64,000 nt of DNA from Watersipora subatra. Its lineage: Eukaryota; Bryozoa; Gymnolaemata; Cheilostomatida; Watersiporidae. The notes below the pieces were generated by a model. The model had not been told where the DNA came from and ran no database searches. It saw nothing but the letters and a program-made list of their open reading frames with translations. Both the position numbers and the translations under genes were made by a program. Shown piece after piece: positions 1 to 64,000 of this stretch. The first letter of the stretch is position 1, and every line of letters starts with the position of its first letter. Where the stretch lies: positions 29,615,213 through 29,679,212 of the forward strand of contig NC_088717.1 in assembly GCF_963576615.1 (NCBI RefSeq), in the 5' to 3' direction.

Positions 1-628
1 TGCATAAACAAAGGAGTTTGTGTATTTTACAAAAACAATAAGAAACAATTTTATCAATCTGTTTAAAGATGGTATAAATTGCGGAAGTACTTAGATCAAC
101 CTGCCTTGCATGTTCACTGAACCTCGTACATCAAACTTTTTTCTCAATTATCTTAGCTATATTTTTATCGAAATTTTTTTTCACACCCTTGTCTTATGTG
201 CTAGCTGCTTTTATGGTAAAAACTGACAGCTGAATCTCTCAGTTACCCTATTGAAAAAAGCTAAATTATTTTAGACAGATATAAGACTACCTTCACTCTT
301 ATTCTTTATTACTTCTATACACTTATACTACTCTCACAATTAGTTTACGCTATAAATATAATTTAATAATAAATAATAATAATAAATATAATATAATATA
401 ATTTATAAATATGTCTCGGTCACAGAAACCATGGTCAAGTCGCAAATCACGAAGTTGAGTTATCCGACTTTGAAATTGAACCAACTGAATTTATAATGTT
501 GGTAACAATTTTTGTAAAACGTGCATCTGGACCAATCAAAGAGTGGTCTTTCTGAATCTGAAATCAGTTTAGCCAATAGAAATCTTTAACCCTAAAAAAT
601 CCTTAAAACCATTGCTATGCTAAACAGG
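1..628. other. AT-rich intergenic DNA
   Basis: No exon, repeat array or transposon terminus could be supported here. The stretch near 360-410 is simple AT-rich sequence. A short motif near 418-436 reappears in reverse complement near 3446-3463, so part of this segment is probably degraded dispersed repeat. Confidence 0.4.
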
Positions 629-1162
629 AAGTACTGAAAAATGGCGTCTGATAAATATAATCAATTCTTTTTGCCGATTTTAAAGAAAACCCTGACATTT
701 TGGACACTTACAATGAGTACTTGGGTATTCCAACTGATGTCAAAAGCAGTGAAAGTAAAGGGAATTACGATGATATTTTCCTAACAATTCTTACCAGATT
801 ATTACAATATTTAATTATAAGAATAATTATTCGATTTTATAAGATGATTATCAGATTTAAGTATAAGAATAATTATTCGAATTTCCAATATCGAAGTCTA
901 TAGTGACCGATGGTGTGCAATATGTTACTGTTTTTATTTTACTGAAGATTTTGTTGATGATTTGGCTGTGCCCGATATCGCGATACTGCCAAGCCGTTTT
1001 TAACATCTGCAAAATTGAGTAATACATTTTCTTATAAATATACAGCTATTTGTATGACAACCAGCTAAAATCTATTTAGATTAATAAATTCAGAATAGTT
1101 TTTTGGATATAAATACAGAAATCTAGATAAATATCACATCTTCTTGATATTGGTTGCTATGA
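629..1162 (+). repeat. Dispersed repeat family R1, copy A
   Basis: About 530 bp recur in reverse orientation at 29393-29924. Both copies share a 67-codon open stretch, the block around gtgaccgatggtgtgcaata and the end tattggttgctatgac. Most differences within the shared open stretch change the amino acid, so there is no sign that it is a maintained protein. I recognise no transposase or terminal repeat. It is best called an unclassified interspersed repeat. Confidence 0.6.
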
Positions 1163-1560
1163 CGTTTTGAAATGTAAGCAAAATTGTGCGTTGGTTTTCG
1201 TTTCGTAAACTTTAACACCAGTTTTCTCAGAATTATGCTTTCGCACTAATGGTAAACATGCATTCAGTTTATTGACAATAAAATCTGCTGTAATTAAGCT
1301 AGAATCAAAATTTTTTTGCAAAATAACTGAGAATTTTCTCCCTTTGCTAATGTAAATAACTCCAAATCTTACAATTCCGACTTGAAGATGTGGTTGCGTC
1401 AAAAAATTCAATTTAATGAAATTAAGACCCATAAAAGGCTAAAACATCAGCTACAATTTGATGCCATTTTTGTCTTTGTAGACCAACCCTGTCTAGAGAT
1501 ATATGCATTTGAATCAGGCCCTCTTTTAAAAAGCTCACGTTCCATTGGGTGCTTCTTTCG

Positions 1561-1568
1561 TGACGTCA
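1561..1568 (+). promoter_or_regulatory. CRE-like palindrome TGACGTCA
   Basis: A perfect 8-bp cAMP-response-element palindrome lies about 230 bp upstream of the candidate first exon at 1801. The motif match is exact. A regulatory role is only an inference from position. Confidence 0.25.
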
Positions 1569-1800
1569 CAAGCAAGATATCTGAAACGAAACCACGAGCA
1601 ATAAATGAGGTCGCTTCGTTAGCCAATCTTGAGCGCGAAATTTTTATATAGGCCGTAATAAATGTTATCATTCGTAAAACGCGTTGTCTGTGATCTCGAA
1701 GATTCTCATCGTTAGAGAATTCATTCTCATTCATTGGAGAATTCTCATCATTACTGATTCAACGCGTTTCAACAATTACTAAGTTATACATAGTTTTAAA

Positions 1801-1921
1801 ATGGCTTCAAGTTCGAGCGACTGCGACTCAGAGTTATCTGAGCAACTTTTAGTAAAAGATTGGAGTAGACAGCCTATGGTCAAAGCTGACAGGCGTCAGC
1901 AGCGTTTTGCTGCAGAGGAAG
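1801..1921 (+). CDS. Candidate first coding exon, acidic/serine-rich N-terminus
   Basis: The ATG at 1801 opens a reading frame beginning MASSSSDCDSELSEQ. It runs about 40 codons to a possible donor (gtaaat) near 1932 and otherwise stops within two codons. Serine/acidic starts of this sort are common in invertebrate proteins with a P2X7-like cysteine domain, and a decayed fragment of such a domain lies about 0.5 kb downstream. No joined gene could be assembled, so this may be an exon of a TE-associated or dead gene. The assignment is inference. Confidence 0.25.
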
Positions 1922-2358
1922 ACAGCATGGAAGTAAATTAACTTAGAGTCTTCTATACTTAAGTAAATGTAAGATTTTTATAGTCATAAAAACATATACT
2001 AATTAATAAAATGATAATTCTTTGCTATCTCCAATCATCACTTCATAGCTTATCTGCCGTTTTACCTAGCTATAATATTTTTTTCGAATTTTCTTTGGTA
2101 AATTAGAGTCTTGATTACAAATTATTTTCACTCGTAGGAAGTGGGTAAAATCGATTGATCATTGCAAATCTTTAATTTCCAGAACCAAAGCTTCGAATCG
2201 TTGGCTTGGCGTACTAGTGCCTTTATTAAACGTTTATTCGTTTTTAAAATTACACTCGCAATCTATTCAACTCCCAATTTGGAAGCTGTCAATAGATACG
2301 CTTTAGAATGACATATCTATGAATGACATATTTATTGCATTTGTTTTACTGATTACAG

Positions 2359-2546
2359 AATATTTATGTCGTCCCACCAGCCGAAGAAGCTTTGTCAGTG
2401 TGGAAACTGCCATAAGGGGAAAGAGAGACTTGAATGCGTGCTGCATAAGCCATGATGTTTTGTTTGAGTTTGTTGCAGTAGATGAATTTGTCTTATTGTA
2501 TCAGCTAATACTATGTGAGTGGCCACGACTTGATGAATATTTTTAA
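2359..2546 (+). pseudogene. Decayed P2X7-like cysteine domain fragment
   Basis: After an acceptor-like ttacag, one frame reads KKLCQCGNCHKGKERLEC. A neighbouring frame then continues ACCISHDVLFEFVAVDE. This recalls the CxCGxC...ExxCC pattern of the P2X7-like intracellular domain found in many invertebrate proteins, broken by a frameshift near 2440. Both frames meet stops soon afterwards. It is likely a relic, possibly of the same gene as the exon at 1801. The family assignment rests on the cysteine pattern only. Confidence 0.35.
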
Positions 2547-2647
2547 TAAAAGCTTTATGCCAAGATGAAAATATTTTCGCTTGTAAAAATTATATAATAA
2601 AATAATATTGTTGAAGATAATGCAAAACATGATTTGCAGAATATTGT

Positions 2648-2722
2648 AGTGAATTGGATATGGTATATGGATGTCCGCAGAACTGGAGAATGTGAGTTCA
2701 AATCCAGTTTGCAGCAGACTTC
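2648..2722 (+). repeat. tRNA-like / SINE-head fragment
   Basis: A B-box-like gagttcaaatcc lies about 45 bp after a weak A-box-like segment. No cloverleaf with paired acceptor stem is evident, so this is at most a tRNA pseudogene or SINE head. Confidence 0.25.
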
Positions 2723-2852
2723 TCATCCTTAAAACTCTATCCCTGCCTATATTCTTTTCAAAGATGTGGCTTGCTTATTTCACTTCAGTAGTTTTCAATA
2801 AGAATACTACTAGTAAGAAACTAGTACGTAGACGGTGTAGGCAATAATATAC

Positions 2853-2897
2853 AGCCCCGCCCCAAAGATAGGCAACAGACATAATGTGGGCGGGGCT
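2853..2897. repeat. Inverted GC-box pair
   Basis: agccccgccc (2853-2862) and its exact reverse complement gggcggggct (2888-2897) form a hairpin or paired Sp1/KLF-type GC boxes. A second outer inverted pair (atatacagcc / ggctgtatat) surrounds them. This is striking in such AT-rich DNA. No transcript can be assigned. Confidence 0.4.
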
Positions 2898-3880
2898 TAT
2901 GGAAGGCTGTATATCGTTAGTATGGGTAGCTGCAGAACTGTGCTGATACAAAGACCGCGTTCTACATAGTTGACTTGACAGAATTACCGTAGACCGGTAG
3001 AATTGATAGTCGGTACCCAAATGTTTACACAACATTTAGAGAAAGTGAGTAGAACAAATTTTCAATTTTCGTTATTTGAGGCCTTTGAAACATTCATAAT
3101 AATGCATCTGTAGCAGGATTTAAAATTTTATTCTAGCCAACATGAGCAAATACAAAATAAGATATATGCCAATAGAGCCGCGTAAGACTAGACTTTTATC
3201 GCAAATAGCCAATGTGAATATGAGAGATAGAGACAGGTTGCCTAACGCGTGACATCATTTTGGGCAAGTCTGGGCACGTTTTTGTGGCCTGAGCGTTTTT
3301 ACGGCGATCAGATTTTTTCGGTTTTAATCTTCAAATATCTTGGCAATGCGATCGCGTAACACAACAAACAACATATCAACTGATAGAGAAAAAAATGCTT
3401 TCTTTTAAGATCAACTTAAATTTGACGAAACCACATCTTTAACCATGGTTTCTGTGATCATGACCCAAATATTCTTGCAATGAGTGGGAAAAGAACCATT
3501 TAAGGGCAAAACTTCCATTAGTTCCATTTGATGCTATTGGTACCTGAGTGTATTATTATGTATCACTGAATTATTCTGCGCATATTGCAAGCAAAAGATT
3601 GATAATCTAAAAATAGATTGTAATTGGACAAAACATTCAAGAACTTGGATTAGTATATTGTAAACACACAATTCTTTTTATCAGCATTGTTCCTTAAAGG
3701 TTGACTTGCAATGAAATTCACATTACAGTTATCATACAGTTAACATACTATAGTGTTGCTATTTTTTAATAAGTACATCACTTGTATAAAATTTTGATGA
3801 TTTTTACTAGGAGATATTTGCATTATAAAATTACTACGGTTTCTATATCCCTACATACGAGTTTTTCACTATACGATGCC

Positions 3881-3966
3881 AACCTTGCAACGGATCAACA
3901 TCGTATCATGAGAGTGCATTGTATACAATGCACCCTCACGATGCGATGTCGATCCGTTCCAAGGTT
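3881..3966. repeat. 86-bp near-perfect hairpin with no loop
   Basis: Two 43-nt arms meet directly at the centre tgtatacaa. They differ at five positions, four of them transitions. It may be a small palindromic MITE or a hairpin RNA source. No flanking target duplication was identified. Confidence 0.7.
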
Positions 3967-4699
3967 AGAGGAGACAAATACGTATCAATGCTAATTATGT
4001 TACTGTACATTTGAAAATAAATTTAATACGTGATGAAATGGAATTTTTTATTAGGCTAAAAGAAGTTGTCCAATTCTGTCCAATTTTTTCGACTGGTTTT
4101 AAAAGAAGTTCAATACATTGGGTCATGAAAAGTAAAAATAGCCAGGAAGACACAGCTTTCCTGCTGGTGCAGAGAGTGCTCTAAGAAAACAAGCTAACTT
4201 GGTGCAATGTAGAGGATAGCCTACTTGATCACTTATTGAGGATGATGCTTGCTGGTGCCTTGTACATGCTGATGCAATGCAGGAAATTGCTAGCGAGCTA
4301 ACGCTTGTAAAAGGATTCCAGAAGGTTGTACAGTAGTTTTTTTTTGTATGGAATGTGCACAAGAATCAATGTAACCATACATGCAGAAGTTTGTACGTAT
4401 TTATACCCTAACAGGCAGGGCTTTAGCAAGTTCTAGAAAGTAATGTGGATGCTTCAACCATCTTGAGTAGCTAGTTATATATGAGTTACATACATACGAT
4501 GAATTGTATTTACGTAGTAGAAAACAGGCCCACCTGCAATGACATGATTAAACAAGAAAATAAAACATAAAATCAAAATGAAATGAGTAAAACATGAAAT
4601 AAAATAAAACATGAAAAACACGTCACACAAAGAAAATAAATGAATGATATACATTATATATATTGTACAGTATTGTTTTTTATGTACCAGTCCACACCA

Positions 4700-5030
4700 G
4701 TAAATTAAACACTTGAAATTTTTCTGACGATGTAAGTTTTTCTGTCGCTTCTGCTTCCGTGCCACTACTAAATGGTTGCTCCTCTTGAATGCTGATCTCG
4801 TGGGTAGCCTCGAACTCCTTCAAATTGTCAGTCCTAATCTGCTCCTTGTGTTAGCTTTAACGAATTTCTTGTTTTTAATAACAGTGATCGCAATTGTTAA
4901 TTGATTGCGACCATATTCCTTGGCAATATTAACAATACGAGGGCTTTCTTCCCATTTATTTATTACCTCCAACTTTGTTGTCATAAGAATAGTTTTTCCT
5001 TCGTCTTGCAATGTTTGTATCAGTCTCAAA
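4700..5030 (-). pseudogene. pogo/Tigger transposase relic (HTH region)
   Basis: Read on the minus strand, the frame contains TKLEVINKWEESPRIVNIAK followed by EYGRNQLTIAITVIKNKKFV. This matches the CENP-B/pogo-type N-terminal helix-turn-helix (a KLEII..E.G...T.IA..YG....TI..I.KNK pattern). A second frame continues with a TEKLTSSE-type linker typical of the segment before the Tigger C-terminus. The DDE core is absent. Sequence at about 5300-5433 (a series of ttcgtat blocks ending cactatag) resembles a Tigger terminal region, but the other end was not located with confidence. Confidence 0.5.
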
Positions 5031-5435
5031 TTCCATAGCTAACGAATTAAATATAGATACTTGTAAAAATAAATGTATGATGAATAAAAATTTATTGTAA
5101 AAGGAAGTATAATGCTAAAAATGAATATTTGCTCATGCTTACGCACTTTTCACAAAAATTTCCAAGATGGAATGCTGACCTGAGAGAATTCGGTCAACGT
5201 GTCTCTTTTAAACGTTGTGAAAATGTTATTGAACTGAACTGCATTTTGGCGTCTTTGTATTTTGATGTACGTAATAAGCGCATCGACTGCCAAACTGAAC
5301 TCGAGTAAAAATTTTCTTGAATTCGTATAGTGAAATAAAATTCGTATGGTGAGGTGAAAATCTCACTATGTTCAACTTCATAAGGTGAAAAAAATTGTAT
5401 ATCAGGGCAATCGTATCCTGAGGGAGCACTATAGT

Positions 5436-6690
5436 CTTTAAGGTGCCTCTACAAACTTTCGCAATTTTACTGAGAAGCGACTAGCATTAGCTCTATGCAG
5501 TTGGAGCCAAAATAAAGCTGTCTGGCCATAGCACCAGCTAGGCAGTGACAGCAAAGAGTCAGGTCAGCGACCAATAAATGCAGTAATTGTTGACAGTCAT
5601 TGCAGTCATTAATTTTGGCTTTGTGTCGCAAAAGGAAGTCAATGAGCAACTTGTAGACACTGACAGAAAATGATGGGAAGCCAGAACAGCCTACGAGAGG
5701 ACTCTGCTAGGCTACAGGAGAAAGAAGACAACTGCTCATCTCTCGACAGGTTAAAAAGAACAGGCAGACATACAAGGTTTAGGAGTACCTAGCCAAAATG
5801 ATGAGCATCGTATGAGGTTTCCGTACTACTGTGCCAGCAGTAAGGACAGCAGTATATTAGTTGAGCAGCCACGGTCACCAAATCTACTGCAAGTAGCAAC
5901 ACTGACAAGAATGGAGGCACATCCGCTAGCTTGGAAAGGATTGATGAGGTTGAGGATAGCCATATACTGAACACAGGTTAGGGGCCAGCTGGTTCAATAA
6001 AGTTGATGCCATGGAGGTAGCATTAGTGAGCTGGATGCGGCGCCAGTTCAAGTGGACCCTCACACCGGTGAAAGTATGGTATGTAAGTATGGTGGGGGCA
6101 ATGCCGATGAAGCCAAGCTTCAGCGAGGCTGTTATTTCAGATCATGAGGATCTTCTAGAAGAGTTCCAGGGCTTGGACTCTGATGCCCTCGCAGGAGGGC
6201 TCCTGGAGAAGCGAGATCAGAAACGGTAAAAGAATAGGCCTACTGCCTTTGAAGGATTTTTGATGAACGATAGTCATTTGCATTTGGTGTGTTTTGGAAA
6301 TAGGATGGTCGTAGTAAGTTAAGGCTAGTTGGTAAAGCAAATATTCAGTTGCCAAGTAGGAACAGATATAGTGGTGATTGTAGTGGGTGCATGCACTACA
6401 CGGACTGGCTTTTGCTGGATTACAGACGAGTGGTAAAAGGCAAAGAAATGCTTTAAAAAATGTGAAAATCCCGCAATAAATGATCTTTTTTGTATTGAAA
6501 AATCAAACAATGCTAAATAGCAATATCAAGGTTAAGGGAAAAATCTGGGTATTTACCTGCGTCCGTACAGTCCCCAGCACCAGCAAAAGCTGAGACTTGG
6601 GAAACATTGTCTCATTATCGATTACATTGTTTCTGGTCGGCAACAAAGTTGGACTTATAGTACAATACATGCAAACTAGATGTCAGGCTA
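5436..6690. other. No recognisable gene
   Basis: Short open stretches occur on both strands, for example around 6011-6229 (+), but none resembles a family I know and none has a convincing exon structure. Given the LINE fragment immediately to the right, this is probably degraded TE sequence. Confidence 0.35.
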
Positions 6691-6692
6691 TA

Positions 6693-7290
6693 CTAAAAGA
6701 TTTCTATTGGATGGCAGTCAGTTCCAAACTCTTGCTGTATGAATGAAGAATAAGCGCTGGTGGTGCAGCGTGTTGAACTGCGGTATGAAGTACTGGTGCT
6801 GATGTTTACGCAGTGAGCAGAATTGAGAACGTTTGATGTATCGATCCAACAATACCGAGTTTGAGTGATGATATCGATTAAAGGTCTTAAGTCGTCCCTC
6901 AGATCAGCGTTCGGATAAAGGTAGCAGCTACTGTCACTAGAAGAGACTGGTGGTGCCGATCTTTCTATCTGTTTCTCTAACACAACCTTCAGTTTGAAAG
7001 AGGTACTGTCTGGTGCAGAATCCCAAGATGCTGGGGCATATTCCAGCACAAGATGCAAAAACTGTTTGTACACAGTCACACGAACCTGTTCTGATGTTGT
7101 TGTGTCTGATAAAACCCAAGGTGGAGTTCGCTTTGGTGGCGTGCCATTGATATGAGACTGCCACTGAATCTTACTGTCAAGTGTCACACCAAGGTATTTG
7201 ATGCTTTAGGCTCTGGGTTTAGTGGTGTTGTGCAGACAGACTTGGTTGTCAGTAAAAATCATTTGATTACCAAGTCCACCTGCACAACTC
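6693..7290 (-). pseudogene. LINE (CR1/Jockey-type) reverse transcriptase C-terminal fragment
   Basis: Minus-strand frames read SIKYLGVTLDSKIQWQSHI, then KANSTLGFIRHNNIRT in a second frame and VRVTVYKQFLHLVLEYA in the first. This is the conserved post-palm (thumb/connection) segment of animal non-LTR retrotransposons (YLGV.L...L.W..HI....KAN..LGF..RN). Frames switch at least twice and the catalytic palm is missing, so it is a dead 5'-truncated insertion. It lies about 0.7 kb upstream of SPATA4 on the opposite strand. Confidence 0.7.
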
Positions 7291-7954
7291 CACTATAGCC
7301 AAAGATGAAAGCATCAAATACCTTGACGCTTTCAGCTCTGGATATAGGCCTAGTGGGTGTTCAAACTTTAATCGTTCCATGCGTATCTAAACAGTCTATA
7401 TAATGCAAAACAGTCTTATTACTTTGTTGTTGAAATAAAGCTCTAGATTATAACAGTAGTTCAATTTGCTTACAGACTAGATAGTGTTAGGAAATAATTT
7501 TACGGATAGATGATACACAAAGAAAAATATTATTTGCGCTACTGCCGCAAAACATATGACAGCAAAATGGTTACTGTTACCTGTGCCTAAAAGTATTACA
7601 TCAAAATCTTCCGGCAGTGCGTCTGTATGATTAGGCATAATCGAGTTCAAAGACTACACTGGTCTTACGGGGAATGTACCTCTGGACAGGTAAGCTGCGA
7701 GCTTCCAACGTTAGCAGTGAGTCCGGAAACACTCATCTTTGTGATAAGAAACCAAAACAGTTTTTAAAGCAGGCTATACAATATAACCGCTTTGTGCAAC
7801 AAATGGACGAAGGTTTAGGCGAAGGTTGTTTCAGGCTACGTTGTCATAACGATTTTCAGCGAAATAAGTAGTGTATTAGTTAGTTGCAATAGTGTTTACT
7901 AAACGGCATCTTGACTCTGACCTAAACCTTTCACATTGAAAGTTAATTTGACAA
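7291..7954. other. Upstream region of SPATA4
   Basis: No TATA box or CpG-rich promoter stands out and no other gene was seen. The transcription start of SPATA4 presumably lies here or slightly farther left, but nothing in the sequence fixes it. Confidence 0.3.
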
Positions 7955-8031
7955 ATGGCAGGTCTGCCCAGAGAAGTCATAAGATGGTTACAAAGTCTTG
8001 ATTTGACTTGGCAAGTAAAAAATGTCAAGTG
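7955..8031 (+). CDS. SPATA4: SPATA4 coding exon 1
   Basis: The ATG at 7955 starts MAGLPREVIRWLQSLDLTW, which matches the start of the conserved SPATA4 domain. The exon ends after the first two bases of a Trp codon before gtgagt. The N-terminus lacks the variable extension of mammalian orthologues. Confidence 0.92.
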
Positions 8032-11000
8032 GTGAGTTTTATCAATTCATGTTCACTTTATTGCGAGAAGATCTGCTTCGAACAACATGTTCAAGTGACT
8101 AATCGTTCTGCATAAAAACTTGTAGAGAAATTACATCATTAATTTAATCGAAATAGCAAAAATATAATGTTAATGTTTATTATTTGTATTTTTAGCATAG
8201 TTAGAAGTCTTACAATTTGTGTTATCTACATTTCGTTACAGATTCTCACAAAAGCTATGGAATGTCATAGCGAATATAAAACACTTCAAATTAAAGCACA
8301 ACATAATATTCTGATGACAGAAGACCATTAAAAATGTTTGTAGTTTGTATGCAAACGTATACTTGCTTATCTATTTTTTGCGGGAGGGCCAACTGCACCT
8401 ATTTGTAAATGACCCTGTCTAGCACATTTAGTTGGTTTCTGAGACAATAATATGGCTTGCTCTTCATAGTCGTTTAACACTGTGACTAGTTATGGGTTAT
8501 CAGGTAAGCCATTGCTGGCAGGTTAAAGCCTAGTTGAATAGTTTTAACCTATGAGCTTATAGGTTAAAGTTACAACTTGTAGCTTTCTTGACACCTTCAA
8601 ATGTTGTTGTTATGTGTGGTTGTGGAGAAATTATGTTATGCATAACTAATCCAAATTCACACACAACATCAGCGTTGAATTTGCTTGTCATATTACTCTA
8701 TTTTGACTATGTTTAGTTTGTGCACTTTTACTTAGCTTGTGGGTGCTAATTTGATTATTACTGGTTCAGGTGCTAATGAAGGTGTTAAGCTATTGTAAGT
8801 AATGCTGATATTTACTAGTACAAGTTACTTCTTTATTCTATAAGTCAAACAATTAAAATACACAACTAAAAAAACTCTAAAACAATAATATTAATGACAA
8901 AACAATTAAGAGAGCTAATAAAAATTACATCCTTACTCGAACGGTCGTCTGTGTTTGCTTGGCTCGGTCCATGCGGCTGTGAATAGTCAAACGAGAGTCG
9001 TGAGAGGTCATAGGTAGAAAGTGTCGGCAGTTGAGATAGTGGCGTAAAGGAAGCTCAGCTGGTGGAGAAGAAGGAGGCTCCATTGGTAGAGAAAAGAGAG
9101 AGGCTCCTCGGCAGGCAGATGGGAAAGCGTCCAAGGAGGCCCTCGGTAAGAGAGAGCCGGAGCTCAAGTTAGAGCCGAAGATAGAGATGGAGATGGAGGT
9201 GCTGAGTCATTGGAGCTGTTCTCTTTTATTGATGTCTGGCATGTGGGATGGTTAGCCTGTGGGTGTAGGTTGAGTGTTAAAGTTCGATGCTTTCTGTGAG
9301 GCGTGCGAAGATATCTTGTTTGCGTAAGTCTTCAGCTGGTGCACGTGATGTTGACATGTAGGGTGAAGCTCGTGACTTACTCCTAGTGTCTAGGTCATGT
9401 TTGACAGGAGTGGCAGATCTGTATGTGACTCATTTGACTCGCCTTTAATGTTTCTCTGGTGGCTTTTTGATGTTGATGATTGGTAGGTTTAATTGCTTTG
9501 ACTTCCCTTTGGCATATTCTCCATCTGGTGTTGACGCAGTTTCTATGATTGATTTCTTCCAAATTTGAAGTTTCTAGTTTGCTTTTGACATTTTCTAATT
9601 ATTGAATCTTTTAATGTCTTTGGGTGTCTTGCTGCTTGTACGAATTATATGCTTATCCTGTGGTCTGGGTACATTTCCTGTTGGTATCTTGTTTTCGCAG
9701 TATTTCCATACAACTTTGCTATGGATGCAGACATATTGTTTGGTAAATTCGGAATATCAAGTTAATCATCTCTGAATACATCTGAAATGATAGCATACTC
9801 TACACCGCTAAGTAAAAGTAGAGTGTCTCAAAGGGAAACAGTGTGCCACCACATTATTACTTTTGTTTTAGCGCATAGCTGGCTAGTGGCTATACAGTTT
9901 CTGGTCGTACTTTCAAGTCATGTATAGTTTTGGGTAAAAAAGCTGTTGGGAAGTATACCAGAGGCTGCATATACTGAAGTGAGTTTCCCATGGCTGGGTA
10001 CGCTTGTGTCTCGTTGTTTTTTTATGAGATTTGTTTTTAATTATTTCATTATAACTAGATGTGAGAACTTGATGTGAGAATACTGTGTCGTTGCTCATCT
10101 TAGAGGATTTTAGTGAGTAAGCTACTCTATGCCTGCGTCTGTATGCCTAGGCTTCAGTAATACTGTCACAACTTTTTAAACTGCTCACGAACCTAACAGC
10201 TCTCCTCTGCATGCCTTCAATTGAGTTTTTCATAGTTTTGTTGGTAGATTCACATATTGTATCCGCGTACTTTTTGGTGGGTATACATAGGCTGGTCTAT
10301 ATGAGCAGGCAGATGTTTTCGGGTGCACTACTGAGTGTATATTTAATTGCACCAAGATTTTACTAGCTTTTTCAGTTTTTAAGGCAATGTATCGGTCGTA
10401 ATTTAGATCTTGTTGCAAAATGACACCTATATATTTGGTATTTTCTAGGCATTGTATATGCGATGAGTCAAGCTCATAAGCTCAGTTATTGTGTAATTTG
10501 TGTTTGATATAACTGACACAACCATTTTGCAATCATATAAATTAGAAAGATGAAACGAATAATATAACAGAGAAAATGTAACACGATAATGCATACTCAC
10601 TGATTGTAGCCCACAGCTTTTTTAACAGAGGCTTGGACTCATTCAGTTTTTTAATGTAAATAAAATGTTTCCATTAGGCTTTGGAAAATCACCATATTCT
10701 GTTGAACTGGCTAAAAACTAAACAAGCTACTGTAGTTGTTCATGGACTATAGAAGAGCACAACCTCTCGTTTAAGGCTTTGATCAGGCAACATGTGTAGG
10801 CGATAGGAAGCATAAAACCATTATTACATAGAAGATAATCAGTGTAGAGTAGAAAGAATAGTACATGAGATTAAGTAGAAATAATGGAGTTTATGGTTTG
10901 GTTCGACGCATCTTCCAATGTTAGACATTCCTTTTTACTGCACTGACATTCTTCTGGAAGATAATCATTTCCATTTTATTAATAACTTCTTGGTATAGTA

Positions 11001-14000
11001 TTGTGGCATCAGCGTACAAGCTGACTCTACAGTTGAAATCAGCGGGTAAAATATTAATATAGTGAATAAGAGAGGGTCGGCCCCAGCGCCTGTCCGGCCC
11101 TGTCACACACCAGAAGATAGCTCCTTAGTACAACATACTGTATTCGCTCCATCAAAAAAACTTGTATCAAGATTGTCGGAAGGGATTTTAATCAGGTGTA
11201 GTAATATTACCTGGCACAGTATTGTTAGCTCCAAAAGTCGTCACTATTAATAGTTGCACAAAAGGTTAGGGCTGACCGCTCAGGTGGAGAATTTGTTATA
11301 AGGGGGACCGAAGTATTGTTAATAATCTGAATCTTCAGAGGTGTCGCTGGTCTCACCGCATCCGTGATCTCGTGAAATGCGTGGATCACGTTTCCATGGT
11401 TCCTAACAATGTTACATCACATATCTGAGTTTTTCCGAAAAGAGAGCATATGGGATGTTAGCAAGGGCTTTTGTGAAGTCTAATACATGTATCAGCGAAT
11501 GAGTAGTTTTGTGTAGTCTAATACATGTATCAGCGAATGAGTAGTTTTGTGTAGTCTAATACATGTATCAGCGAATGAGTAGTTTTGTGTAGTCTAATAC
11601 TTGTATCAGCGAATGAGTAGTTTTGTGTAGTCTAATACATGTATCAGCGAATGAGTAGTTTTGTGGAGTCTAATACATGTATCAGCGAATGAGTAGTTTT
11701 GTGTAGTCTAATACATGTATCAGCGAATGAGTAGTTTTGTGTAGTCTAATACATGTATCAGCGAATGAGTGGTTTTGTGGAGTCTAATACATGTATCAGC
11801 GAATGAGTAGTTTTGTGTAGTCTAATACTTGTATCAGCGAATGAGTAGTTTTGTGTAGTCTAATACATGTATCAGCGAATGAGTAGTTTTGTGTAGTCTA
11901 ATACATGTATCAGCGAATGAGTAGTTTTGTGGAGTCTAATACATGTATCAGCGAATGAGTAGTTTTGTGTAGTCTAATACATGTATCAGCGAATGAGTAG
12001 TTTTGTGAAGTCTAATACATGTATCAGCGAATGAGTAGTTTTGTGTAGTCTAATACATGTATCAGCGAATGAGTAGTTTTGTGGAGTCTAATACATGTAT
12101 CAGCGAATGAGTAGTTTTGTGTAGTCTAATACTTGTATCAGCGAATGAGTAGTTTTGTGTAGTCTAATACATGTATCAGCGAATGAGTAGTTTTGTGGAG
12201 TCTAATGCATGTATCAGCGAATGAGTAGTTTTGTGGAGTCTAATACATGTATCAGCGAATGAGTAGTTTTGTGTAGTCTAATACATGTATCAGCGAATGA
12301 GTAGTTTTGTGGAGTCTAATACATGTATCAGCAAATGAGTAGTTTTGTGTAGTCTAATACTTGTATCAGCGAATGAGTAGTTTTGTGTAGTCTAATACAT
12401 GTATCAGCGAATGAGTAGTTTTGTGTAGTCTAATACATGTATCAGCGAATGAGTAGTTCTGTGGAGTCTAATACATGTATCAGCGAATGAGTAGTTTTGT
12501 GTAGTCTAATACATGTATCAGCGAATGAGTAGTTTTGTGAAGTCTAATACATGTATCAGCGAATGAGTAGTTTTGTGTAGTCTAATACATGTATCAGCGA
12601 ATGACTAGTTTTGTGGAGTCTAATACATGTATCAGCGAATGAGTAGTTTTGTGTAGTCTAATACATGTATCAGCGATTGAGTAGTTTTGTGGAGTCTAAT
12701 ACATGTATCAGCGAATGAGTAGTTTTGTGAAGTCTAATACATGTATCAGCGAATGAGTAGTTTTGTGTAGTCTAATACATGTATCAGCGAATGAGTAGTT
12801 TTGTGAAGTCTAATACATGTATCAGCGAATGAGTAGTTTTGTGTAGTCTAATACATGTATCAGCGAATGAGTAGTTTTGTGGAGTCTAATACATGTATCA
12901 GCGAATGAGTAGTTTTGTGTAGTCTAATACATGAATCAGCGAATGAGTAGTATTGTGTGTTTCTGCTGTCTTTGCAACGTGATTTTAGAAAAAGCTTGTC
13001 AAGACAAGCTTTTTCTCAAATTATGTTGCCATTTGTGTCAGATCTCATATGATTTTATTTCCATTGTCGATTGGGCGTTTTCATAGCATATTCGGTACTA
13101 TTTGACATTTGCCTGATTTTTGAGCACTTTTGACTGAATATCATTGTGGGACCAGCAGCATAAATGATAAGTTTTTTGGTACTTGGACTAGTTCTGTTTT
13201 CAAACTAGTTACTGTCTTAGACTAATGCGTGACCCAGACCCTTTGCACCAACATTGGTTTATATGGTCATAGATTTGTTTACGTTGAAACATTGCCAAGT
13301 TGTTTCAGTTGTAGCTATTTCTCTAAGTATTCAAAAATCCTTTCTTTGGTTATACTTCCATTTTAACTCACAATCTAACAAATCAAACTCCTTTTTCAAT
13401 GTTCCGTTTGTGAGGAGCAGTTAGGAACAAATATAGCTAAATAGTTTATATATCCTTGAAATTGTCTGACAACATGGCTGATTTTGGCTTTGGTATTCTT
13501 GAGATTACCTTGTTTGCGCTTTTTTTATATTTCCTATTGTAATATGGCTAGTGTAGGACAAATCTTCCAGTAAAACTTCATATGACCAGTGTAAGACAAC
13601 TCTTCTAGTCAAACTCAATATGGCCAGTGTAGGACAACTCATCTAGTAAAACTTAATATGACCAGTGTAAGACAACTCTTCTAGTAAACTCTTCTAGTAC
13701 AACTTAAAATGGCCAGTGTAGGACAACTCATCTAGTAAAACTTAAAATGGCCAGTGTAGGACAACTCTTCTAGTACAACTTAAAATGGCCAGTGTAGGAC
13801 AACTCATCTAGTAAAACTTTATATGGCCAGTGTAAGACAACTCTTCTAGTAAAACTTTATATGGCCAGTGTAAGACAACTCTTCTAGTAAAACTTTATAT
13901 GGCCAGTGTAAGACAACTCTTCTAGTAAAACTTTATATGGCCAGTGTAAGACAACTATTCTAGTAAAACTTGCATTATATTAAATGAACTGGAAGATAGC

Positions 14001-17000
14001 TTTCTCTGCTCATCCCAGTAGTCTCTGCAGATTGTGGTCGTGATTGGTTGTTGTATCGTTCACGGTTTCACATTTGCCATAGGCGGAGAATATCATCAGC
14101 CACCACATGTATCAGAATTTCTACTAGGCCAGCCAATGTATATGTTAGTAGGCGTGAAATTTCTACAGGTTTGCTGTTTAGGCAAAGATTATCTTCAATA
14201 ACTTCACCTTTCCCAAAAGGAGTTAAGGTGTCGTGAGGTCATCTTGCAAAGGGTCTGGTCTCATGAAATCAGCTTCTAACATGTTCTTACATGCGTAAAA
14301 TTCAACACTGTGAATGTTAGGTGCAGCACGAAAATCTTCCATTATATCCATACCACCTTACTTGAAGCATATATATGGCAATTTGTTTTTTATTTTGATA
14401 ATGGATAGAGATTCAATAACTATGTATAAATCTGTTTTTATCTATGTTCACTTACAAGTTCCCACAGAAGCTAGGAAATGTCACAATAAACAGGAAATAC
14501 ATCAAATTAAAGCACAGAATAATATCCTGAAACAGATTAGCTGGTATATTCATGTAGGAAACATGGAGGACCAGGAATAGGCAAACAACAATGCAAACTA
14601 ACTTGTCAGTTGTGATAAAACATCTGGCAGTGAATAATGTAGTATGAGATAATAACAAGAAAATACAAGCAATGACATATCAAATTTGTGTTTACATGTT
14701 TGCATTAATTGTGTGGTACATCACTTACAAACTCTGCTGGCCTAAGTTCAGTATTAAAGTTACAATTTTCATTCAAGCTGTTGAAAACAATTATGTCCAG
14801 TAATAAAACTGATGTCTATCTGTATCATGTCTATCTGTATCATATGTCTATCTGGATCATATGTCTATCTGTATCATATGTCTATCTGTATCATATGTCT
14901 ATCTGTATCATATGTCTATCTGTATCATATGTCTATCTGTATCATATGTCAATGGTTACAGGGACCTCACTAATGGATATATAGTAGCCGAAATATTCTC
15001 TTGGTACTATCCTCAAGCCATTCAGATGCACAACTATTACACGAATGGCACTTCACTCAAATCTAAGCAGCTCAACTGGGACTTGCTCAACAATGTAAGT
15101 TACATTGTTGAGTTACATTATTAAGTTATTAAGAGAGTAGCATTTCTCCACTTATTCTTGTACAAGCGTCTGTCAACCTTCTCTTCTTGAAGATTGTCAC
15201 AAACTGTTACGTTGGCCAATGAGGTATTATATAATATTCATTATATCTATCATGTCAATATTCAATATTATTAAAGTGTAAAACATTCACCGTGGCAGCC
15301 ATTAAAATGAAAAAATGGTTTGACATAGCATTCAAAATACCTTCTCCGCTAAGAGAACAGATATTTGGTGGAAGATTGTTCAAGCGGCTAGCAATGAGCT
15401 GTTTCTTTTCTAACAATTATTTTGAAACTATCATTGCTAGCTGCTATCGTTTGCCTAATAATACCTCTTCTCACAGCACCCGAGGGTATTGTAAAGTTGT
15501 AAACGTTATATGTCAAGCCATTCATTTGATTTCATTGGCTAACTGCTGCCGTTTATTTGTTTCTTGCATGGCTTAGTTTGGAAGATATTTATTTCTGTTT
15601 GAAATAATATTATTGTCTAGAAAGTAACATATATATCTTATATCTACATATATATTTCTCAAAGTCCGTGTGTTGGAAATCCATCTGTTGGAAATCCGGC
15701 TATAGCTATTATTAGAACAGCTGAGCTGGACAATTATTGGAAGCCTAACCTTATTAACTAGCTTAGTGGGGTTTTCCATTGGCAGTATGCCAGGCTACTA
15801 GCTTGAAAGGTACAGTTGTTTGAAAAAGTTTTAAAACCTTTACAGCTGTTTTTATTTTTCACTTAATTTATTTCAACTACGCGACACACTTCTCTCGTGA
15901 TATGTACTTTGAAAGTTATAATGACAAATGTTGTTATATGTTAAATACAAATCAATTTTCTGTCCAAAGACTCTTCTATTACACGGGCAACGCCGGGTGA
16001 CACAGCTAGTTACATTATAAATGGTTGTCTCTAAAGTAACGTATATATTATATTCCCAATGGTTGACTATAAAGTAACATATATATATATATTACATTAC
16101 TAATTTTTGCCTATGAAGTAACATATGTATATATTACACTAGCTGCATTACTCGTGTTCGGGAACAGATTTACGTAAAGCAGTAGTTTTATTGAGAGTTG
16201 TCTTTCATACTGTAAAACAACTCCAAATATGCAATCTACTGAAATTTCTGTGCTGATTTGACTGCATACACATATGCAGTTGTACATGTCAATAATGTTG
16301 GAGAGACCAATGGAAATATGCAATGTGTTCTACAGCTAGTCTACAATGCATCAGTCTCGAACCATTCAAATCGGAATTGTCCTAATTTTGTACACAGAAC
16401 TGATAATGAAATTGACATCGCTAGGCAAACTGAAGTTCTTCAAACTGGCAGTATTGAAAAGTTTTACATATTTTAAATTACATATTTTAAGAAATTCTAG
16501 AAAATATTTTCCTATTGCACTGCTAAGGTATCACCAGCATTTATTGAATTGAGATTTATTCTACATGCTCGAAACACTAATCATGACTCACCAGTTCTTC
16601 GTCTATAGCCTGTGTTTTGACATGGTGTATACAAACTGTGCAGCGGTAATGTGGTTGTGTTGATAAAATTTATTATCAATAAAATCTACTATATAAACTA
16701 CATATATGGCCTCTTGCCTTTTCAATGTAAGGCATTACATCTGGAGCATTTTTGGACATTCGTCTCTTAGAAAAATTCGGCCCTATACTGTGTTGCAGGA
16801 GTGTAGTCAAGTGCGAAGTTTTCTGTCCATACACGGCGCCTGGTAGCAGCTGCTGTAGCTAGTGCGTCTCGCTGTTGTCGCCGTTTCATCTGCTCAGAAA
16901 ATTCAGCTCGCCGAGCAGCTGTTGTAGCTAGTGCATCATGTTCTTGTCGCCGCTGCATCTGCTTGTAGGTTTATGCACGTCTGGCCAATGTAGCAGCTGC

Positions 17001-20000
17001 TCTGAGCCGTTTCAGTCGTTGCTGGGTCGGTTCAGTAGTCTCTGCACTTCTAGCGGCTGTAGCATCTATTCTAACCTGCTCTCGGTGTACCTGTGTTTGT
17101 TCAGCGGTTTCTGCTCTTCTAGCAGCTGCTATTCTGTTTCGTTGTAGGCATAGCTGTGTTTGCCCTGCAGTTTCTGCACTTTTAGCAGATGCAGTAGCAG
17201 TTCCGCTTCGTTGTGGGCATAGCTGTGTTTGCTCTGCAGTTTCTGCTCGTCTAGCTGCTGCTTTGCGAATTCAGTCTCTTTCTCTACGGGAATCAATCTG
17301 TTCTTGCGTTTGGGCAGTAGGCTTTTTGGAAGGCATTGCACTGCTTCAAGCATTTCTAAAATTGAATGAGATGGTGTGCTTTTTTGTAATATACACTGCT
17401 CGCTTTCTTCCCACCGTCGCCTATTGCAACGCTCGGAGTGCCCGTGCAAATTCTGTAGTAGCTGTAGTTCTGTAGTAATAGTAGCTTAAAAAAAGTAAAA
17501 GTAACTCAGCTGCGGAAGGAAATGAACATGTTTACTATCACAAACAATGGCAAATCTAACGTTTGCAACCCTTTCACTGAAGTAGGCTCATTCATGCTCT
17601 TTCTATGGTCGACCGCAGTAAACACATTTTTGTGACTTTCCCAGCAATTGCTAGCAACTGAATTTTATTATTTGTTGATAACATAACCAACGATCTTTAG
17701 GACTTTTACGGTAGTGACAGTTTTGTCCTAAGATTTCTCTATAAAATTAGCCTAAAATTTAATTTTAAATCTTTGTTTGAGAATTTCCAACTTCAAAACG
17801 AAGATTTTTTGTGCGAGTTCATTAAATGCATTAATAAAATTAAATGCATTCATTAAAAACAAATAACTACTTATGTTGATGATATAGCCAATTCAGATTT
17901 TTGTGATTACACAGATAATCAAACTGCATAAAGTATAAATACAACGATATTTTGTATAGCAGTGCTTGTTAACATGTTGGCAAAATGAAATATATAACCA
18001 AAACAAACGTTATAGATGGAGTTTGAAATTGAAAAAATATTGTATACATATTAAGCAATATCGGCAAAATGGTTGGCAGTAGGCCGATAGCTAAATTTGT
18101 GCACTGACGCAAGTGAAAGGGTTATGTAGTGGATGTGTGGAAATTCATAGACAATATAACATTGAATGAGAAGGACTCACCTTTTAAAGTACTCACCTGA
18201 TGTATGAATTTAGTAGGTGAGAACAGCGTTTTTTCCAGTGGCCCCAAGAAACAAACGTTCACGTGACCTTCTTGGTACACGTTGGCAGTAAATATTAATC
18301 ACATGTAAATTACTACTCATTAATTTATTTTATTTAATGAGTAGTACATTTGTATAGCTGTATGGGCACCTTTGTATAGGCCGCAGAACTCAGGACGGTG
18401 CTTTTTAACACGGCAGCATATATGGTTAGGCAGCAGAATAGGTTTTTTAAATGAAACAACTGATCAGATGTAAAGCATGCGATTTTGGATTGGTCGTAAA
18501 TGTTTACTCGTGTGAAGATATATTTTTTTATCTGCTGAGATTTGTTTGTAGTTTCAGGTGATGTGACTGCCAGGATGTTTTAAGATTAAAATTGGCAAAA
18601 TTGATTGCTGTTTAAACGCTGAGAAGAAAAAAGATGGGTCTTATTCTCTGAGTGTTTTAACGGCGATCAAGTTTTGCCAATTTTCATCTGAAAACCTCAT
18701 GACATTACAATCACCTAAAGCAACAAACAAATCTCAAGTGACAGAAAAATATCTATACTTCCTGATAAATAATTTTGAAACTTTACATGAGAGGCTCTAT
18801 AACTTGCAACAAGCAATCTATGATTTTGCTTTATACATAGTTTGTATATGTACATGTATCTTCTGTTAAATACATGCACTTGTGACAGTGCTCTGATAAC
18901 TTGAACGCTCTGATAACTTGAACACTTTCGCTCGGTCCCGTGAAGTTCGAGTTATCCATGTTTGACTGTATATGATTTCAGTTCAGTGTTGGCATACAAC
19001 ATTGATTAAGAAATACTTAGCTTTTTTATGTATAAATTTAGTAGGTGAGAACTGCGTTTTTCAGTGACCGCAAGAAACCAACATTTGCGTGACCTTCTCG
19101 GTACACGTTGGCAGTAAATATTAATCGCATATAAATTACTATTCATTAATGTTTTTTATTTAATGATTAGTACATTTGTATAGCTGTATAGGCCGCCGAA
19201 CTCAGGACGGCGCTTTTTAGCATGGCAGCAATTTTGCTGTTTCAAACGCACCAGTGTCGTTGAGTACCGTAAAGAGGCGCGCTAACCCGAGATAACGTGA
19301 TTTTGTGTAAAATCGATAAATAGGTTATGTATAGCTCGGCGTGTACTAACTGGAGATTCCCGTTAATGCGCCCTAGATACCTAGCAGCGGCTAATAGTCC
19401 GAAAAGTACGGTACTGTATAAGGCGGACACACAATCAAGCAGACAGACAACGATTGCCGTTTATATAGTAGATTACTAATGGTTGCCTATAAAGTAACAT
19501 ATATATATTACATTACTAATGGTTGCCTATAAAGTAACATATATAGGGCCTATTATATTACTAATGGTTGCCTATGGAGTGACATATATATTACATTACT
19601 AATGGTTGCCCATGAAGTGACATATATATCACATTACACATGGTTGCCTATAAAGTAACATATACCGTATATACTCAATTATAGGACGCACCCTAGTATA
19701 AGACGCAGCATAAATTTCAGCCAATTATTGAGAATAAAGGGTAATTCAAGTATAGGACGCACTTCAATTGATCTCTTCACAAGTGAAATTTTCGCGCGAT
19801 CAATCGATTGTTTTCTCACTTTTAGGGCTCAGTTGACTGACTGACAGGTAAGTTTTAATGCTGGAGTGAATTCAACTGAAGTCTGCCGGCAATCAATTTT
19901 GTACCGTAATTGGAATCCATAAATCTTTTCACATGCGCTGTTTATTGTGTTGTTTTTGTTTGTCATGAATAAATTTTTTGAAAACGAATCTGGTTGTTAT

Positions 20001-22577
20001 TTTCTTGTCAGTCACGTGACTATATCTTGGAAGTGAGCAATCATTCTTAATCTTCCTTATAAAGGCGTCCGTTTGACCTCATACCGTAATAAAAAGCTAC
20101 GAAAACGTGAAATAAAAACATAATTCCATTTATTTATCACCTCACTCAGACATAGAAATTTGAAATTCATTGCAATTTTTACAAGTAAGTGTATACATAA
20201 TAAACTGACAAATGTTTATTTTCAAAAGCCGTTGAATTCTTCTTCATCAGATGAATCTTCAAGGAGTTTCTTGGCTTGTTCCTCGGTGAGTATATCGTCA
20301 TAGATTTCATTTTCGTCATCAGTGTCTTCATTGGTGTCGTTCACTTGATCAGTCCAGAGGATGTCGTCTTCTGTTCCGTCGAGGTTGTTACTGATAGAAC
20401 ATTTCTTGAAGGATTTTTCGATCATCGGCGCTTTTCGCTCATCGGCGCATCATCTTACGTTTGTTGACTGAAGACATTTTTGCGAGCAATAAGTGGAGTT
20501 AAAAACAGTTAAAATCCCCGCGATTGTCTTCCGTCTACCGAGTGTCCATTCCCCTCTCGTATACGTGGTATACGGTATAGCAGTGGCCTGATAATCGGTG
20601 CTGCTTCATAGAAACACATGGCCTCTCGTGGTATGTTGCGATTATAAGACGCAGGTGAAATGTAGGCCGATTTTCAGGTCAAAAAAGTGCGTCTTATAAT
20701 TGAGTATATATGGTACATTTATATTACATTACTAATGGTTACATTATAATTGAGTATATATGGTACATATATATTATATTACTAATGGTTACATTTGGTG
20801 GACAATTTGAAACCAACAACAAACATAAATAGGCAAGCACAGCGGTTTTTCCTATAATTTTCCTGTTTCTAAATATTTGCAGTTTTTAAAGAAGTACAAT
20901 ATAGACATTCCACCTGAATATACAGATGGTACAATGCATTGTAAAGAAGGGGCTGCCCAGCTGTTAGTGGAGAGAATGTATGAGATCCTAACAAACAGAC
21001 AGTAAGTATAACATAATAGTACTGAATGATGTTCAGCGAGTATGACACAATCGCACTTACCTACAGATGTTTTAAAACATTGACTTTAGTATTTAATGCA
21101 TTTTAAATATTTCCGCCACTTAGCATTTCAACTATATGACTATTGAGCTAATTACCTGATTCAGGGTGAAGAAGAAAGAAGGGAATGAAATAGACTTCTC
21201 AGATAGGGCATACCAAAACAAACTACCGATGCATGCCAGAACAACAGCCTCCCAAGTGGTGAAAAATAACATAAAGGGCACAGAGCTTGACGCTCAACCC
21301 AGCATACTGCACACGCAGTTCAAGGTGAGGTTAAACAATCAGTAAAGTTCAAAAAAACTGAACTAGTAATATTTCTAGATAAGCTGCTGCCCTTATTAAA
21401 TAAACCTGATCTCAAAACTACGTAAAAAAGGATGTCACTCAAAACCTTTAGTGAGAATAATCGGTGTGTTGCTAAAAGCCCTAGTAACAGAAACAATATC
21501 TTTACCGCTGCAGGCTCACGATGTCATTAGAAATCATGTTGAGCAACGACGAGTTGACAGACTGAGAGACCCACAAAGGTTCGATATAAAGCCTACAATA
21601 GGAGAAAGGGCAGCGAGACGACCACCTCCAATTTCTTGTGCTTACGAGGAATCCCCCGACATGCAGGTAAACAAATGCTGGCTTTCAAGGTGGTATGATT
21701 TAGACGGGTTCTGTTGGTAAGTCATTGAGTAGCCACATTGAGTAATAATAAAACAAATGAAGAGCAACTAGCAACAACGGGAACATAAGCTATATAAACA
21801 GTTCTTGTTTTTATGCATTCATACTAGGGTTACGCGTGATACAGTTAATCCAGTTTGACATTGCCACGGCTCACTAGAATATAATGGCTCTGGAAGACTT
21901 TCATACCACTGGTAGTCCGGCGAGCCGTGAGAGATTGTTATGCGTAATAACTATGTGCACAACTATTCTATGTTACAGCCAAGTGATTGACTGCGCAGTT
22001 GGTAACACGCTTGGCTGTAAATTTAAATATCCGGGTTTGATTCTAGTGCGGTGCAATATTTTTCTCTAACGCTCTTAGCGTGGCTTCAGACAGACCAATA
22101 GAGTGAAACCTCTAGTAGTATAGTAAATATTACTACTTTATACAGATTATAATTACTGGCCTTGTAATGAAATGGCAAAAAATTAGCAAAATGAAACGGT
22201 GTGTTGCAAAAGTTTTCATCGAGAACATTTAAATGCCTTGAACCTGGCTATGGGAAGGTGGCGCCTATCACTGTTGTATACCTTGGTATAAATATGGGAA
22301 GGTGGTGGTTATCAGTGTTGTATCCCTTGGTACAAATATGGTAAGGTGGTGGCTATCACTGCACTATACCTTTGTGTGATACTAAACCCTTGTCCTTTAG
22401 GTGTCGAGTAATGCAAGAGCTTCTCTCATCACTAGTGTTCCAGGAACAGGTAAAATAAGAAAGTCTGCATTGAAGTCTAAACAATCAACGAGAGAAGCAT
22501 CTCCGAAAGAGCAGACAATTCCTGAAGTGACAATAAAGCAACTTAATGCATCTAGTGTTCCACAGATATCAGCGTGA
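7955..22577 (+). CDS. SPATA4: SPATA4 (spermatogenesis-associated protein 4), six coding exons, 272 aa
   Basis: Coding exons are 7955-8031, 14962-15094, 20883-21001, 21165-21324, 21514-21666 and 22401-22577. All have AG acceptors and GT donors (gtgagt, gtaagt, gtaagt, gtgagg, gtaaac) and the frame is kept across every junction. The product carries the SPATA4 landmarks in order: REVIRWLQSLDL, DLTNGYIVAEIFSWYYP, NGTSLKSKQLNW, GTMHCKEGAAQLLVERMYE, and RFDIKPTIGE. From family knowledge, the N-terminal half is a calponin-homology-like (CLAMP/SPEF1-type) fold, and the protein is expressed in testis and ciliated cells and linked to microtubules. The length is close to vertebrate SPATA4 (about 305 aa); the C-terminal tail is short and basic. 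Introns 1 (6.9 kb) and 2 (5.8 kb) are packed with minisatellites and TEs, while introns 3 and 4 are under 200 bp. Confidence 0.93.
8038..9900. other. SPATA4 intron 1, left part
   Basis: No gene is supported. Around 8240-8320 there is a short segment that recurs near 14450-14530 (aaattaaagcac block), so it is a dispersed repeat. The purine-rich stretch at 9000-9200 leaves long open frames on both strands, but they look like composition effects and match nothing I recognise. Confidence 0.4.
10150..11106 (-). pseudogene. LINE reverse transcriptase relic in SPATA4 intron 1
   Basis: On the minus strand, 11106-10921 encodes INILPADFNCRVSLYADATI, a form of the RT palm block in which YADD has become YADA. 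Farther along, 10460-10150 encodes NTKYIGVILQQDLNYDRYI and then, in another frame, KNSIEGMQRRAVRFVSSLKS, matching the post-palm region of CR1/Jockey-type elements. The order is right for one element, with scattered stops and frameshifts and extra sequence between the blocks. It is a dead antisense insertion. Confidence 0.7.
11476..12958 (+). repeat. 38-bp minisatellite, about 39 copies
   Basis: The unit contains ctaatacatgtatcagcgaa and a gagtagttttgtg spacer; the period is exactly 38 bp (for example atacatgtat at 11521 and 11559). Units vary mainly at the base before agtc (t, g or a) and at acatgt/acttgt. The array fills 1.48 kb of SPATA4 intron 1. Confidence 0.97.
12987..13016. repeat. Perfect 14-bp-arm hairpin
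   Basis: agaaaaagcttgtc and its exact reverse complement are separated by aa. It lies 29 bp beyond the end of the 38-bp minisatellite and may be part of the sequence from which that array was bounded or seeded. Confidence 0.6.
13017..13535. other. SPATA4 intron 1, spacer
   Basis: Nothing recognisable was seen between the two 38-bp arrays. Confidence 0.4.
13543..13975 (+). repeat. Second 38-bp minisatellite, about 11 copies
   Basis: The unit has atggccagtgtaagacaact followed by cttctagtaaaacttta-type spacing. The period is 38 bp (atggccagtg at 13823 and 13861). Left copies are more divergent than the four right-hand copies. The unit is unrelated in sequence to the array at 11476 but has the same length. 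Confidence 0.93.
14812..14950 (+). repeat. 17-bp minisatellite abutting the SPATA4 exon 2 acceptor
   Basis: About 8 copies of tgtctatctgtatcata. The last copy ends about 11 bp before the splice acceptor at 14961, so the branch point and pyrimidine tract of exon 2 are likely made of repeat units. Confidence 0.93.
14962..15094 (+). CDS. SPATA4: SPATA4 coding exon 2
   Basis: Encodes DLTNGYIVAEIFSWYYPQAI and the following NGTSLKSKQLNWDLLNN, the most conserved part of the SPATA4 calponin-homology-like domain. Acceptor ttacag, donor gtaagt, phase 0 at the end. Confidence 0.93.
15110..15960. other. SPATA4 intron 2, left part
   Basis: No gene is supported. The sequence leading into 16009 may be the body of a non-autonomous Helitron whose 3' end is described separately. 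Confidence 0.35.
15983..16010 (+). mobile_element. Helitron-type 3' terminus
   Basis: A short GC-rich hairpin (cac.ggc aac gcc..gtg) is followed at 8-9 bp by CTAG and then T. From family knowledge, this CTRR end with an upstream hairpin and a T insertion site marks Helitron 3' ends. The 5' TC end was not located. Confidence 0.45.
16011..16137 (+). repeat. Degenerate repeat of the aatggttgcctataaagtaac family
   Basis: Three divergent units with the core aatggttg..tataaagtaa and at-rich spacers. The same unit forms the array at 19470-19664 and flanks the pogo element there. Confidence 0.7.
16138..17450 (-). pseudogene. Helitron relic (N-terminal region of Rep/helicase protein)
   Basis: Minus-strand frames from 17450 to 16767 encode repeated RRAETAEQTQ-type units, then RRQEHDALATTAARRAEF, ENFALDYTPATQYRAEFF and, in a shifted frame, KCSRCNALH. 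This order (repeated R/E/Q-rich units, an FxYxP segment, then a Cys pair with NALHF) is characteristic of the region entering the Helitron_like_N domain. Stops and frameshifts are frequent, and the Rep and helicase domains are absent. The left edge at 16138 begins actagctgcatta, compatible with a minus-oriented CTAG end. It lies antisense in SPATA4 intron 2. Confidence 0.5.
17480..18180. other. SPATA4 intron 2, AT-rich spacer
   Basis: No gene or terminal repeat was identified. Confidence 0.4.
18200..18425 (+). repeat. Dispersed repeat R2, copy 1
   Basis: About 200 bp (atttagtaggtgagaac to actcaggacggtgcttttta) recur in direct orientation at 19030-19225. The block includes an internal inverted repeat (tactactcatt / aatgagtagta). 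The pair brackets a different repeat at 18560-18975. Confidence 0.8.
18560..18975 (+). mobile_element. MITE-like repeat R3, copy 1
   Basis: Shares the blocks aacggcgatcaagttttgcc and cagtgctctgataacttgaa with a fuller copy at 42510-43010. The right end (gagttatccatgtttgactgta) resembles pogo-type terminal repeats. A third, much more degraded relative is visible around 3285-3440. No coding sequence. Confidence 0.6.
19030..19225 (+). repeat. Dispersed repeat R2, copy 2
   Basis: Direct-orientation partner of 18200-18425, with scattered substitutions. Confidence 0.8.
19470..19664 (+). repeat. Tandem array of about 45-bp units, interrupted by a pogo element
   Basis: Five units with the core tactaatggttgcctataaa and tatata spacers. 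The array resumes after the pogo insertion (20716-20790), so the transposon landed inside it. Confidence 0.8.
19665..20713 (-). mobile_element. Complete pogo-superfamily element, internally deleted
   Basis: The left end CCGTATATACTCAATTATA and the reverse complement of the right end, CCATATATACTCAATTATA, form terminal inverted repeats that continue into gacgcac. TA dinucleotides sit immediately outside both ends (19663-19664 and 20714-20715), the expected pogo/Tc1-mariner target duplication. At 1,049 bp the element retains a transposase C-terminus on the minus strand but no DDE core, so it is non-autonomous. It lies in SPATA4 intron 2 on the opposite strand. Confidence 0.85.
20222..20425 (-). 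pseudogene. pogo/JRK-type transposase C-terminal remnant
   Basis: The frame reads MIEKSFKKCSISNNLDGTED and ends in an acidic tail with TEEQAKKLLEDSSDEEEF. The SFKKC.I.N.LDG.ED motif is the conserved end of animal pogo-type transposases, just after the DDE domain. It is the surviving exon of the internally deleted element 19665-20713. Confidence 0.75.
20883..21001 (+). CDS. SPATA4: SPATA4 coding exon 3
   Basis: Encodes FLKKYNIDIPPEYTDGTMHC and KEGAAQLLVERMYEILTNR. This matches the conserved FL.K....P.E...GT.HCK.G....L.E..Y..LT.R stretch of SPATA4. Acceptor ttgcag, donor gtaagt. Confidence 0.94.
21165..21324 (+). CDS. SPATA4: SPATA4 coding exon 4
   Basis: Encodes NEIDFSDRAYQNKLPMHART and ASQVVKNNIKGTELDAQPS, collinear with the F.D..YQ..LP...R.T.S...K.NI segment of the family. 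Acceptor attcag, donor gtgagg. Confidence 0.93.
21514..21666 (+). CDS. SPATA4: SPATA4 coding exon 5
   Basis: Encodes AHDVIRNHVEQRRVDRLRDP and QRFDIKPTIGERAARRPPP. The FD.KPT.GE motif is characteristic of SPATA4. Acceptor ctgcag, donor gtaaac, phase 0 on both sides. Confidence 0.93.
21960..22085 (+). repeat. tRNA-derived SINE in SPATA4 intron 5
   Basis: An A-box-like tgcgcagttgg is followed about 40 bp later by a B-box-like gggtttgattc, the RNA polymerase III promoter arrangement of tRNA-derived SINEs. After the head come gctcttagcgtggcttcaga and a decayed tail. Confidence 0.55.
22249..22375 (+). repeat. 44-bp tandem repeat, about 2.9 copies
   Basis: Units share tatgggaaggtggtgg and cttggtataaa. 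The array ends about 25 bp before the acceptor of SPATA4 exon 6. Confidence 0.8.
22401..22577 (+). CDS. SPATA4: SPATA4 coding exon 6 (terminal)
   Basis: Continues in frame from exon 5 after cctttag and encodes a 58-residue tail beginning VSSNARASLITSVPGTGKIR, ending at TGA 22575-22577. The tail is basic and serine-rich, as in other SPATA4 proteins, but little conserved. Assignment rests on the splice site, frame and position. Confidence 0.8.
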   Translation: MSSNARASLITSVPGTGKIRKSALKSKQSTREASPKEQTIPEVTIKQLNASSVPQISA

Positions 22578-22744
22578 TTGATGTGATAAACATTATCGAC
22601 ATACGCTATTCGACTTCTCATCATCAAGGCAGTGATACAAAGCTCCTGCTAAATTACATAATATCTACCAAACTAGTATTGTATTAAATCCACTTTTGAG
22701 AAACAATTCTGTATAACAATTACACTTCTTACATGTTCTTTATA

Positions 22745-22750
22745 AATAAA
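22745..22750 (+). terminator. SPATA4 poly(A) signal AATAAA
   Basis: First canonical hexamer after the SPATA4 stop (168 bp downstream). It lies only 22 bp from the oppositely oriented TRAPPC2 signal. Confidence 0.6.
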
Positions 22751-22772
22751 ACACTCTAGATAGAAAGTAGGC

Positions 22773-22778
22773 TTTATT
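22773..22778 (-). terminator. TRAPPC2 poly(A) signal AATAAA (minus strand)
   Basis: tttatt on the + strand reads AATAAA on the minus strand, about 187 bp past the TRAPPC2 stop codon. Confidence 0.6.
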
Positions 22779-22964
22779 TATTGCAAATGTATTCCAATGT
22801 TTGTCCAAGAAAAAAAACTGCTGGTACCCCATCGCACAGGAAAAATAAGAATAGAAAGTCAACTTTAATAAAAATATATGCAGTAGGTGAAACTAACAAA
22901 TAATTGCTCCCTAAACCCGCCAAGTAAGTCCTAAGAGCCTCTAAAATACCCGATGGTGACAATT

Positions 22965-23072
22965 TCAGAGTCTAGAACTGCCGAGGTGTTTCTTAGCGAG
23001 GGATTGACATCTTTTATCAAAAGCAGCAGATGTTATGACGGTATTCTGTTTGTAGAATGGGTTCATAGATTG
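22965..23072 (-). CDS. TRAPPC2: TRAPPC2 coding exon 4 (terminal)
   Basis: Encodes [20 protein letters not shown] then [15 protein letters not shown] and TGA. The NPFY and S.AFD..C/V..L.KK.L motifs are diagnostic of the sedlin C-terminus. Acceptor cttttcag. Confidence 0.95.
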   Translation of the reverse strand, partial: QSMNPFYKQNTVITSAAFDKRCQSLAKKHLGSSRL

Positions 23073-26000
23073 CTGAAAAGAATGCATATGCCAAAATGTT
23101 ACATCAACTAAATAATAGATTATATTAATTATATTAATAACTATTAATAACTAATAATTAGACTTGCTTTGTTAAACACTAGAAGTAGCTGATATTGTGT
23201 TATAAGCTTGAGTATTCGATTTTGGATGTGAAATTTGATAGCATCACACTACCATGTTTTTACCATGGCCAGCTAATTCTAGATTTTGATTTCCTGGCCT
23301 GGTTATGGCGGCAAAAATTAAAAAACTTGCTGTAAGTATTTGAACAGGAATGAATAACTCAACCAAAAAGGAAGTCAATCTCAATGAAACAACAAAAATG
23401 TCTAATGATACAATAAGGCAGAAGACTTGACGCCCTCAAAAATTGTTTTTACATGTAAAATTTAACAAAAGATGAAAAGGAAGTGGCAACTATGTCAATA
23501 AATCAAAATTTAGGAATTACAATTTGACTGCATTAAACACAAGCACTTGTATAATACTATTACTAACTATCGACTGGCTATCAACTGACTATCGACTAAC
23601 TATCGACTGGCTATCAACTGACTATCGACTGGCTATCAACTGACTATCGACTAACTATCGACTGGCTATCAACTGACTATCGACTAACTATCGACTGGCT
23701 ATCAACTGACTATCGACTAACTATCGATTGAACATTCACTATCTGTGGAGAAGAGTAACCGCTTGCTATTTGAACGTTAGAATTGGGAGGCTAGCATCTA
23801 TCTGATGGACATGACTGGCTCATACAAGTGTTCCATGGTTGGGCACTGGTCTTACATGCGTATTTGAAGGCTGAACATTGAAACTTGATGGCTATTTAGA
23901 AGTTGGAAACTAGCAGTTGCAGCAACTTAAAATGTTTGATATTGGCAGTTGGCATGTATTAGAGTCTTATGATATCATGTTAATAGCATGTTAATAGCAT
24001 GTTATGCTGCGGTCTATTACATCTCATCACCAAATATTAAGCTACTTGAGGTATTAGTTTTCTAGCATGAAATATACATGATGTTTGACCACAGCTTGAA
24101 ACCATCAACTAAAACCAACCTAAATTAGTACTTATAATTTCAACTCTACCTAACATACAATACCTTTACATACAATACCTTTACATACAATACCTCTACA
24201 TACAATACCTCTACATACAATACCTCTACATACAATACCTCTACATACAATATCTTTACATATAATAGCTGCGTAAGGGAAGCGATTTGCGCACCACAAT
24301 ATCTATAGAGCACATGCCAGGCTTTGAGTTGTTCTATGCACAAAAATAAGCCACTTATGTATAGGCTTGAGCGGAAAAAAGGGAAAAGTGGGATAGTGAT
24401 ATGCTGTAACATAACAGCGTTGCACTATGAATCCGTTAACTATGCCGTTAATAGCAAGCTTTCAAATTTGCAGTACATATACATGTATTTAAAATAGCTC
24501 CTCTTCATTTTTTACAGGAAACGCATTTGGGCTGACTTTGGGTTGAACGGTGTAGTAAAGTAATGGCATGCTTCTGTCATGTGGTGACAATGCTCTGTAG
24601 TGTTCTCATAGGTGGCCTAGTGGGTACCGGTAATAAATACCATATCACCATCAGAGTGATATGGTATTTAAAACTATGGTATTCAATACCATGGTATATA
24701 TGGTATTTAAATGCAATGGTATATGTATTTAAATACATATACATTACAAACTTATAAAATACATATATTTTATACGCTTAAAAATGCAAACTAGAACTTA
24801 ATTTTCATTTAGACATTTGATATTGGTCTTGTTTCTCAGGCTATCTACATGTAAACTACATTCCAGGATCTTCCCCAACCCAAACTCACCCCTTTTGCCC
24901 TTCAAAGGGGGAACAAACTAAGCTCAACTTTTTAATTTAATCGATGTACAATAAATGTGATACTGGTTTTTATCGACAATCTATCCATTTTTTTATCACT
25001 TTCACTTAGGGTCCATGATTACAATAACTTTACCTAAGTTAAAGGAAAGGTGCACACCTTCAATATCAATTTAAATCGACTTTTCATAAATACTTAAATA
25101 GACTGACACCAACCTTAATAAAAAGTTCATAGACTTCCTGGAAAAAACTTTTAATTAACTCTTCATTCTTTACATCATGCACCATGATAAACTTGGTTCC
25201 TGTATGCTATGGTTAAGGAAACAAGGTGAAGTTTCAATTAAATCATATAGCAAAACCACCACATACAAACTTGATTCATTTTGAGATGTTTGGCACACAG
25301 AGCCATCAGTCTTGAACCCAATACTGTCAAACACCTACTTATCATCTCGACATTCAAATTTTCCAACGAATGATGCAAAATATGAGCTGACACCTGAGTC
25401 TACATCAAAAATACATGAAATACTTACCAGTCAGTGTAAGTAAACTAAGTCAGTGTGAGTAGTCAGTGTAAGTAAACTAAGTCAGTGTGAGTAGTCAGTG
25501 TAAGTAAACTAAGTCAGTGTAAGTAGTCAGTGTAAGTAAACTAAGTCAGTGTAAGTAGTCAGTATAAGTAAACTAAGTCAGTGTAAGTAGTCAGTATAAG
25601 TAAACTAAGTCAGTGTAAGTAGTCAGTATAAGTAAACTAAGTCAGTGTAAGTAGTCAGTATAAGTAAACTAAGTCAGTGTAAGTAGTCAGTGTAAGTAAA
25701 CTAAGTCAGTGTAAGTAGTCAGTATAAGTAAACTAAGTCAGTGTAAGTAGTCAGTATAAGTAAACTAAGTCAGTGTAAGTAGTCAGTGTAAGTAAACTAA
25801 GTCAGTGTAAGTAGTCAGTATAAGTAAACTAAGTCAGTGTAAATAGTCAGTGTAAGTAAACTAAGTTGTGTACTATTTAAAATCTTATGCATCACCAATC
25901 CTACACTTATGTTTGAATGTCTTCAATAATATACGTATAATATAATATGTATATTATGTATGTATTATTATATATGTATATTATATATATAATATACATA

Positions 26001-29000
26001 TATACAATAAGAGACATTCGAACATAAGTGCAAGATTGGCGATGCATAGGATCTTACATACGTACATACGTACATACAATAAACTTTATTCTTCTATGTA
26101 TAACTTTGTATTGGTCATCATCAAAATGATGATTTTTATCACATGCCAAATATTTCTGCCAAATAAAAGACCATATTATTAATGTTATTAATTGATTATC
26201 AATATGTTTGATTTGTTTACAAACACTATGATTTTTTTACATATGTTTTAACCTTTTTACATAATTTTATTAATGCTTTTATTATGCTTAATAAGTTTGA
26301 TAATATAATATACTCTTAATACTAAGTATTATTATTCAATTAATGCTGTTTATTATGCTTAATAAGTTTGATAATATAATATACTCTTAATACTAAGTAT
26401 TATTATTCAATTAATGCTGTTTATTTTGTGTATGTAGAGAACTTATTGAAGCGCTAAAATAATAATAATAATAATAGTTTTCTAAAGTTTCTCGGTTCAC
26501 TACAGTGTATTCTCATGAGAATATCTACTCTAACCGATTTTAACATACGAAAAAGGTAGGTTACAAAGTAAAGACTTGGCTGTATTCCTTTACAAATACA
26601 AATACTATGTAATCCAGTTAATTCATTTCACAGCACAACAATTTTCGATAACACTTTCATATATACCGCAGATAATAACGCATATCATTACAACAAATCC
26701 ATTATTGCTAGATGCAAAATGGTTTTTATGGTAATAACAGTTTAGAGAAAGGACTGAAGGGTGAAGGACTGAAGGGTAGACTTGGTGATATAAAGGAAGA
26801 AGTAGTGATAAAGCCAAGCGGTGTAACTTAGGCTAGGACTAGCTAACTAATCTAATTTATTTTCTTATTATTTTATATTTTTATACTTTTAGTAATTATC
26901 CCTTCATCCTCTTTTCTGCCAAAATTTACCTCTTCAGGTGTAGAGCAATATATTTACTCAAATTCTAAATCGTCTGTTAGAAAAAGTATATGCTGAGTAG
27001 TATATAGTAGAAGTTTGACTACGGTAAATTTAAAATCAAAATTTCATTAAATATACGTAATAGTATTGTAGACCTTGATTAAAGAATTATTGCGGGTTGA
27101 CCATGAGAGACAATTGAGAAAAAATTTCATCTCAGCACCATGATCTATCTGGAGACTGAATTTGACTGCTATGATTTGTGAGTAACTCGATGAATTACTG
27201 CATGTACTATGACATAAATGTGTACTCTAGCAATAATTTGGTAGCCGAGATGCTAAGCAAGCCCACATCATATTTATTATACCATTATTGTATTTATTAT
27301 ATTATTATATTTATTATATTATTATATTTATTATATTATTATATTTATTATATTATTATTATTATATTTATTATATTATGCCTGTGACTGTGTTCTCCTC
27401 GCTTAGTTATAAACTCTGCCACATTTGCTTTCTTATAAACTTTTTGCAGGTAAATTCTTTCAAAATGAAACTGAACGATAGACACAACGTGATGAGACAA
27501 CGTGATGAGACAACGTGATGAGACAACGTGATGAGACAACGTGATGAGACAACGTGATGAGACAACGTGATGAGACAACGTGATGAGACAACGTGATGAG
27601 ACAACGTGATGAGACAACGTGATGAGAAAAGCTTTGAGATGGACCGTTTCGGTCGTACAACTTGACATAAAAGGATACGACCAGATGTTACAAAAGCAGA
27701 AACAAAAAGGTCATTGAATTTGTCAACGACCTTGAGGTACATATTGTTAGTTGTCCATATCTTTTCATCAACAAGGTCGAGAGCAGCGTGAGCAATAAAC
27801 TGGTTCAGATGACCGTGATCCTCCTTCTACAGCAAATGAAAAATGACCCTTCAAATTATTGATGATAGTTTATTAATTGTAGATCATAGGTTGTAAATGT
27901 TTAATTAATTATTAATTAGAAAAAAATGTTTTACACCATGTGAAAAACATTTTTTCTTTCAAAATGATTATGGATTGTCCAATAGAAGTATATATGGTTT
28001 ACTAATAAAAGTCTAGTTTACTAATAAACCTCTCCGAATCATGTTGGAACCATCGATCCCTGCCATTTAATCCCTGCAGTTCGACTAACACATAATATGA
28101 GCTATCAACTAGATACCTTTGCCAAAGGTTTTACTAAAATAAGAGTCACTGTCCTTATTTCTACAGAATTTCATAATTTTCCACTTCGTGACTCAAACTG
28201 TTTCGACGTATTTCCAAAGAGAGGAAATTGTTTATTATAGAAAGCTGCGCCTTTGTAATATGTCACATTTTCATTTATTGTAATAGGTAGCTTCTGATTT
28301 ATTATTGCATTTTCCACAATGATAACAAGTATCACTACAATCAAAACTAGAATGACAATAAGCTGCGACTCAAGTCACACACTCAAGTCACACACTCAAG
28401 TCACACACTCAAGTCACACACTCAGTGATTTATAAAGTTTTACAAGCAAAATACAAATGTAAAAACAAACGCTGCAAACAAACGCTGCAAACAAACTTAG
28501 TCACGACAACAGACATTACAATATGTATGCTTCTCCATATAGATTCTCTCATAGGCTTGATTTACAAACTCATTTATTCAATGTTCACAGTTGAACGCAG
28601 GTTCATAACTTTTTATTGGTTATGGGTAATCAACAAAATGCTGCTTTTCATTACGTAGCAAATGACAACAAATAAAAAGACAGAAATCAGGAATTATTGA
28701 ATTGAACAGACGTGCTTTAAAAGTTGCTTATTTATTAGTATTGCGGAAGAGCCGGGATAGCGAACAGAAGGCTGTAGTGACAGAAAGGCCATAAACTGAA
28801 ACATGCCATGATGGATGTGGTATGGATACCATAATGTCTTTTGATTTTTGAACAGCTAAATAGCGACATGATCCAAATGAAGTTCATCAAGCTACATTTG
28901 AAACACAACTAACTGGAGTGCGAGCAGCTCGGACTTGCCTTGGGCTCGTCACTGTCACTAGGAAACGTATTGGGCAACAAGATAAAAAGTCACACACAAT

Positions 29001-31946
29001 GTTGACTCATGCCCCAGCAAGTTACCAACACACCCACACCTCTTGTTGAATTACGGATAGTTACTATTGCGGTCTCACTACATTTATAACAATGATAAAA
29101 AAGTTCCATATGTAAACTAGAAATGGTGACGATGGAAAAAGAAAGGATACTTCCGGTTGAGAAATGCAATATTACCAGTCAAATGGCACGGCAGGGCAAT
29201 AGGATAACTGTAACGATAGCTGCAATGGTAGCTGTAATGTACTGGGTGTTATTATGTACAACTAATAGCAATAACGAAAGGAAAAGATTATGTGTTTATA
29301 TCTCTCTCCTGCAATAGGAGAAATGCAATATTAGAAGTAAAATGGCAAGCTGCTGTGTAATATACACAGGTTGGGGTGGCAGTATATCATTGGTCATAGC
29401 AACCAATATCAAGAAGTTGTGATATTTATCAAGATTTCTGTATTTATATCTAAAAAATTATGCTGAATTTAAAAATCTAAACAGATTTTAGCTGGTTGTC
29501 ATAGAAATAAATGTATATCTATAAAAATATGTAGGCCTATTACTTAATTTCGCAGATATTGAAAACGGCTTGGCAGTACTGCGATATTGGGCACAGCCGC
29601 ATTATCATCAATAAAGATCTTTAGAAAAACAATAACAGTAACATATTGCACACCATCGGTCACTATATACGTCGATCTTGTAAATTCGAATGATTATTCT
29701 TATAACTAAATCTCAAAATAATCTTATAAAATCGAACAATTATTCTTATAATTAAATATTGTAATAATCTTACAAGAATCGTTAGAAAAATATCATCGTT
29801 ATTTCCTTTACTTTCACTGCTTTGGACATCAGTTGGAATACCAAAGTACTCATTATAAGTGTCCAAAATGTCAGTCCGGTAGAATCGGCCAAAAAGAAAC
29901 GATTACTTTTCAGTACTTCTACGTTAATTACAGAAACCTTCGGCAATTGGACAATGCCATAGACTGGTAAAATGTGCACGTTTCTCTCGTGAAATGCACA
30001 CGACTTAATGGCTCCACTCTCTGTCGCGTGGCCTTATCGGTGTTTCGTTGGCCGATCTCAATTTTGATCAAAGACGGCTTGTCAAGTTTTAATGGCGATT
30101 TTAGGCCAAATAAATCTGTCTATTTATGTATAATACGATCAGATGGGTTAGTTTTAGGGTATTTTGTCAACTTTTCAAAGACTTGGTAACATTTTTAAAT
30201 AGGTGTATATGTGTTTTGTATTATTATTATACTTAAACGAATCTACACAAAAATGGTTTAATTTTTTTATATGATTTCGGTACAAGGGTTTGGTAACGGC
30301 CGTTGACGGATAATTTTTTGGGAGTTGTGTGCGCATATGCAATTATCATAAAACTCCCAAACAATCGCTTCGCACGTGTTTGGTCGTAGGAAAAAAATAC
30401 AAAATAATGCTTCAAAGCAAAAATTGTTAATGAAAATCATCACAGCTAGATCAATGACGAATTGTTGCACAAGGTTTAGCATGGAACTCGCTGACAGATT
30501 GTGAAGCATCATAGAGCTAGCTTCCCATTATAGTCTTATAACTGATTATTCGCTGACTTTAGGTTGTCATACTTTCGATTTCTAATTTATTTAAAAACAA
30601 AACATAATCTTCAGAAGAAGATAAAAAAGCAAGCTTTCAGTATCGTTTATAATATGCATGGCTATTTCTTGTTTAAATTCGAATAATTTACAACGCGTAT
30701 TTCTGCCATTCACTCTACCAGGAAACCTACGCAATGATCACCCTACGCAATGATCACCCTACGCTTATGTTAAAGTCTCAACAACCTAAAGTAACAATAA
30801 CAATATTTTTCAACTAAATACTTTTTTATCTAGTTTTTATGTATAACTTAAGCTTTTATATTTGGTTTGTTGCATAGTTTGTACATCACTCGCTTTCATG
30901 CTATATGCTACATGTATGTTTCATGCTATATGCTATATGTATGTTTCATGCTATATGCTACATGTATGTTTCATGCTATATGCTACATGTATGTTTCATG
31001 CTATATGCTACATGTATGTTTCATGCTATATGCTACATGTATGTTTCATGCTATATGCTACATGTATGTTTCATGCTATATGCTACATGTATGTTTCATG
31101 CTATATGCTACATGTATGTTTCATGCTATATGCTACATGTATGTTTCATGCTATATGCTACATGTATGTTTCATGCTATATGCTATATGTATGTTTCATG
31201 CTATATGTACTTAATTGAAGGAATTTGATTAATGAATTCAATTAAAAAAAATTTGTCATTGCTTTTGAGTTCTTCGACAAAATAAAAACTAAACGCTTGA
31301 GACCCTCGCGCGCGAGCAATCCCTCGAAGACTGTCAGACTCGAGTGGCAAGGAACATTATATATAACAGATATGAGATATATTAGCTCCAACACACCACA
31401 GTTTCAATACACAGATATGAGGTGTATTAGCTTCAACACACCACAGTTTCAATACACAGATATGAGGTGTATTAGCTTCAACACACCACAGTTTTAATAC
31501 ACAGGTATGAGGTAAGTAGCAGAAGAGACAAACTTTATATGTAGAGATTTAACTGTATGACCAAAATTAGGAACAAATTGTCGCCAATTGTTTGTGTAGC
31601 CTGCGTGACCCTGGCACTAAATTTTTAGAAAAATAATCACCTTATCACAGGCATCAGTTTTACAAACTGTATTTTGGTCCATTTTGCAGAGGTATTAAGT
31701 CTGGTGTATTGACCCTAGCACAGCAGAGAATGAGCTCCATTGTTCTCTAAAAATGACCCTTGCTTGGAGAACCATAAACTGTCTGCGTTAACAGCAATTG
31801 TGAGATATACAGGTATAAATATCACTACAGAGCATTCCGTGCATCCCAACAATTTCTATACTCACCCTTGGATCAGATTTAGTGTAATATTCTAGCTCAA
31901 AGACAGGATTATCATGGTGTCCAACTATTACAAAGTAGTAACTCAT
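22965..31946 (-). CDS. TRAPPC2: TRAPPC2 (sedlin), four coding exons, 140 aa
   Basis: Coding exons on the minus strand are 31946-31866, 27826-27679, 25199-25114 and 23072-22965, joined in frame by GT/AG introns. Product landmarks: [95 protein letters not shown] and LAKKHL at the end. These match TRAPPC2/sedlin along its whole length, and 140 aa equals the human protein. From family knowledge, sedlin is a longin-fold core subunit of the TRAPP complexes, acting in ER-Golgi vesicle tethering and Rab1 activation. A 5' UTR intron may end just before the ATG (ttttggccag). Introns hold several minisatellites. Confidence 0.95.
23085..23560. other. TRAPPC2 intron 3, lower part
   Basis: No TE or gene was identified. 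A short + strand frame MAAKIKKLA followed by gtaagt at about 23306-23338 looks like a first exon but has no convincing partner exon and is discounted. Confidence 0.4.
23564..23730 (+). repeat. 11/22-bp minisatellite (actatcgactggctatcaac)
   Basis: About 15 units of an 11-bp motif alternating between ctatcgact and ctatcaact forms, giving 22- and 33-bp higher-order spacing. In TRAPPC2 intron 3. Confidence 0.93.
24152..24268 (+). repeat. 15-bp minisatellite (tacatacaatacctc)
   Basis: About 8 copies with t/c variation in the pyrimidine run. Because 15 is a multiple of three, the reverse strand stays open through the array; no gene is implied. Confidence 0.93.
24635..24669. repeat. 14-bp-arm perfect hairpin with 7-nt loop
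   Basis: aaataccatatcac and gtgatatggtattt are exact reverse complements. Several further ggtat/atacc inverted motifs follow to about 24745. Confidence 0.6.
25114..25199 (-). CDS. TRAPPC2: TRAPPC2 coding exon 3
   Basis: Encodes [20 protein letters not shown] and EVYELFIK. The acceptor is taken as catacag, because joining it to the donor at 27678 keeps the exact family spacing between FVTSG and KFIMVHD. An upstream alternative (accatag) would insert extra residues. Donor gttggt. Confidence 0.9.
25431..25866 (+). repeat. 32-bp minisatellite containing paired GTAAGT motifs
   Basis: About 14 copies; the unit joins gtcagtgtaagta and gtcagtataagtaaactaa. Every unit carries gtaagt, and often a second near-copy, on the + strand, which is antisense to TRAPPC2 (intron 2). 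Confidence 0.95.
25882..26052. mobile_element. 171-bp fold-back MITE
   Basis: 41-bp arms (25882-25922 and 26012-26052; for example gcatcaccaatcctacactt against its diverged complement) enclose an AT-rich core of ta/at repeats. The arms differ at about five positions, all transitions. No target duplication was recognised. Confidence 0.75.
26281..26422 (+). repeat. 71-bp direct duplication
   Basis: Two adjacent, almost identical copies of an AT-rich segment starting attatgcttaataagtttg. In TRAPPC2 intron 2. Confidence 0.85.
26430..27280. other. TRAPPC2 intron 2, AT-rich spacer
   Basis: A short (aat)n microsatellite near 26457-26476 is present. Nothing else is recognisable. Confidence 0.4.
27289..27378 (+). 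repeat. 17-bp AT-only tandem repeat
   Basis: About five copies of tatttattatattatta, slightly slipped at the right end. Confidence 0.9.
27485..27627 (+). repeat. 13-bp minisatellite (gatgagacaacgt) next to the TRAPPC2 exon 2 donor
   Basis: Eleven near-perfect copies. The array starts about 50 bp inside intron 2 from the donor at 27678. Because 13 is not a multiple of 3, several long spurious frames cross it. Confidence 0.95.
27679..27826 (-). CDS. TRAPPC2: TRAPPC2 coding exon 2
   Basis: Encodes [40 protein letters not shown] and FVSAFVTSG plus one base. The first two blocks are among the most conserved in sedlin. The donor is gtatcc at 27678, chosen because it restores the FVT.G..(K/R)FI spacing. 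An alternative donor three bases earlier (gtcgta) would be weaker and one residue short. Confidence 0.93.
28368..28423 (+). repeat. 13-bp tandem repeat (cactcaagtcaca), 4 copies
   Basis: Short perfect array in TRAPPC2 intron 1. Confidence 0.9.
28430..29390. other. TRAPPC2 intron 1, spacer
   Basis: No exon or TE terminus was supported. Confidence 0.4.
29393..29924 (-). repeat. Dispersed repeat family R1, copy B
   Basis: Reverse-orientation copy of 629-1162, including the same 67-codon open stretch with 13 or so amino-acid differences. It lies in the sense direction within TRAPPC2 intron 1. Confidence 0.6.
30897..31207 (+). repeat. 25-bp minisatellite, about 12.5 copies
   Basis: The unit joins tcatgctatatgctaca and tgtatgtt, period exactly 25 bp (30961 to 30986). 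All three + frames stay open across it because the unit lacks stops in every frame, giving long artefactual frames rich in Cys, Met and Tyr. In TRAPPC2 intron 1. Confidence 0.97.
31364..31503 (+). repeat. 45-bp tandem repeat, about 3 copies
   Basis: Units share cacagatatgaggtgtatta and caacacaccacagtttcaat. They lie between the 25-bp array and TRAPPC2 exon 1. Confidence 0.9.
31866..31946 (-). CDS. TRAPPC2: TRAPPC2 coding exon 1
   Basis: The ATG at 31946 encodes [20 protein letters not shown] and ends ...KSDPR before gtgagt. The start is fixed by match to the sedlin N-terminus (MS..YFVIVGH.DNPVFE.E). Confidence 0.95.
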
Positions 31947-32171
31947 TTCAGCTTTATTCTGGCCAAAAGGTGAAGGAGATTTCCTTAATCACATACAGCT
32001 ACAAAATTAAAAGTAATAGCCACCTTTAAAAAAGTTTATACCACAAATACCCAATAAAGTTCAGTACTCAAACTGCATGCCAGTAATGGCATGCAACTCT
32101 TTGAATGCCAAATAGTAAATAAGAACATGCAGAGTGATAAGTTTTTTTCCAGTAAAAAATAAAAATTTGCT

Positions 32172-32420
32172 GTGAACAAATATTAGAAAAGGTTAAACAG
32201 TTATACAGATCACCACCCGGATGAATAAATATTACAAAAGGTTAAACAGTTATACAGATCACCACCCGGATGAATAAATATTACAAAAGGTTAAACAATT
32301 ATACAGATCATCACCTGGATGACTAAATATTACAAAAGGTTAAACAGTTATACAGATCACCACCCGAATGAATAAATATTACAAAAGGTTAAACAGTTAT
32401 ACAGATCATCACCCGGATGA
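32172..32420 (+). repeat. 49-bp tandem repeat, about 5 copies
   Basis: The unit contains ggttaaacagttatacagat and caccacccggatgaataaat. It lies just upstream of TRAPPC2. Confidence 0.93.
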
Positions 32421-32510
32421 ATAAATAAAGAATAAAATGAATAGAAGTAGCATGAAGGGAACAGAGGAATGCAGCAAATAAACTGCTTAACCAAAACATC
32501 TGTTTTTTCT

Positions 32511-32955
32511 GATGGTAAGTAGACCCGATGGTAAGTAAACTCGATCGTAAGTAGACCCGATGGTAAGTAGACCCGATGGTAAGTAGACCCGATGGTAAGA
32601 AGACCCGATGGTAAGTAGACTCGATGGTAAGTAGACCCGATGGTGAGTAGACCCGATGGTAAGTGGACCCGATGGTAAGTAAACTCGATTGGTAAGTAGA
32701 CCCGATGGTAAGTAGACCCGATGGTAAGTAGACCCGATGGTAAGTAGACCCGATGGTAAGTAGACCCGATGGTAAGTAGACCCGATGGTAAGTAGACCCG
32801 ATGGTAAGTAAACTCGATGGTAAGTAGACTCAATGGTAAGTAGACCCGATGGTAAGTAAACTCGATCATCAGTAGACCCGATGGTAAGTAAACCCGATGG
32901 TCAGTAGACCCGATGGTAAGTAGACCCGATGGTAAGTAGACCCGATGGTAAGTAG
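32511..32955 (+). repeat. 16-bp minisatellite of splice-donor-like units
   Basis: About 27 copies of gatggtaagtagaccc. Nearly every unit contains ggtaagta, identical to the consensus 5' splice site. One copy has a 1-bp insertion and a few carry aaactcg in place of agacccg. The array is 0.6-1.0 kb upstream of the TRAPPC2 start and antisense to it. Confidence 0.96.
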
Positions 32956-33270
32956 ACCTTGAAGTTAAAAGTAAATGCGAACTAACATAGGAGGTTGTGA
33001 TTGCAAGCGGCGTGTACTAATTAATGCTTTATGGCTCAGTGAAGTGCATATTTCAAGTGTGACAACTATTTCAACCAATTTTAACAATGCCAGCCGATTA
33101 TATTTTAGTTGACATCAATACTACATTACTCTGCTTAATTATTTATGCAATGAATGCTGAGCAAAGCTGATGTCACCCATACATTTCACATATTTAGATT
33201 TCACCATATTATCTTATTCAACTGTTTTATTGACTGCTGAAGCTGTTAATTAACCATGTCTTCGCGTATA

Positions 33271-33935
33271 CCGTAAGTCCTCATGCTCAAGCCGAGCGGC
33301 TTGTGCTCGAAAGCAAATGACTCACGAAAGAAAAAATAATCCTCCAACCAGCCGCATATGCCCACAGACCGCGGCTAATGACGGAGGCTTTGTCATCCTT
33401 GACCTCTTCGGGAACAAGAGTGTTGAGGCGGGTTTTGATATACCCCCGTCCTCTTGAATAGGAAAACAGACTACATCAGTACGCGTGAAAATAATTTTCT
33501 TTTACTTCCAAGTTCGAATTAAAATTCCTAAACCCTTGCATCAAGAACTTACTTGCCACGTCTCAGCTAGATTTTTATTGCGCTGTTAGAGGGCTTCAGG
33601 TTTATGGAAATATGCGGGTCAAGAATGAAAAGGTGATAATAATCTACGACTGTGGTGAGTTAAACATGAGCAATAAGTTCTTCTTTAGTCTAAAGTATTT
33701 CATAAACAGGACCTTGAAAATAAACGAGCAGGTCGCCAAAACCCCGTACATAAAAGTGTATCATGACTGCAAGTCTATGGTTATAGCGCTGAACTGAGCG
33801 TAGACCGCATTTATCGAGAAGCCGCCCTGAGCCCCACATAAATTTTAAAAACTTGGCTTTAGCAGCGGCCTATGACCTTGAACCAGAAGCCGCGCCCAAC
33901 GACAAGCCGCACGGCTTGAGCATAAAGACTTACGG
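33271..33935. mobile_element. TA-flanked MITE with about 34-bp terminal inverted repeats
   Basis: The left end CCGTAAGTCCTCATGCTCAA and the right-end complement CCGTAAGTCTTTATGCTCAA continue for 34 bp with three or four mismatches. TA sits outside each end (33269-33270 and 33936-33937), as for the Tc1/mariner/pogo group. The 665-bp interior has no recognisable transposase, only a 61-codon open stretch at 33612-33797. Confidence 0.85.
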
Positions 33936-33939
33936 TACG

Positions 33940-34885
33940 CATATTTTGCATTTCCTAGCTTTACATATATATGTGGTCACCGTTCGTGTATGAGTTCAAG
34001 TTGATGTTTCTTCCAATTTTTTTAGAGACTTTCACACCTCAATGAGCCCTAGCACAAATTTTAAATTTCTCTATTCTTAATTTAAAACTATTTCACTAAT
34101 AGTTTTAAAACTTGCATACTGGTTAGACTCCCGGCTTTTTTAGATTCCAAACCACAATCCTCAAATTATTCTTAAAAGTTGACTTGCAACAAAATTCACA
34201 TTACAGTTAATTGAAAAGATGAAAAGATTCACCATGTCTTACTCTGTTGTGTTGTAGGTGCAAAATATGTTGAAAGGTGATTACAAGCTCTTAAATGCTC
34301 AAAAACCAACAGAAAATCGCAGCCACACGAAACCGCCATTGTTTGGATTTTCTTTCCAAAACGGCTCAAATGTGACGTAGTTGTAAGAGATGGTTTCTGT
34401 TTACACTTTCATGCAACCTTATTCGTCGAAACATTTTCACAAATATACTTCAAGCATTCAATAAAACCATGTCTATTTCTTACGCGTCTATTTTATCGTC
34501 ATCGTAATGCTGTTACTTTTAGCAATGATATCGTATAACATACCGTAAAAATTTGTTTAATTTTTTAGCCTTAGCTTGAAGGAGTACATATCATTGTCTG
34601 ATAATCATGACAAGCTTGTTGGTCACTGCTGATAATCGAAAAGTACAGCAAAAATTATTTGTGAAGCATTGGGTCACATGATCAGATTGCGACTTGACAA
34701 TTAGATAATGCCGAAACAAAACTGTAAAGTAGCGAACATCTATATGTCTTCTACAGGGTCTTCGGTAAAACCCGAAGTGTTTGTCATAAACTAGTGCTAC
34801 GATAGGTTTTATATTAAGCTGTTTATTGGCCTTTCAATTCACGTGAGAACATAACAACATAATTCATGTGACAAGACAATAACTC
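33940..34885. other. Intergenic spacer
   Basis: No gene or terminal repeat was recognised. Confidence 0.4.
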
Positions 34886-35115
34886 GCGATGAACACACAA
34901 CGCGAGGCACTGTAAGGCGCCATAGCCTTACAGTGCCTCGCGTTGCGTGTTCACAACTCGAGTTGCACAACTCGTGTTGTGAACACGCAACGCGAGTTTG
35001 TAAAAAGTGCAATATATTGGTATTACAGTAACATAACCGTAGATCTGGTTATATCAACAATGATACATCAATAGGCACCCGTTAGCTAATAGAAATTAAA
35101 TTATGTATGTAAGTA

Positions 35116-35805
35116 CAGTGTAACCTCGGTTTTCGAACGACTCGCAGTTCGAACAAATCGGAGTCCGAACAAAAAATTTAAGAAGCAATTCTTGCTTCGT
35201 AGTTGGAACAAAAATCAGAGTTCGAACGCCGGATGCTGAGCGGCGTTGACCGTGACCAACTGTTGTCGCCAAGAAAGGATGCCCCGACGTCCGAGATTAA
35301 ACAAATGTGTAGCAAATGGGCCGAGTTACAGAATTTCGGCGAACTCCACCACCCCGATAAAGCTGCAGCCACAAGAGTCATCAATGACTTAAATGGCACT
35401 ATCATGAACCACTTCCGAAATGTGCTATAAAGAAGGCAGAAGCAAGTGTCATTGAATAGATATTTTAAGAGAAAAGAACATCCTGTATCCTAAAAAATCC
35501 TATTCATAATTCTTTTCTTTATCCTTTTTTATTTTTACACGTTCATGCTAGCGTAATCTTTCGTATGGAAGATTACAATAGTAATTACATTACGTTTTAC
35601 GGGTTACATTTATGTTATTTGTGTCTTTGCCATTTTGCTGTACAAATAAATGTATGTGTACTAACAAGGTAAACATTCAGGGTGTTGGAACGGATTAAAA
35701 CGATTTACATTATTTGTAATGGGAAAAATGATTTCGGTGTTCGAACAACTCGGTGTTTGAACAACCTTCAGGAATGGATTATGGTCGAGAACCGAGGTTG
35801 CACTG
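35116..35805 (+). mobile_element. Non-autonomous Tigger element nested in FB1
   Basis: The ends CAGTGTAACCTCGGTTTTCG and CAGTGCAACCTCGGTTCTCG (right end complemented) are flanked by TA on both sides. The uninterrupted FB1 copies at 46 and 58 kb show the empty site, with a single TA in gtactgtaaaactaga. It retains only the transposase C-terminus. Confidence 0.92.
35203..35493 (+). pseudogene. Tigger transposase C-terminal remnant
   Basis: Encodes KQMCSKWAELQNFGELHHPD and INDLNGTIMNHFRNVL, then after an in-frame TAA (35428-35430) RRQKQVSLNRYFKRKEHP. The W..LQ.F...HHPDK....I...N...M.HFR..L.RRQ.Q.SLDRF tail is typical of animal Tigger proteins. The HTH and DDE parts are missing. Confidence 0.8.
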
Positions 35806-36636
35806 TACTGTAAAACTAGAGCTAATGGTGAATTATCTTGTCCCGCGTTTACAACTCGAGTTATATTTACAAACTCGAGTTTGTAAATATAACTCGAGTT
35901 GTACAACTCCAGTTTATCAAAAATTCAGGCCGAGTTCTTTCAACAGCAACTCGAGTTCAACAACTTGGCTTGAGAACATGGAACGTGAAGCTCTGTGGGG
36001 GCATTGTACTAGACAACTCATCATTTCATTTTCTCAGGCTATATTTCTTATATGGAAGTTTTTTTGTGCATCATTAAACGCCGATGACATAATTTCTATG
36101 TTTGTTCATTTTCGGTGTTCATTCAGTTTCTTGTCAGGTTCTAGAAAGATAACTCTTTGTTCATTTGAAAAAGAAGTGGCCTGGCCCCCCCCCATAGATT
36201 GTTTTTTAGTTTGCTTTTTACATTCTACAATTGTTTTGTCTCTTTATATTTATATAAATAAACATGCGCAAATATCGCCAATATATATAATTTAAATATG
36301 TATATATATATATATTTAAATTATTGTTATTAATCAATTATTAAATTTTATATAATATGCGCAAATACAGTCCTGTAAATGAGACACCACCATTACTCAC
36401 TTTGCTTTTTTTAGAAACCCGGGTTAGTTTTGCGTAACACGACTGGAGTTCATCAAAAGCCAGGCCGAGTTCTTTGAACAGCAACTCGAGTTGCAAACAC
36501 ACAACGCGCGACACTGTAAGGCGCCATAGTAAGGCGCCATATAACTCATTTATGAATGAAAGGAACAGCAGTGGCTTAAAATCAAATCTCTGAAAAATGC
36601 TTGGCTATAAAGATCTCAAAGATGATTCGTACCCAT

Positions 36637-36871
36637 TGTAATATCCTAGACATTGGAATTGTCTTCCCTATTGCTGGGTTTTGTAAACAAATTAATTGTC
36701 ATAGATATGACAGGATTTAAGCCTCGTTTTGAATTGAAAGTCAGCACATTAGGCTGTCTTATTATGTAAGCTTTCTTTTGAATTGCCGCTGCTGAGCTGT
36801 ACAGTCGTGTATTTATAATCTGATTATTGTGTGAATACATCTGACACTTATATAATTACAACGATGTTATA
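36637..36871 (+). repeat. Gypsy-1 5' LTR (235 bp)
   Basis: Begins TGTAATATCC and ends ACGATGTTATA; matches 41537-41771 with four transitions. The TG...TA ends are slightly atypical compared with TG...CA. Confidence 0.95.
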
Positions 36872-36872
36872 A

Positions 36873-36890
36873 TGGCGACGAGGATGGGAT
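36873..36890 (+). other. Gypsy-1 primer-binding site
   Basis: TGGCGACGAGGATGGGA starts one base after the 5' LTR; TGG fits pairing to a tRNA CCA end. The tRNA was not identified. Confidence 0.6.
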
Positions 36891-36997
36891 CCAGACTGTT
36901 TGTAGCAACCATCTCACTCTAAAAGCCAAGTAGATTGGTCTTTATTTTTAAGGTATTTTCTTTTCTTCCTTCATTGCTGATTAAATTTGAGTTCAGA

Positions 36998-37645
36998 ATG
37001 GATAGCAAGGGGCCAGGCAATTTCTCTCCAGACGGCGATGCTTCAATAGTTTCCACGAATTGGAGATCATGGGTTGAAGAATTTGAGGCCTTTTCTGACT
37101 CGAAGGGAATTTTTAATTTGGATGGGGAAGGGAACGTCAACATGAGGGCTCAGAGAAAGGCGCTCTTGTTGTACCACGCTGGGGCCAGGGTTAGGGAAAT
37201 TTATGGCATGTTGGCAGCTACTGATAGAGACAATTACAACGGGTTTGAGACAAATGAGACTTTTCAGCGTCATGTGTTTCGTAAGATGGTGCAATTGGAA
37301 AATGAGACAGTGAGCCAATACTGTGCGCGATTAAGGAAGGCAGGTGGTAATGGATGCAATTACCACAATGTGAATGATCAAATTAGGGATCAAATCGTGG
37401 AATATTGTATATCCGATGTGCTAAGGAAGCACTTGATGGAAGAAGGAAACGCTTTAACTTTCGAACGCACACTGGTTTTGGCTAGTACACACGAGTCAGT
37501 AGAAAGTCGATTCCGGGAGATGAGTAGCAGACCGCTGTTGAACAGGGTTAGTGATAATAGGCCAGGCACCAATCGGAGTAGTAATGGCTTTCGTGGCAGC
37601 AGGACAGGCCTAGATAGGGGTAGTAGGGTTGCTAACGAATTTTGA
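36998..37645 (+). pseudogene. Gypsy-1 gag (capsid region), ended by premature TGA
   Basis: Starts MDSKGPGNFSPDGDASIVST. It shows the capsid pattern W..W...FE.F.....I, then R..LLLYHAG and ETFQRHVFRKMVQLENETV. The part around NGFETNETF appears shortened compared with related Gag proteins. An in-frame TGA at 37643-37645 stops the frame, which then continues unchanged into the zinc knuckle and protease, so the stop is a nonsense mutation or, less likely, a readthrough site. Confidence 0.8.
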
Positions 37646-38344
37646 GGTAAAGCCCGAGGCAATGGGGGTAATAGGGAAAATTCACATGCTGTGTGCCCGG
37701 CCAAGGGCAGACAATGTTTCAAGTGCAAAGAATGCAATCATTTTAAATCTGTGTGTAAGGGTAAGCATGTAAATTATGTAGAACAGAACGATGAGGATTC
37801 TAGCGATAGGCCTGACGCTGGTAATGTTAGCCAGAACCCTGATAGATTTGCTTTCACATTAAATTCTATCAACAAAGTAGGACTTCACCGAGCAGTGGTG
37901 CAAGTGGGAGGTGTAGATGTGAAATTTATTTTGGATTCAGGAGCAGATTGCAATGTCATAGATAAACCTACGTGGGAAACGCTTAAAAAAGGTGGTATTG
38001 TAGTTAAAAAGTCAGAGCGCTCTGGTCCGAAAATTTATTCATATACATCACAGAAACCGCTGTCAGTGATAGGGCAGTTTTGGGCAGAGGTACATTGTTC
38101 TGGTAATGGTGAGATGGCCAAAAATACCAAGTTTTTGGTGATTGACAGCGTGGCTGAGGCTCTATTGGGGATAAAAACATGTACGGAGTTGGGGCTGATC
38201 AGCATTTTTACAAATCTTGTCATTGAGGAGGGGGCGGCCTGGAAAAGTAAGTTTCCAAAATTGTTCTCAGAAGGTATAGGAAAAGTCGATGGTGAGATAA
38301 CACTTTTTATTGATCATACAGTTGTGCCTGTGGCTCAACCATAG
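37646..38344 (+). pseudogene. Gypsy-1 nucleocapsid zinc knuckle and protease
   Basis: In the same frame as gag. The knuckle CFKCKECNHFKSVC is a canonical CX2CX4HX4C. The aspartic protease follows with FILDSGADCNVID (DSG active site) and ALLGIKTC for the second flap/ALG-like motif. It ends at TAG 38342-38344, inside a local imperfect duplication of ctcaaccatagtgggtgcca, exactly where related elements run on into the reverse transcriptase. Confidence 0.8.
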
Positions 38345-39523
38345 TGGGTGCCATTACCGTGCCTCAACCGTAGGGTGCCATTTTCTGTTCACGAAAAATT
38401 AGAAAAGCATTTGGATGAGTTATGCTTTTTAAACATCAATGAACCAGTAGAGGGGCCGACAACATGGAGTAGCGGGGTGGTTATTGTGCCAAAGGCTGAT
38501 GGCAGCATTAGGTTGTGTGTAGATATGAGGCAGGCCAACAGAGCCATAATCAGACATCACTACCCTGTGCCCACGGTGGATGAGCTAGTGCTAGACATGA
38601 ACGGGTCTAAGGTTTTCTCGAAAATTGACATGAAAATGGGGTTTCATCAATTCGTTTTAAACAAAAAGCCTAGGGATATTACAACATTTACCACCCATGC
38701 TGGTCAATACCGTAACAAACGGCTTAGCTTTGGTATTTGCGCTGCCCCTGAAATATACCAAAGGAAAGTTGCCGACATAATTGCAGGGATTCCAGGAGTC
38801 GTGAACTTAGCTGACGATATAGTAGTAAATGCAGGTAACATGGCAGAGCATAATGAACGCTTAGAATTGACACTTGAGCGACTAGAAAAGGCAGGGCTAA
38901 CTGTGAATGAAGGCAAGTGTGTTTTTGGGGCCGAGCAGATCACTTTTGTAGGACATAGAATCTCTAGCCGGGGGGTTGATCCAGGCTCAGACAAGGTTGA
39001 GGCCATATCAGGAGCATCAGTACCAAAAACTGTAGGGGAATTGAAAAGTTTTCTAGGGTTAGTGAGCTATTGTTCAAGGTTTATTCCTGATTTCGCATCT
39101 AGAACGGAGTTGTTGCAAAGCATGACCATCGGCAAGCAGTCTGAAATGCAACTGGAGTTTGGGGGGCAGGAATTGAAGGCTTTTCAGGATTTGAAATGTG
39201 CGTTAGCTCATACAAGGACACTGGCGTTTTTTGACTTGGAGTCCGATACTTTGCTATACACAGATGCAAGTCCCGTGGGCTTAGAGTGTGTGCTCGTTCA
39301 AGTACAGGGAGGGGTTGATAGGGTCATCTGCTATGCTTCGAGAGCGTTGACTCAAGTTGAGAAACGATATTGTCAGACAGAAAAAGAAGCTTTGGCCATA
39401 GTCTGGGCATGCGAAAGGCTCCACCATTATTTGTTTGGGATTAAATTCACTCTCATGACAGATCACCAGCCATTGGAGGTGATCTATGCAATCACGAAAA
39501 GAAATCTCCCTCTGCTCAAATAG
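38345..39523 (+). pseudogene. Gypsy-1 reverse transcriptase and RNase H
   Basis: Same frame as the protease. RT motifs in order: SGVVIVPKADGSIRLCVDMR, YPVPTVDEL, FSKIDMKMGFHQ (first Asp), then NLADDIVV, where the usual Y(V/I)DD is LADD, and FVGHRIS. RNase H follows with LLYTDASPVGLECVL, CYASRALTQVEKRYCQTEKE and MTDHQPLE. The frame stops at 39521-39523 just after the RNase H core. Confidence 0.88.
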
Positions 39524-39650
39524 AGAGGTGGAATATTTAAAGGCCCTTAATAGAGAGGTGGAATATTCAATGACCCTTTAATATAGAATATATTAAAGGG
39601 TCTTTGTTCAATAACCCTTTAATATAGAATATATTAAAGGGTCATTGAAC
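39524..39650 (+). repeat. Duplicated palindromes replacing the RNase H-integrase linker of Gypsy-1
   Basis: Two near-identical palindromes (39572-39602 and about 39613-39642; arms gaccctttaatata / tatattaaagggtc around gaa) follow a repeated agaggtggaatatt. They occupy the place where related polyproteins encode the linker ending in NIADCLSR, which reappears at about 39648. Confidence 0.8.
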
Positions 39651-40166
39651 ATTGCAGACTGCTTATCTAGAATGGTGACGGGTCAATATAGATCTCCAGT
39701 GGAGTCTGTAGAAGACACTGAGCTTTTTGTTAGGCAGGTAGTTGTGGACGATTTATTAGGTTTTGAGGCAATAACGGCTAAACAGGTTGAGAGAATATCT
39801 GACAGAGATGGGGAATTGGGTTATGTAAGGCGTTCAATAGCTGAAGGTTCATTTGACAATGCACCAAAAGACATAGCAAAACAATTTAGACCCGTTATTG
39901 ATGAGCTGTGTATTATTGGCCAAACAGTGTTGAGGGGAAACAGGATAGTTGTACCGGTGAAGTTGAGACATAAAATAATTGAGCCGGGACACGAAGGACA
40001 TCTTGGTATTGTGGGTACTAAGCGTAACTTGAGAACGAGGGTCTGGTGGCCGGGTATGGATGCAGAAATAGAATGCTATGTGAAGCGGTGCAAGGGTTGT
40101 CAATTAGTAGGTCAGGCACAGGAAAGAGACCCAGTTAGAGTCACTGAGTTGCCAAATGGGCCCTAG
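39645..40166 (+). pseudogene. Gypsy-1 integrase, N-terminal part
   Basis: Begins with the NIADCLSRM end of the linker and contains the HHCC zinc-binding domain (HEGHLGIVGTKRNLRTRVWW then CKGCQLVG). It ends at TAG 40164-40166, where family members have a Trp before the first catalytic Asp; the frame continues unchanged after it, so this is a point nonsense change. Confidence 0.85.
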
Positions 40167-41204
40167 GAAGACTTAGCATGCGACTTATTGGGTCCACTAG
40201 AGAATGGTAGATATATATTTGTCGTGGTAGATTACTATAGCAGGTTTTATGAGTGTGTATTCATGCAGTCCATTGTTAGCTGCAAAATCATAGAAGCTTT
40301 GGTTGAGATTTTTGACAAGCATGGACTGCCTTTGAGCTTAAAATCAGATAATGGACCTCAGTTTATTTCTCGGGAGTTTGCTGGATACATTGAAAGTATG
40401 GGCATTAGGCATGATTTAGTGACACCGCGATGGCCCGAGTCTAATGGGGAGGTAGAGCGTCAGAATCGTTCTTTGATGAAGAGAGTTAGGACTGCCATAG
40501 CTGAGGGTAGGAGCGTAGCAGGGGAGTTAAGGAAATACCTGTTGGCTTACAGAAACACGCCAAATTCGATCACTGGTAAATCTCCGTCAGAAATGCTTTT
40601 TGGGCGAAAATTACGGGTAAAGGTCCCTCAGGTGCAAGATATCTTTGGGGAGTTGGAGGAACGGGATCGTGATGCGGAAGTAAAAAATCAGATGGTTGTC
40701 AAACGTAATCAGAACAAGTCGGGGCACGACTTGGAGGTGGGCGATTTAGTGTTGTTGAAAAGGGATACTCAGTCAAAATGCCAGACACCATTCCATTATG
40801 ATCCATATAAAGTGCGAGAAGTATGCAGTCCCATGTTGACGTTAGAGTCGGTAGATCGCAAAATAGTGAAACATAATGTAACGCATGTTAGACGTTTTCA
40901 CTCCCCGGAAACTAATTTACCTGTTGTAGATGAAGCTGGAAATAGTGGAGGAACCACCCTACCACCAGCCCGAAACTGTGATTATGACCGCCGACCAACA
41001 AGACCACAGACCGACATTGCTTGTTGGGATTCAGTACGAGAGGAGCCGGACACACCAGTTCGACCGGATACGCCCGCAAGAAAACTACCCGCTAGTCTAA
41101 TCACCCCGATGAGTGGACGAGACAGTGCGCTTGACAGTGAATCCTCAGCAAGGCCGATAAGAGACAGAAGACCACCGGCATATCTAAACAAATACATAAC
41201 ATGA
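40167..41204 (+). pseudogene. Gypsy-1 integrase catalytic core and C-terminus
   Basis: In frame with the preceding segment. The catalytic triad is present: LACDLLGP (D), LKSDNGPQF (D) and ESNGEVERQNRSLM (E). LAYRNTPNSITGKSPSEMLF follows, then a basic C-terminal region ending ...NKYIT at 41204. Translation would need restart or readthrough because of the upstream stop. Confidence 0.88.
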
Positions 41205-41536
41205 ACTAAGCCGTCAACGCATACATTAGCTATAAAGGGATCAAACCCTAGCCTGAGTCACTCGAGATAACGGCACAGACATCCCGAGTGCTTGTAAGGG
41301 AAAGCACACCCGCCCTATTATGGGGGCATGCCTGGAACAGAGATTTCCCAGCTGCGGCTGGGTTTATTATGCTGCCAGGGTTCAATTTACGGCGTCCGCA
41401 ACAGACGTTTAGACTAATATAAATGGCTAAAATGCAATAATGTCATAATTATATATATATATATATATATATGTATTTGTGGGTTTGATAATATTTCTTA
41501 TTACTGACTAGCTAAATCTTATACGTAAACATGAGG

Positions 41537-41771
41537 TGTAATATCCTAGACATTGGAATTGTCTTCCCTATTGCTGGGTTTTGTAAACAAGTTAATTGTC
41601 ATAGGTATGACAGGATTCAAGCCTCGTTCTGAATTGAAAGTCAGCACATTAGGCTGTCTTATTATGTAAGCTTTCTTTTGAATTGCCGCTGCTGAGCTGT
41701 ACAGTCGTGTATTTATAATCTGATTATTGTGTGAATACATCTGACACTTATATAATTACAACGATGTTATA
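41537..41771 (+). repeat. Gypsy-1 3' LTR (235 bp)
   Basis: Same ends as the 5' LTR, followed directly by the CCCAT target duplication. Confidence 0.95.
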
Positions 41772-41776
41772 CCCAT

Positions 41777-42505
41777 TTACTACAACATACTGTTTCCTTT
41801 TATGTAAAAGTCCTTACTCCAACAAATAACATTACCATGAGATCCGATGCCTTTCAGCCTAACTATCAGTTTACCGTATCACAAGCCTTTAAAAGTTCCT
41901 GCAAAAAGATTCTAACAATACTTCCCTTATCTGATAACACTATAATAGTAATACGTAATCCAATTTATAAGAATAAGTTGTTAAAGCTGTTCGATCACAT
42001 ACATCAAAATTATAAACTTGTGGTAGGTTACCACTCAGCACCTGTTGTACAGTCGTGGTCAAAAATATTCTAGAATGAAGGACCGTTAGTTCTAGAGTGT
42101 TAGTTTAAACAAGAGAGCCAGATAATTAGCAGCACCGATAATTATAACAAATCAGTCCGAACCTTTGAAATACTTTTTAGAAAGTTAACCTTGCCGCAAA
42201 ATCAGACTATTGCGGGAACTGGGTAACCACCCAGCAGTTTTTGAGGGGACAGCCCTATGTTCCGCAAGGCCTTATGTTCCACAAATCGCAACGGCTCAAT
42301 CAGTAAATTTATTGCTGTCTAGACGTTGCGGACGTAAAAGTAAATGATGATTCGCCATAGCACATCAGCTCTGCCTATGTTTCTCACGCAAGGATATAAT
42401 AAACGCGCCTATTTCAACGGCGTCTTAGCTAAAAAAAACTATTCATCGTTTGACCTAAACACAGAATACGTGTGTACATGCAATAAGTATCCATTCAAAA
42501 AACGT
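41777..42505. other. Spacer between Gypsy-1 and R3
   Basis: A 78-codon open stretch (41837-42073, +) has no recognisable domain. Nothing else is supported. Confidence 0.35.
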
Positions 42506-42509
42506 TAGT

Positions 42510-43010
42510 GATATACAATGTACCGTTAAACCTCGTAAAACTTTTAATTGAACTGCTTCGGAGTGTTGCTCTTAACGAATGCCAGGTAAAGTAAGGTAAT
42601 CTTTGGATAAACTTCAAGAAAAATCGGCAAAATTGATCGTGGGTAAAACGCTCAAAAGAAAAAGATGTCTTCTCTTTTGAGCATTTCAGCAACGATCAAG
42701 TTTCGCCAATGTCAATCTAAAAAAACGTCCTGGCAATAACATTACCTCAAACAACAAACCAATCTCAAGTGATAGAAAAATCTCTATACTTTTTAATAAA
42801 AACGTTTTAAACTTTACATTAGAAGCATTTAATTTGAAACAAGCCATTTGTGCTTTTGATTTATATTATAGTTTGTATATGTTCATGCATCTACTAATAA
42901 ATAAGTAAATACATGGATTTGTGACAGTGCTCTGATAACTTGAACACACTGATAATTCGAACACTTTTGTTCGGTCCCTTGAAGTTGAGTTATCCGAGTT
43001 TCACTGTATG
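42510..43010 (+). mobile_element. MITE-like repeat R3, fuller copy
   Basis: Starts near ccgttaaacctcgtaaaact and ends gttatccgagtttcactgta, which are weak inverted complements in pogo style. It shares the central block around aacgatcaagtttcgccaat with 18560-18975. The interior contains an inverted repeat of cgctcaaaagaaaaagatg. No coding capacity. Confidence 0.6.
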
Positions 43011-43034
43011 TAATTTATTTTGGTGCATCATTAA

Positions 43035-44826
43035 CCCATTCAGGGCTAATTAGTTATTGGTTGACTGCTCCCCCAGCCTAATTAATTTTTCACTAGCCTT
43101 ACAATTAAAATAGAGCTACACAAAATAGAGTATAACTAGAGTTCTTTTCAAAATAATCTTGATTTGTTTTTTGCAGCTTAACAAAGACCTTCCAGGCTAC
43201 AATTTGATATAAATTTTTGTGCACCTTTACAAATTCTACTAACCACAATTTCTAATAATTCTGTGAACTTTTTTTGATCAAAATTGTTTTTTATGTTTCA
43301 TAGCAGTTCACAAGCAGTTTTTTGGTACTGACATTGTTGGACCTATGTTAGATTGATAACAAACTTTATCAGCAGCAAATAAAAAAAAAGATTTCTCAAT
43401 TCCAGGCAATAGAACAGGTGTTACTAGCTCCTAACCAACACTACGTCACTGACAGTTTTATCAATTATATAATCAAACAATTTGTTAATTTATATTGAAA
43501 TGCATTGCAGAGGTTATTATGAATATATTATGCATAAAAAAGATACTCAAGTTACCAGCTAACAGACAATCAATCACCAGTAAAAAAATAGGTGTAAAAA
43601 TACAGTAAAATATATTGTAAAAAATACAGTAAAAATGAATATGCATGAAAACGAAACAATATATACATGTATAATATGGGTGTGTTCATAAAAAAATGAT
43701 GACATGGTGAGAGTTATTTGATGCCAACTACACATGCATATTTGCTCCCATTATAAGTTAGTTGATGCAGTATTCATCAGATAATGGTGTTGAAGCCATA
43801 GGCTCATCATCAACGGCATCATCACTCACAAGCCCTTGACTGTCTTCACCTTCATGTAGCAAGTATGATCGGTAGTAAGCAACCTATTTGCTTTCAAACT
43901 TCTCGTACAGCCTAGAAAAAAATTGTGCTTTAGTAGCTTTTCAGGGTAAATACCTGATAACAAATTGAAAATAAGTAGTCTACTGCAGCTAACAATTGGT
44001 AATGCAAATTGCAAATATTTTTTGATACTGCAGATATAAACACAGAAAGTCATGAAGATGATTACTGTGGTAAGTGTCCCCTATAACCAATATTAGAGCC
44101 TAGTGGTTGGGGCTAGTTTATAGTAGATGTTGAGGTTGAGAACTATATGCTTGACTAATTGTGGGTTGAACAATTGGATATAAATGAAAAAAGAAATTTT
44201 TATTATCTTGTAGTTCTACAAGGAAATCATAAAACTATTATTTATTATGGGGTAATAGAGTGATGAGTTCATGCTGCAAAAAGATCTAAATTTTATTGGA
44301 TTGACAATGCTATAATCATGTGTATCATGAAAAAATCCATATCTTACACTGTTAGAATAAAGTTTGTTAAAAATTCACAAGAAAAATTTCGGCTTTTTAT
44401 CGTTTTTTTTCCGGTAAAATTCTATAAATAGCCACATAAAACTTACCTTCTTTTATCAGAAAATTCTCATTTTCTTCTTGAACATTACTTTCGTTGCTAT
44501 TTTTTTCCCCTGAGCTGATTACCACATCTAATTCACTTAAAAATGTTGCCATCGTTCGGATGAACATTTTCCAAAATGGCGATCAACAAATTTTCAAAAC
44601 AGTTGTTATCTATCACATAATTTGTTAGCTAAAACTTTCTTGTCCAATCACATATTTGGTATCAAAATGATGCCCAGACTCTTAAACTTCGTTTGGTGAA
44701 TGAATAAAACCGATGTACCTAACCAGCTAAGCAATAGAACAAATCAAAGTTTAACCCGAAGACTTCGGGAACGGGCCCTGGAGAGCACAACTCTTCCCGA
44801 AGTGATCGGGAACAGTCTTGAGTGGG
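43035..44826. mobile_element. TTAA-flanked element (piggyBac-like ends)
   Basis: TTAA at 43031-43034 and 44827-44830 flank ends CCCATTCAGGGCTAATTAG and, complemented on the right, CCCACTCAAGACTGTTCCCG. CCC(A/T) ends next to TTAA are the piggyBac superfamily hallmark. The similarity between the two ends is short (about 10 bp), so this is moderately supported. No transposase is present, but a small spliced reading frame lies inside on the minus strand. Confidence 0.55.
43826..44567 (-). CDS. Small two-exon reading frame inside the TTAA element
   Basis: Exon 1 (44567-44447) begins MFIRTMATFLSELDVVISSG and is Glu/Asn/Ser-rich. It ends at an excellent donor (gtaagt). Exon 2 (43911-43826), after a strong pyrimidine tract and ctag acceptor, continues in frame as CTRSLKANRLLTTDHTCYMK and stops. 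The predicted product is about 68 aa. I recognise no domain. It could be the N-terminal remnant of a lost transposase, a captured gene fragment or chance. Clean splice signals and frame continuity are the only evidence. Confidence 0.3.
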
Positions 44827-44904
44827 TTAATTACAACAATTTTTAAGACATTTTAAACATTCAACATTCCGACGTTGATTCAACACGGAATCCACGTCGG
44901 AATA

Positions 44905-45047
44905 CTATTCATCACGGGCTAGCCGGGTCACGCACTCAAAGGATGTTCGCCACGCAAATACAAAACAAAAACAACATGCTGTTTTTGTTTTGTATGTGCG
45001 TGGCGAAAATCCTTGCGCCCGTGACCCGGCTAGCCCGTGCTATTCAT
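44905..45047. mobile_element. 127-bp hAT-like MITE with 8-bp target duplication
   Basis: The element 44913-45039 is almost entirely an inverted repeat with about 60-bp arms (cacgggctagccgggtcacg at each end; the inner arms meet at the centre with acatg). Perfect 8-bp duplications CTATTCAT lie at 44905-44912 and 45040-45047. An 8-bp duplication points to the hAT superfamily. Confidence 0.9.
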
Positions 45048-45405
45048 CGTATAGCAGTACGTATAAATCAAATTTCACCAAACCTTTAGAACAGTCGTTG
45101 ACAAAAATATTTTGCCGATGGAGGTAGTAACGACGCTTATGAATTACGAAAAGTTGAGGTTTACCTCTATGGCTTGGAATAAAGTGATTTTCTAAAGCGA
45201 TAGCAACCGTTTCGGTAGCCGTTGGGCAAAAAACAGTTCAAATTAACAGTGTTGAGTTCGAGTTATATAGAGCCATTTATCATTGCGTGGGAACGGACCA
45301 AGCAAATCCAGTCGAGTTAACCATGTGTTCGCTATATCCGAGGGCGAGTTATCCATGTTTCACTGTATATAGAAAATATAGCTAGAGAAAATGAAATGAT
45401 GAGAT

Positions 45406-45501
45406 TATGGCGCCTTACAGTGCCTCGCGTTGCGCGTTCACAACTCGAGTTGCACAACTCGAGTTGTGAACGCGCAACGCGAGGCACTGTAAGGCGCCAT
45501 A
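45406..45501. repeat. Perfect 96-bp palindrome made of FB1 termini
   Basis: Two identical 47-bp arms (tatggcgccttacagtgcct onward to caactcgagttg) are separated by the two bases ca. This is the FB1 terminal sequence in head-to-head form without any element interior. No flanking duplication was seen. Confidence 0.9.
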
Positions 45502-45562
45502 GCCATACCCAAGCCGAGTTCCTTCCAACAACAACTCGGCTTGAGAACATGGAACGCGAAGC

Positions 45563-46434
45563 TATGGCGCCTTACAGTGCCTTGCGTTGCGTGTTTGCAA
45601 CTCGAGTTGTTCAACTCGAGTTGCCGAGTTGTACAACTCGGCCTGGGTTTTTGATGAACTCGAGTTGTGCTACGCAAAACTAACACGGGTTTGTAAAAAA
45701 AGTAAAGTGAGTAATTGGGGTGTCTCGTTTACAGAACATTTACAGAAATTTAATAATAATAATTTAAATATATATACACATTTAAATTATATATATTGGC
45801 GATATTTACGCACATTTATTTCTATAAATATAACGAGACCAAAACAACTGTAGAATGTAAGAAGCAAACTAAAAGCCAATCTATGTGGGAGCTGGGCCAC
45901 TTCTTTTTCAAATGAAAAAGAGTTATCTCTCTAGAACCTGACAAGAAACTGTACACCGAAAATGAGCATAGAAATTATTTTAACGGCGTTTAATGATGCA
46001 CCAAAATAAATTCCATATATAGAAAATGTAGCTAGAGAAAATGAAAAGATGAGATGTTCTCAAGCCGAATTGTTGAACTCAAGTTGCTGTTAAAAAAACT
46101 CGGCCTGGATTTTTGATGAACTCGAGTTGTGTAACTCGAGTTATATTTACAAACTCGAGTTGGTAATTATAACTCGAGTTGTACAACTCGAGTTGCAAAC
46201 TCGGCACAGTATAATTTGCCATTAGCTCTAGTTTTACAGTACATACATACATAATTTAATTTCTATTAGCTAACAAGTGGCTATTGATGTACCATTGTTA
46301 ATATAACCAGATCTATGGTTATGCTATCGTAATACCAATATATTGCACCTTACTTTTACAAAGTCGCGTTGCGTGTTCACAACTCGAGTTGTGCAACTCG
46401 AGTTGTACAACTCGAGGCACTGTAAGGCGTCATA
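45563..46434 (+). mobile_element. Full-length fold-back element FB1 with 6-bp target duplication
   Basis: Termini TATGGCGCC and, at the right, ggcgtcata. CGAAGC occurs immediately outside both ends (45557-45562 and 46435-46440). The flanking sequence on both sides joins into a second, reverse-oriented FB1 relative (gagaacatggaacg...cgaagc | acttttttggtacatca), which confirms a nested insertion. The interior has repeated caactcgagttg palindromes and an AT-rich centre, with no protein. Confidence 0.88.
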
Positions 46435-46440
46435 CGAAGC

Positions 46441-46660
46441 ACTTTTTTGGTACATCATTGACATAATTTCTGTTTGATCATTTCCGGTGTTAATTCAGTT
46501 CTTGTCAGGTTCTAGAAAGGGAACTCTTTTTGTCATTTGAAAAAGAAGTAGCCCGACTACGAAATTGGTTTTCCAAAAAGGTTTACATAGGGCAGTAAAA
46601 TATTGGCTCCTGATTGGTTTAGTAATTGAGTTTTAGTAACCAAAACTTACATCATTACAT
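46441..46660 (-). repeat. Partial reverse FB1 relative (host of the nested copy)
   Basis: Contains the FB1 blocks cttgtcaggttctagaaagg and catttgaaaaagaagt in reverse orientation, truncated by the piggyBac insertion at the TTAA at 46660. Confidence 0.65.
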
Positions 46661-46779
46661 TAACCCTTTAGCGACCGGGCGCTTACGGCTGGAAATTCCC
46701 CAGCGTACCAGAGCATTTACTACGGCGATCTGAGCCTTCGACTCGACTGCGTAAAAACTGAATATACGTTCAGTAAACT

Positions 46780-47650
46780 TGAGGTAGATACATAAATTAA
46801 CATGCATAGGAATGCTGAGAAATTTCTCTACAAACTAATATATTTTTTATGTAAATAGCTTGCAATTGCTATCCTGCAGAAGTCTCAACTTGTTGAAGCT
46901 CCCAATATTTTATTTTCGTACGTCATTTTCAATTGTGTTTTCTAAATAATAGAAGTAATTGAAAATGTTGTATAAACAGTACTTATATGGATTCATATGT
47001 CCACAACAATTTGCAAAAGAAATTGGTCGCCCAAGAGCAATGAAAGTGGAGTTATGATCTCCGATGCAATGCGGGAGCGCCGCTCAAAATTCTCAGCGCG
47101 TGGCCCTAATGACAAGCGAAAAATGGAGGCTTGACATGGCCGCCTAAAATTGGTTATAACTTTCATGCTAACTGGCATACAGTCACAAATAAATATGCAC
47201 TAGAAAGCTTAGAAATTTCTCAAGAGGCTGCCGTTTATTTCCTGCAAATCGACTGTAAAAATTTTGGTCAGTGTTCTGATTCGACGAAGCTGTCAGCTTT
47301 TTACCATAAAATATCGATAATAAATATTTTTTTACAAGTAATACTTCTAAGAAAATAGTTTATGATAAGCATCTGCACGGCGGCAAATATGTTTGCTACA
47401 CGCAGCAAAAAAAATTGGTTGTCCAAGTGCATCAAAAGCAGAGTTAGGCGCTCATATGCATTGCGCGTGCAGCTCTTAGAAATGCTCATGACGCCATGTC
47501 TGTAAGCAGAGCACGAGAGGGCTGACAAGACCTGACAGGCTGTGCCATCACTGCTATAACTTTCGTGCAAATTGGCATTTAGCTGCAACTAAATATGCAT
47601 TTGAAAGCTGAGATTATTTTCTAGACTGATTTCTTCCTCCAGACAGCTTG
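46780..47650. repeat. Diverged tandem triplication inside piggyBac
   Basis: Segments around 47000-47240 and 47390-47640 share aattggt(c/t)g(c/t)ccaag, tcagcgcgtgg-like and ataactttc(a/g)tgc(t/a)aa blocks in the same order. A third, weaker relative ends near 46900. The period is about 390 bp. Confidence 0.65.
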
Positions 47651-48135
47651 CAAAGCTTTACAACTTGAGATATATATATATTGATAGTTATCATGTTTTT
47701 CTGATTTTAGTTATGATCTTATGCATTTCTCAAAACTATATTTATTTATTTTGCATATAAACACATGGCACAAATTCATGTGTGCTGCAGCAAAATTTAT
47801 TGTGCATAAAATGAATTGAGTCGTGAGCCTGCATTGGCACATTTGGTGAAGCAGCACAAGACAGAAGGCAAAATTTATTACGAGCACAAACTGCAAATCA
47901 TGGACTGCTAGAAAGCATGTGAACTGCACTCTTTGATTATATGGGTGCCCTAAAAAGGGTGGTCTGTAACAAATAAAACCTGTAAATGCACAACAAATAC
48001 AACCTGTAAATGTACAACAAATACAATACATAACAATACAATAAATACAATGACATTTTAGCAAGTGTATGTACAAAAGCAAGTGATACAAAGCAATGAA
48101 GCATTTGCACACGCTAAATAAATTTTAAGATGAAT

Positions 48136-49802
48136 TTATTTAGCATGGTAAGCATCAAAACACGACTCACACAAAGGTATTCCACATGCTAGACATTTAA
48201 ATTTAGTTTCGCTTTGCTTAGGTTTGTTGTCATCACCGCGCCTTTTGCAGTGCCTACAAATTCTGTATTTTGCCGGTCTACCTTTCCCTGGACTATTTGT
48301 CACTATTCGATGAGTAGAAGAAGTTGAAGCGCGGGGATTACTGTTTTTGCGACAAGAACCGGTATATTCAAATATCTGATGAATTAATTTCTGTCGAAAC
48401 TGCAAGTCAGTTATTTTACAGCTGCTATGAATTCTATAAACTATGGCCGCATTGTATACACAAATATCTAATAAATGAAAAAATAGTTTTTTATACCATT
48501 TCATGGTTTTACGTGCAGCGTTATGATAATGCAGATTTTGATCCGATTTGTCAATTCCCCCCATGTATTTGTTGTAATCCAAAATAACAGCTGGTTTGCA
48601 AACTTTATCCCCTTTATAATTTACTTTGCCTGTATCTGCGACATCCATGTTTTTATGCATAGTTGAAATTACAGAAATATATTTTTATCTCTCCAACAGC
48701 TAACCATACTTTCCCCATTAGCAAAGCTTGTTGTCTGACCTTTTTTAATTAATTTTCCATTATACATTTTCAAATCTTTGGGGACACCTTTTCTGTTTGG
48801 ACGCAAAGTTCCACAAACATGAGTATTATTTTTTACAAGTTCAGCTGCTAACTCTGGCGAATTATAAAAATTATCCATAAATAAACAATGACCTAAATTT
48901 AGTAAACCACCCATTAATTTCATGACTATGTTGTGAGTGAGCAAGCCTCTACCAGTTCCTTCGGCTTGCTCCTGCTCATCACCAATGTACACAGACAGCT
49001 TGTGCACATAGCCAGAGACAGCATCGCAGAGAGCAAACAGCTTTATTCCAAATCTAGATCTTTTAGATGGAATATACTGTCTGAAGCTGAGTCGCCCTTT
49101 CCAAGCCAGCAAGCTTTCATCTATAGATATAAATTTACCAGGCAGCAAAACAGAAGATAACCGGTCACATATCATGGCAAAAACACTTCCTAATTTGAAC
49201 AATTTATTGCCAGCAGGGTTTTCCGAATTGTCAGTGAAATGCAAACTGCTTAAAACCATTAAAAACCTGTTTCTTGAAATCATTTTACTAAACACTGGCA
49301 TAGATAACAAATGATCGGTAGACCAGTAAGATTTTAGAGTAGGCTTTTTGACAATACCCATAAGCAAAATTAAACCAAAAATTCGCCAAATATCTTTTTC
49401 ATCGACAAGCTGCCAGGCATCGCCATGTTTTTGAAGGCCATAGCTATTTGTTTCATTAACTATAATATTCATGATGGCCGATGTAATGAACAGCTTTAAA
49501 TAGCCAAAAATACTTATCTGACCAGGAATTCGGCTTCTTACACCTGCCAAGCTGTCATCAAAATGAAATTCTTTGGGTTTTAAATCGGCTCCTCTCTGAA
49601 ATCCGTCATGACTCCCTCCTTCAACGCCGGCTGTTTCACTCTCACTTTCGTACTCCGATTCACTCGGTCGAATTTCTTTTTCACTTTCATCGTCTTCTTC
49701 ACATTCTTCTGCACTGAAATCCTCTGCTTCACTTTCAAACCAGTCGATATCTTCCTGTAAACGAATCTTTTTAGCAGCGCTTGAAATGTCACGTCCGTTC
49801 AT
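48136..49802 (-). pseudogene. piggyBac transposase with one frameshift
   Basis: The first part (likely Met at 49802, MNGRDISSAAKKIRLQEDID) has an acidic N-terminus, then the DDE_Tnp_1_7 core: KFISIDESLLAWKGRLSFR (first Asp), GIKLFALCDAVSGYV and HCLFMDNFYNSPELA (second Asp). It stops at 48669. The frame shifts by one near 48670-48690, and the second part (to 48136) gives VILDYNKYMGGIDKSDQNL, with the third Asp, and a C-terminal cysteine-rich domain (CRHCKRR...CLACGIPLCESC). From family knowledge, this enzyme cuts and rejoins at TTAA without lasting scars. All three catalytic aspartates survive, so inactivation is recent. Confidence 0.92.
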
Positions 49803-50079
49803 GATGATAAGCTTTCCAAAAAGAATGATCAACTTCTAGCCACGTGTACTTTTTGCACATGCGTATAAAGGACTAATTATTGCCTCAAAATAGTAGTGTG
49901 ATATCTTTTAAAACTCCTAAAAATATTAATTAAAAATTTTAGTGCCATTTTTAAAATAAATAAATGAATTTAAAAAATACGTATCAAAGACTCTGACGTA
50001 CGCTGAGACTGCGCTCTCAGCCCGTCAGATTACCGGAATGGTATCCAAAAGGTTAAGAATCAATATATATATATATATA

Positions 50080-50279
50080 TGTTGTGCCGAACTATTACCG
50101 ACGCCAATATAGACTATGTTTTGCACATGCGTAAAAAGTCCATGCTTGATAAAATGGCAACTTGACAAGTAGAATATTTATTTTGGGATTTAGCCTGGCC
50201 AGGTTTATCATTAAGATTTTCATAGTCACACATATACTGCATACACATTTTACATAACTCAAACAGGTAAGACGCAACA
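50080..50279 (+). repeat. Gypsy-2 5' LTR (200 bp)
   Basis: TG...CA ends; 97% identical to 54582-54781. It starts 24 bp after the right TTAA of piggyBac. Confidence 0.95.
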
Positions 50280-50297
50280 TGGTGTCTGAAGTGAACT
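50280..50297 (+). other. Gypsy-2 primer-binding site
   Basis: TGGTGTCTGAAGTGAAC begins directly after the LTR; the leading TGG fits a tRNA CCA end. The tRNA was not identified. Confidence 0.65.
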
Positions 50298-50422
50298 GGT
50301 AATAGCCCACTGAATATACTACCAACATCCTGATGCAAACGAGTACGATGCTAATTTAAGCTAATGAAAATAAATAAATAAAAAATCTAGTCACAGAAGA
50401 TCTAAAAGACTTATACTAAGCT

Positions 50423-53400
50423 ATGGCTCGCAGGTTTGACCTTCCTAATGCACTGTTGTTAGATGAACATCGTGAAGAAGCGTTTCGAGTGTTCAAGAAA
50501 CAATGGGAGAGATATGCTATAGTAAGTAAATTAAGCAAGGAAGATGAGGACTACCGTTCTGCATTGTTACTATACACAGTTGGTGAACCTGCAGTAAAGC
50601 TAGTAGAATCTAGTGGAGAAGAACACACCACTGTTACACAAATACTAGATATTCTAGAGTCACATTGTGTTGGAACAAAGAATGAACTGTACCATGACTT
50701 TGTGTTTGGCACTGCTGACCAGAAGCAGGGAGAGGATTTCGACACTTTCTTAGCAAGACTGTGCAGTCTGGAAAAAGTGTGCAACTTTGAAGAGTTGAAG
50801 GATAGAATGCTGCGCAACAGACTTGTTTTAGGCATTCAAAACAATGACACAAGAAGAAAACTGCTGGCTTCTACTGAGCAAACATTTGAGTCTGTAATTA
50901 AGCTATGTAAGAGTGAGGAACGTGCTACTACTACTCTTCGAAAAATACAAGCAGAAGAAGCAGTTAATGTGAATGAAATCTCAATGAGAAGTCATCGTTC
51001 CTTTAAGGACACAAAATCGGCAACTAGGTCGGTGGATTGCAAATACTGTGGCAGAAGGCATGCTGCCAGGAAGGAATCTTGCAAAGCTTTTGGCAAGATT
51101 TGCAAGGCAGAAAATCATTTTGAAGCTGTCTGTCTTAAAAAGAAAACTGGTGCGCATGCATCGAAACATGCGATAGCAGGGGAGACTAGTCATCATGAAT
51201 CAATAGACCAGATCACAACAAAAAGCAGCTCTCAAAAGGTTTTCGCACGCTTGGTTTTGATAAACTCAGGTGCAGAGGCCAAGTTTCAGGTAGACAGTGG
51301 CTCGACTGTCAATATCTTGAGGCGGGATATGTTACCACAGGGGGTACCAATCACAGCAGACAAAACAATACTAACTTCATGGACCAACGATGTGCAGACA
51401 GTCTTGGGTACCGCTAGGATAATGGTTCGTAATCCCAAAAACAACAAAAAGTACAAAGTGACGTTTCATATTGTAGACAAAGAACGATCACTCATTTTAG
51501 GCTTAAGAGCTTCTGTGGCAATGGGCATGATAACCATTAACCAAGGAAATATCAATGCTATGAATACGAACAGTCAGATTGACATCTTGAAAGAATTTTC
51601 AGGTGCTTTCGACGACAAGTTAGGTTCTCTACCTGGTGTTCAGCACTTGAAAGTGGCAGAAGAAGTCAGACCACATACCTCACCAGTGCGCCGCGTGCCA
51701 CATGCTATACACACAGAGGTTAAAGCTGAGCTAGATGCTATGGTGAAGAAAAGGGTAATTGAGGCTGTGGATACACCCACTCCTTGGGAAAGCAACATGG
51801 TAGTGGCAAAGAAGCCTAATGGCAAGCTGAGGATATGCATAGACCCACAGAGATTAAATGAAGCGTTGCAGAGAGAATCTTACCTTATGCTCACATTGGA
51901 GGATGTACTTCCACAGTTCAAAAATGCTCGACTGTTCTCTGTAGTAGACTTGAAGGCTGGATACTGGCATGTGAATCTTGACGAAGAATCATCTTTACTG
52001 ACATGCATGAACACACCATTTGGTCGTTATAAATGGCTATGTCTGCCGTTTGGTCTGAAAGTCTCTTCTGAGATATTTCAGAAACAACTTCATCGTGCAC
52101 TGCAAGGTGTAGATGGTGTAGTCTGCGTAGCCGATGACATTGTAGTGATAGGCTGCGGCTCAGACGATGTAGAAGCGCGCATAAATCATGATGCAAGAAT
52201 GAGATTGCTTCTTGAGCGCTGTGGGGATCTAGGAATTAAGCTAAACCCAGACAAAGTACAGTTATGTCAGAAATTGATCAAGTTTCTAGGCCACATAGTA
52301 ACAGACAAAAGGTTACTGCCTGATCCCATGAAAATCAAGAGTGTGGCGGAAATGAAAGAACTTCGAAATGAAAAGGAACTGAAGAGTTTCCTTGGTTTTC
52401 TTCAATATCTATCCAAGTTCTTCACCAACCTAGCAGAGATTTCAGTTCGTCTGCGAGAGGCAAACAGTAAGGGAATTTTGAACTGGACCAAAGCTCAAAA
52501 TGAGGCCTTTTTGGAAGCCAAAGCACTAGTAGCAGCTGAGCCAGTGATGCTAAAATACTATGATCCAAAGAAAGAGTTAACTGTGCAGTGTGATGCTAGT
52601 GACAAGGCTATAGGAGCAACCTTACTACAGGATGATCAACCTTTTGAGTTTAGCAGTCGAGCTCTTCGAGATGCAGAGACCCGGTACGCTATCATCGAGA
52701 AAGAACTTCTTGCCATTGTGTGGGCAATTGAAAGGTATCATCAATACACATATGGCAGGCACTCAACTGTACTTTCAGACCACAGATGTCTACAAAGAAT
52801 CATGCTCAAACTTCTCAGAGATGTCCCTAAAAGACTGCAAGGTCTACGTATGCGGCTTCAGCAGTATGATATTACTGTAACATACCACCCAAGAGCGCAG
52901 CAACATATTGCAGACATGCTTAGTAGACACGGATGTCACCTGAATGATCCAGCAGACAGTGCAAGGGAGAATGAAACAATAAACTGTCTCACAGAAATTG
53001 TTCAAGCCTTAACTGAAACAATAGCTGGTCCATGGAAAAAAGATCTAAAAATGGAAACTGCAAACTGTCCGACTCTACAAGCTGTTATGAAAGTTATAGC
53101 GAAGGGGTGGCCAGAAGAGAAAGAGAGAATAAACATGCTAGCAAAACCATTTCATAGCATGAGAGATGAAATGGCTGTGCATGATGGACTTGCCTACAGA
53201 GGGGAGAGAATTGTGATTCCCAGCTCACTGAGAGCTGAAGTAAAACAAGAACTACACTCATCCCATCAAGGGGTCAAGGCCACGCTGAGAAAAGCTAGAG
53301 AGTGCCTCTACTGGCCTGGAATGACGGCTGAAATTGAAAACTTTATAGCCCAATGTGACATTTGTCAAAGATATAGTGCAAGACAACGGAACGAACCAAT

Positions 53401-53740
53401 GATGAAGACAGACCTACCAGATCATCTAAGGCAGATTGTGTCTAGTGATCTCTTCACATGTGGTGAAAAAGAGTATATGGTCACTGTCGACCACTATAGC
53501 AACTTTATTGAAGTAGATAGAGTTGAGTCAAAAGACGCTAGAACTATAGTAAAGAAATTGAAAGGGCACATGGCTCGATATGGTCTTACCGAAACTCTTA
53601 TAACTGACAATGGCCCTCAATTTACATCAGAATTATTTGAAAAGTTCACTCAAAAGTATGACATTAGACATCAAACCTCAAGTCCACATCATCAACAGGG
53701 GGATGGCAGGAATCAGCAGTCAAGACAGCAAAAAGACTAA
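50423..53740 (+). pseudogene. Gypsy-2 gag-pol polyprotein (1,105 aa), truncated by a frameshift in integrase
   Basis: Domains in order: Gag (from MARRFDLPNALLLDEHREEA, with RSALLLYTVGEPA); cysteine region at residues about 206-237, whose second knuckle CKAEN-HFEAVC lacks one of the expected cysteines; aspartic protease with FQVDSGSTVNIL near residue 291; reverse transcriptase (ESNMVVAKKPNGKLRICID, FSVVDLKAGYWH, CVADDIVV near 571); RNase H (LTVQCDASDKAIGATLL); integrase HHCC (HSSHQGVKATLRKARECLYW) and catalytic Asp residues in VSSDLF and ITDNGPQF. A frameshift near 53700 ends it before the catalytic Glu. Family function is copy-and-paste transposition through an RNA intermediate. Confidence 0.93.
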
Positions 53741-54240
53741 TAACTAAAGCTAACGAAGATGGGACTGATGCCTATTTAGCGCTACTAGCCCATAGAAACA
53801 CACCTCAAGAAGGGCTTGAATACAGTCCAGCTCAGCGAATGTTTAGTTGTCGTTGCAGGACAAGGTTGCCAACTACTGCATCATTACTAAGCCCATCAAA
53901 TCCAAATACTGATAGTGTAAAATCTGCACTTAAACAAAAACAATCTGTAGACAAGGCTGTATATGACCAGCACACAAAGGAACTAAAACCTCTGCAGGAT
54001 GGGGATGTAGTTCGACCTAGACCAGTGACCTTGGGTCAGAAAGTTTGGCGACGTGCTCAAGTCACACAACGTCTGGATGAACGATCTTATATGGTGCAAC
54101 CAGAGAGAGGAGCTCCTGTGCGTAGGAACAGAGTGGATATTAGACAAGTCCCTCATCCAACAAAGTCTGAACCAGGAGTACTCAGCACTCCTGAAACAAC
54201 AACATCAGAACCAGTGATAGACAACATCTACCAACACTAA
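53703..54240 (+). pseudogene. Gypsy-2 integrase C-terminal part, other frame
   Basis: After the frameshift, the next frame reads WQESAVKTAKRLITKANEDG, containing the catalytic Glu. It continues with LALLAHRNTPQEGLEYSPAQ and the basic C-terminal domain (GQKVWRRAQVTQRLDERSYM), ending at 54240. Together with 50423-53740 it accounts for the whole polyprotein. Confidence 0.88.
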
Positions 54241-54581
54241 AGAGAGGGAGGTATCAGAGGCAACGCCTATCAGAATCACACGCTACGGAAGAACAATTAA
54301 TCCTCGTCGCTACCTAGAGTAGCGGGCTGTCTTTTGGGACATTGGTCACTGAAATACTGCTGTACCAAAATACTAGCGGGCTGTCTTTTGGTACAGCGCT
54401 GTACATACTATACCACTCTACTACTTACCATATATATTATTATATCAATACTCACATCTTACTCAACTTGCTAATTGCTAGCGTCGATCATATGGACAAT
54501 CAACGGGGAACACAACAATCAACATATAAACAGTTCTCTACATAACAGATAGACTCAGCACATTATTAAAAGAAGGGAGGA

Positions 54582-54781
54582 TGTTGTGCCGAACTATTAC
54601 CGACGCCAATATAGACTATGTTTTGCACATGCGTAAAAAGTCCATGCTCGATAAAATGGCAACTTGACAAGTAGAGTATTTATTTAGGGATTTAGCCTGG
54701 CCAGGTTTATCATTAAGATTTTCATAGCCACACATATATTGCATACACATTCTACATAACTCAAACAGGTAAGACGCAACA
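54582..54781 (+). repeat. Gypsy-2 3' LTR (200 bp)
   Basis: Preceded by the polypurine tract and followed by (at)n. Confidence 0.95.
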
Positions 54782-54954
54782 ATATATATATATATATATA
54801 TAATTAGAAAGGAACACAAAATTCTAAAAAACCTAGTAGAAATTGTGTTATCATTCAAAAAGTGCTGTTAAAAGGTAAGCGGGCATTCACATGAAACTAA
54901 TTAATTTACGCCTTTTTGAATAAAATTCAGGAATTTTGTGTTCCTTTCTAATTG

Positions 54955-55140
54955 TAACTAATGATGTACGTTTTGATTACTAAAACTCAATTACTAAAAC
55001 CAATCGAGCCAAAATTTTACTGCCGTATGTAAACATATTTGAGAAAAAGAATTTCGCAGACCGGCTCGAACATAGATGGTTTTTTAGTTTGCTTTTCACA
55101 TTCTACAATAGTTTTTGTCTCTTTATATTTATATATAATA
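54955..55140 (-). repeat. FB1-related fragment
   Basis: Contains tttttagtttgctttt, cattctacaat and gtctctttatatttata, as in FB1 reverse copies, plus an actaaaactcaattactaaa block shared in complement with 46600-46650. Truncated, with no ends visible. Confidence 0.55.
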
Positions 55141-55329
55141 CTTTTTATTGTGCTGATCAGTATTAATGTGCTAATCAGTATCATTAGTGCGAAATTTTTG
55201 ATATTGAAAGTAAATAACACACTAGCTACTCTTACTAATACCTCAAAGATTTAATACCTCAAATATTTTAGAACACTTATGAACATGCCATGAGGCACAA
55301 ATGGCGAGCGCTTCATTTGTTATTTGTAT

Positions 55330-56514
55330 GCTAGTGAGTGATCGACTGGTAGTTACAAGCTTCTTTTGAACCCTTCTTGTCAATGGGAGTGATGATAGCA
55401 GTTTTCTAGGTTGTGGGCGATTTCTCTGGTTTTAATGAGACTTGATATATATGTTTGAAACAACGAGCTATCAAGGATGCACTAATAGTTCACATTTCCT
55501 AATATTATCAGGTCTTGAGAACTTGTTGTTTTTCAAGTCGTAGATCATTTTGGTCACACCATTTTTATTAATATCTATGGGTTCTGCAATTATTTTGTTA
55601 GCTACGGGTTAATCGGATGCGCCTGCTGGTGCTGACATGAAATGGATAGATATTTCGTATTATTCAAACAGTTATCTCAAAATTAACATTATGCTGGCAA
55701 TGATATAGAATATTTATGTACGTAATAAAACAATTATAACATTACTACTATTAAATAAAACATTTATAACATACACATACTACTGGTAAAAAAACAGCAA
55801 CTGTATTTGTACCAGTTTGTAACCTAAAAACTACTTATGTTATATAGAGTTTATATAACAAATCAAAAACTAGCCATGAACATTTTAAAAATACAACTGA
55901 TGGTAGTTGTGTTAGATCATTTATTGGTTCATCAGTGCAGAATTGTTTATTAAAATATGTGTTGAGAATGTAAGGTATATGTAGAATGGTTTGCTATTAC
56001 CTTTGGACAGAGGTTTGCCTAATTTATCATTAATGAATGTCTTTTTTAACATGTGGAATGTTTTTTGTTGTTTCGTTTTTCTTGCTTATATTTGTTTATT
56101 AAAAATAAACCGCTGTCTTTTTTGTATTTTGTTAGGGTTTTATGCTGATTATCAATAGATTTCTTAGCTCTTTGATTGAACCATGGAGGTTGGTTTGGTG
56201 CTGGTAAGGTAATAGACTTTACTGGTACAGATGCATCAATTGCTTTTCTGAAAGAACATGCAAATTTGATCCTCATCTCTTTAACATCGTTCATATTAGA
56301 CAGCTGTTGCTCTGTATTTGCCATATGTTTATAAAATTATTTTATGTCTGCTTCTCTGTAGACTTGGTACCACTATTTCAGCTGTAATCACAGAGTGGTC
56401 TCTCAAATCTGGCGTTATAGATTTAGTAGCCTTGACCAGTGATGGATGATTAACACAGATCGGATCCAAGGTATTGCCATGAATTTGTGTTGGCTCAAAA
56501 ATAATTTGCGTCAA
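55330..56514 (-). pseudogene. LINE (CR1/Jockey-type) endonuclease to RT relic
   Basis: On the minus strand: TQIIFEPTQIHGNTLDPICV and ITPDLRDHSVITAEIV (end of the AP endonuclease, with the D-H pair), then LPAPNQPPWFNQRAKKSIDN and LFLINKYKQEKRNNKK (endonuclease-RT linker). In other frames SKGNSKPFYIYL, NGVTKMIYDLKNNKFSRPDN and a degraded tail into the RT fingers follow. At least four frame changes or stops occur, and the palm with YADD is absent. It is a dead antisense fragment. Confidence 0.75.
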
Positions 56515-56519
56515 GTTGT

Positions 56520-57465
56520 TTTCTGGTGAAATATTGAGAAACTAGGGTGATTGTGTTTATATGTGGCCTGATTCAAAACTTGAAGATTTTTTCAATTGAT
56601 GCCAGGAACGTTTAGCCAGGACCGGCTTTAGGCTTTAGTGGGGGAGAATGAGGCAGGGTCAACAAGACAAATCAGCAGTGAGAAGTGTTACATTTTGCAC
56701 TGCCGCATATCAGGTCTAACATCTATTACATCAGCAATGTACAAGGTCATTACATTGCATTTTGTAATGAGCACAAATTTCGACATCAAGGAAACCCTTT
56801 GGGGGCTCGGTTTGGTTGACATAGCAAATTCTAGGGATCAGCTAATTTTTATTAGCGAACATTTCTTCCATGCCTATATGCTAGCAAAAATTGTTGTTTT
56901 CTAGTGTTCATAAATATTCAAATTTATGAAACAGTTAAAATCCTCAATAACTCAACATTTACATGAAAGGGGTATTGCTTTGATAATGTAGTTTTATTTG
57001 TCTATAATAAGAGTTGAAAAAGAATTGATACCTATTGTTGCAAACAAACAGGAGGTTAGATGACTCACTGTTGGCACTGTTGATATCAAACGGAAGGGAT
57101 GCTTTCCTTTTTGTCCATTATCCTATACATAGAAGCAAAAGCACCTCGAGGAACGTATCCTAGCAGTACTAATTTCTTACTCACTTTTGAATTGAAAAAC
57201 AAAAGATAAAGCAAAAAAAGAAATTACTATTCATCTCACATACACACTCGAACCAATTTTATGTGTGGGGCAATTCCAATAGAATGGAAGTTCCAATTTC
57301 TTAAGAACTAAACTTCGCAAACATAAAAACCAAAAGAATTTAAATAAATGCACTATATGGTGATAATTCTATGGGATATTTTTGCCAATCTCAGTGGCGA
57401 ATATTAATGCCACGAATATTAAGTGCCACTAGAGTATGTTGTTTATTTTTGCCACTACAACTCGC
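56520..57465. other. Intergenic spacer
   Basis: No gene was supported. An 88-codon open stretch at 56638-56904 (+) has no recognisable domain. Confidence 0.4.
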
Positions 57466-57540
57466 AGGTTGGCTCAGTGGCTAGGTTTTTAATCAGAGAC
57501 CACAAGTTCATCAGTTTGAATGGCAGCTGGTGTCCCTGTT
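57463..57540 (+). repeat. tRNA-derived SINE head
   Basis: An A-box-like ttggctcagtggc and a B-box-like cagtttgaatgg are spaced as in tRNA-derived SINEs. The FB1 element is inserted immediately downstream. A functional tRNA is unlikely because the stems do not pair. Confidence 0.45.
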
Positions 57541-58388
57541 GTATGGCGCCTTACAGTGCCTCGCGTTGCGCGTTCACAACTCGAGTTGCCGTGTTGCACA
57601 ACTCGGCCTGGGTTTTTGATGAACTCGAGTTGTGTTACGCAAAACTAACACGGGTTCGACAAGAAAGCAAAGTGAGTAATTGGGGTGTCTCATTTACAGA
57701 ACATTTACAGAAATTTAATAATAATAATTTAAATATATATACACATTAAAATTATATATATTGGCGATATTTGCGCATATTTGTTTCTATAAATATAACG
57801 AGACAAAGACAATTGTAGAATGTAAGAAGCAAACTAAAAAACAATCTATGTGGGAGCTAGGCCACTTCTTTTTCAAATGAAAAAGAGTTATCTCTCTAGA
57901 ACCTGACAAGAAACTGAATGAACACAGAAAATATACAAACATAGAAATTATGTCAACGACGTTTAATGATGCACCAAAGAAATTCCATATAAAATATACC
58001 GTAACTAGAGAAAATGAAATGATGAGTTGTTCTCAAGCCGAGTTGTTGAACTCGAGTTGTTGTTGAAAGAATTCGGCTTGAGTTTTGATGAACTCGAGTT
58101 GTGCAACTCGAGTTATATTTACACAACTCGAGTTGTGTAACTCGGCACACTATAATTCGCCACGTAGTTCTAGTTTTACAGTACATACATACATAGTTTA
58201 ATTTCTATTAGCTAACGGGTGCCTATTGATGTACCATTGTTAATATAACCAGATCTACGGTTATGCTACCGTAATACCAATATATTGCACCTTACTTTTG
58301 AAAAGTCGCGTTGCGTGTTCACAACTCGAGTTGTGCAACTCGAGTTGTGAACGCGCAAGGCAAGGCACTGTAAGGCGCCATACTGTTG
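57536..58388 (+). mobile_element. Full-length fold-back element FB1 with CTGTTG target duplication
   Basis: The element 57542-58382 (841 bp) begins TATGGCGCCTTACAGTGCCT and ends with its complement. CTGTTG lies directly outside both ends (57536-57541 and 58383-58388). It is collinear with 45563-46434, sharing the acgcaaaactaacacgggtt block, AT-rich middle and cagatctacggtt-like right part. Repeated caactcgagttg palindromes lie in both terminal regions. It encodes no protein. Confidence 0.9.
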
Positions 58389-58965
58389 TGAGAGGGCGAC
58401 CAGAGTTGACAGTATAAAAAGTTGTAGTCCTTTCATTCTGTTAACTGCCTAATTTGCATCTAGGGACCTTAGATAACCTCAGGAAATGTTTTAAAATGCT
58501 GTTCTTTGAGACCTGTTTCTATCAGCAGTTGAAAACTGACTGTATTTTACAATGGAAGTTTTTACTTAACAGAGTTGACTGTGAGGATATGGGAAACCTA
58601 TACCTGTAATGTCTTGTACAAATGGCTAGCATCTTTTAATGACACAAAATCTTTTTAGTACACTAAATGGTTCTATGACAACTTGTAGAAAAAATAATCT
58701 TGACAAATGTTATTGGATTTTTTTTAATTTCTAGGCTCAACCAAGTTTATTTCAAAAAATTAAGTTAGAGTTGGTTCTCTAATGCACTTTTTTGCGGTAA
58801 TTGCTAAACACTTTTTATTACATTATACAGAAATAGTTGTTACATACATGCAGCCAAATGTAATGTAGGTACATTGAAAAGTAGTAATTTGTAATTCTTT
58901 GAAAGATTGTTTACATTATTTAAAGAAAGTGTTTGGTATATAATTCTTTTGATGTAATTTTGTAT
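58389..58965. other. Upstream region of the third gene
   Basis: No repeat or exon is supported. It probably contains a 5' UTR intron, given the acceptor at 58970. Confidence 0.35.
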
Positions 58966-58970
58966 TGCAG

Positions 58971-59082
58971 AAATATAAGAAATGGCTAATTTTCTCAGTG
59001 CGAGCTATTTGCAACGTCATGGGACATTATCATTGGAAGAATTGAAACATGTTGTTGTTGCAGAACATGGAGTAAATTTGTC
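58971..59082 (+). CDS. First coding exon of an integrase-core-domain-like gene
   Basis: After tgtattgcag, the ATG at 58982 opens MANFLSASYLQRHGTLSLEE then LKHVVVAEHGVNLS, ending at a consensus donor gtaagt. Spacing and residues (Y...G.SLEEL...L...HGV.LS) resemble the N-terminal helix-turn-helix region that precedes R.TL+R.L in invertebrate and fish proteins with an integrase (DDE) core. The exon ends two bases into a codon. The coding exon at 63207 starts in phase 0, so at least one exon between them is missing from this reconstruction. Family assignment is inference. Confidence 0.5.
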
Positions 59083-59199
59083 GTAAGTTTCACATCTATG
59101 CCAGATTCTATAACATAAGGTTCACACCACAGCTTTTAGTTTTTGGAGAAACCTAGCTTATTGTTAATATCAGATATAAAAATATGTAAAACTGTTTAA

Positions 59200-60566
59200 A
59201 GAATAGAGAAAGCATAATATTATTATGCTTTATTAGTTATCTTGAGGTGTTGACTGATGTTCTAAAAAAAGAATCAAGGAGATTGACCCCCTAGAAGCTG
59301 AGATATAGACAGCCAAACACAGGTCTACCTAATAAAGAATTAGAGGAAAACCCTTCGAAAGTCCCGAAAACTGTGACGTATGAAATCGACTTAATGGTCA
59401 TGTGCCGGAGTTGCGCACCCTTACCGCCGTTATGTATAATGATTGTTTTGGCTACGAGATGTGAAACGCTTCTCGCGATAGTAAATAATTTACATACTAG
59501 CTCTGGTTTCTCAGGAAAATCATCCAAACATTGTGTGGTAAAGGCATTTGCCCACAACCCCTCGCCATGATTTTTTAAAGCAGAAGAGCAGATTTTGACT
59601 ATTGTGCTTCAAATTTTAACTCGATCTCCACGGATATGCTCCGAAGATCATCTGTTCAACGAACGGCGCGTGTATAGTCTATATGCGATATCCACGATTG
59701 CAGATTGTTTAGAACAAGAAATAGGAATGGGACTTTTTGTTCCTTCATCATTATTCTACTGTGTATCTACTGCAGCATTCAGTTGATTTTCATGATTATC
59801 GTCACTATTAACAGACTGGAAATTCACTACAGCCATAATCTTAAAAAGACTAACTTGACCGTGTTGCTCTTGCTATAAGAAAAGAAAACGATAACCTTTG
59901 CTTTGATTTTTCTATTGATCTATTATCTTATCTATGATTATTTTTTATGATTTATATAATATTCATAATGCATATTATACAAAATAATAATATTACTGCG
60001 AATAGAATAAATGATGTAACTAATATAATTTGTAGAAAATTCCAAATGATAACCGAGATTGATGATTGATTCTATTTATTAGCTATAGCTATAGTTAAAA
60101 AATCTGAACAACGCTAAAGATGAGTCTGAATATGGAAACTAAGTAGGAGAACAACAAAACTGAGCTGAACTAGCAAGATAGCGAAATGTTGCGAAATAAT
60201 AGATGCGTGTAATTATTTTATGCTAAAACTAATCTACACGTCAGAGGGACTGGTTCGGAATTCTAGGAGCGATGATTGTTAGGCCCAATTTGATTGTTCT
60301 ATACTTCCAGGGATTAAACCAATTAAAACGCCGTGATTGTTATAGGAGAGCGCATTAGTTGGCTTAATTGACCAATGGCACACAAGTCGATTTCATACGT
60401 CATATATTGATGATTACCAAAACACTTTTGTTTTTTGGTAGACCTGTGTTTGGCTGGCTATATCTCAGCTTCTGGTTGGTCAATCTCCTTGATTCTTTTT
60501 TTAGAACATCAGTCAACACCTCAAGATGAATAATAAAGCATAATAATATTATGCTTTCTCTATTCT
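59200..60566. mobile_element. TTAA-flanked element with about 130-bp inverted arms
   Basis: Arms 59200-59330 and 60434-60566 are close to 95% identical in inverted orientation (agaatagagaaagcataata; ttgaggtgttgactgatgtt; gctgagatatag). TTAA sits outside both ends (59196-59199 and 60567-60570), which fits piggyBac or Kolobok families. A further inner inverted block (gacgtatgaaatcgactt) is present. Confidence 0.8.
59291..59840 (-). pseudogene. Unrecognised minus-strand reading frame in the TTAA element
   Basis: Frames beginning MAVVNFQSVNSDDNHENQL near 59838 and continuing GLWANAFTTQCLDDFPEKPE then LVCKLFTIARSVSHLVAKT are open except for two or three stops. They occupy the element's interior, as expected for an N-terminal piece of its transposase. 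I do not recognise the family; the rest of any transposase is missing. Confidence 0.35.
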
Positions 60567-60574
60567 TTAAGGTG

Positions 60575-61170
60575 GGTTATTCGCTAACGTTAAATGCAAA
60601 GAGTACATATTGTTAAAATATATTTAAAACAAATTTAGAAAAAAACAAACATTTAGAATATATCCTAGTTTTTTCATTAGCACCAGATACATCTTTGAGT
60701 ACATCTTTGAGTACATATTGAAACAATTTCTTCTGTATACACAAGATGTATAGTCACATCGCTTGATCAGTGTGCAGCAGATAATTATTAAGACTATTGA
60801 AATACCTGGAATTATTTATTTGTTCTCTTTATTTCACCTTTTTTTGATAACTAAATCTCGGAGACTGTTGAAGTTATAGCAACAAATTTTTTGACAGATA
60901 AAGCTGCCCTTGACGAGTTTGCGGTATTTATTGAAAATGTCAGCAGGGTTACGTTTGGCAGCGCATTTTGTGTTTCTTAATGTTCTAAAACTGTTAGTTA
61001 GGTTGAAATTTTGTAGGCAGATAAATAATATTAAACTAAGTAACTTTCAGTTTGACACCTAAGACGTCAGGTCAACAGGTGCTGCCGTAAATGCTGCCAA
61101 ACATTTTTGTTTTCAAGCTTATAACATTAACACTTTAGAAGTAGGCCTACTTGATATTCGTTGTAATTAA
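60575..61170. other. Intron spacer
   Basis: No exon, TE end or array is supported. Confidence 0.4.
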
Positions 61171-61173
61171 TCA

Positions 61174-61308
61174 ACATAGCTCACATGTAGTGTGTAGGTT
61201 TGACACTACATAGCTCACATGTAGTGTGTAGGTTTGACACAACATAGCTCACATGTAGTGTGTAGGTTTGACACTACATAGCTCACATGTAGTGTGTAGG
61301 TTTGAAAA
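61174..61308 (+). repeat. 34-bp tandem repeat, 4 copies
   Basis: The unit joins catagctcacatgtagtgtg and taggtttgacacta, period 34 bp (61176 to 61210). Confidence 0.93.
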
Positions 61309-61309
61309 G

Positions 61310-61835
61310 TAACAAGTTACTGGTTCTAGTCCTATTTGAAGTCTTTGGTTTTTTTGCGGTGGAGTAACCAGTTCTAGTTCATAATGAAATACTAATGACA
61401 GGTCCAAGCTTAGCTAGTGACTCGAACTGTATTACATCGTTATCTCGACATTTTAGGACAAGCCAGCTAAGTAAATTGTCATTAAGGAAAGGTATTTGTC
61501 ATTGAGGATACAATCTGACAGCTGATATTGAAACTTATTAGAAAAGCTATTGGTAAGTTTAATTTGCTGGACCTTATTAAGAAATATGTAGCTTTTTTAC
61601 ATTTTACTGGCGTCTTATCTTTCTGCGTAAGACCACACAAATGTTTAACATAGCACATAGTGCAGTTCACAGTGCTATTGTTGCCTCCTTGTAAATTACA
61701 AGGATTTAAAGTGTCTTGAAACTATTTTCGTACAGGAGCGAGCATGTAAAGGGAACATTGCGAAATGGTTTTCACTCCTTCAATTAATCAATCGTTCAGT
61801 GGACTAACCTCTTTTTGCTAGTAGTGATCCTCTCA
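61310..61835. other. Intron spacer
   Basis: No exon that fits the flanking phases was found here. Confidence 0.35.
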
Positions 61836-61839
61836 ATTA

Positions 61840-63114
61840 CAGTCATACTTCGACTTACGAGCTTAATGCGTTCCGAGACTGAGCTCATATGTCAATTTAC
61901 TCGCATGTTGGTGCAATTTATTTATATATAGACCAATTAAATATATATTAATTGGTTTCTATACTCTAAAAAATGCAAATAAAACACTCAAAACAAGATA
62001 TTGTAACAGAAAAAACATTTTGGTTATTGTCCTAACTTACCACTTGCTTTTAAAAAGCAACAAATATAAAAACGATGCAAGGAAATAAGATTAATTAAAA
62101 TGTAAAATTAAATACATACAGTTGCTGCTAACGCTAGCATTTGCCAGGGAGGAAGATATAAGTGTTATTCTTCATTACAACAGTTGAATTTAATAAATTT
62201 GGGTTTTATCGAAGTCTTAAAAAAAACTTAAAAGCAAACTTTCATTTTTCGTAATTAAAATTTCTTCGGCGTTCATAGTTGGAAGTTTCTCGCTGGTTAG
62301 CTAATTTTTCCTTTGTTTCGCTTTCACGACTAGCCGGCCGTTTTAAGATAAACCTATCTAAGGGCGTTTGCCTTTGTCGCCCTTTCAACGTGTTGCGATC
62401 AGGACGAACACTGGTGTCATCACAAGAGGTTAATGCACGACCACTAGCCAATTCGTTCGAAAGTCTATTTTTATAATTTTTATAGATAGCACCGGTCTTT
62501 TCACATAGGCCTTTTCGCCTTTTCACCACCGGCCTTTTCGCCTTTATTGAAACATCGTTTCAGTTACGCTGTCACCGGCCAATTGTTTATCTTTTATCCA
62601 ATGCCTGAGCAGTCTCTCCATCAACGGTCGTGAAGATCGCTGCGTCGTTTAGAAACTATGGTTAGTCCTTTTGCAAACTAAATGCCCTGAATGCCCTTCG
62701 GTTTGATAATTGTAGATGTATTTCTGTCATATTGCTGAGCTAGCTCAATCATGCATACACATTTCGCATATTTTACAATAATTTTCCGTTTAATATCAAT
62801 TGTTATCATTTGTTTTTTCTTTCCATTATCTTTCATTTTACTGGCAAACTTTCGGTCTACGCACCGTACTTTTAATTCACATAATTCTGCACTGAAGCCT
62901 GCGCACAGAAAACACGGTACAAAAGTATAACCTGAGTAGTTGAAAAATACAGAGTGATGCTGTTCTCATAAAACACCTCCGGCATACTTAGCAACTGACT
63001 CACGTACTCGTATCTCAAACATTGCTCGTATGTTAGTGCTAAAACGTGCTTAAAAGCTGGCTCGTATCTCAAGTTTCTCGTACGTTAGAGCACTCGTAAG
63101 TTGAAGTATTACTG
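61840..63114 (-). mobile_element. Tigger element with gutted transposase
   Basis: The left end CAGTCATACTTCGACTTACG and the complemented right end CAGTAATACTTCAACTTACG are flanked by TA (61838-61839 and 63115-63116). Further inner repeats (gtacgagaaacttgagatac and relatives) are typical of Tigger ends. The 1,275-bp element retains N- and C-terminal transposase segments but has lost the DDE core. Confidence 0.9.
62242..62836 (-). pseudogene. Internally deleted Tigger transposase
   Basis: From 62836: MKDNGKKKQMITIDIKRKII and VKYAKCVCMIELAQQYDRNT (pogo/CENP-B helix-turn-helix). Then, in shifted frames, FAKGLTIVSKRRSDLHD and MERLLRHWIKDKQLAGDSVT (second DNA-binding domain). It passes directly to the C-terminal tail GRQRQTPLDRFILKRPASRE. 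The catalytic region between is deleted, with several stops and frameshifts. Confidence 0.85.
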
Positions 63115-63206
63115 TACAGACAATAATAAAAATGAAAATTTGTGTTTAAATAATGAATGCAAATCTTTCTTTTATCTATAATACAAGTTTTCTTGTAACA
63201 CTTTAG

Positions 63207-63292
63207 GAATTGATCAACAGCTCTTCTGGTCTAATTGGTTACAGAACAGTTTGGCAGATTCTCAACAATGAATATGGATTGAATGTGAGGCA
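63207..63292 (+). CDS. Downstream exon of the integrase-core-domain-like gene
   Basis: Between ctttag and gtgagt, the frame reads ELINSSSGLIGYRTVWQILN then NEYGLNVR plus two bases. The G.IGYR.(M/V)W..L...YGL.V motif resembles the segment just before the integrase catalytic domain in this protein group. The next exon lies beyond the window or was not recognised. Confidence 0.55.
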
Positions 63293-63299
63293 GTGAGTT

Positions 63300-64000
63300 A
63301 ATGTACATGTACTACGCTACGCTTTGCTGATATACCAGTTTTTACCAATGGTTTTAATTGGCAACATAGACGATTATTTATAGATTAGTTGCTTTAACAA
63401 TAAATCTTTTAATTTGAAACTAATTCGAATTGTGATTGGTAGTATAGAATATTCAATTGTTCATATGCAGGTATTCTAATTGTGCTGGTGTACTAAATAT
63501 GTATGTGTTTAGTTTTAGAACTGATGTGTCTAGGGCTGGGGTGTTCAACCTTTGTCAGTTTTGGGCCACTTCTACCAGATTACAGGCTGCTTCACCCGAG
63601 AGTTTTAGTACAAAATAGTACAAAATATCAAGCATGTTTGATATTTAATCCGCTAGAGGTTAAAAAGTGCCTGGGAATCTAATAAACAGCCCGCAATCGC
63701 TGTGAATAACACTCGTGCCGAGTAAGCTGCAAGTGTTCCACTCTGTCAGGTCCAAAAGCTCTATTGTTGTTCAACTTGAGGGATTGTGCTATTATTGTGA
63801 TGTAAAATATCCCAATCTGAGTATATAATCAGAGTATGTTTTACTTAGCTCAGCTCTAGCCCAATTTCACAGGTTTCCTGTTACTTGGGTGGAGGAGGAG
63901 GAAGAAAGAACGCTTAATACTTTTCGTAATGCTTGAGGAGTTGTCTGATCTTCAATCTTCACATTCAAACATATACAGATATCAATTCATTTTGCATTGA
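63300..64000. other. Intron or right-edge sequence
   Basis: The element-like segment around 63538-63620 (ggggtgttcaacctttgtca) resembles hAT-derived dispersed repeats, but no ends were found. No further exon could be fixed before the window ends. Confidence 0.3.

Follow-up and report, generated by a model that had tools for sequence, protein, structure and literature searches.

The question raised by this locus of Watersipora subatra is to which group of transposons its palindrome-rich repeats belong and what kind of enzyme would move them. Within the window (the whole stretch of 64,000 nucleotides that was analysed), a sequence-only reading had pointed to two full-length copies with matching termini, each bounded by a perfect 6-bp direct repeat, and both are present as described:

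45563..46434, plus strand: copy A, full length, 872 bp, with the duplication CGAAGC at 45557-45562 and 46435-46440
57542..58382, plus strand: copy B, full length, 841 bp, with the duplication CTGTTG at 57536-57541 and 58383-58388

The termini of the two copies read TATGGCGCCTTACAGTGCC / GGCACTGTAAGGCG(C/T)CATA, the short form common to both being TATGGCGCC..GGCG(C/T)CATA. Copy B carries TATGG and CCATA at its ends and copy A carries TATGG and GTCATA. The inverted repeats of copy B match at 46 of 48 bases, while those of copy A are weaker (24 of 27), and the copies are 93.3% identical over aligned bases. No repeats of 7-12 bp abut either copy (flanks of both checked), and a 6-bp match arose by chance in 138 of 200,000 trials using random position pairs 800-900 bp apart. 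Neither copy encodes a recognisable protein, as had been claimed: the longest ATG-stop open reading frames (ORFs) are 57 aa in A and 77 aa in B, and the three window ORFs overlapping these copies and a third one, C, had no Pfam match. Of 10 chosen window ORFs scanned against Pfam, four matched Gypsy-like and piggyBac-like domains and six were without a match.

The third copy in the window lies outside the region that the sequence-only reading had singled out:

34890..36541, minus strand: copy C, rearranged at both ends and split by a 690-bp pogo-like insertion

On its left there is an inverted duplication of the end and on its right a 13-bp tandem duplication of the terminus. The sequence TAACTC at 34880-34885 and 36542-36547, read by eye, may or may not be the duplication of copy C.

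Copy A lies inside an older copy in reverse orientation (D), around which the following parts were delineated:

45366..45405, plus strand: fragment E, a further copy abutting D, matching 46016-46055 at 95%
45406..45562, minus strand: first part of copy D, the older copy that received A
46435..46557, minus strand: continuation of copy D past A, matching element positions of about 421-319 and stopping at another repeat
55064..55133, minus strand: fragment F, element 316-247

The earlier proposal that the older copy resumes on the far side of A was borne out by locus L019, in which an older copy reads GGAACGCGAAGTACTTTTTTGGTGC over the junction without a break and differs by one base in the repeat. 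This uninterrupted paralogous site, found among the joined-flank matches listed, supports a nested insertion of A. For the joined flanks of another locus, L031, a match in the window at 15814-16011 spans that locus's junction but is taken as weak support because 10 bases are missing next to it. Given its collinearity, fragment F may be where D continues once more, on the far side of an 8.5-kb nested insertion that has inverted repeats of about 110 bp at its borders (46550-46657 and 54959-55066).

A similarity search of the W. subatra genome (784 Mb) gave 869 first-look candidates, 40 of which were scored, and among the matches listed at least 42 extend over some 770 or more of the 841 bases in the query. 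Thirty-nine loci were fetched, and target-site duplications (TSDs) were counted in 37 end-pairs from 34 loci (L022 contributing two pairs and L026 three), with L037, L039, L041, L042, and L048 dropped before the count for a terminus that was unrecognised or unpairable. Termini were located by their terminal 17 bases with up to 4 mismatches, and pairing was done by hand using the outermost ends of each copy; pairs were chosen after the end matches had been seen, and L026c, which starts with another sequence, was set by hand. Perfect duplications of 6 bp were found in 14 of the 37 pairs and of 7 bp in six, compared to 0.08 and 0.0 expected from a flank-swap control, and none of the 37 showed a perfect 5-bp or 8-bp duplication. 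With one mismatch allowed, the counts were 20/37 at 6 bp and 11/37 at 7 bp, and six pairs (L024, L026a, L026b, L026c, L028, L034) had neither length. Loci with common flanks (L020/L035, L025/L032, L043/L044/L045) look like duplicated insertions, and merging those that share flanks left 13 perfect 6-bp and six perfect 7-bp events. The number of candidates, together with the 20/37 pairs that carry a perfect repeat of 6 or 7 bp, agrees with the earlier view of these repeats as a transposon family. Its 6-bp duplication, which was to be judged on the flanks of at least 20 copies, was supported, with the correction that 7 bp occurs as well as 6; no perfect 8-bp repeats appeared.

Terminal inverted repeats (TIRs) in the fetched copies have a median span of 61 bp and never exceed 100 bp (33/37 pairs; 120 bp examined per end), their alignment beginning no further than 5 bp from the end in 30 of 33 pairs. 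Mean pairwise identity was 92.6% over 32 copies (30 of the 37 pairs plus copies A and B), and the longest ORF in the 37 fetched copies has a median of 71 aa and a maximum of 143 aa.

Within the window there are 26 occurrences of the motif AACTCGAGTT, 26/26 of them falling in the three element regions, against an expected count of 0.05 (mean of 20 simulated sequences). Palindromes had been described as loading both termini, and they do occur at the ends; they are not confined to them, as a third cluster lies inside the element at about element 508-600, where element 37-93 is repeated directly. The end structures of note are:

45406..45501, no strand: 96-bp palindrome with which copy D starts, a head-to-head arrangement of two 47-bp element ends with a 2-base centre
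57578..57634, plus strand: left subterminal module of copy B, with a direct repeat at 58049-58103
58104..58162, plus strand: relic right end inside copy B, scoring 54 where 500 shuffles reached 29 at most
58283..58382, plus strand: copy B's right end, which is the 96-bp palindrome in decayed form

The 47-nt arms of the 96-bp palindrome are 100% complementary. At L019:401-1820, an inverted pair of 1420 bp is enclosed by a single 6-bp duplication, suggesting that copies are able to move in pairs. From this pair, the relic internal right end and the decayed-palindrome right end, we infer that the present 841-bp form would have arisen by fusion of two end-bearing units. A more general proposal, which we put forward tentatively and think may well be wrong, is that the palindromic ends are interchangeable modules, the 96-bp palindrome being a head-to-head duplication, composites being moved by any two outer ends and the 841-bp element itself being a composite.

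With regard to classification, we consider it likely that this is a non-autonomous DNA transposon (MITE) family of the IS3EU/GingerRoot type, mobilised in trans by an rve-type transposase; the enzyme class is suggested by the terminus, the duplication length and the presence, in this genome too, of an rve-type family with TATGGAG ends. According to the available portions of two descriptions (PMC10045372, PMC12730594), IS3EU elements usually have a TSD of 6 bp and TA..TA termini, and fungal members have 6-bp TSDs, TAYGG..CCRTA ends and TIRs of >30 bp. The MITE resembles these described members (with GingerRoot) in its 6-bp TSDs (perfect in 14/37 pairs), its TA..TA termini, its TATGG..CCATA ends (copy B and 28/37 fetched pairs, both ends intact) and its TIRs of >30 bp (median span 61 bp); the statement that no named family matches these ends and this duplication length is thus not supported. 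It differs in that its copies are without a recognised transposase and in its TSD of 6 or 7 bp, a mixture broader than the 'usually 6 bp' of IS3EU and counted against the assignment. The available portions of those descriptions (PMC10045372, PMC12730594) make no mention of subterminal CAACTCGAGTTG palindromes or of duplicated terminal palindromes. The MITE looks like a member of a known, little-studied transposon group.

In the mechanism proposed, the MITE is bounded by TIRs of about 61 bp with TATGG..CCATA termini, and the subterminal CAACTCGAGTTG palindrome repeats are putative transposase-binding sites. An rve-type (integrase-core, DDE) transposase supplied in trans would cut and paste the MITE, joining its ends to target positions separated by 6 bp or sometimes 7.

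Matches to PF24764, which we take to be a marker of IS3EU transposases, numbered 26 in the W. subatra genome compared to none in 14 control genomes, and one 322-aa ORF matches both rva_4 (1.6e-63) and rve (2.3e-9). Six termini of this multi-kb rve-type family were found (L075, L076, L078, L079, L082, L086), four starting with TATGGAG and two differing by one base. The family resembles the MITE in sharing its genome, in the TATGG start of 4/6 ends and in having TIRs, which are 126 bp long in the rve-type family, but only 5-7 of its first 11 terminal bases match those of the MITE and it is without AACTCGAGTT palindromes. The Repbase rule, given for joining two non-autonomous elements, calls for at most 1 mismatch in positions 1-11 against a classified element with an equal TSD length; the rva_4 family, itself no classified Repbase entry, falls short of the 11-base part. 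Across 26 short loci and 13 longer stretches of this family, there were no MITE 9-base ends, no AACTCGAGTT, no BLAST match to the MITE and no coding element with exact TATGGCGCC ends; the longer stretches hold three loose matches over 19 bases, with up to 5 mismatches, a number at about chance level by estimate. The only span with two TATGGAG-type ends (L086:3139 to L076:6552) showed no duplication. A TA-ended span with apparent 7-bp flanks (L076 3674-8898) was dropped as an element because the family alignment with L078 (L076 1807-6552) passes its left end.

The lack of a partner with identical ends among the rva_4 family loci, as well as the 6/7-bp mixture, would also fit a MITE of another superfamily with 6-7-bp duplications (Dada, a short-TSD hAT branch, MuDR, Polinton or an unnamed one), an origin we regard as improbable. 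In the portions of the literature available, TSDs are 6 bp for Dada (PMC3706591) and Polinton and 4-10 bp for MuDR with IS256, and hAT includes families whose TSDs are of 5, 6, and 7 bp (PMC10045372, PMC12730594). However, the first five bases of the MITE match both fungal IS3EU members and 4/6 of the local rve-type ends with which they were compared. Dada, for its part, is described as lacking TIRs and inserting in small RNA genes (PMC3706591, available portion), whereas TIRs in the MITE span about 61 bp and the window showed neither tRNAs nor Rfam families.

Movement as a Foldback-type element (FB, Galileo) via long inverted arms is very unlikely, even though copy B forms a far better single-strand fold than its 20 shuffled versions (z -12.3) and some ends are duplicated as palindromes. 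The many subterminal repeats recall the several internal repeats near the ends of Galileo, which bind the THAP domain of its transposase, but Galileo has long TIRs, 1.2 kb in Galileo-G (PMC3688188, available portion), compared to about 61 bp here, with none longer than 100 bp in the 120 bp examined per end. The MITE ends resemble those of IS3EU instead, and the original label of 'fold-back', taken to mean long inverted arms, is not supported. A Tc1/mariner-like reading, with duplication of TA (TA|TGGCGCC..GGCGCCA|TA) and flanking repeats by chance, would account for the TA at both ends, but has next to no probability since perfect 6-/7-bp repeats outside the TA, in 20/37 pairs, exceed the 0.08 / 0.0 expected with swapped flanks.

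Searches were also extended beyond the host genome. Both ends and the double palindrome gave no exact-pattern matches in viral contigs. A pattern scan of genome contigs returned one 19-base match in an Acidobacteria contig, taken as chance because there was no further strong similarity. In the literature, at least one of three sequence strings occurred in 349 papers; among the matches listed, ten in number, AACTCGAGTTG alone was found, in papers with titles unrelated to transposons.

The probable assignment to the IS3EU/GingerRoot type would place a numerous repeat beside a poorly sampled superfamily, and the set of 6- and 7-bp duplications would offer a measure of how fixed the stagger is in a eukaryotic transposase of such a kind. 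Locus L019 and copies C and D provide concrete cases of end duplication and of possible composite mobilisation. If the palindromic ends do act as interchangeable modules, this would be a case of elements growing by modules, in a cut-and-paste system of the rve type whose 6/7-bp stagger is flexible.

The MITE family is represented in the window by copies A and B, which lie where the sequence-only reading had placed them, with the ends TATGGCGCCTTACAGTGCC on the left and GGCACTGTAAGGCG(C/T)CATA on the right and with perfect direct repeats (CGAAGC for A, CTGTTG for B) that end at 6 bp without longer extension. Chance 6-bp matches arose in 138 of 200,000 trials using random pairs of window positions 800–900 bp apart. 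A and B are 93.3% identical, and a rearranged third copy, C, shares 91.2% identity with A and 92.3% with B.

Copies of the MITE and other repeats in the window
30847–31218 and 32357–33016: open frames consisting of short, repeated peptides; they resemble translated tandem repeats
~34890–36541: copy C, both ends rearranged, interrupted by a pogo-like insertion
35116–35805: pogo-like element (690 bp) with TA duplication, within copy C
36637–41771: Gypsy-type LTR retrotransposon; 235-bp direct repeats (36637–36871 and 41537–41771, 98.3% identical) enclose ORFs for RT, RNase H and integrase
45563–46434: copy A, 872 bp
46660: TTAACCCTTTAGCGACCGG sequence, which may be one end of the piggyBac-like element
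48136–49835 (-): piggyBac-like transposase ORF, with DDE_Tnp_1_7 (1.6e-68) on 48672–49835
50420–54240: second Gypsy-type element; 1106-aa open frame with RT, RNase H, H2C2 and integrase domains
57542–58382: copy B, 841 bp

A search of the genome (784 Mb, 239 contigs) with the 841-bp copy gave 869 first-look candidates, 40 of which were scored, and 39 loci were fetched with flanks of ~400 bp requested. Ends were paired by hand for 37 copies from 34 loci, outermost ends first and with the flanks already seen. Perfect direct repeats of 6 bp bounded 14 of these pairs and of 7 bp another six, with none of 5 or 8 bp; with one mismatch tolerated, the counts were 20/37 at 6 bp and 11/37 at 7 bp, and six of the 37 had neither length even then. 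In 1000 swaps of flanks between loci, perfect matches averaged 0.08 at 6 bp and 0.0 at 7 bp, and merging loci with shared flanks left 13 perfect 6-bp and six perfect 7-bp events. The target-site duplication (TSD) is therefore 6 bp, with roughly one perfect case in three showing 7 bp instead. The 6-bp duplication originally proposed is upheld as the commoner length but not as a fixed one. The family is real and, since 32 copies have a mean pairwise identity of 92.6%, is not ancient.

As had been claimed, the window copies encode no evident protein. The longest ATG-to-stop ORF measures 57 aa in A and 77 aa in B; in C, with the insertion left out, it reaches 156 aa. Three ORFs of 187, 83 and 102 aa (stop to stop), which overlap C, B and A respectively, gave no Pfam match at 0.1. 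Among the 37 fetched pairs the longest such ORF had a median of 71 aa and a maximum of 143 aa, these being sizes only.

Terminal inverted repeats (TIRs), were aligned within 120 bp of each end in 33 fetched pairs; the 30 pairs starting ≤5 bp from the end had a median span of 61 bp, and the largest span was 100 bp. In the window they match at 46/48 bases in B and 24/27 in A. The sequence AACTCGAGTT occurs eight times in B and ten times in A, clustering in both subterminal regions and at ~508–600 along B, where positions 37–93 also recur as a direct repeat (508–562). D, the older reverse copy that A interrupts, adjoins a fragment of a further copy in opposite orientation and opens with a 96-bp palindrome, in which two 47-bp ends stand head to head. 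This palindrome aligns over its whole length with the right 100 bp of B; the score of the inner arm is 34 (shuffle maximum 25). Positions 563–621 of B resemble the right end with a score of 54, the best of 500 shuffles reaching 29. Because of these two resemblances, the 841-bp form may be read as a composite, built from an older element that has a right end of its own, some other DNA and a palindromic end unit.

The proposed nesting of A in D was backed by another locus, L019: A's flanks, when joined, align over the junction to an older copy there, whose uninterrupted site reads CGAAGT where A's repeat reads CGAAGC. The stretch, a paralogous empty site, supports insertion of A into D. A pair of inverted repeats of ~110 bp, 86% alike, is also present at 46550–46657 and 54959–55066; the older MITE copy is continued collinearly on their outer sides, so that the pair may bound an 8.5-kb element that inserted there. 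In L019 (401–1820), moreover, an incomplete copy in reverse orientation is directly joined by a full one in forward orientation, and one GCTCAA duplication flanks both together, which fits mobilisation of the pair as one unit; alternatively, one copy may have inserted into another, followed by deletion.

PF24764, the rva_4 integrase core, gave 26 matches in the same genome (all 138 candidates scored) and none in 14 control genomes; a 322-aa ORF in locus L075 matched both rva_4 (1.6e-63) and rve (2.3e-9). A diverged multi-kb repeat surrounds these genes. Its ends were located in five of ten longer regions and one of three added stretches (L086), and of the six ends four begin TATGGAG and two are one base off. 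The genome thus does contain rve-type elements with TATGG termini, yet this does not show that they move the MITE: 5–7 of 11 terminal bases match, and no coding partner sharing the MITE's exact ends was found. The MITE's 9-base ends, AACTCGAGTT and BLAST matches to the MITE were all absent from 26 short rva_4 loci and 13 longer stretches, and loose 19-base matches (≤5 mismatches), one each in L078, L082 and L083, are by estimate about the chance number. Two ends of the rva_4 family mark just one span, from L086:3139 to L076:6552, and no duplication flanks it; since its left and right ends match one and the same side of the family, two copies may be joined here. An rva_4-matching fragment (L084; G000:C10:29680118–29680210) lies ~900 bp past the window's end, and several similar short pieces, containing stops, are found elsewhere in the genome.

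The sequence-only reading knew of no named family with these ends, a view that published features of IS3EU do not support. The relevant passages of PMC10045372 describe TSDs usually of 6 bp and TA..TA ends, and those of PMC12730594 describe fungal members with 6-bp TSDs, TAYGG..CCRTA ends and TIRs >30 bp; the MITE fits in TSD, termini and TIRs, with TATGG and CCATA both intact in 28 of the 37 fetched pairs. An origin in another superfamily with such duplications is unlikely. That Polinton, according to the same passages of PMC10045372, likewise makes 6-bp duplications, and that the longer rva_4 stretches, too, are free of the MITE's ends, adds slightly to the weight of this alternative. By its ends, TSD and TIRs, the MITE is quite probably a non-autonomous family of the IS3EU/GingerRoot type.
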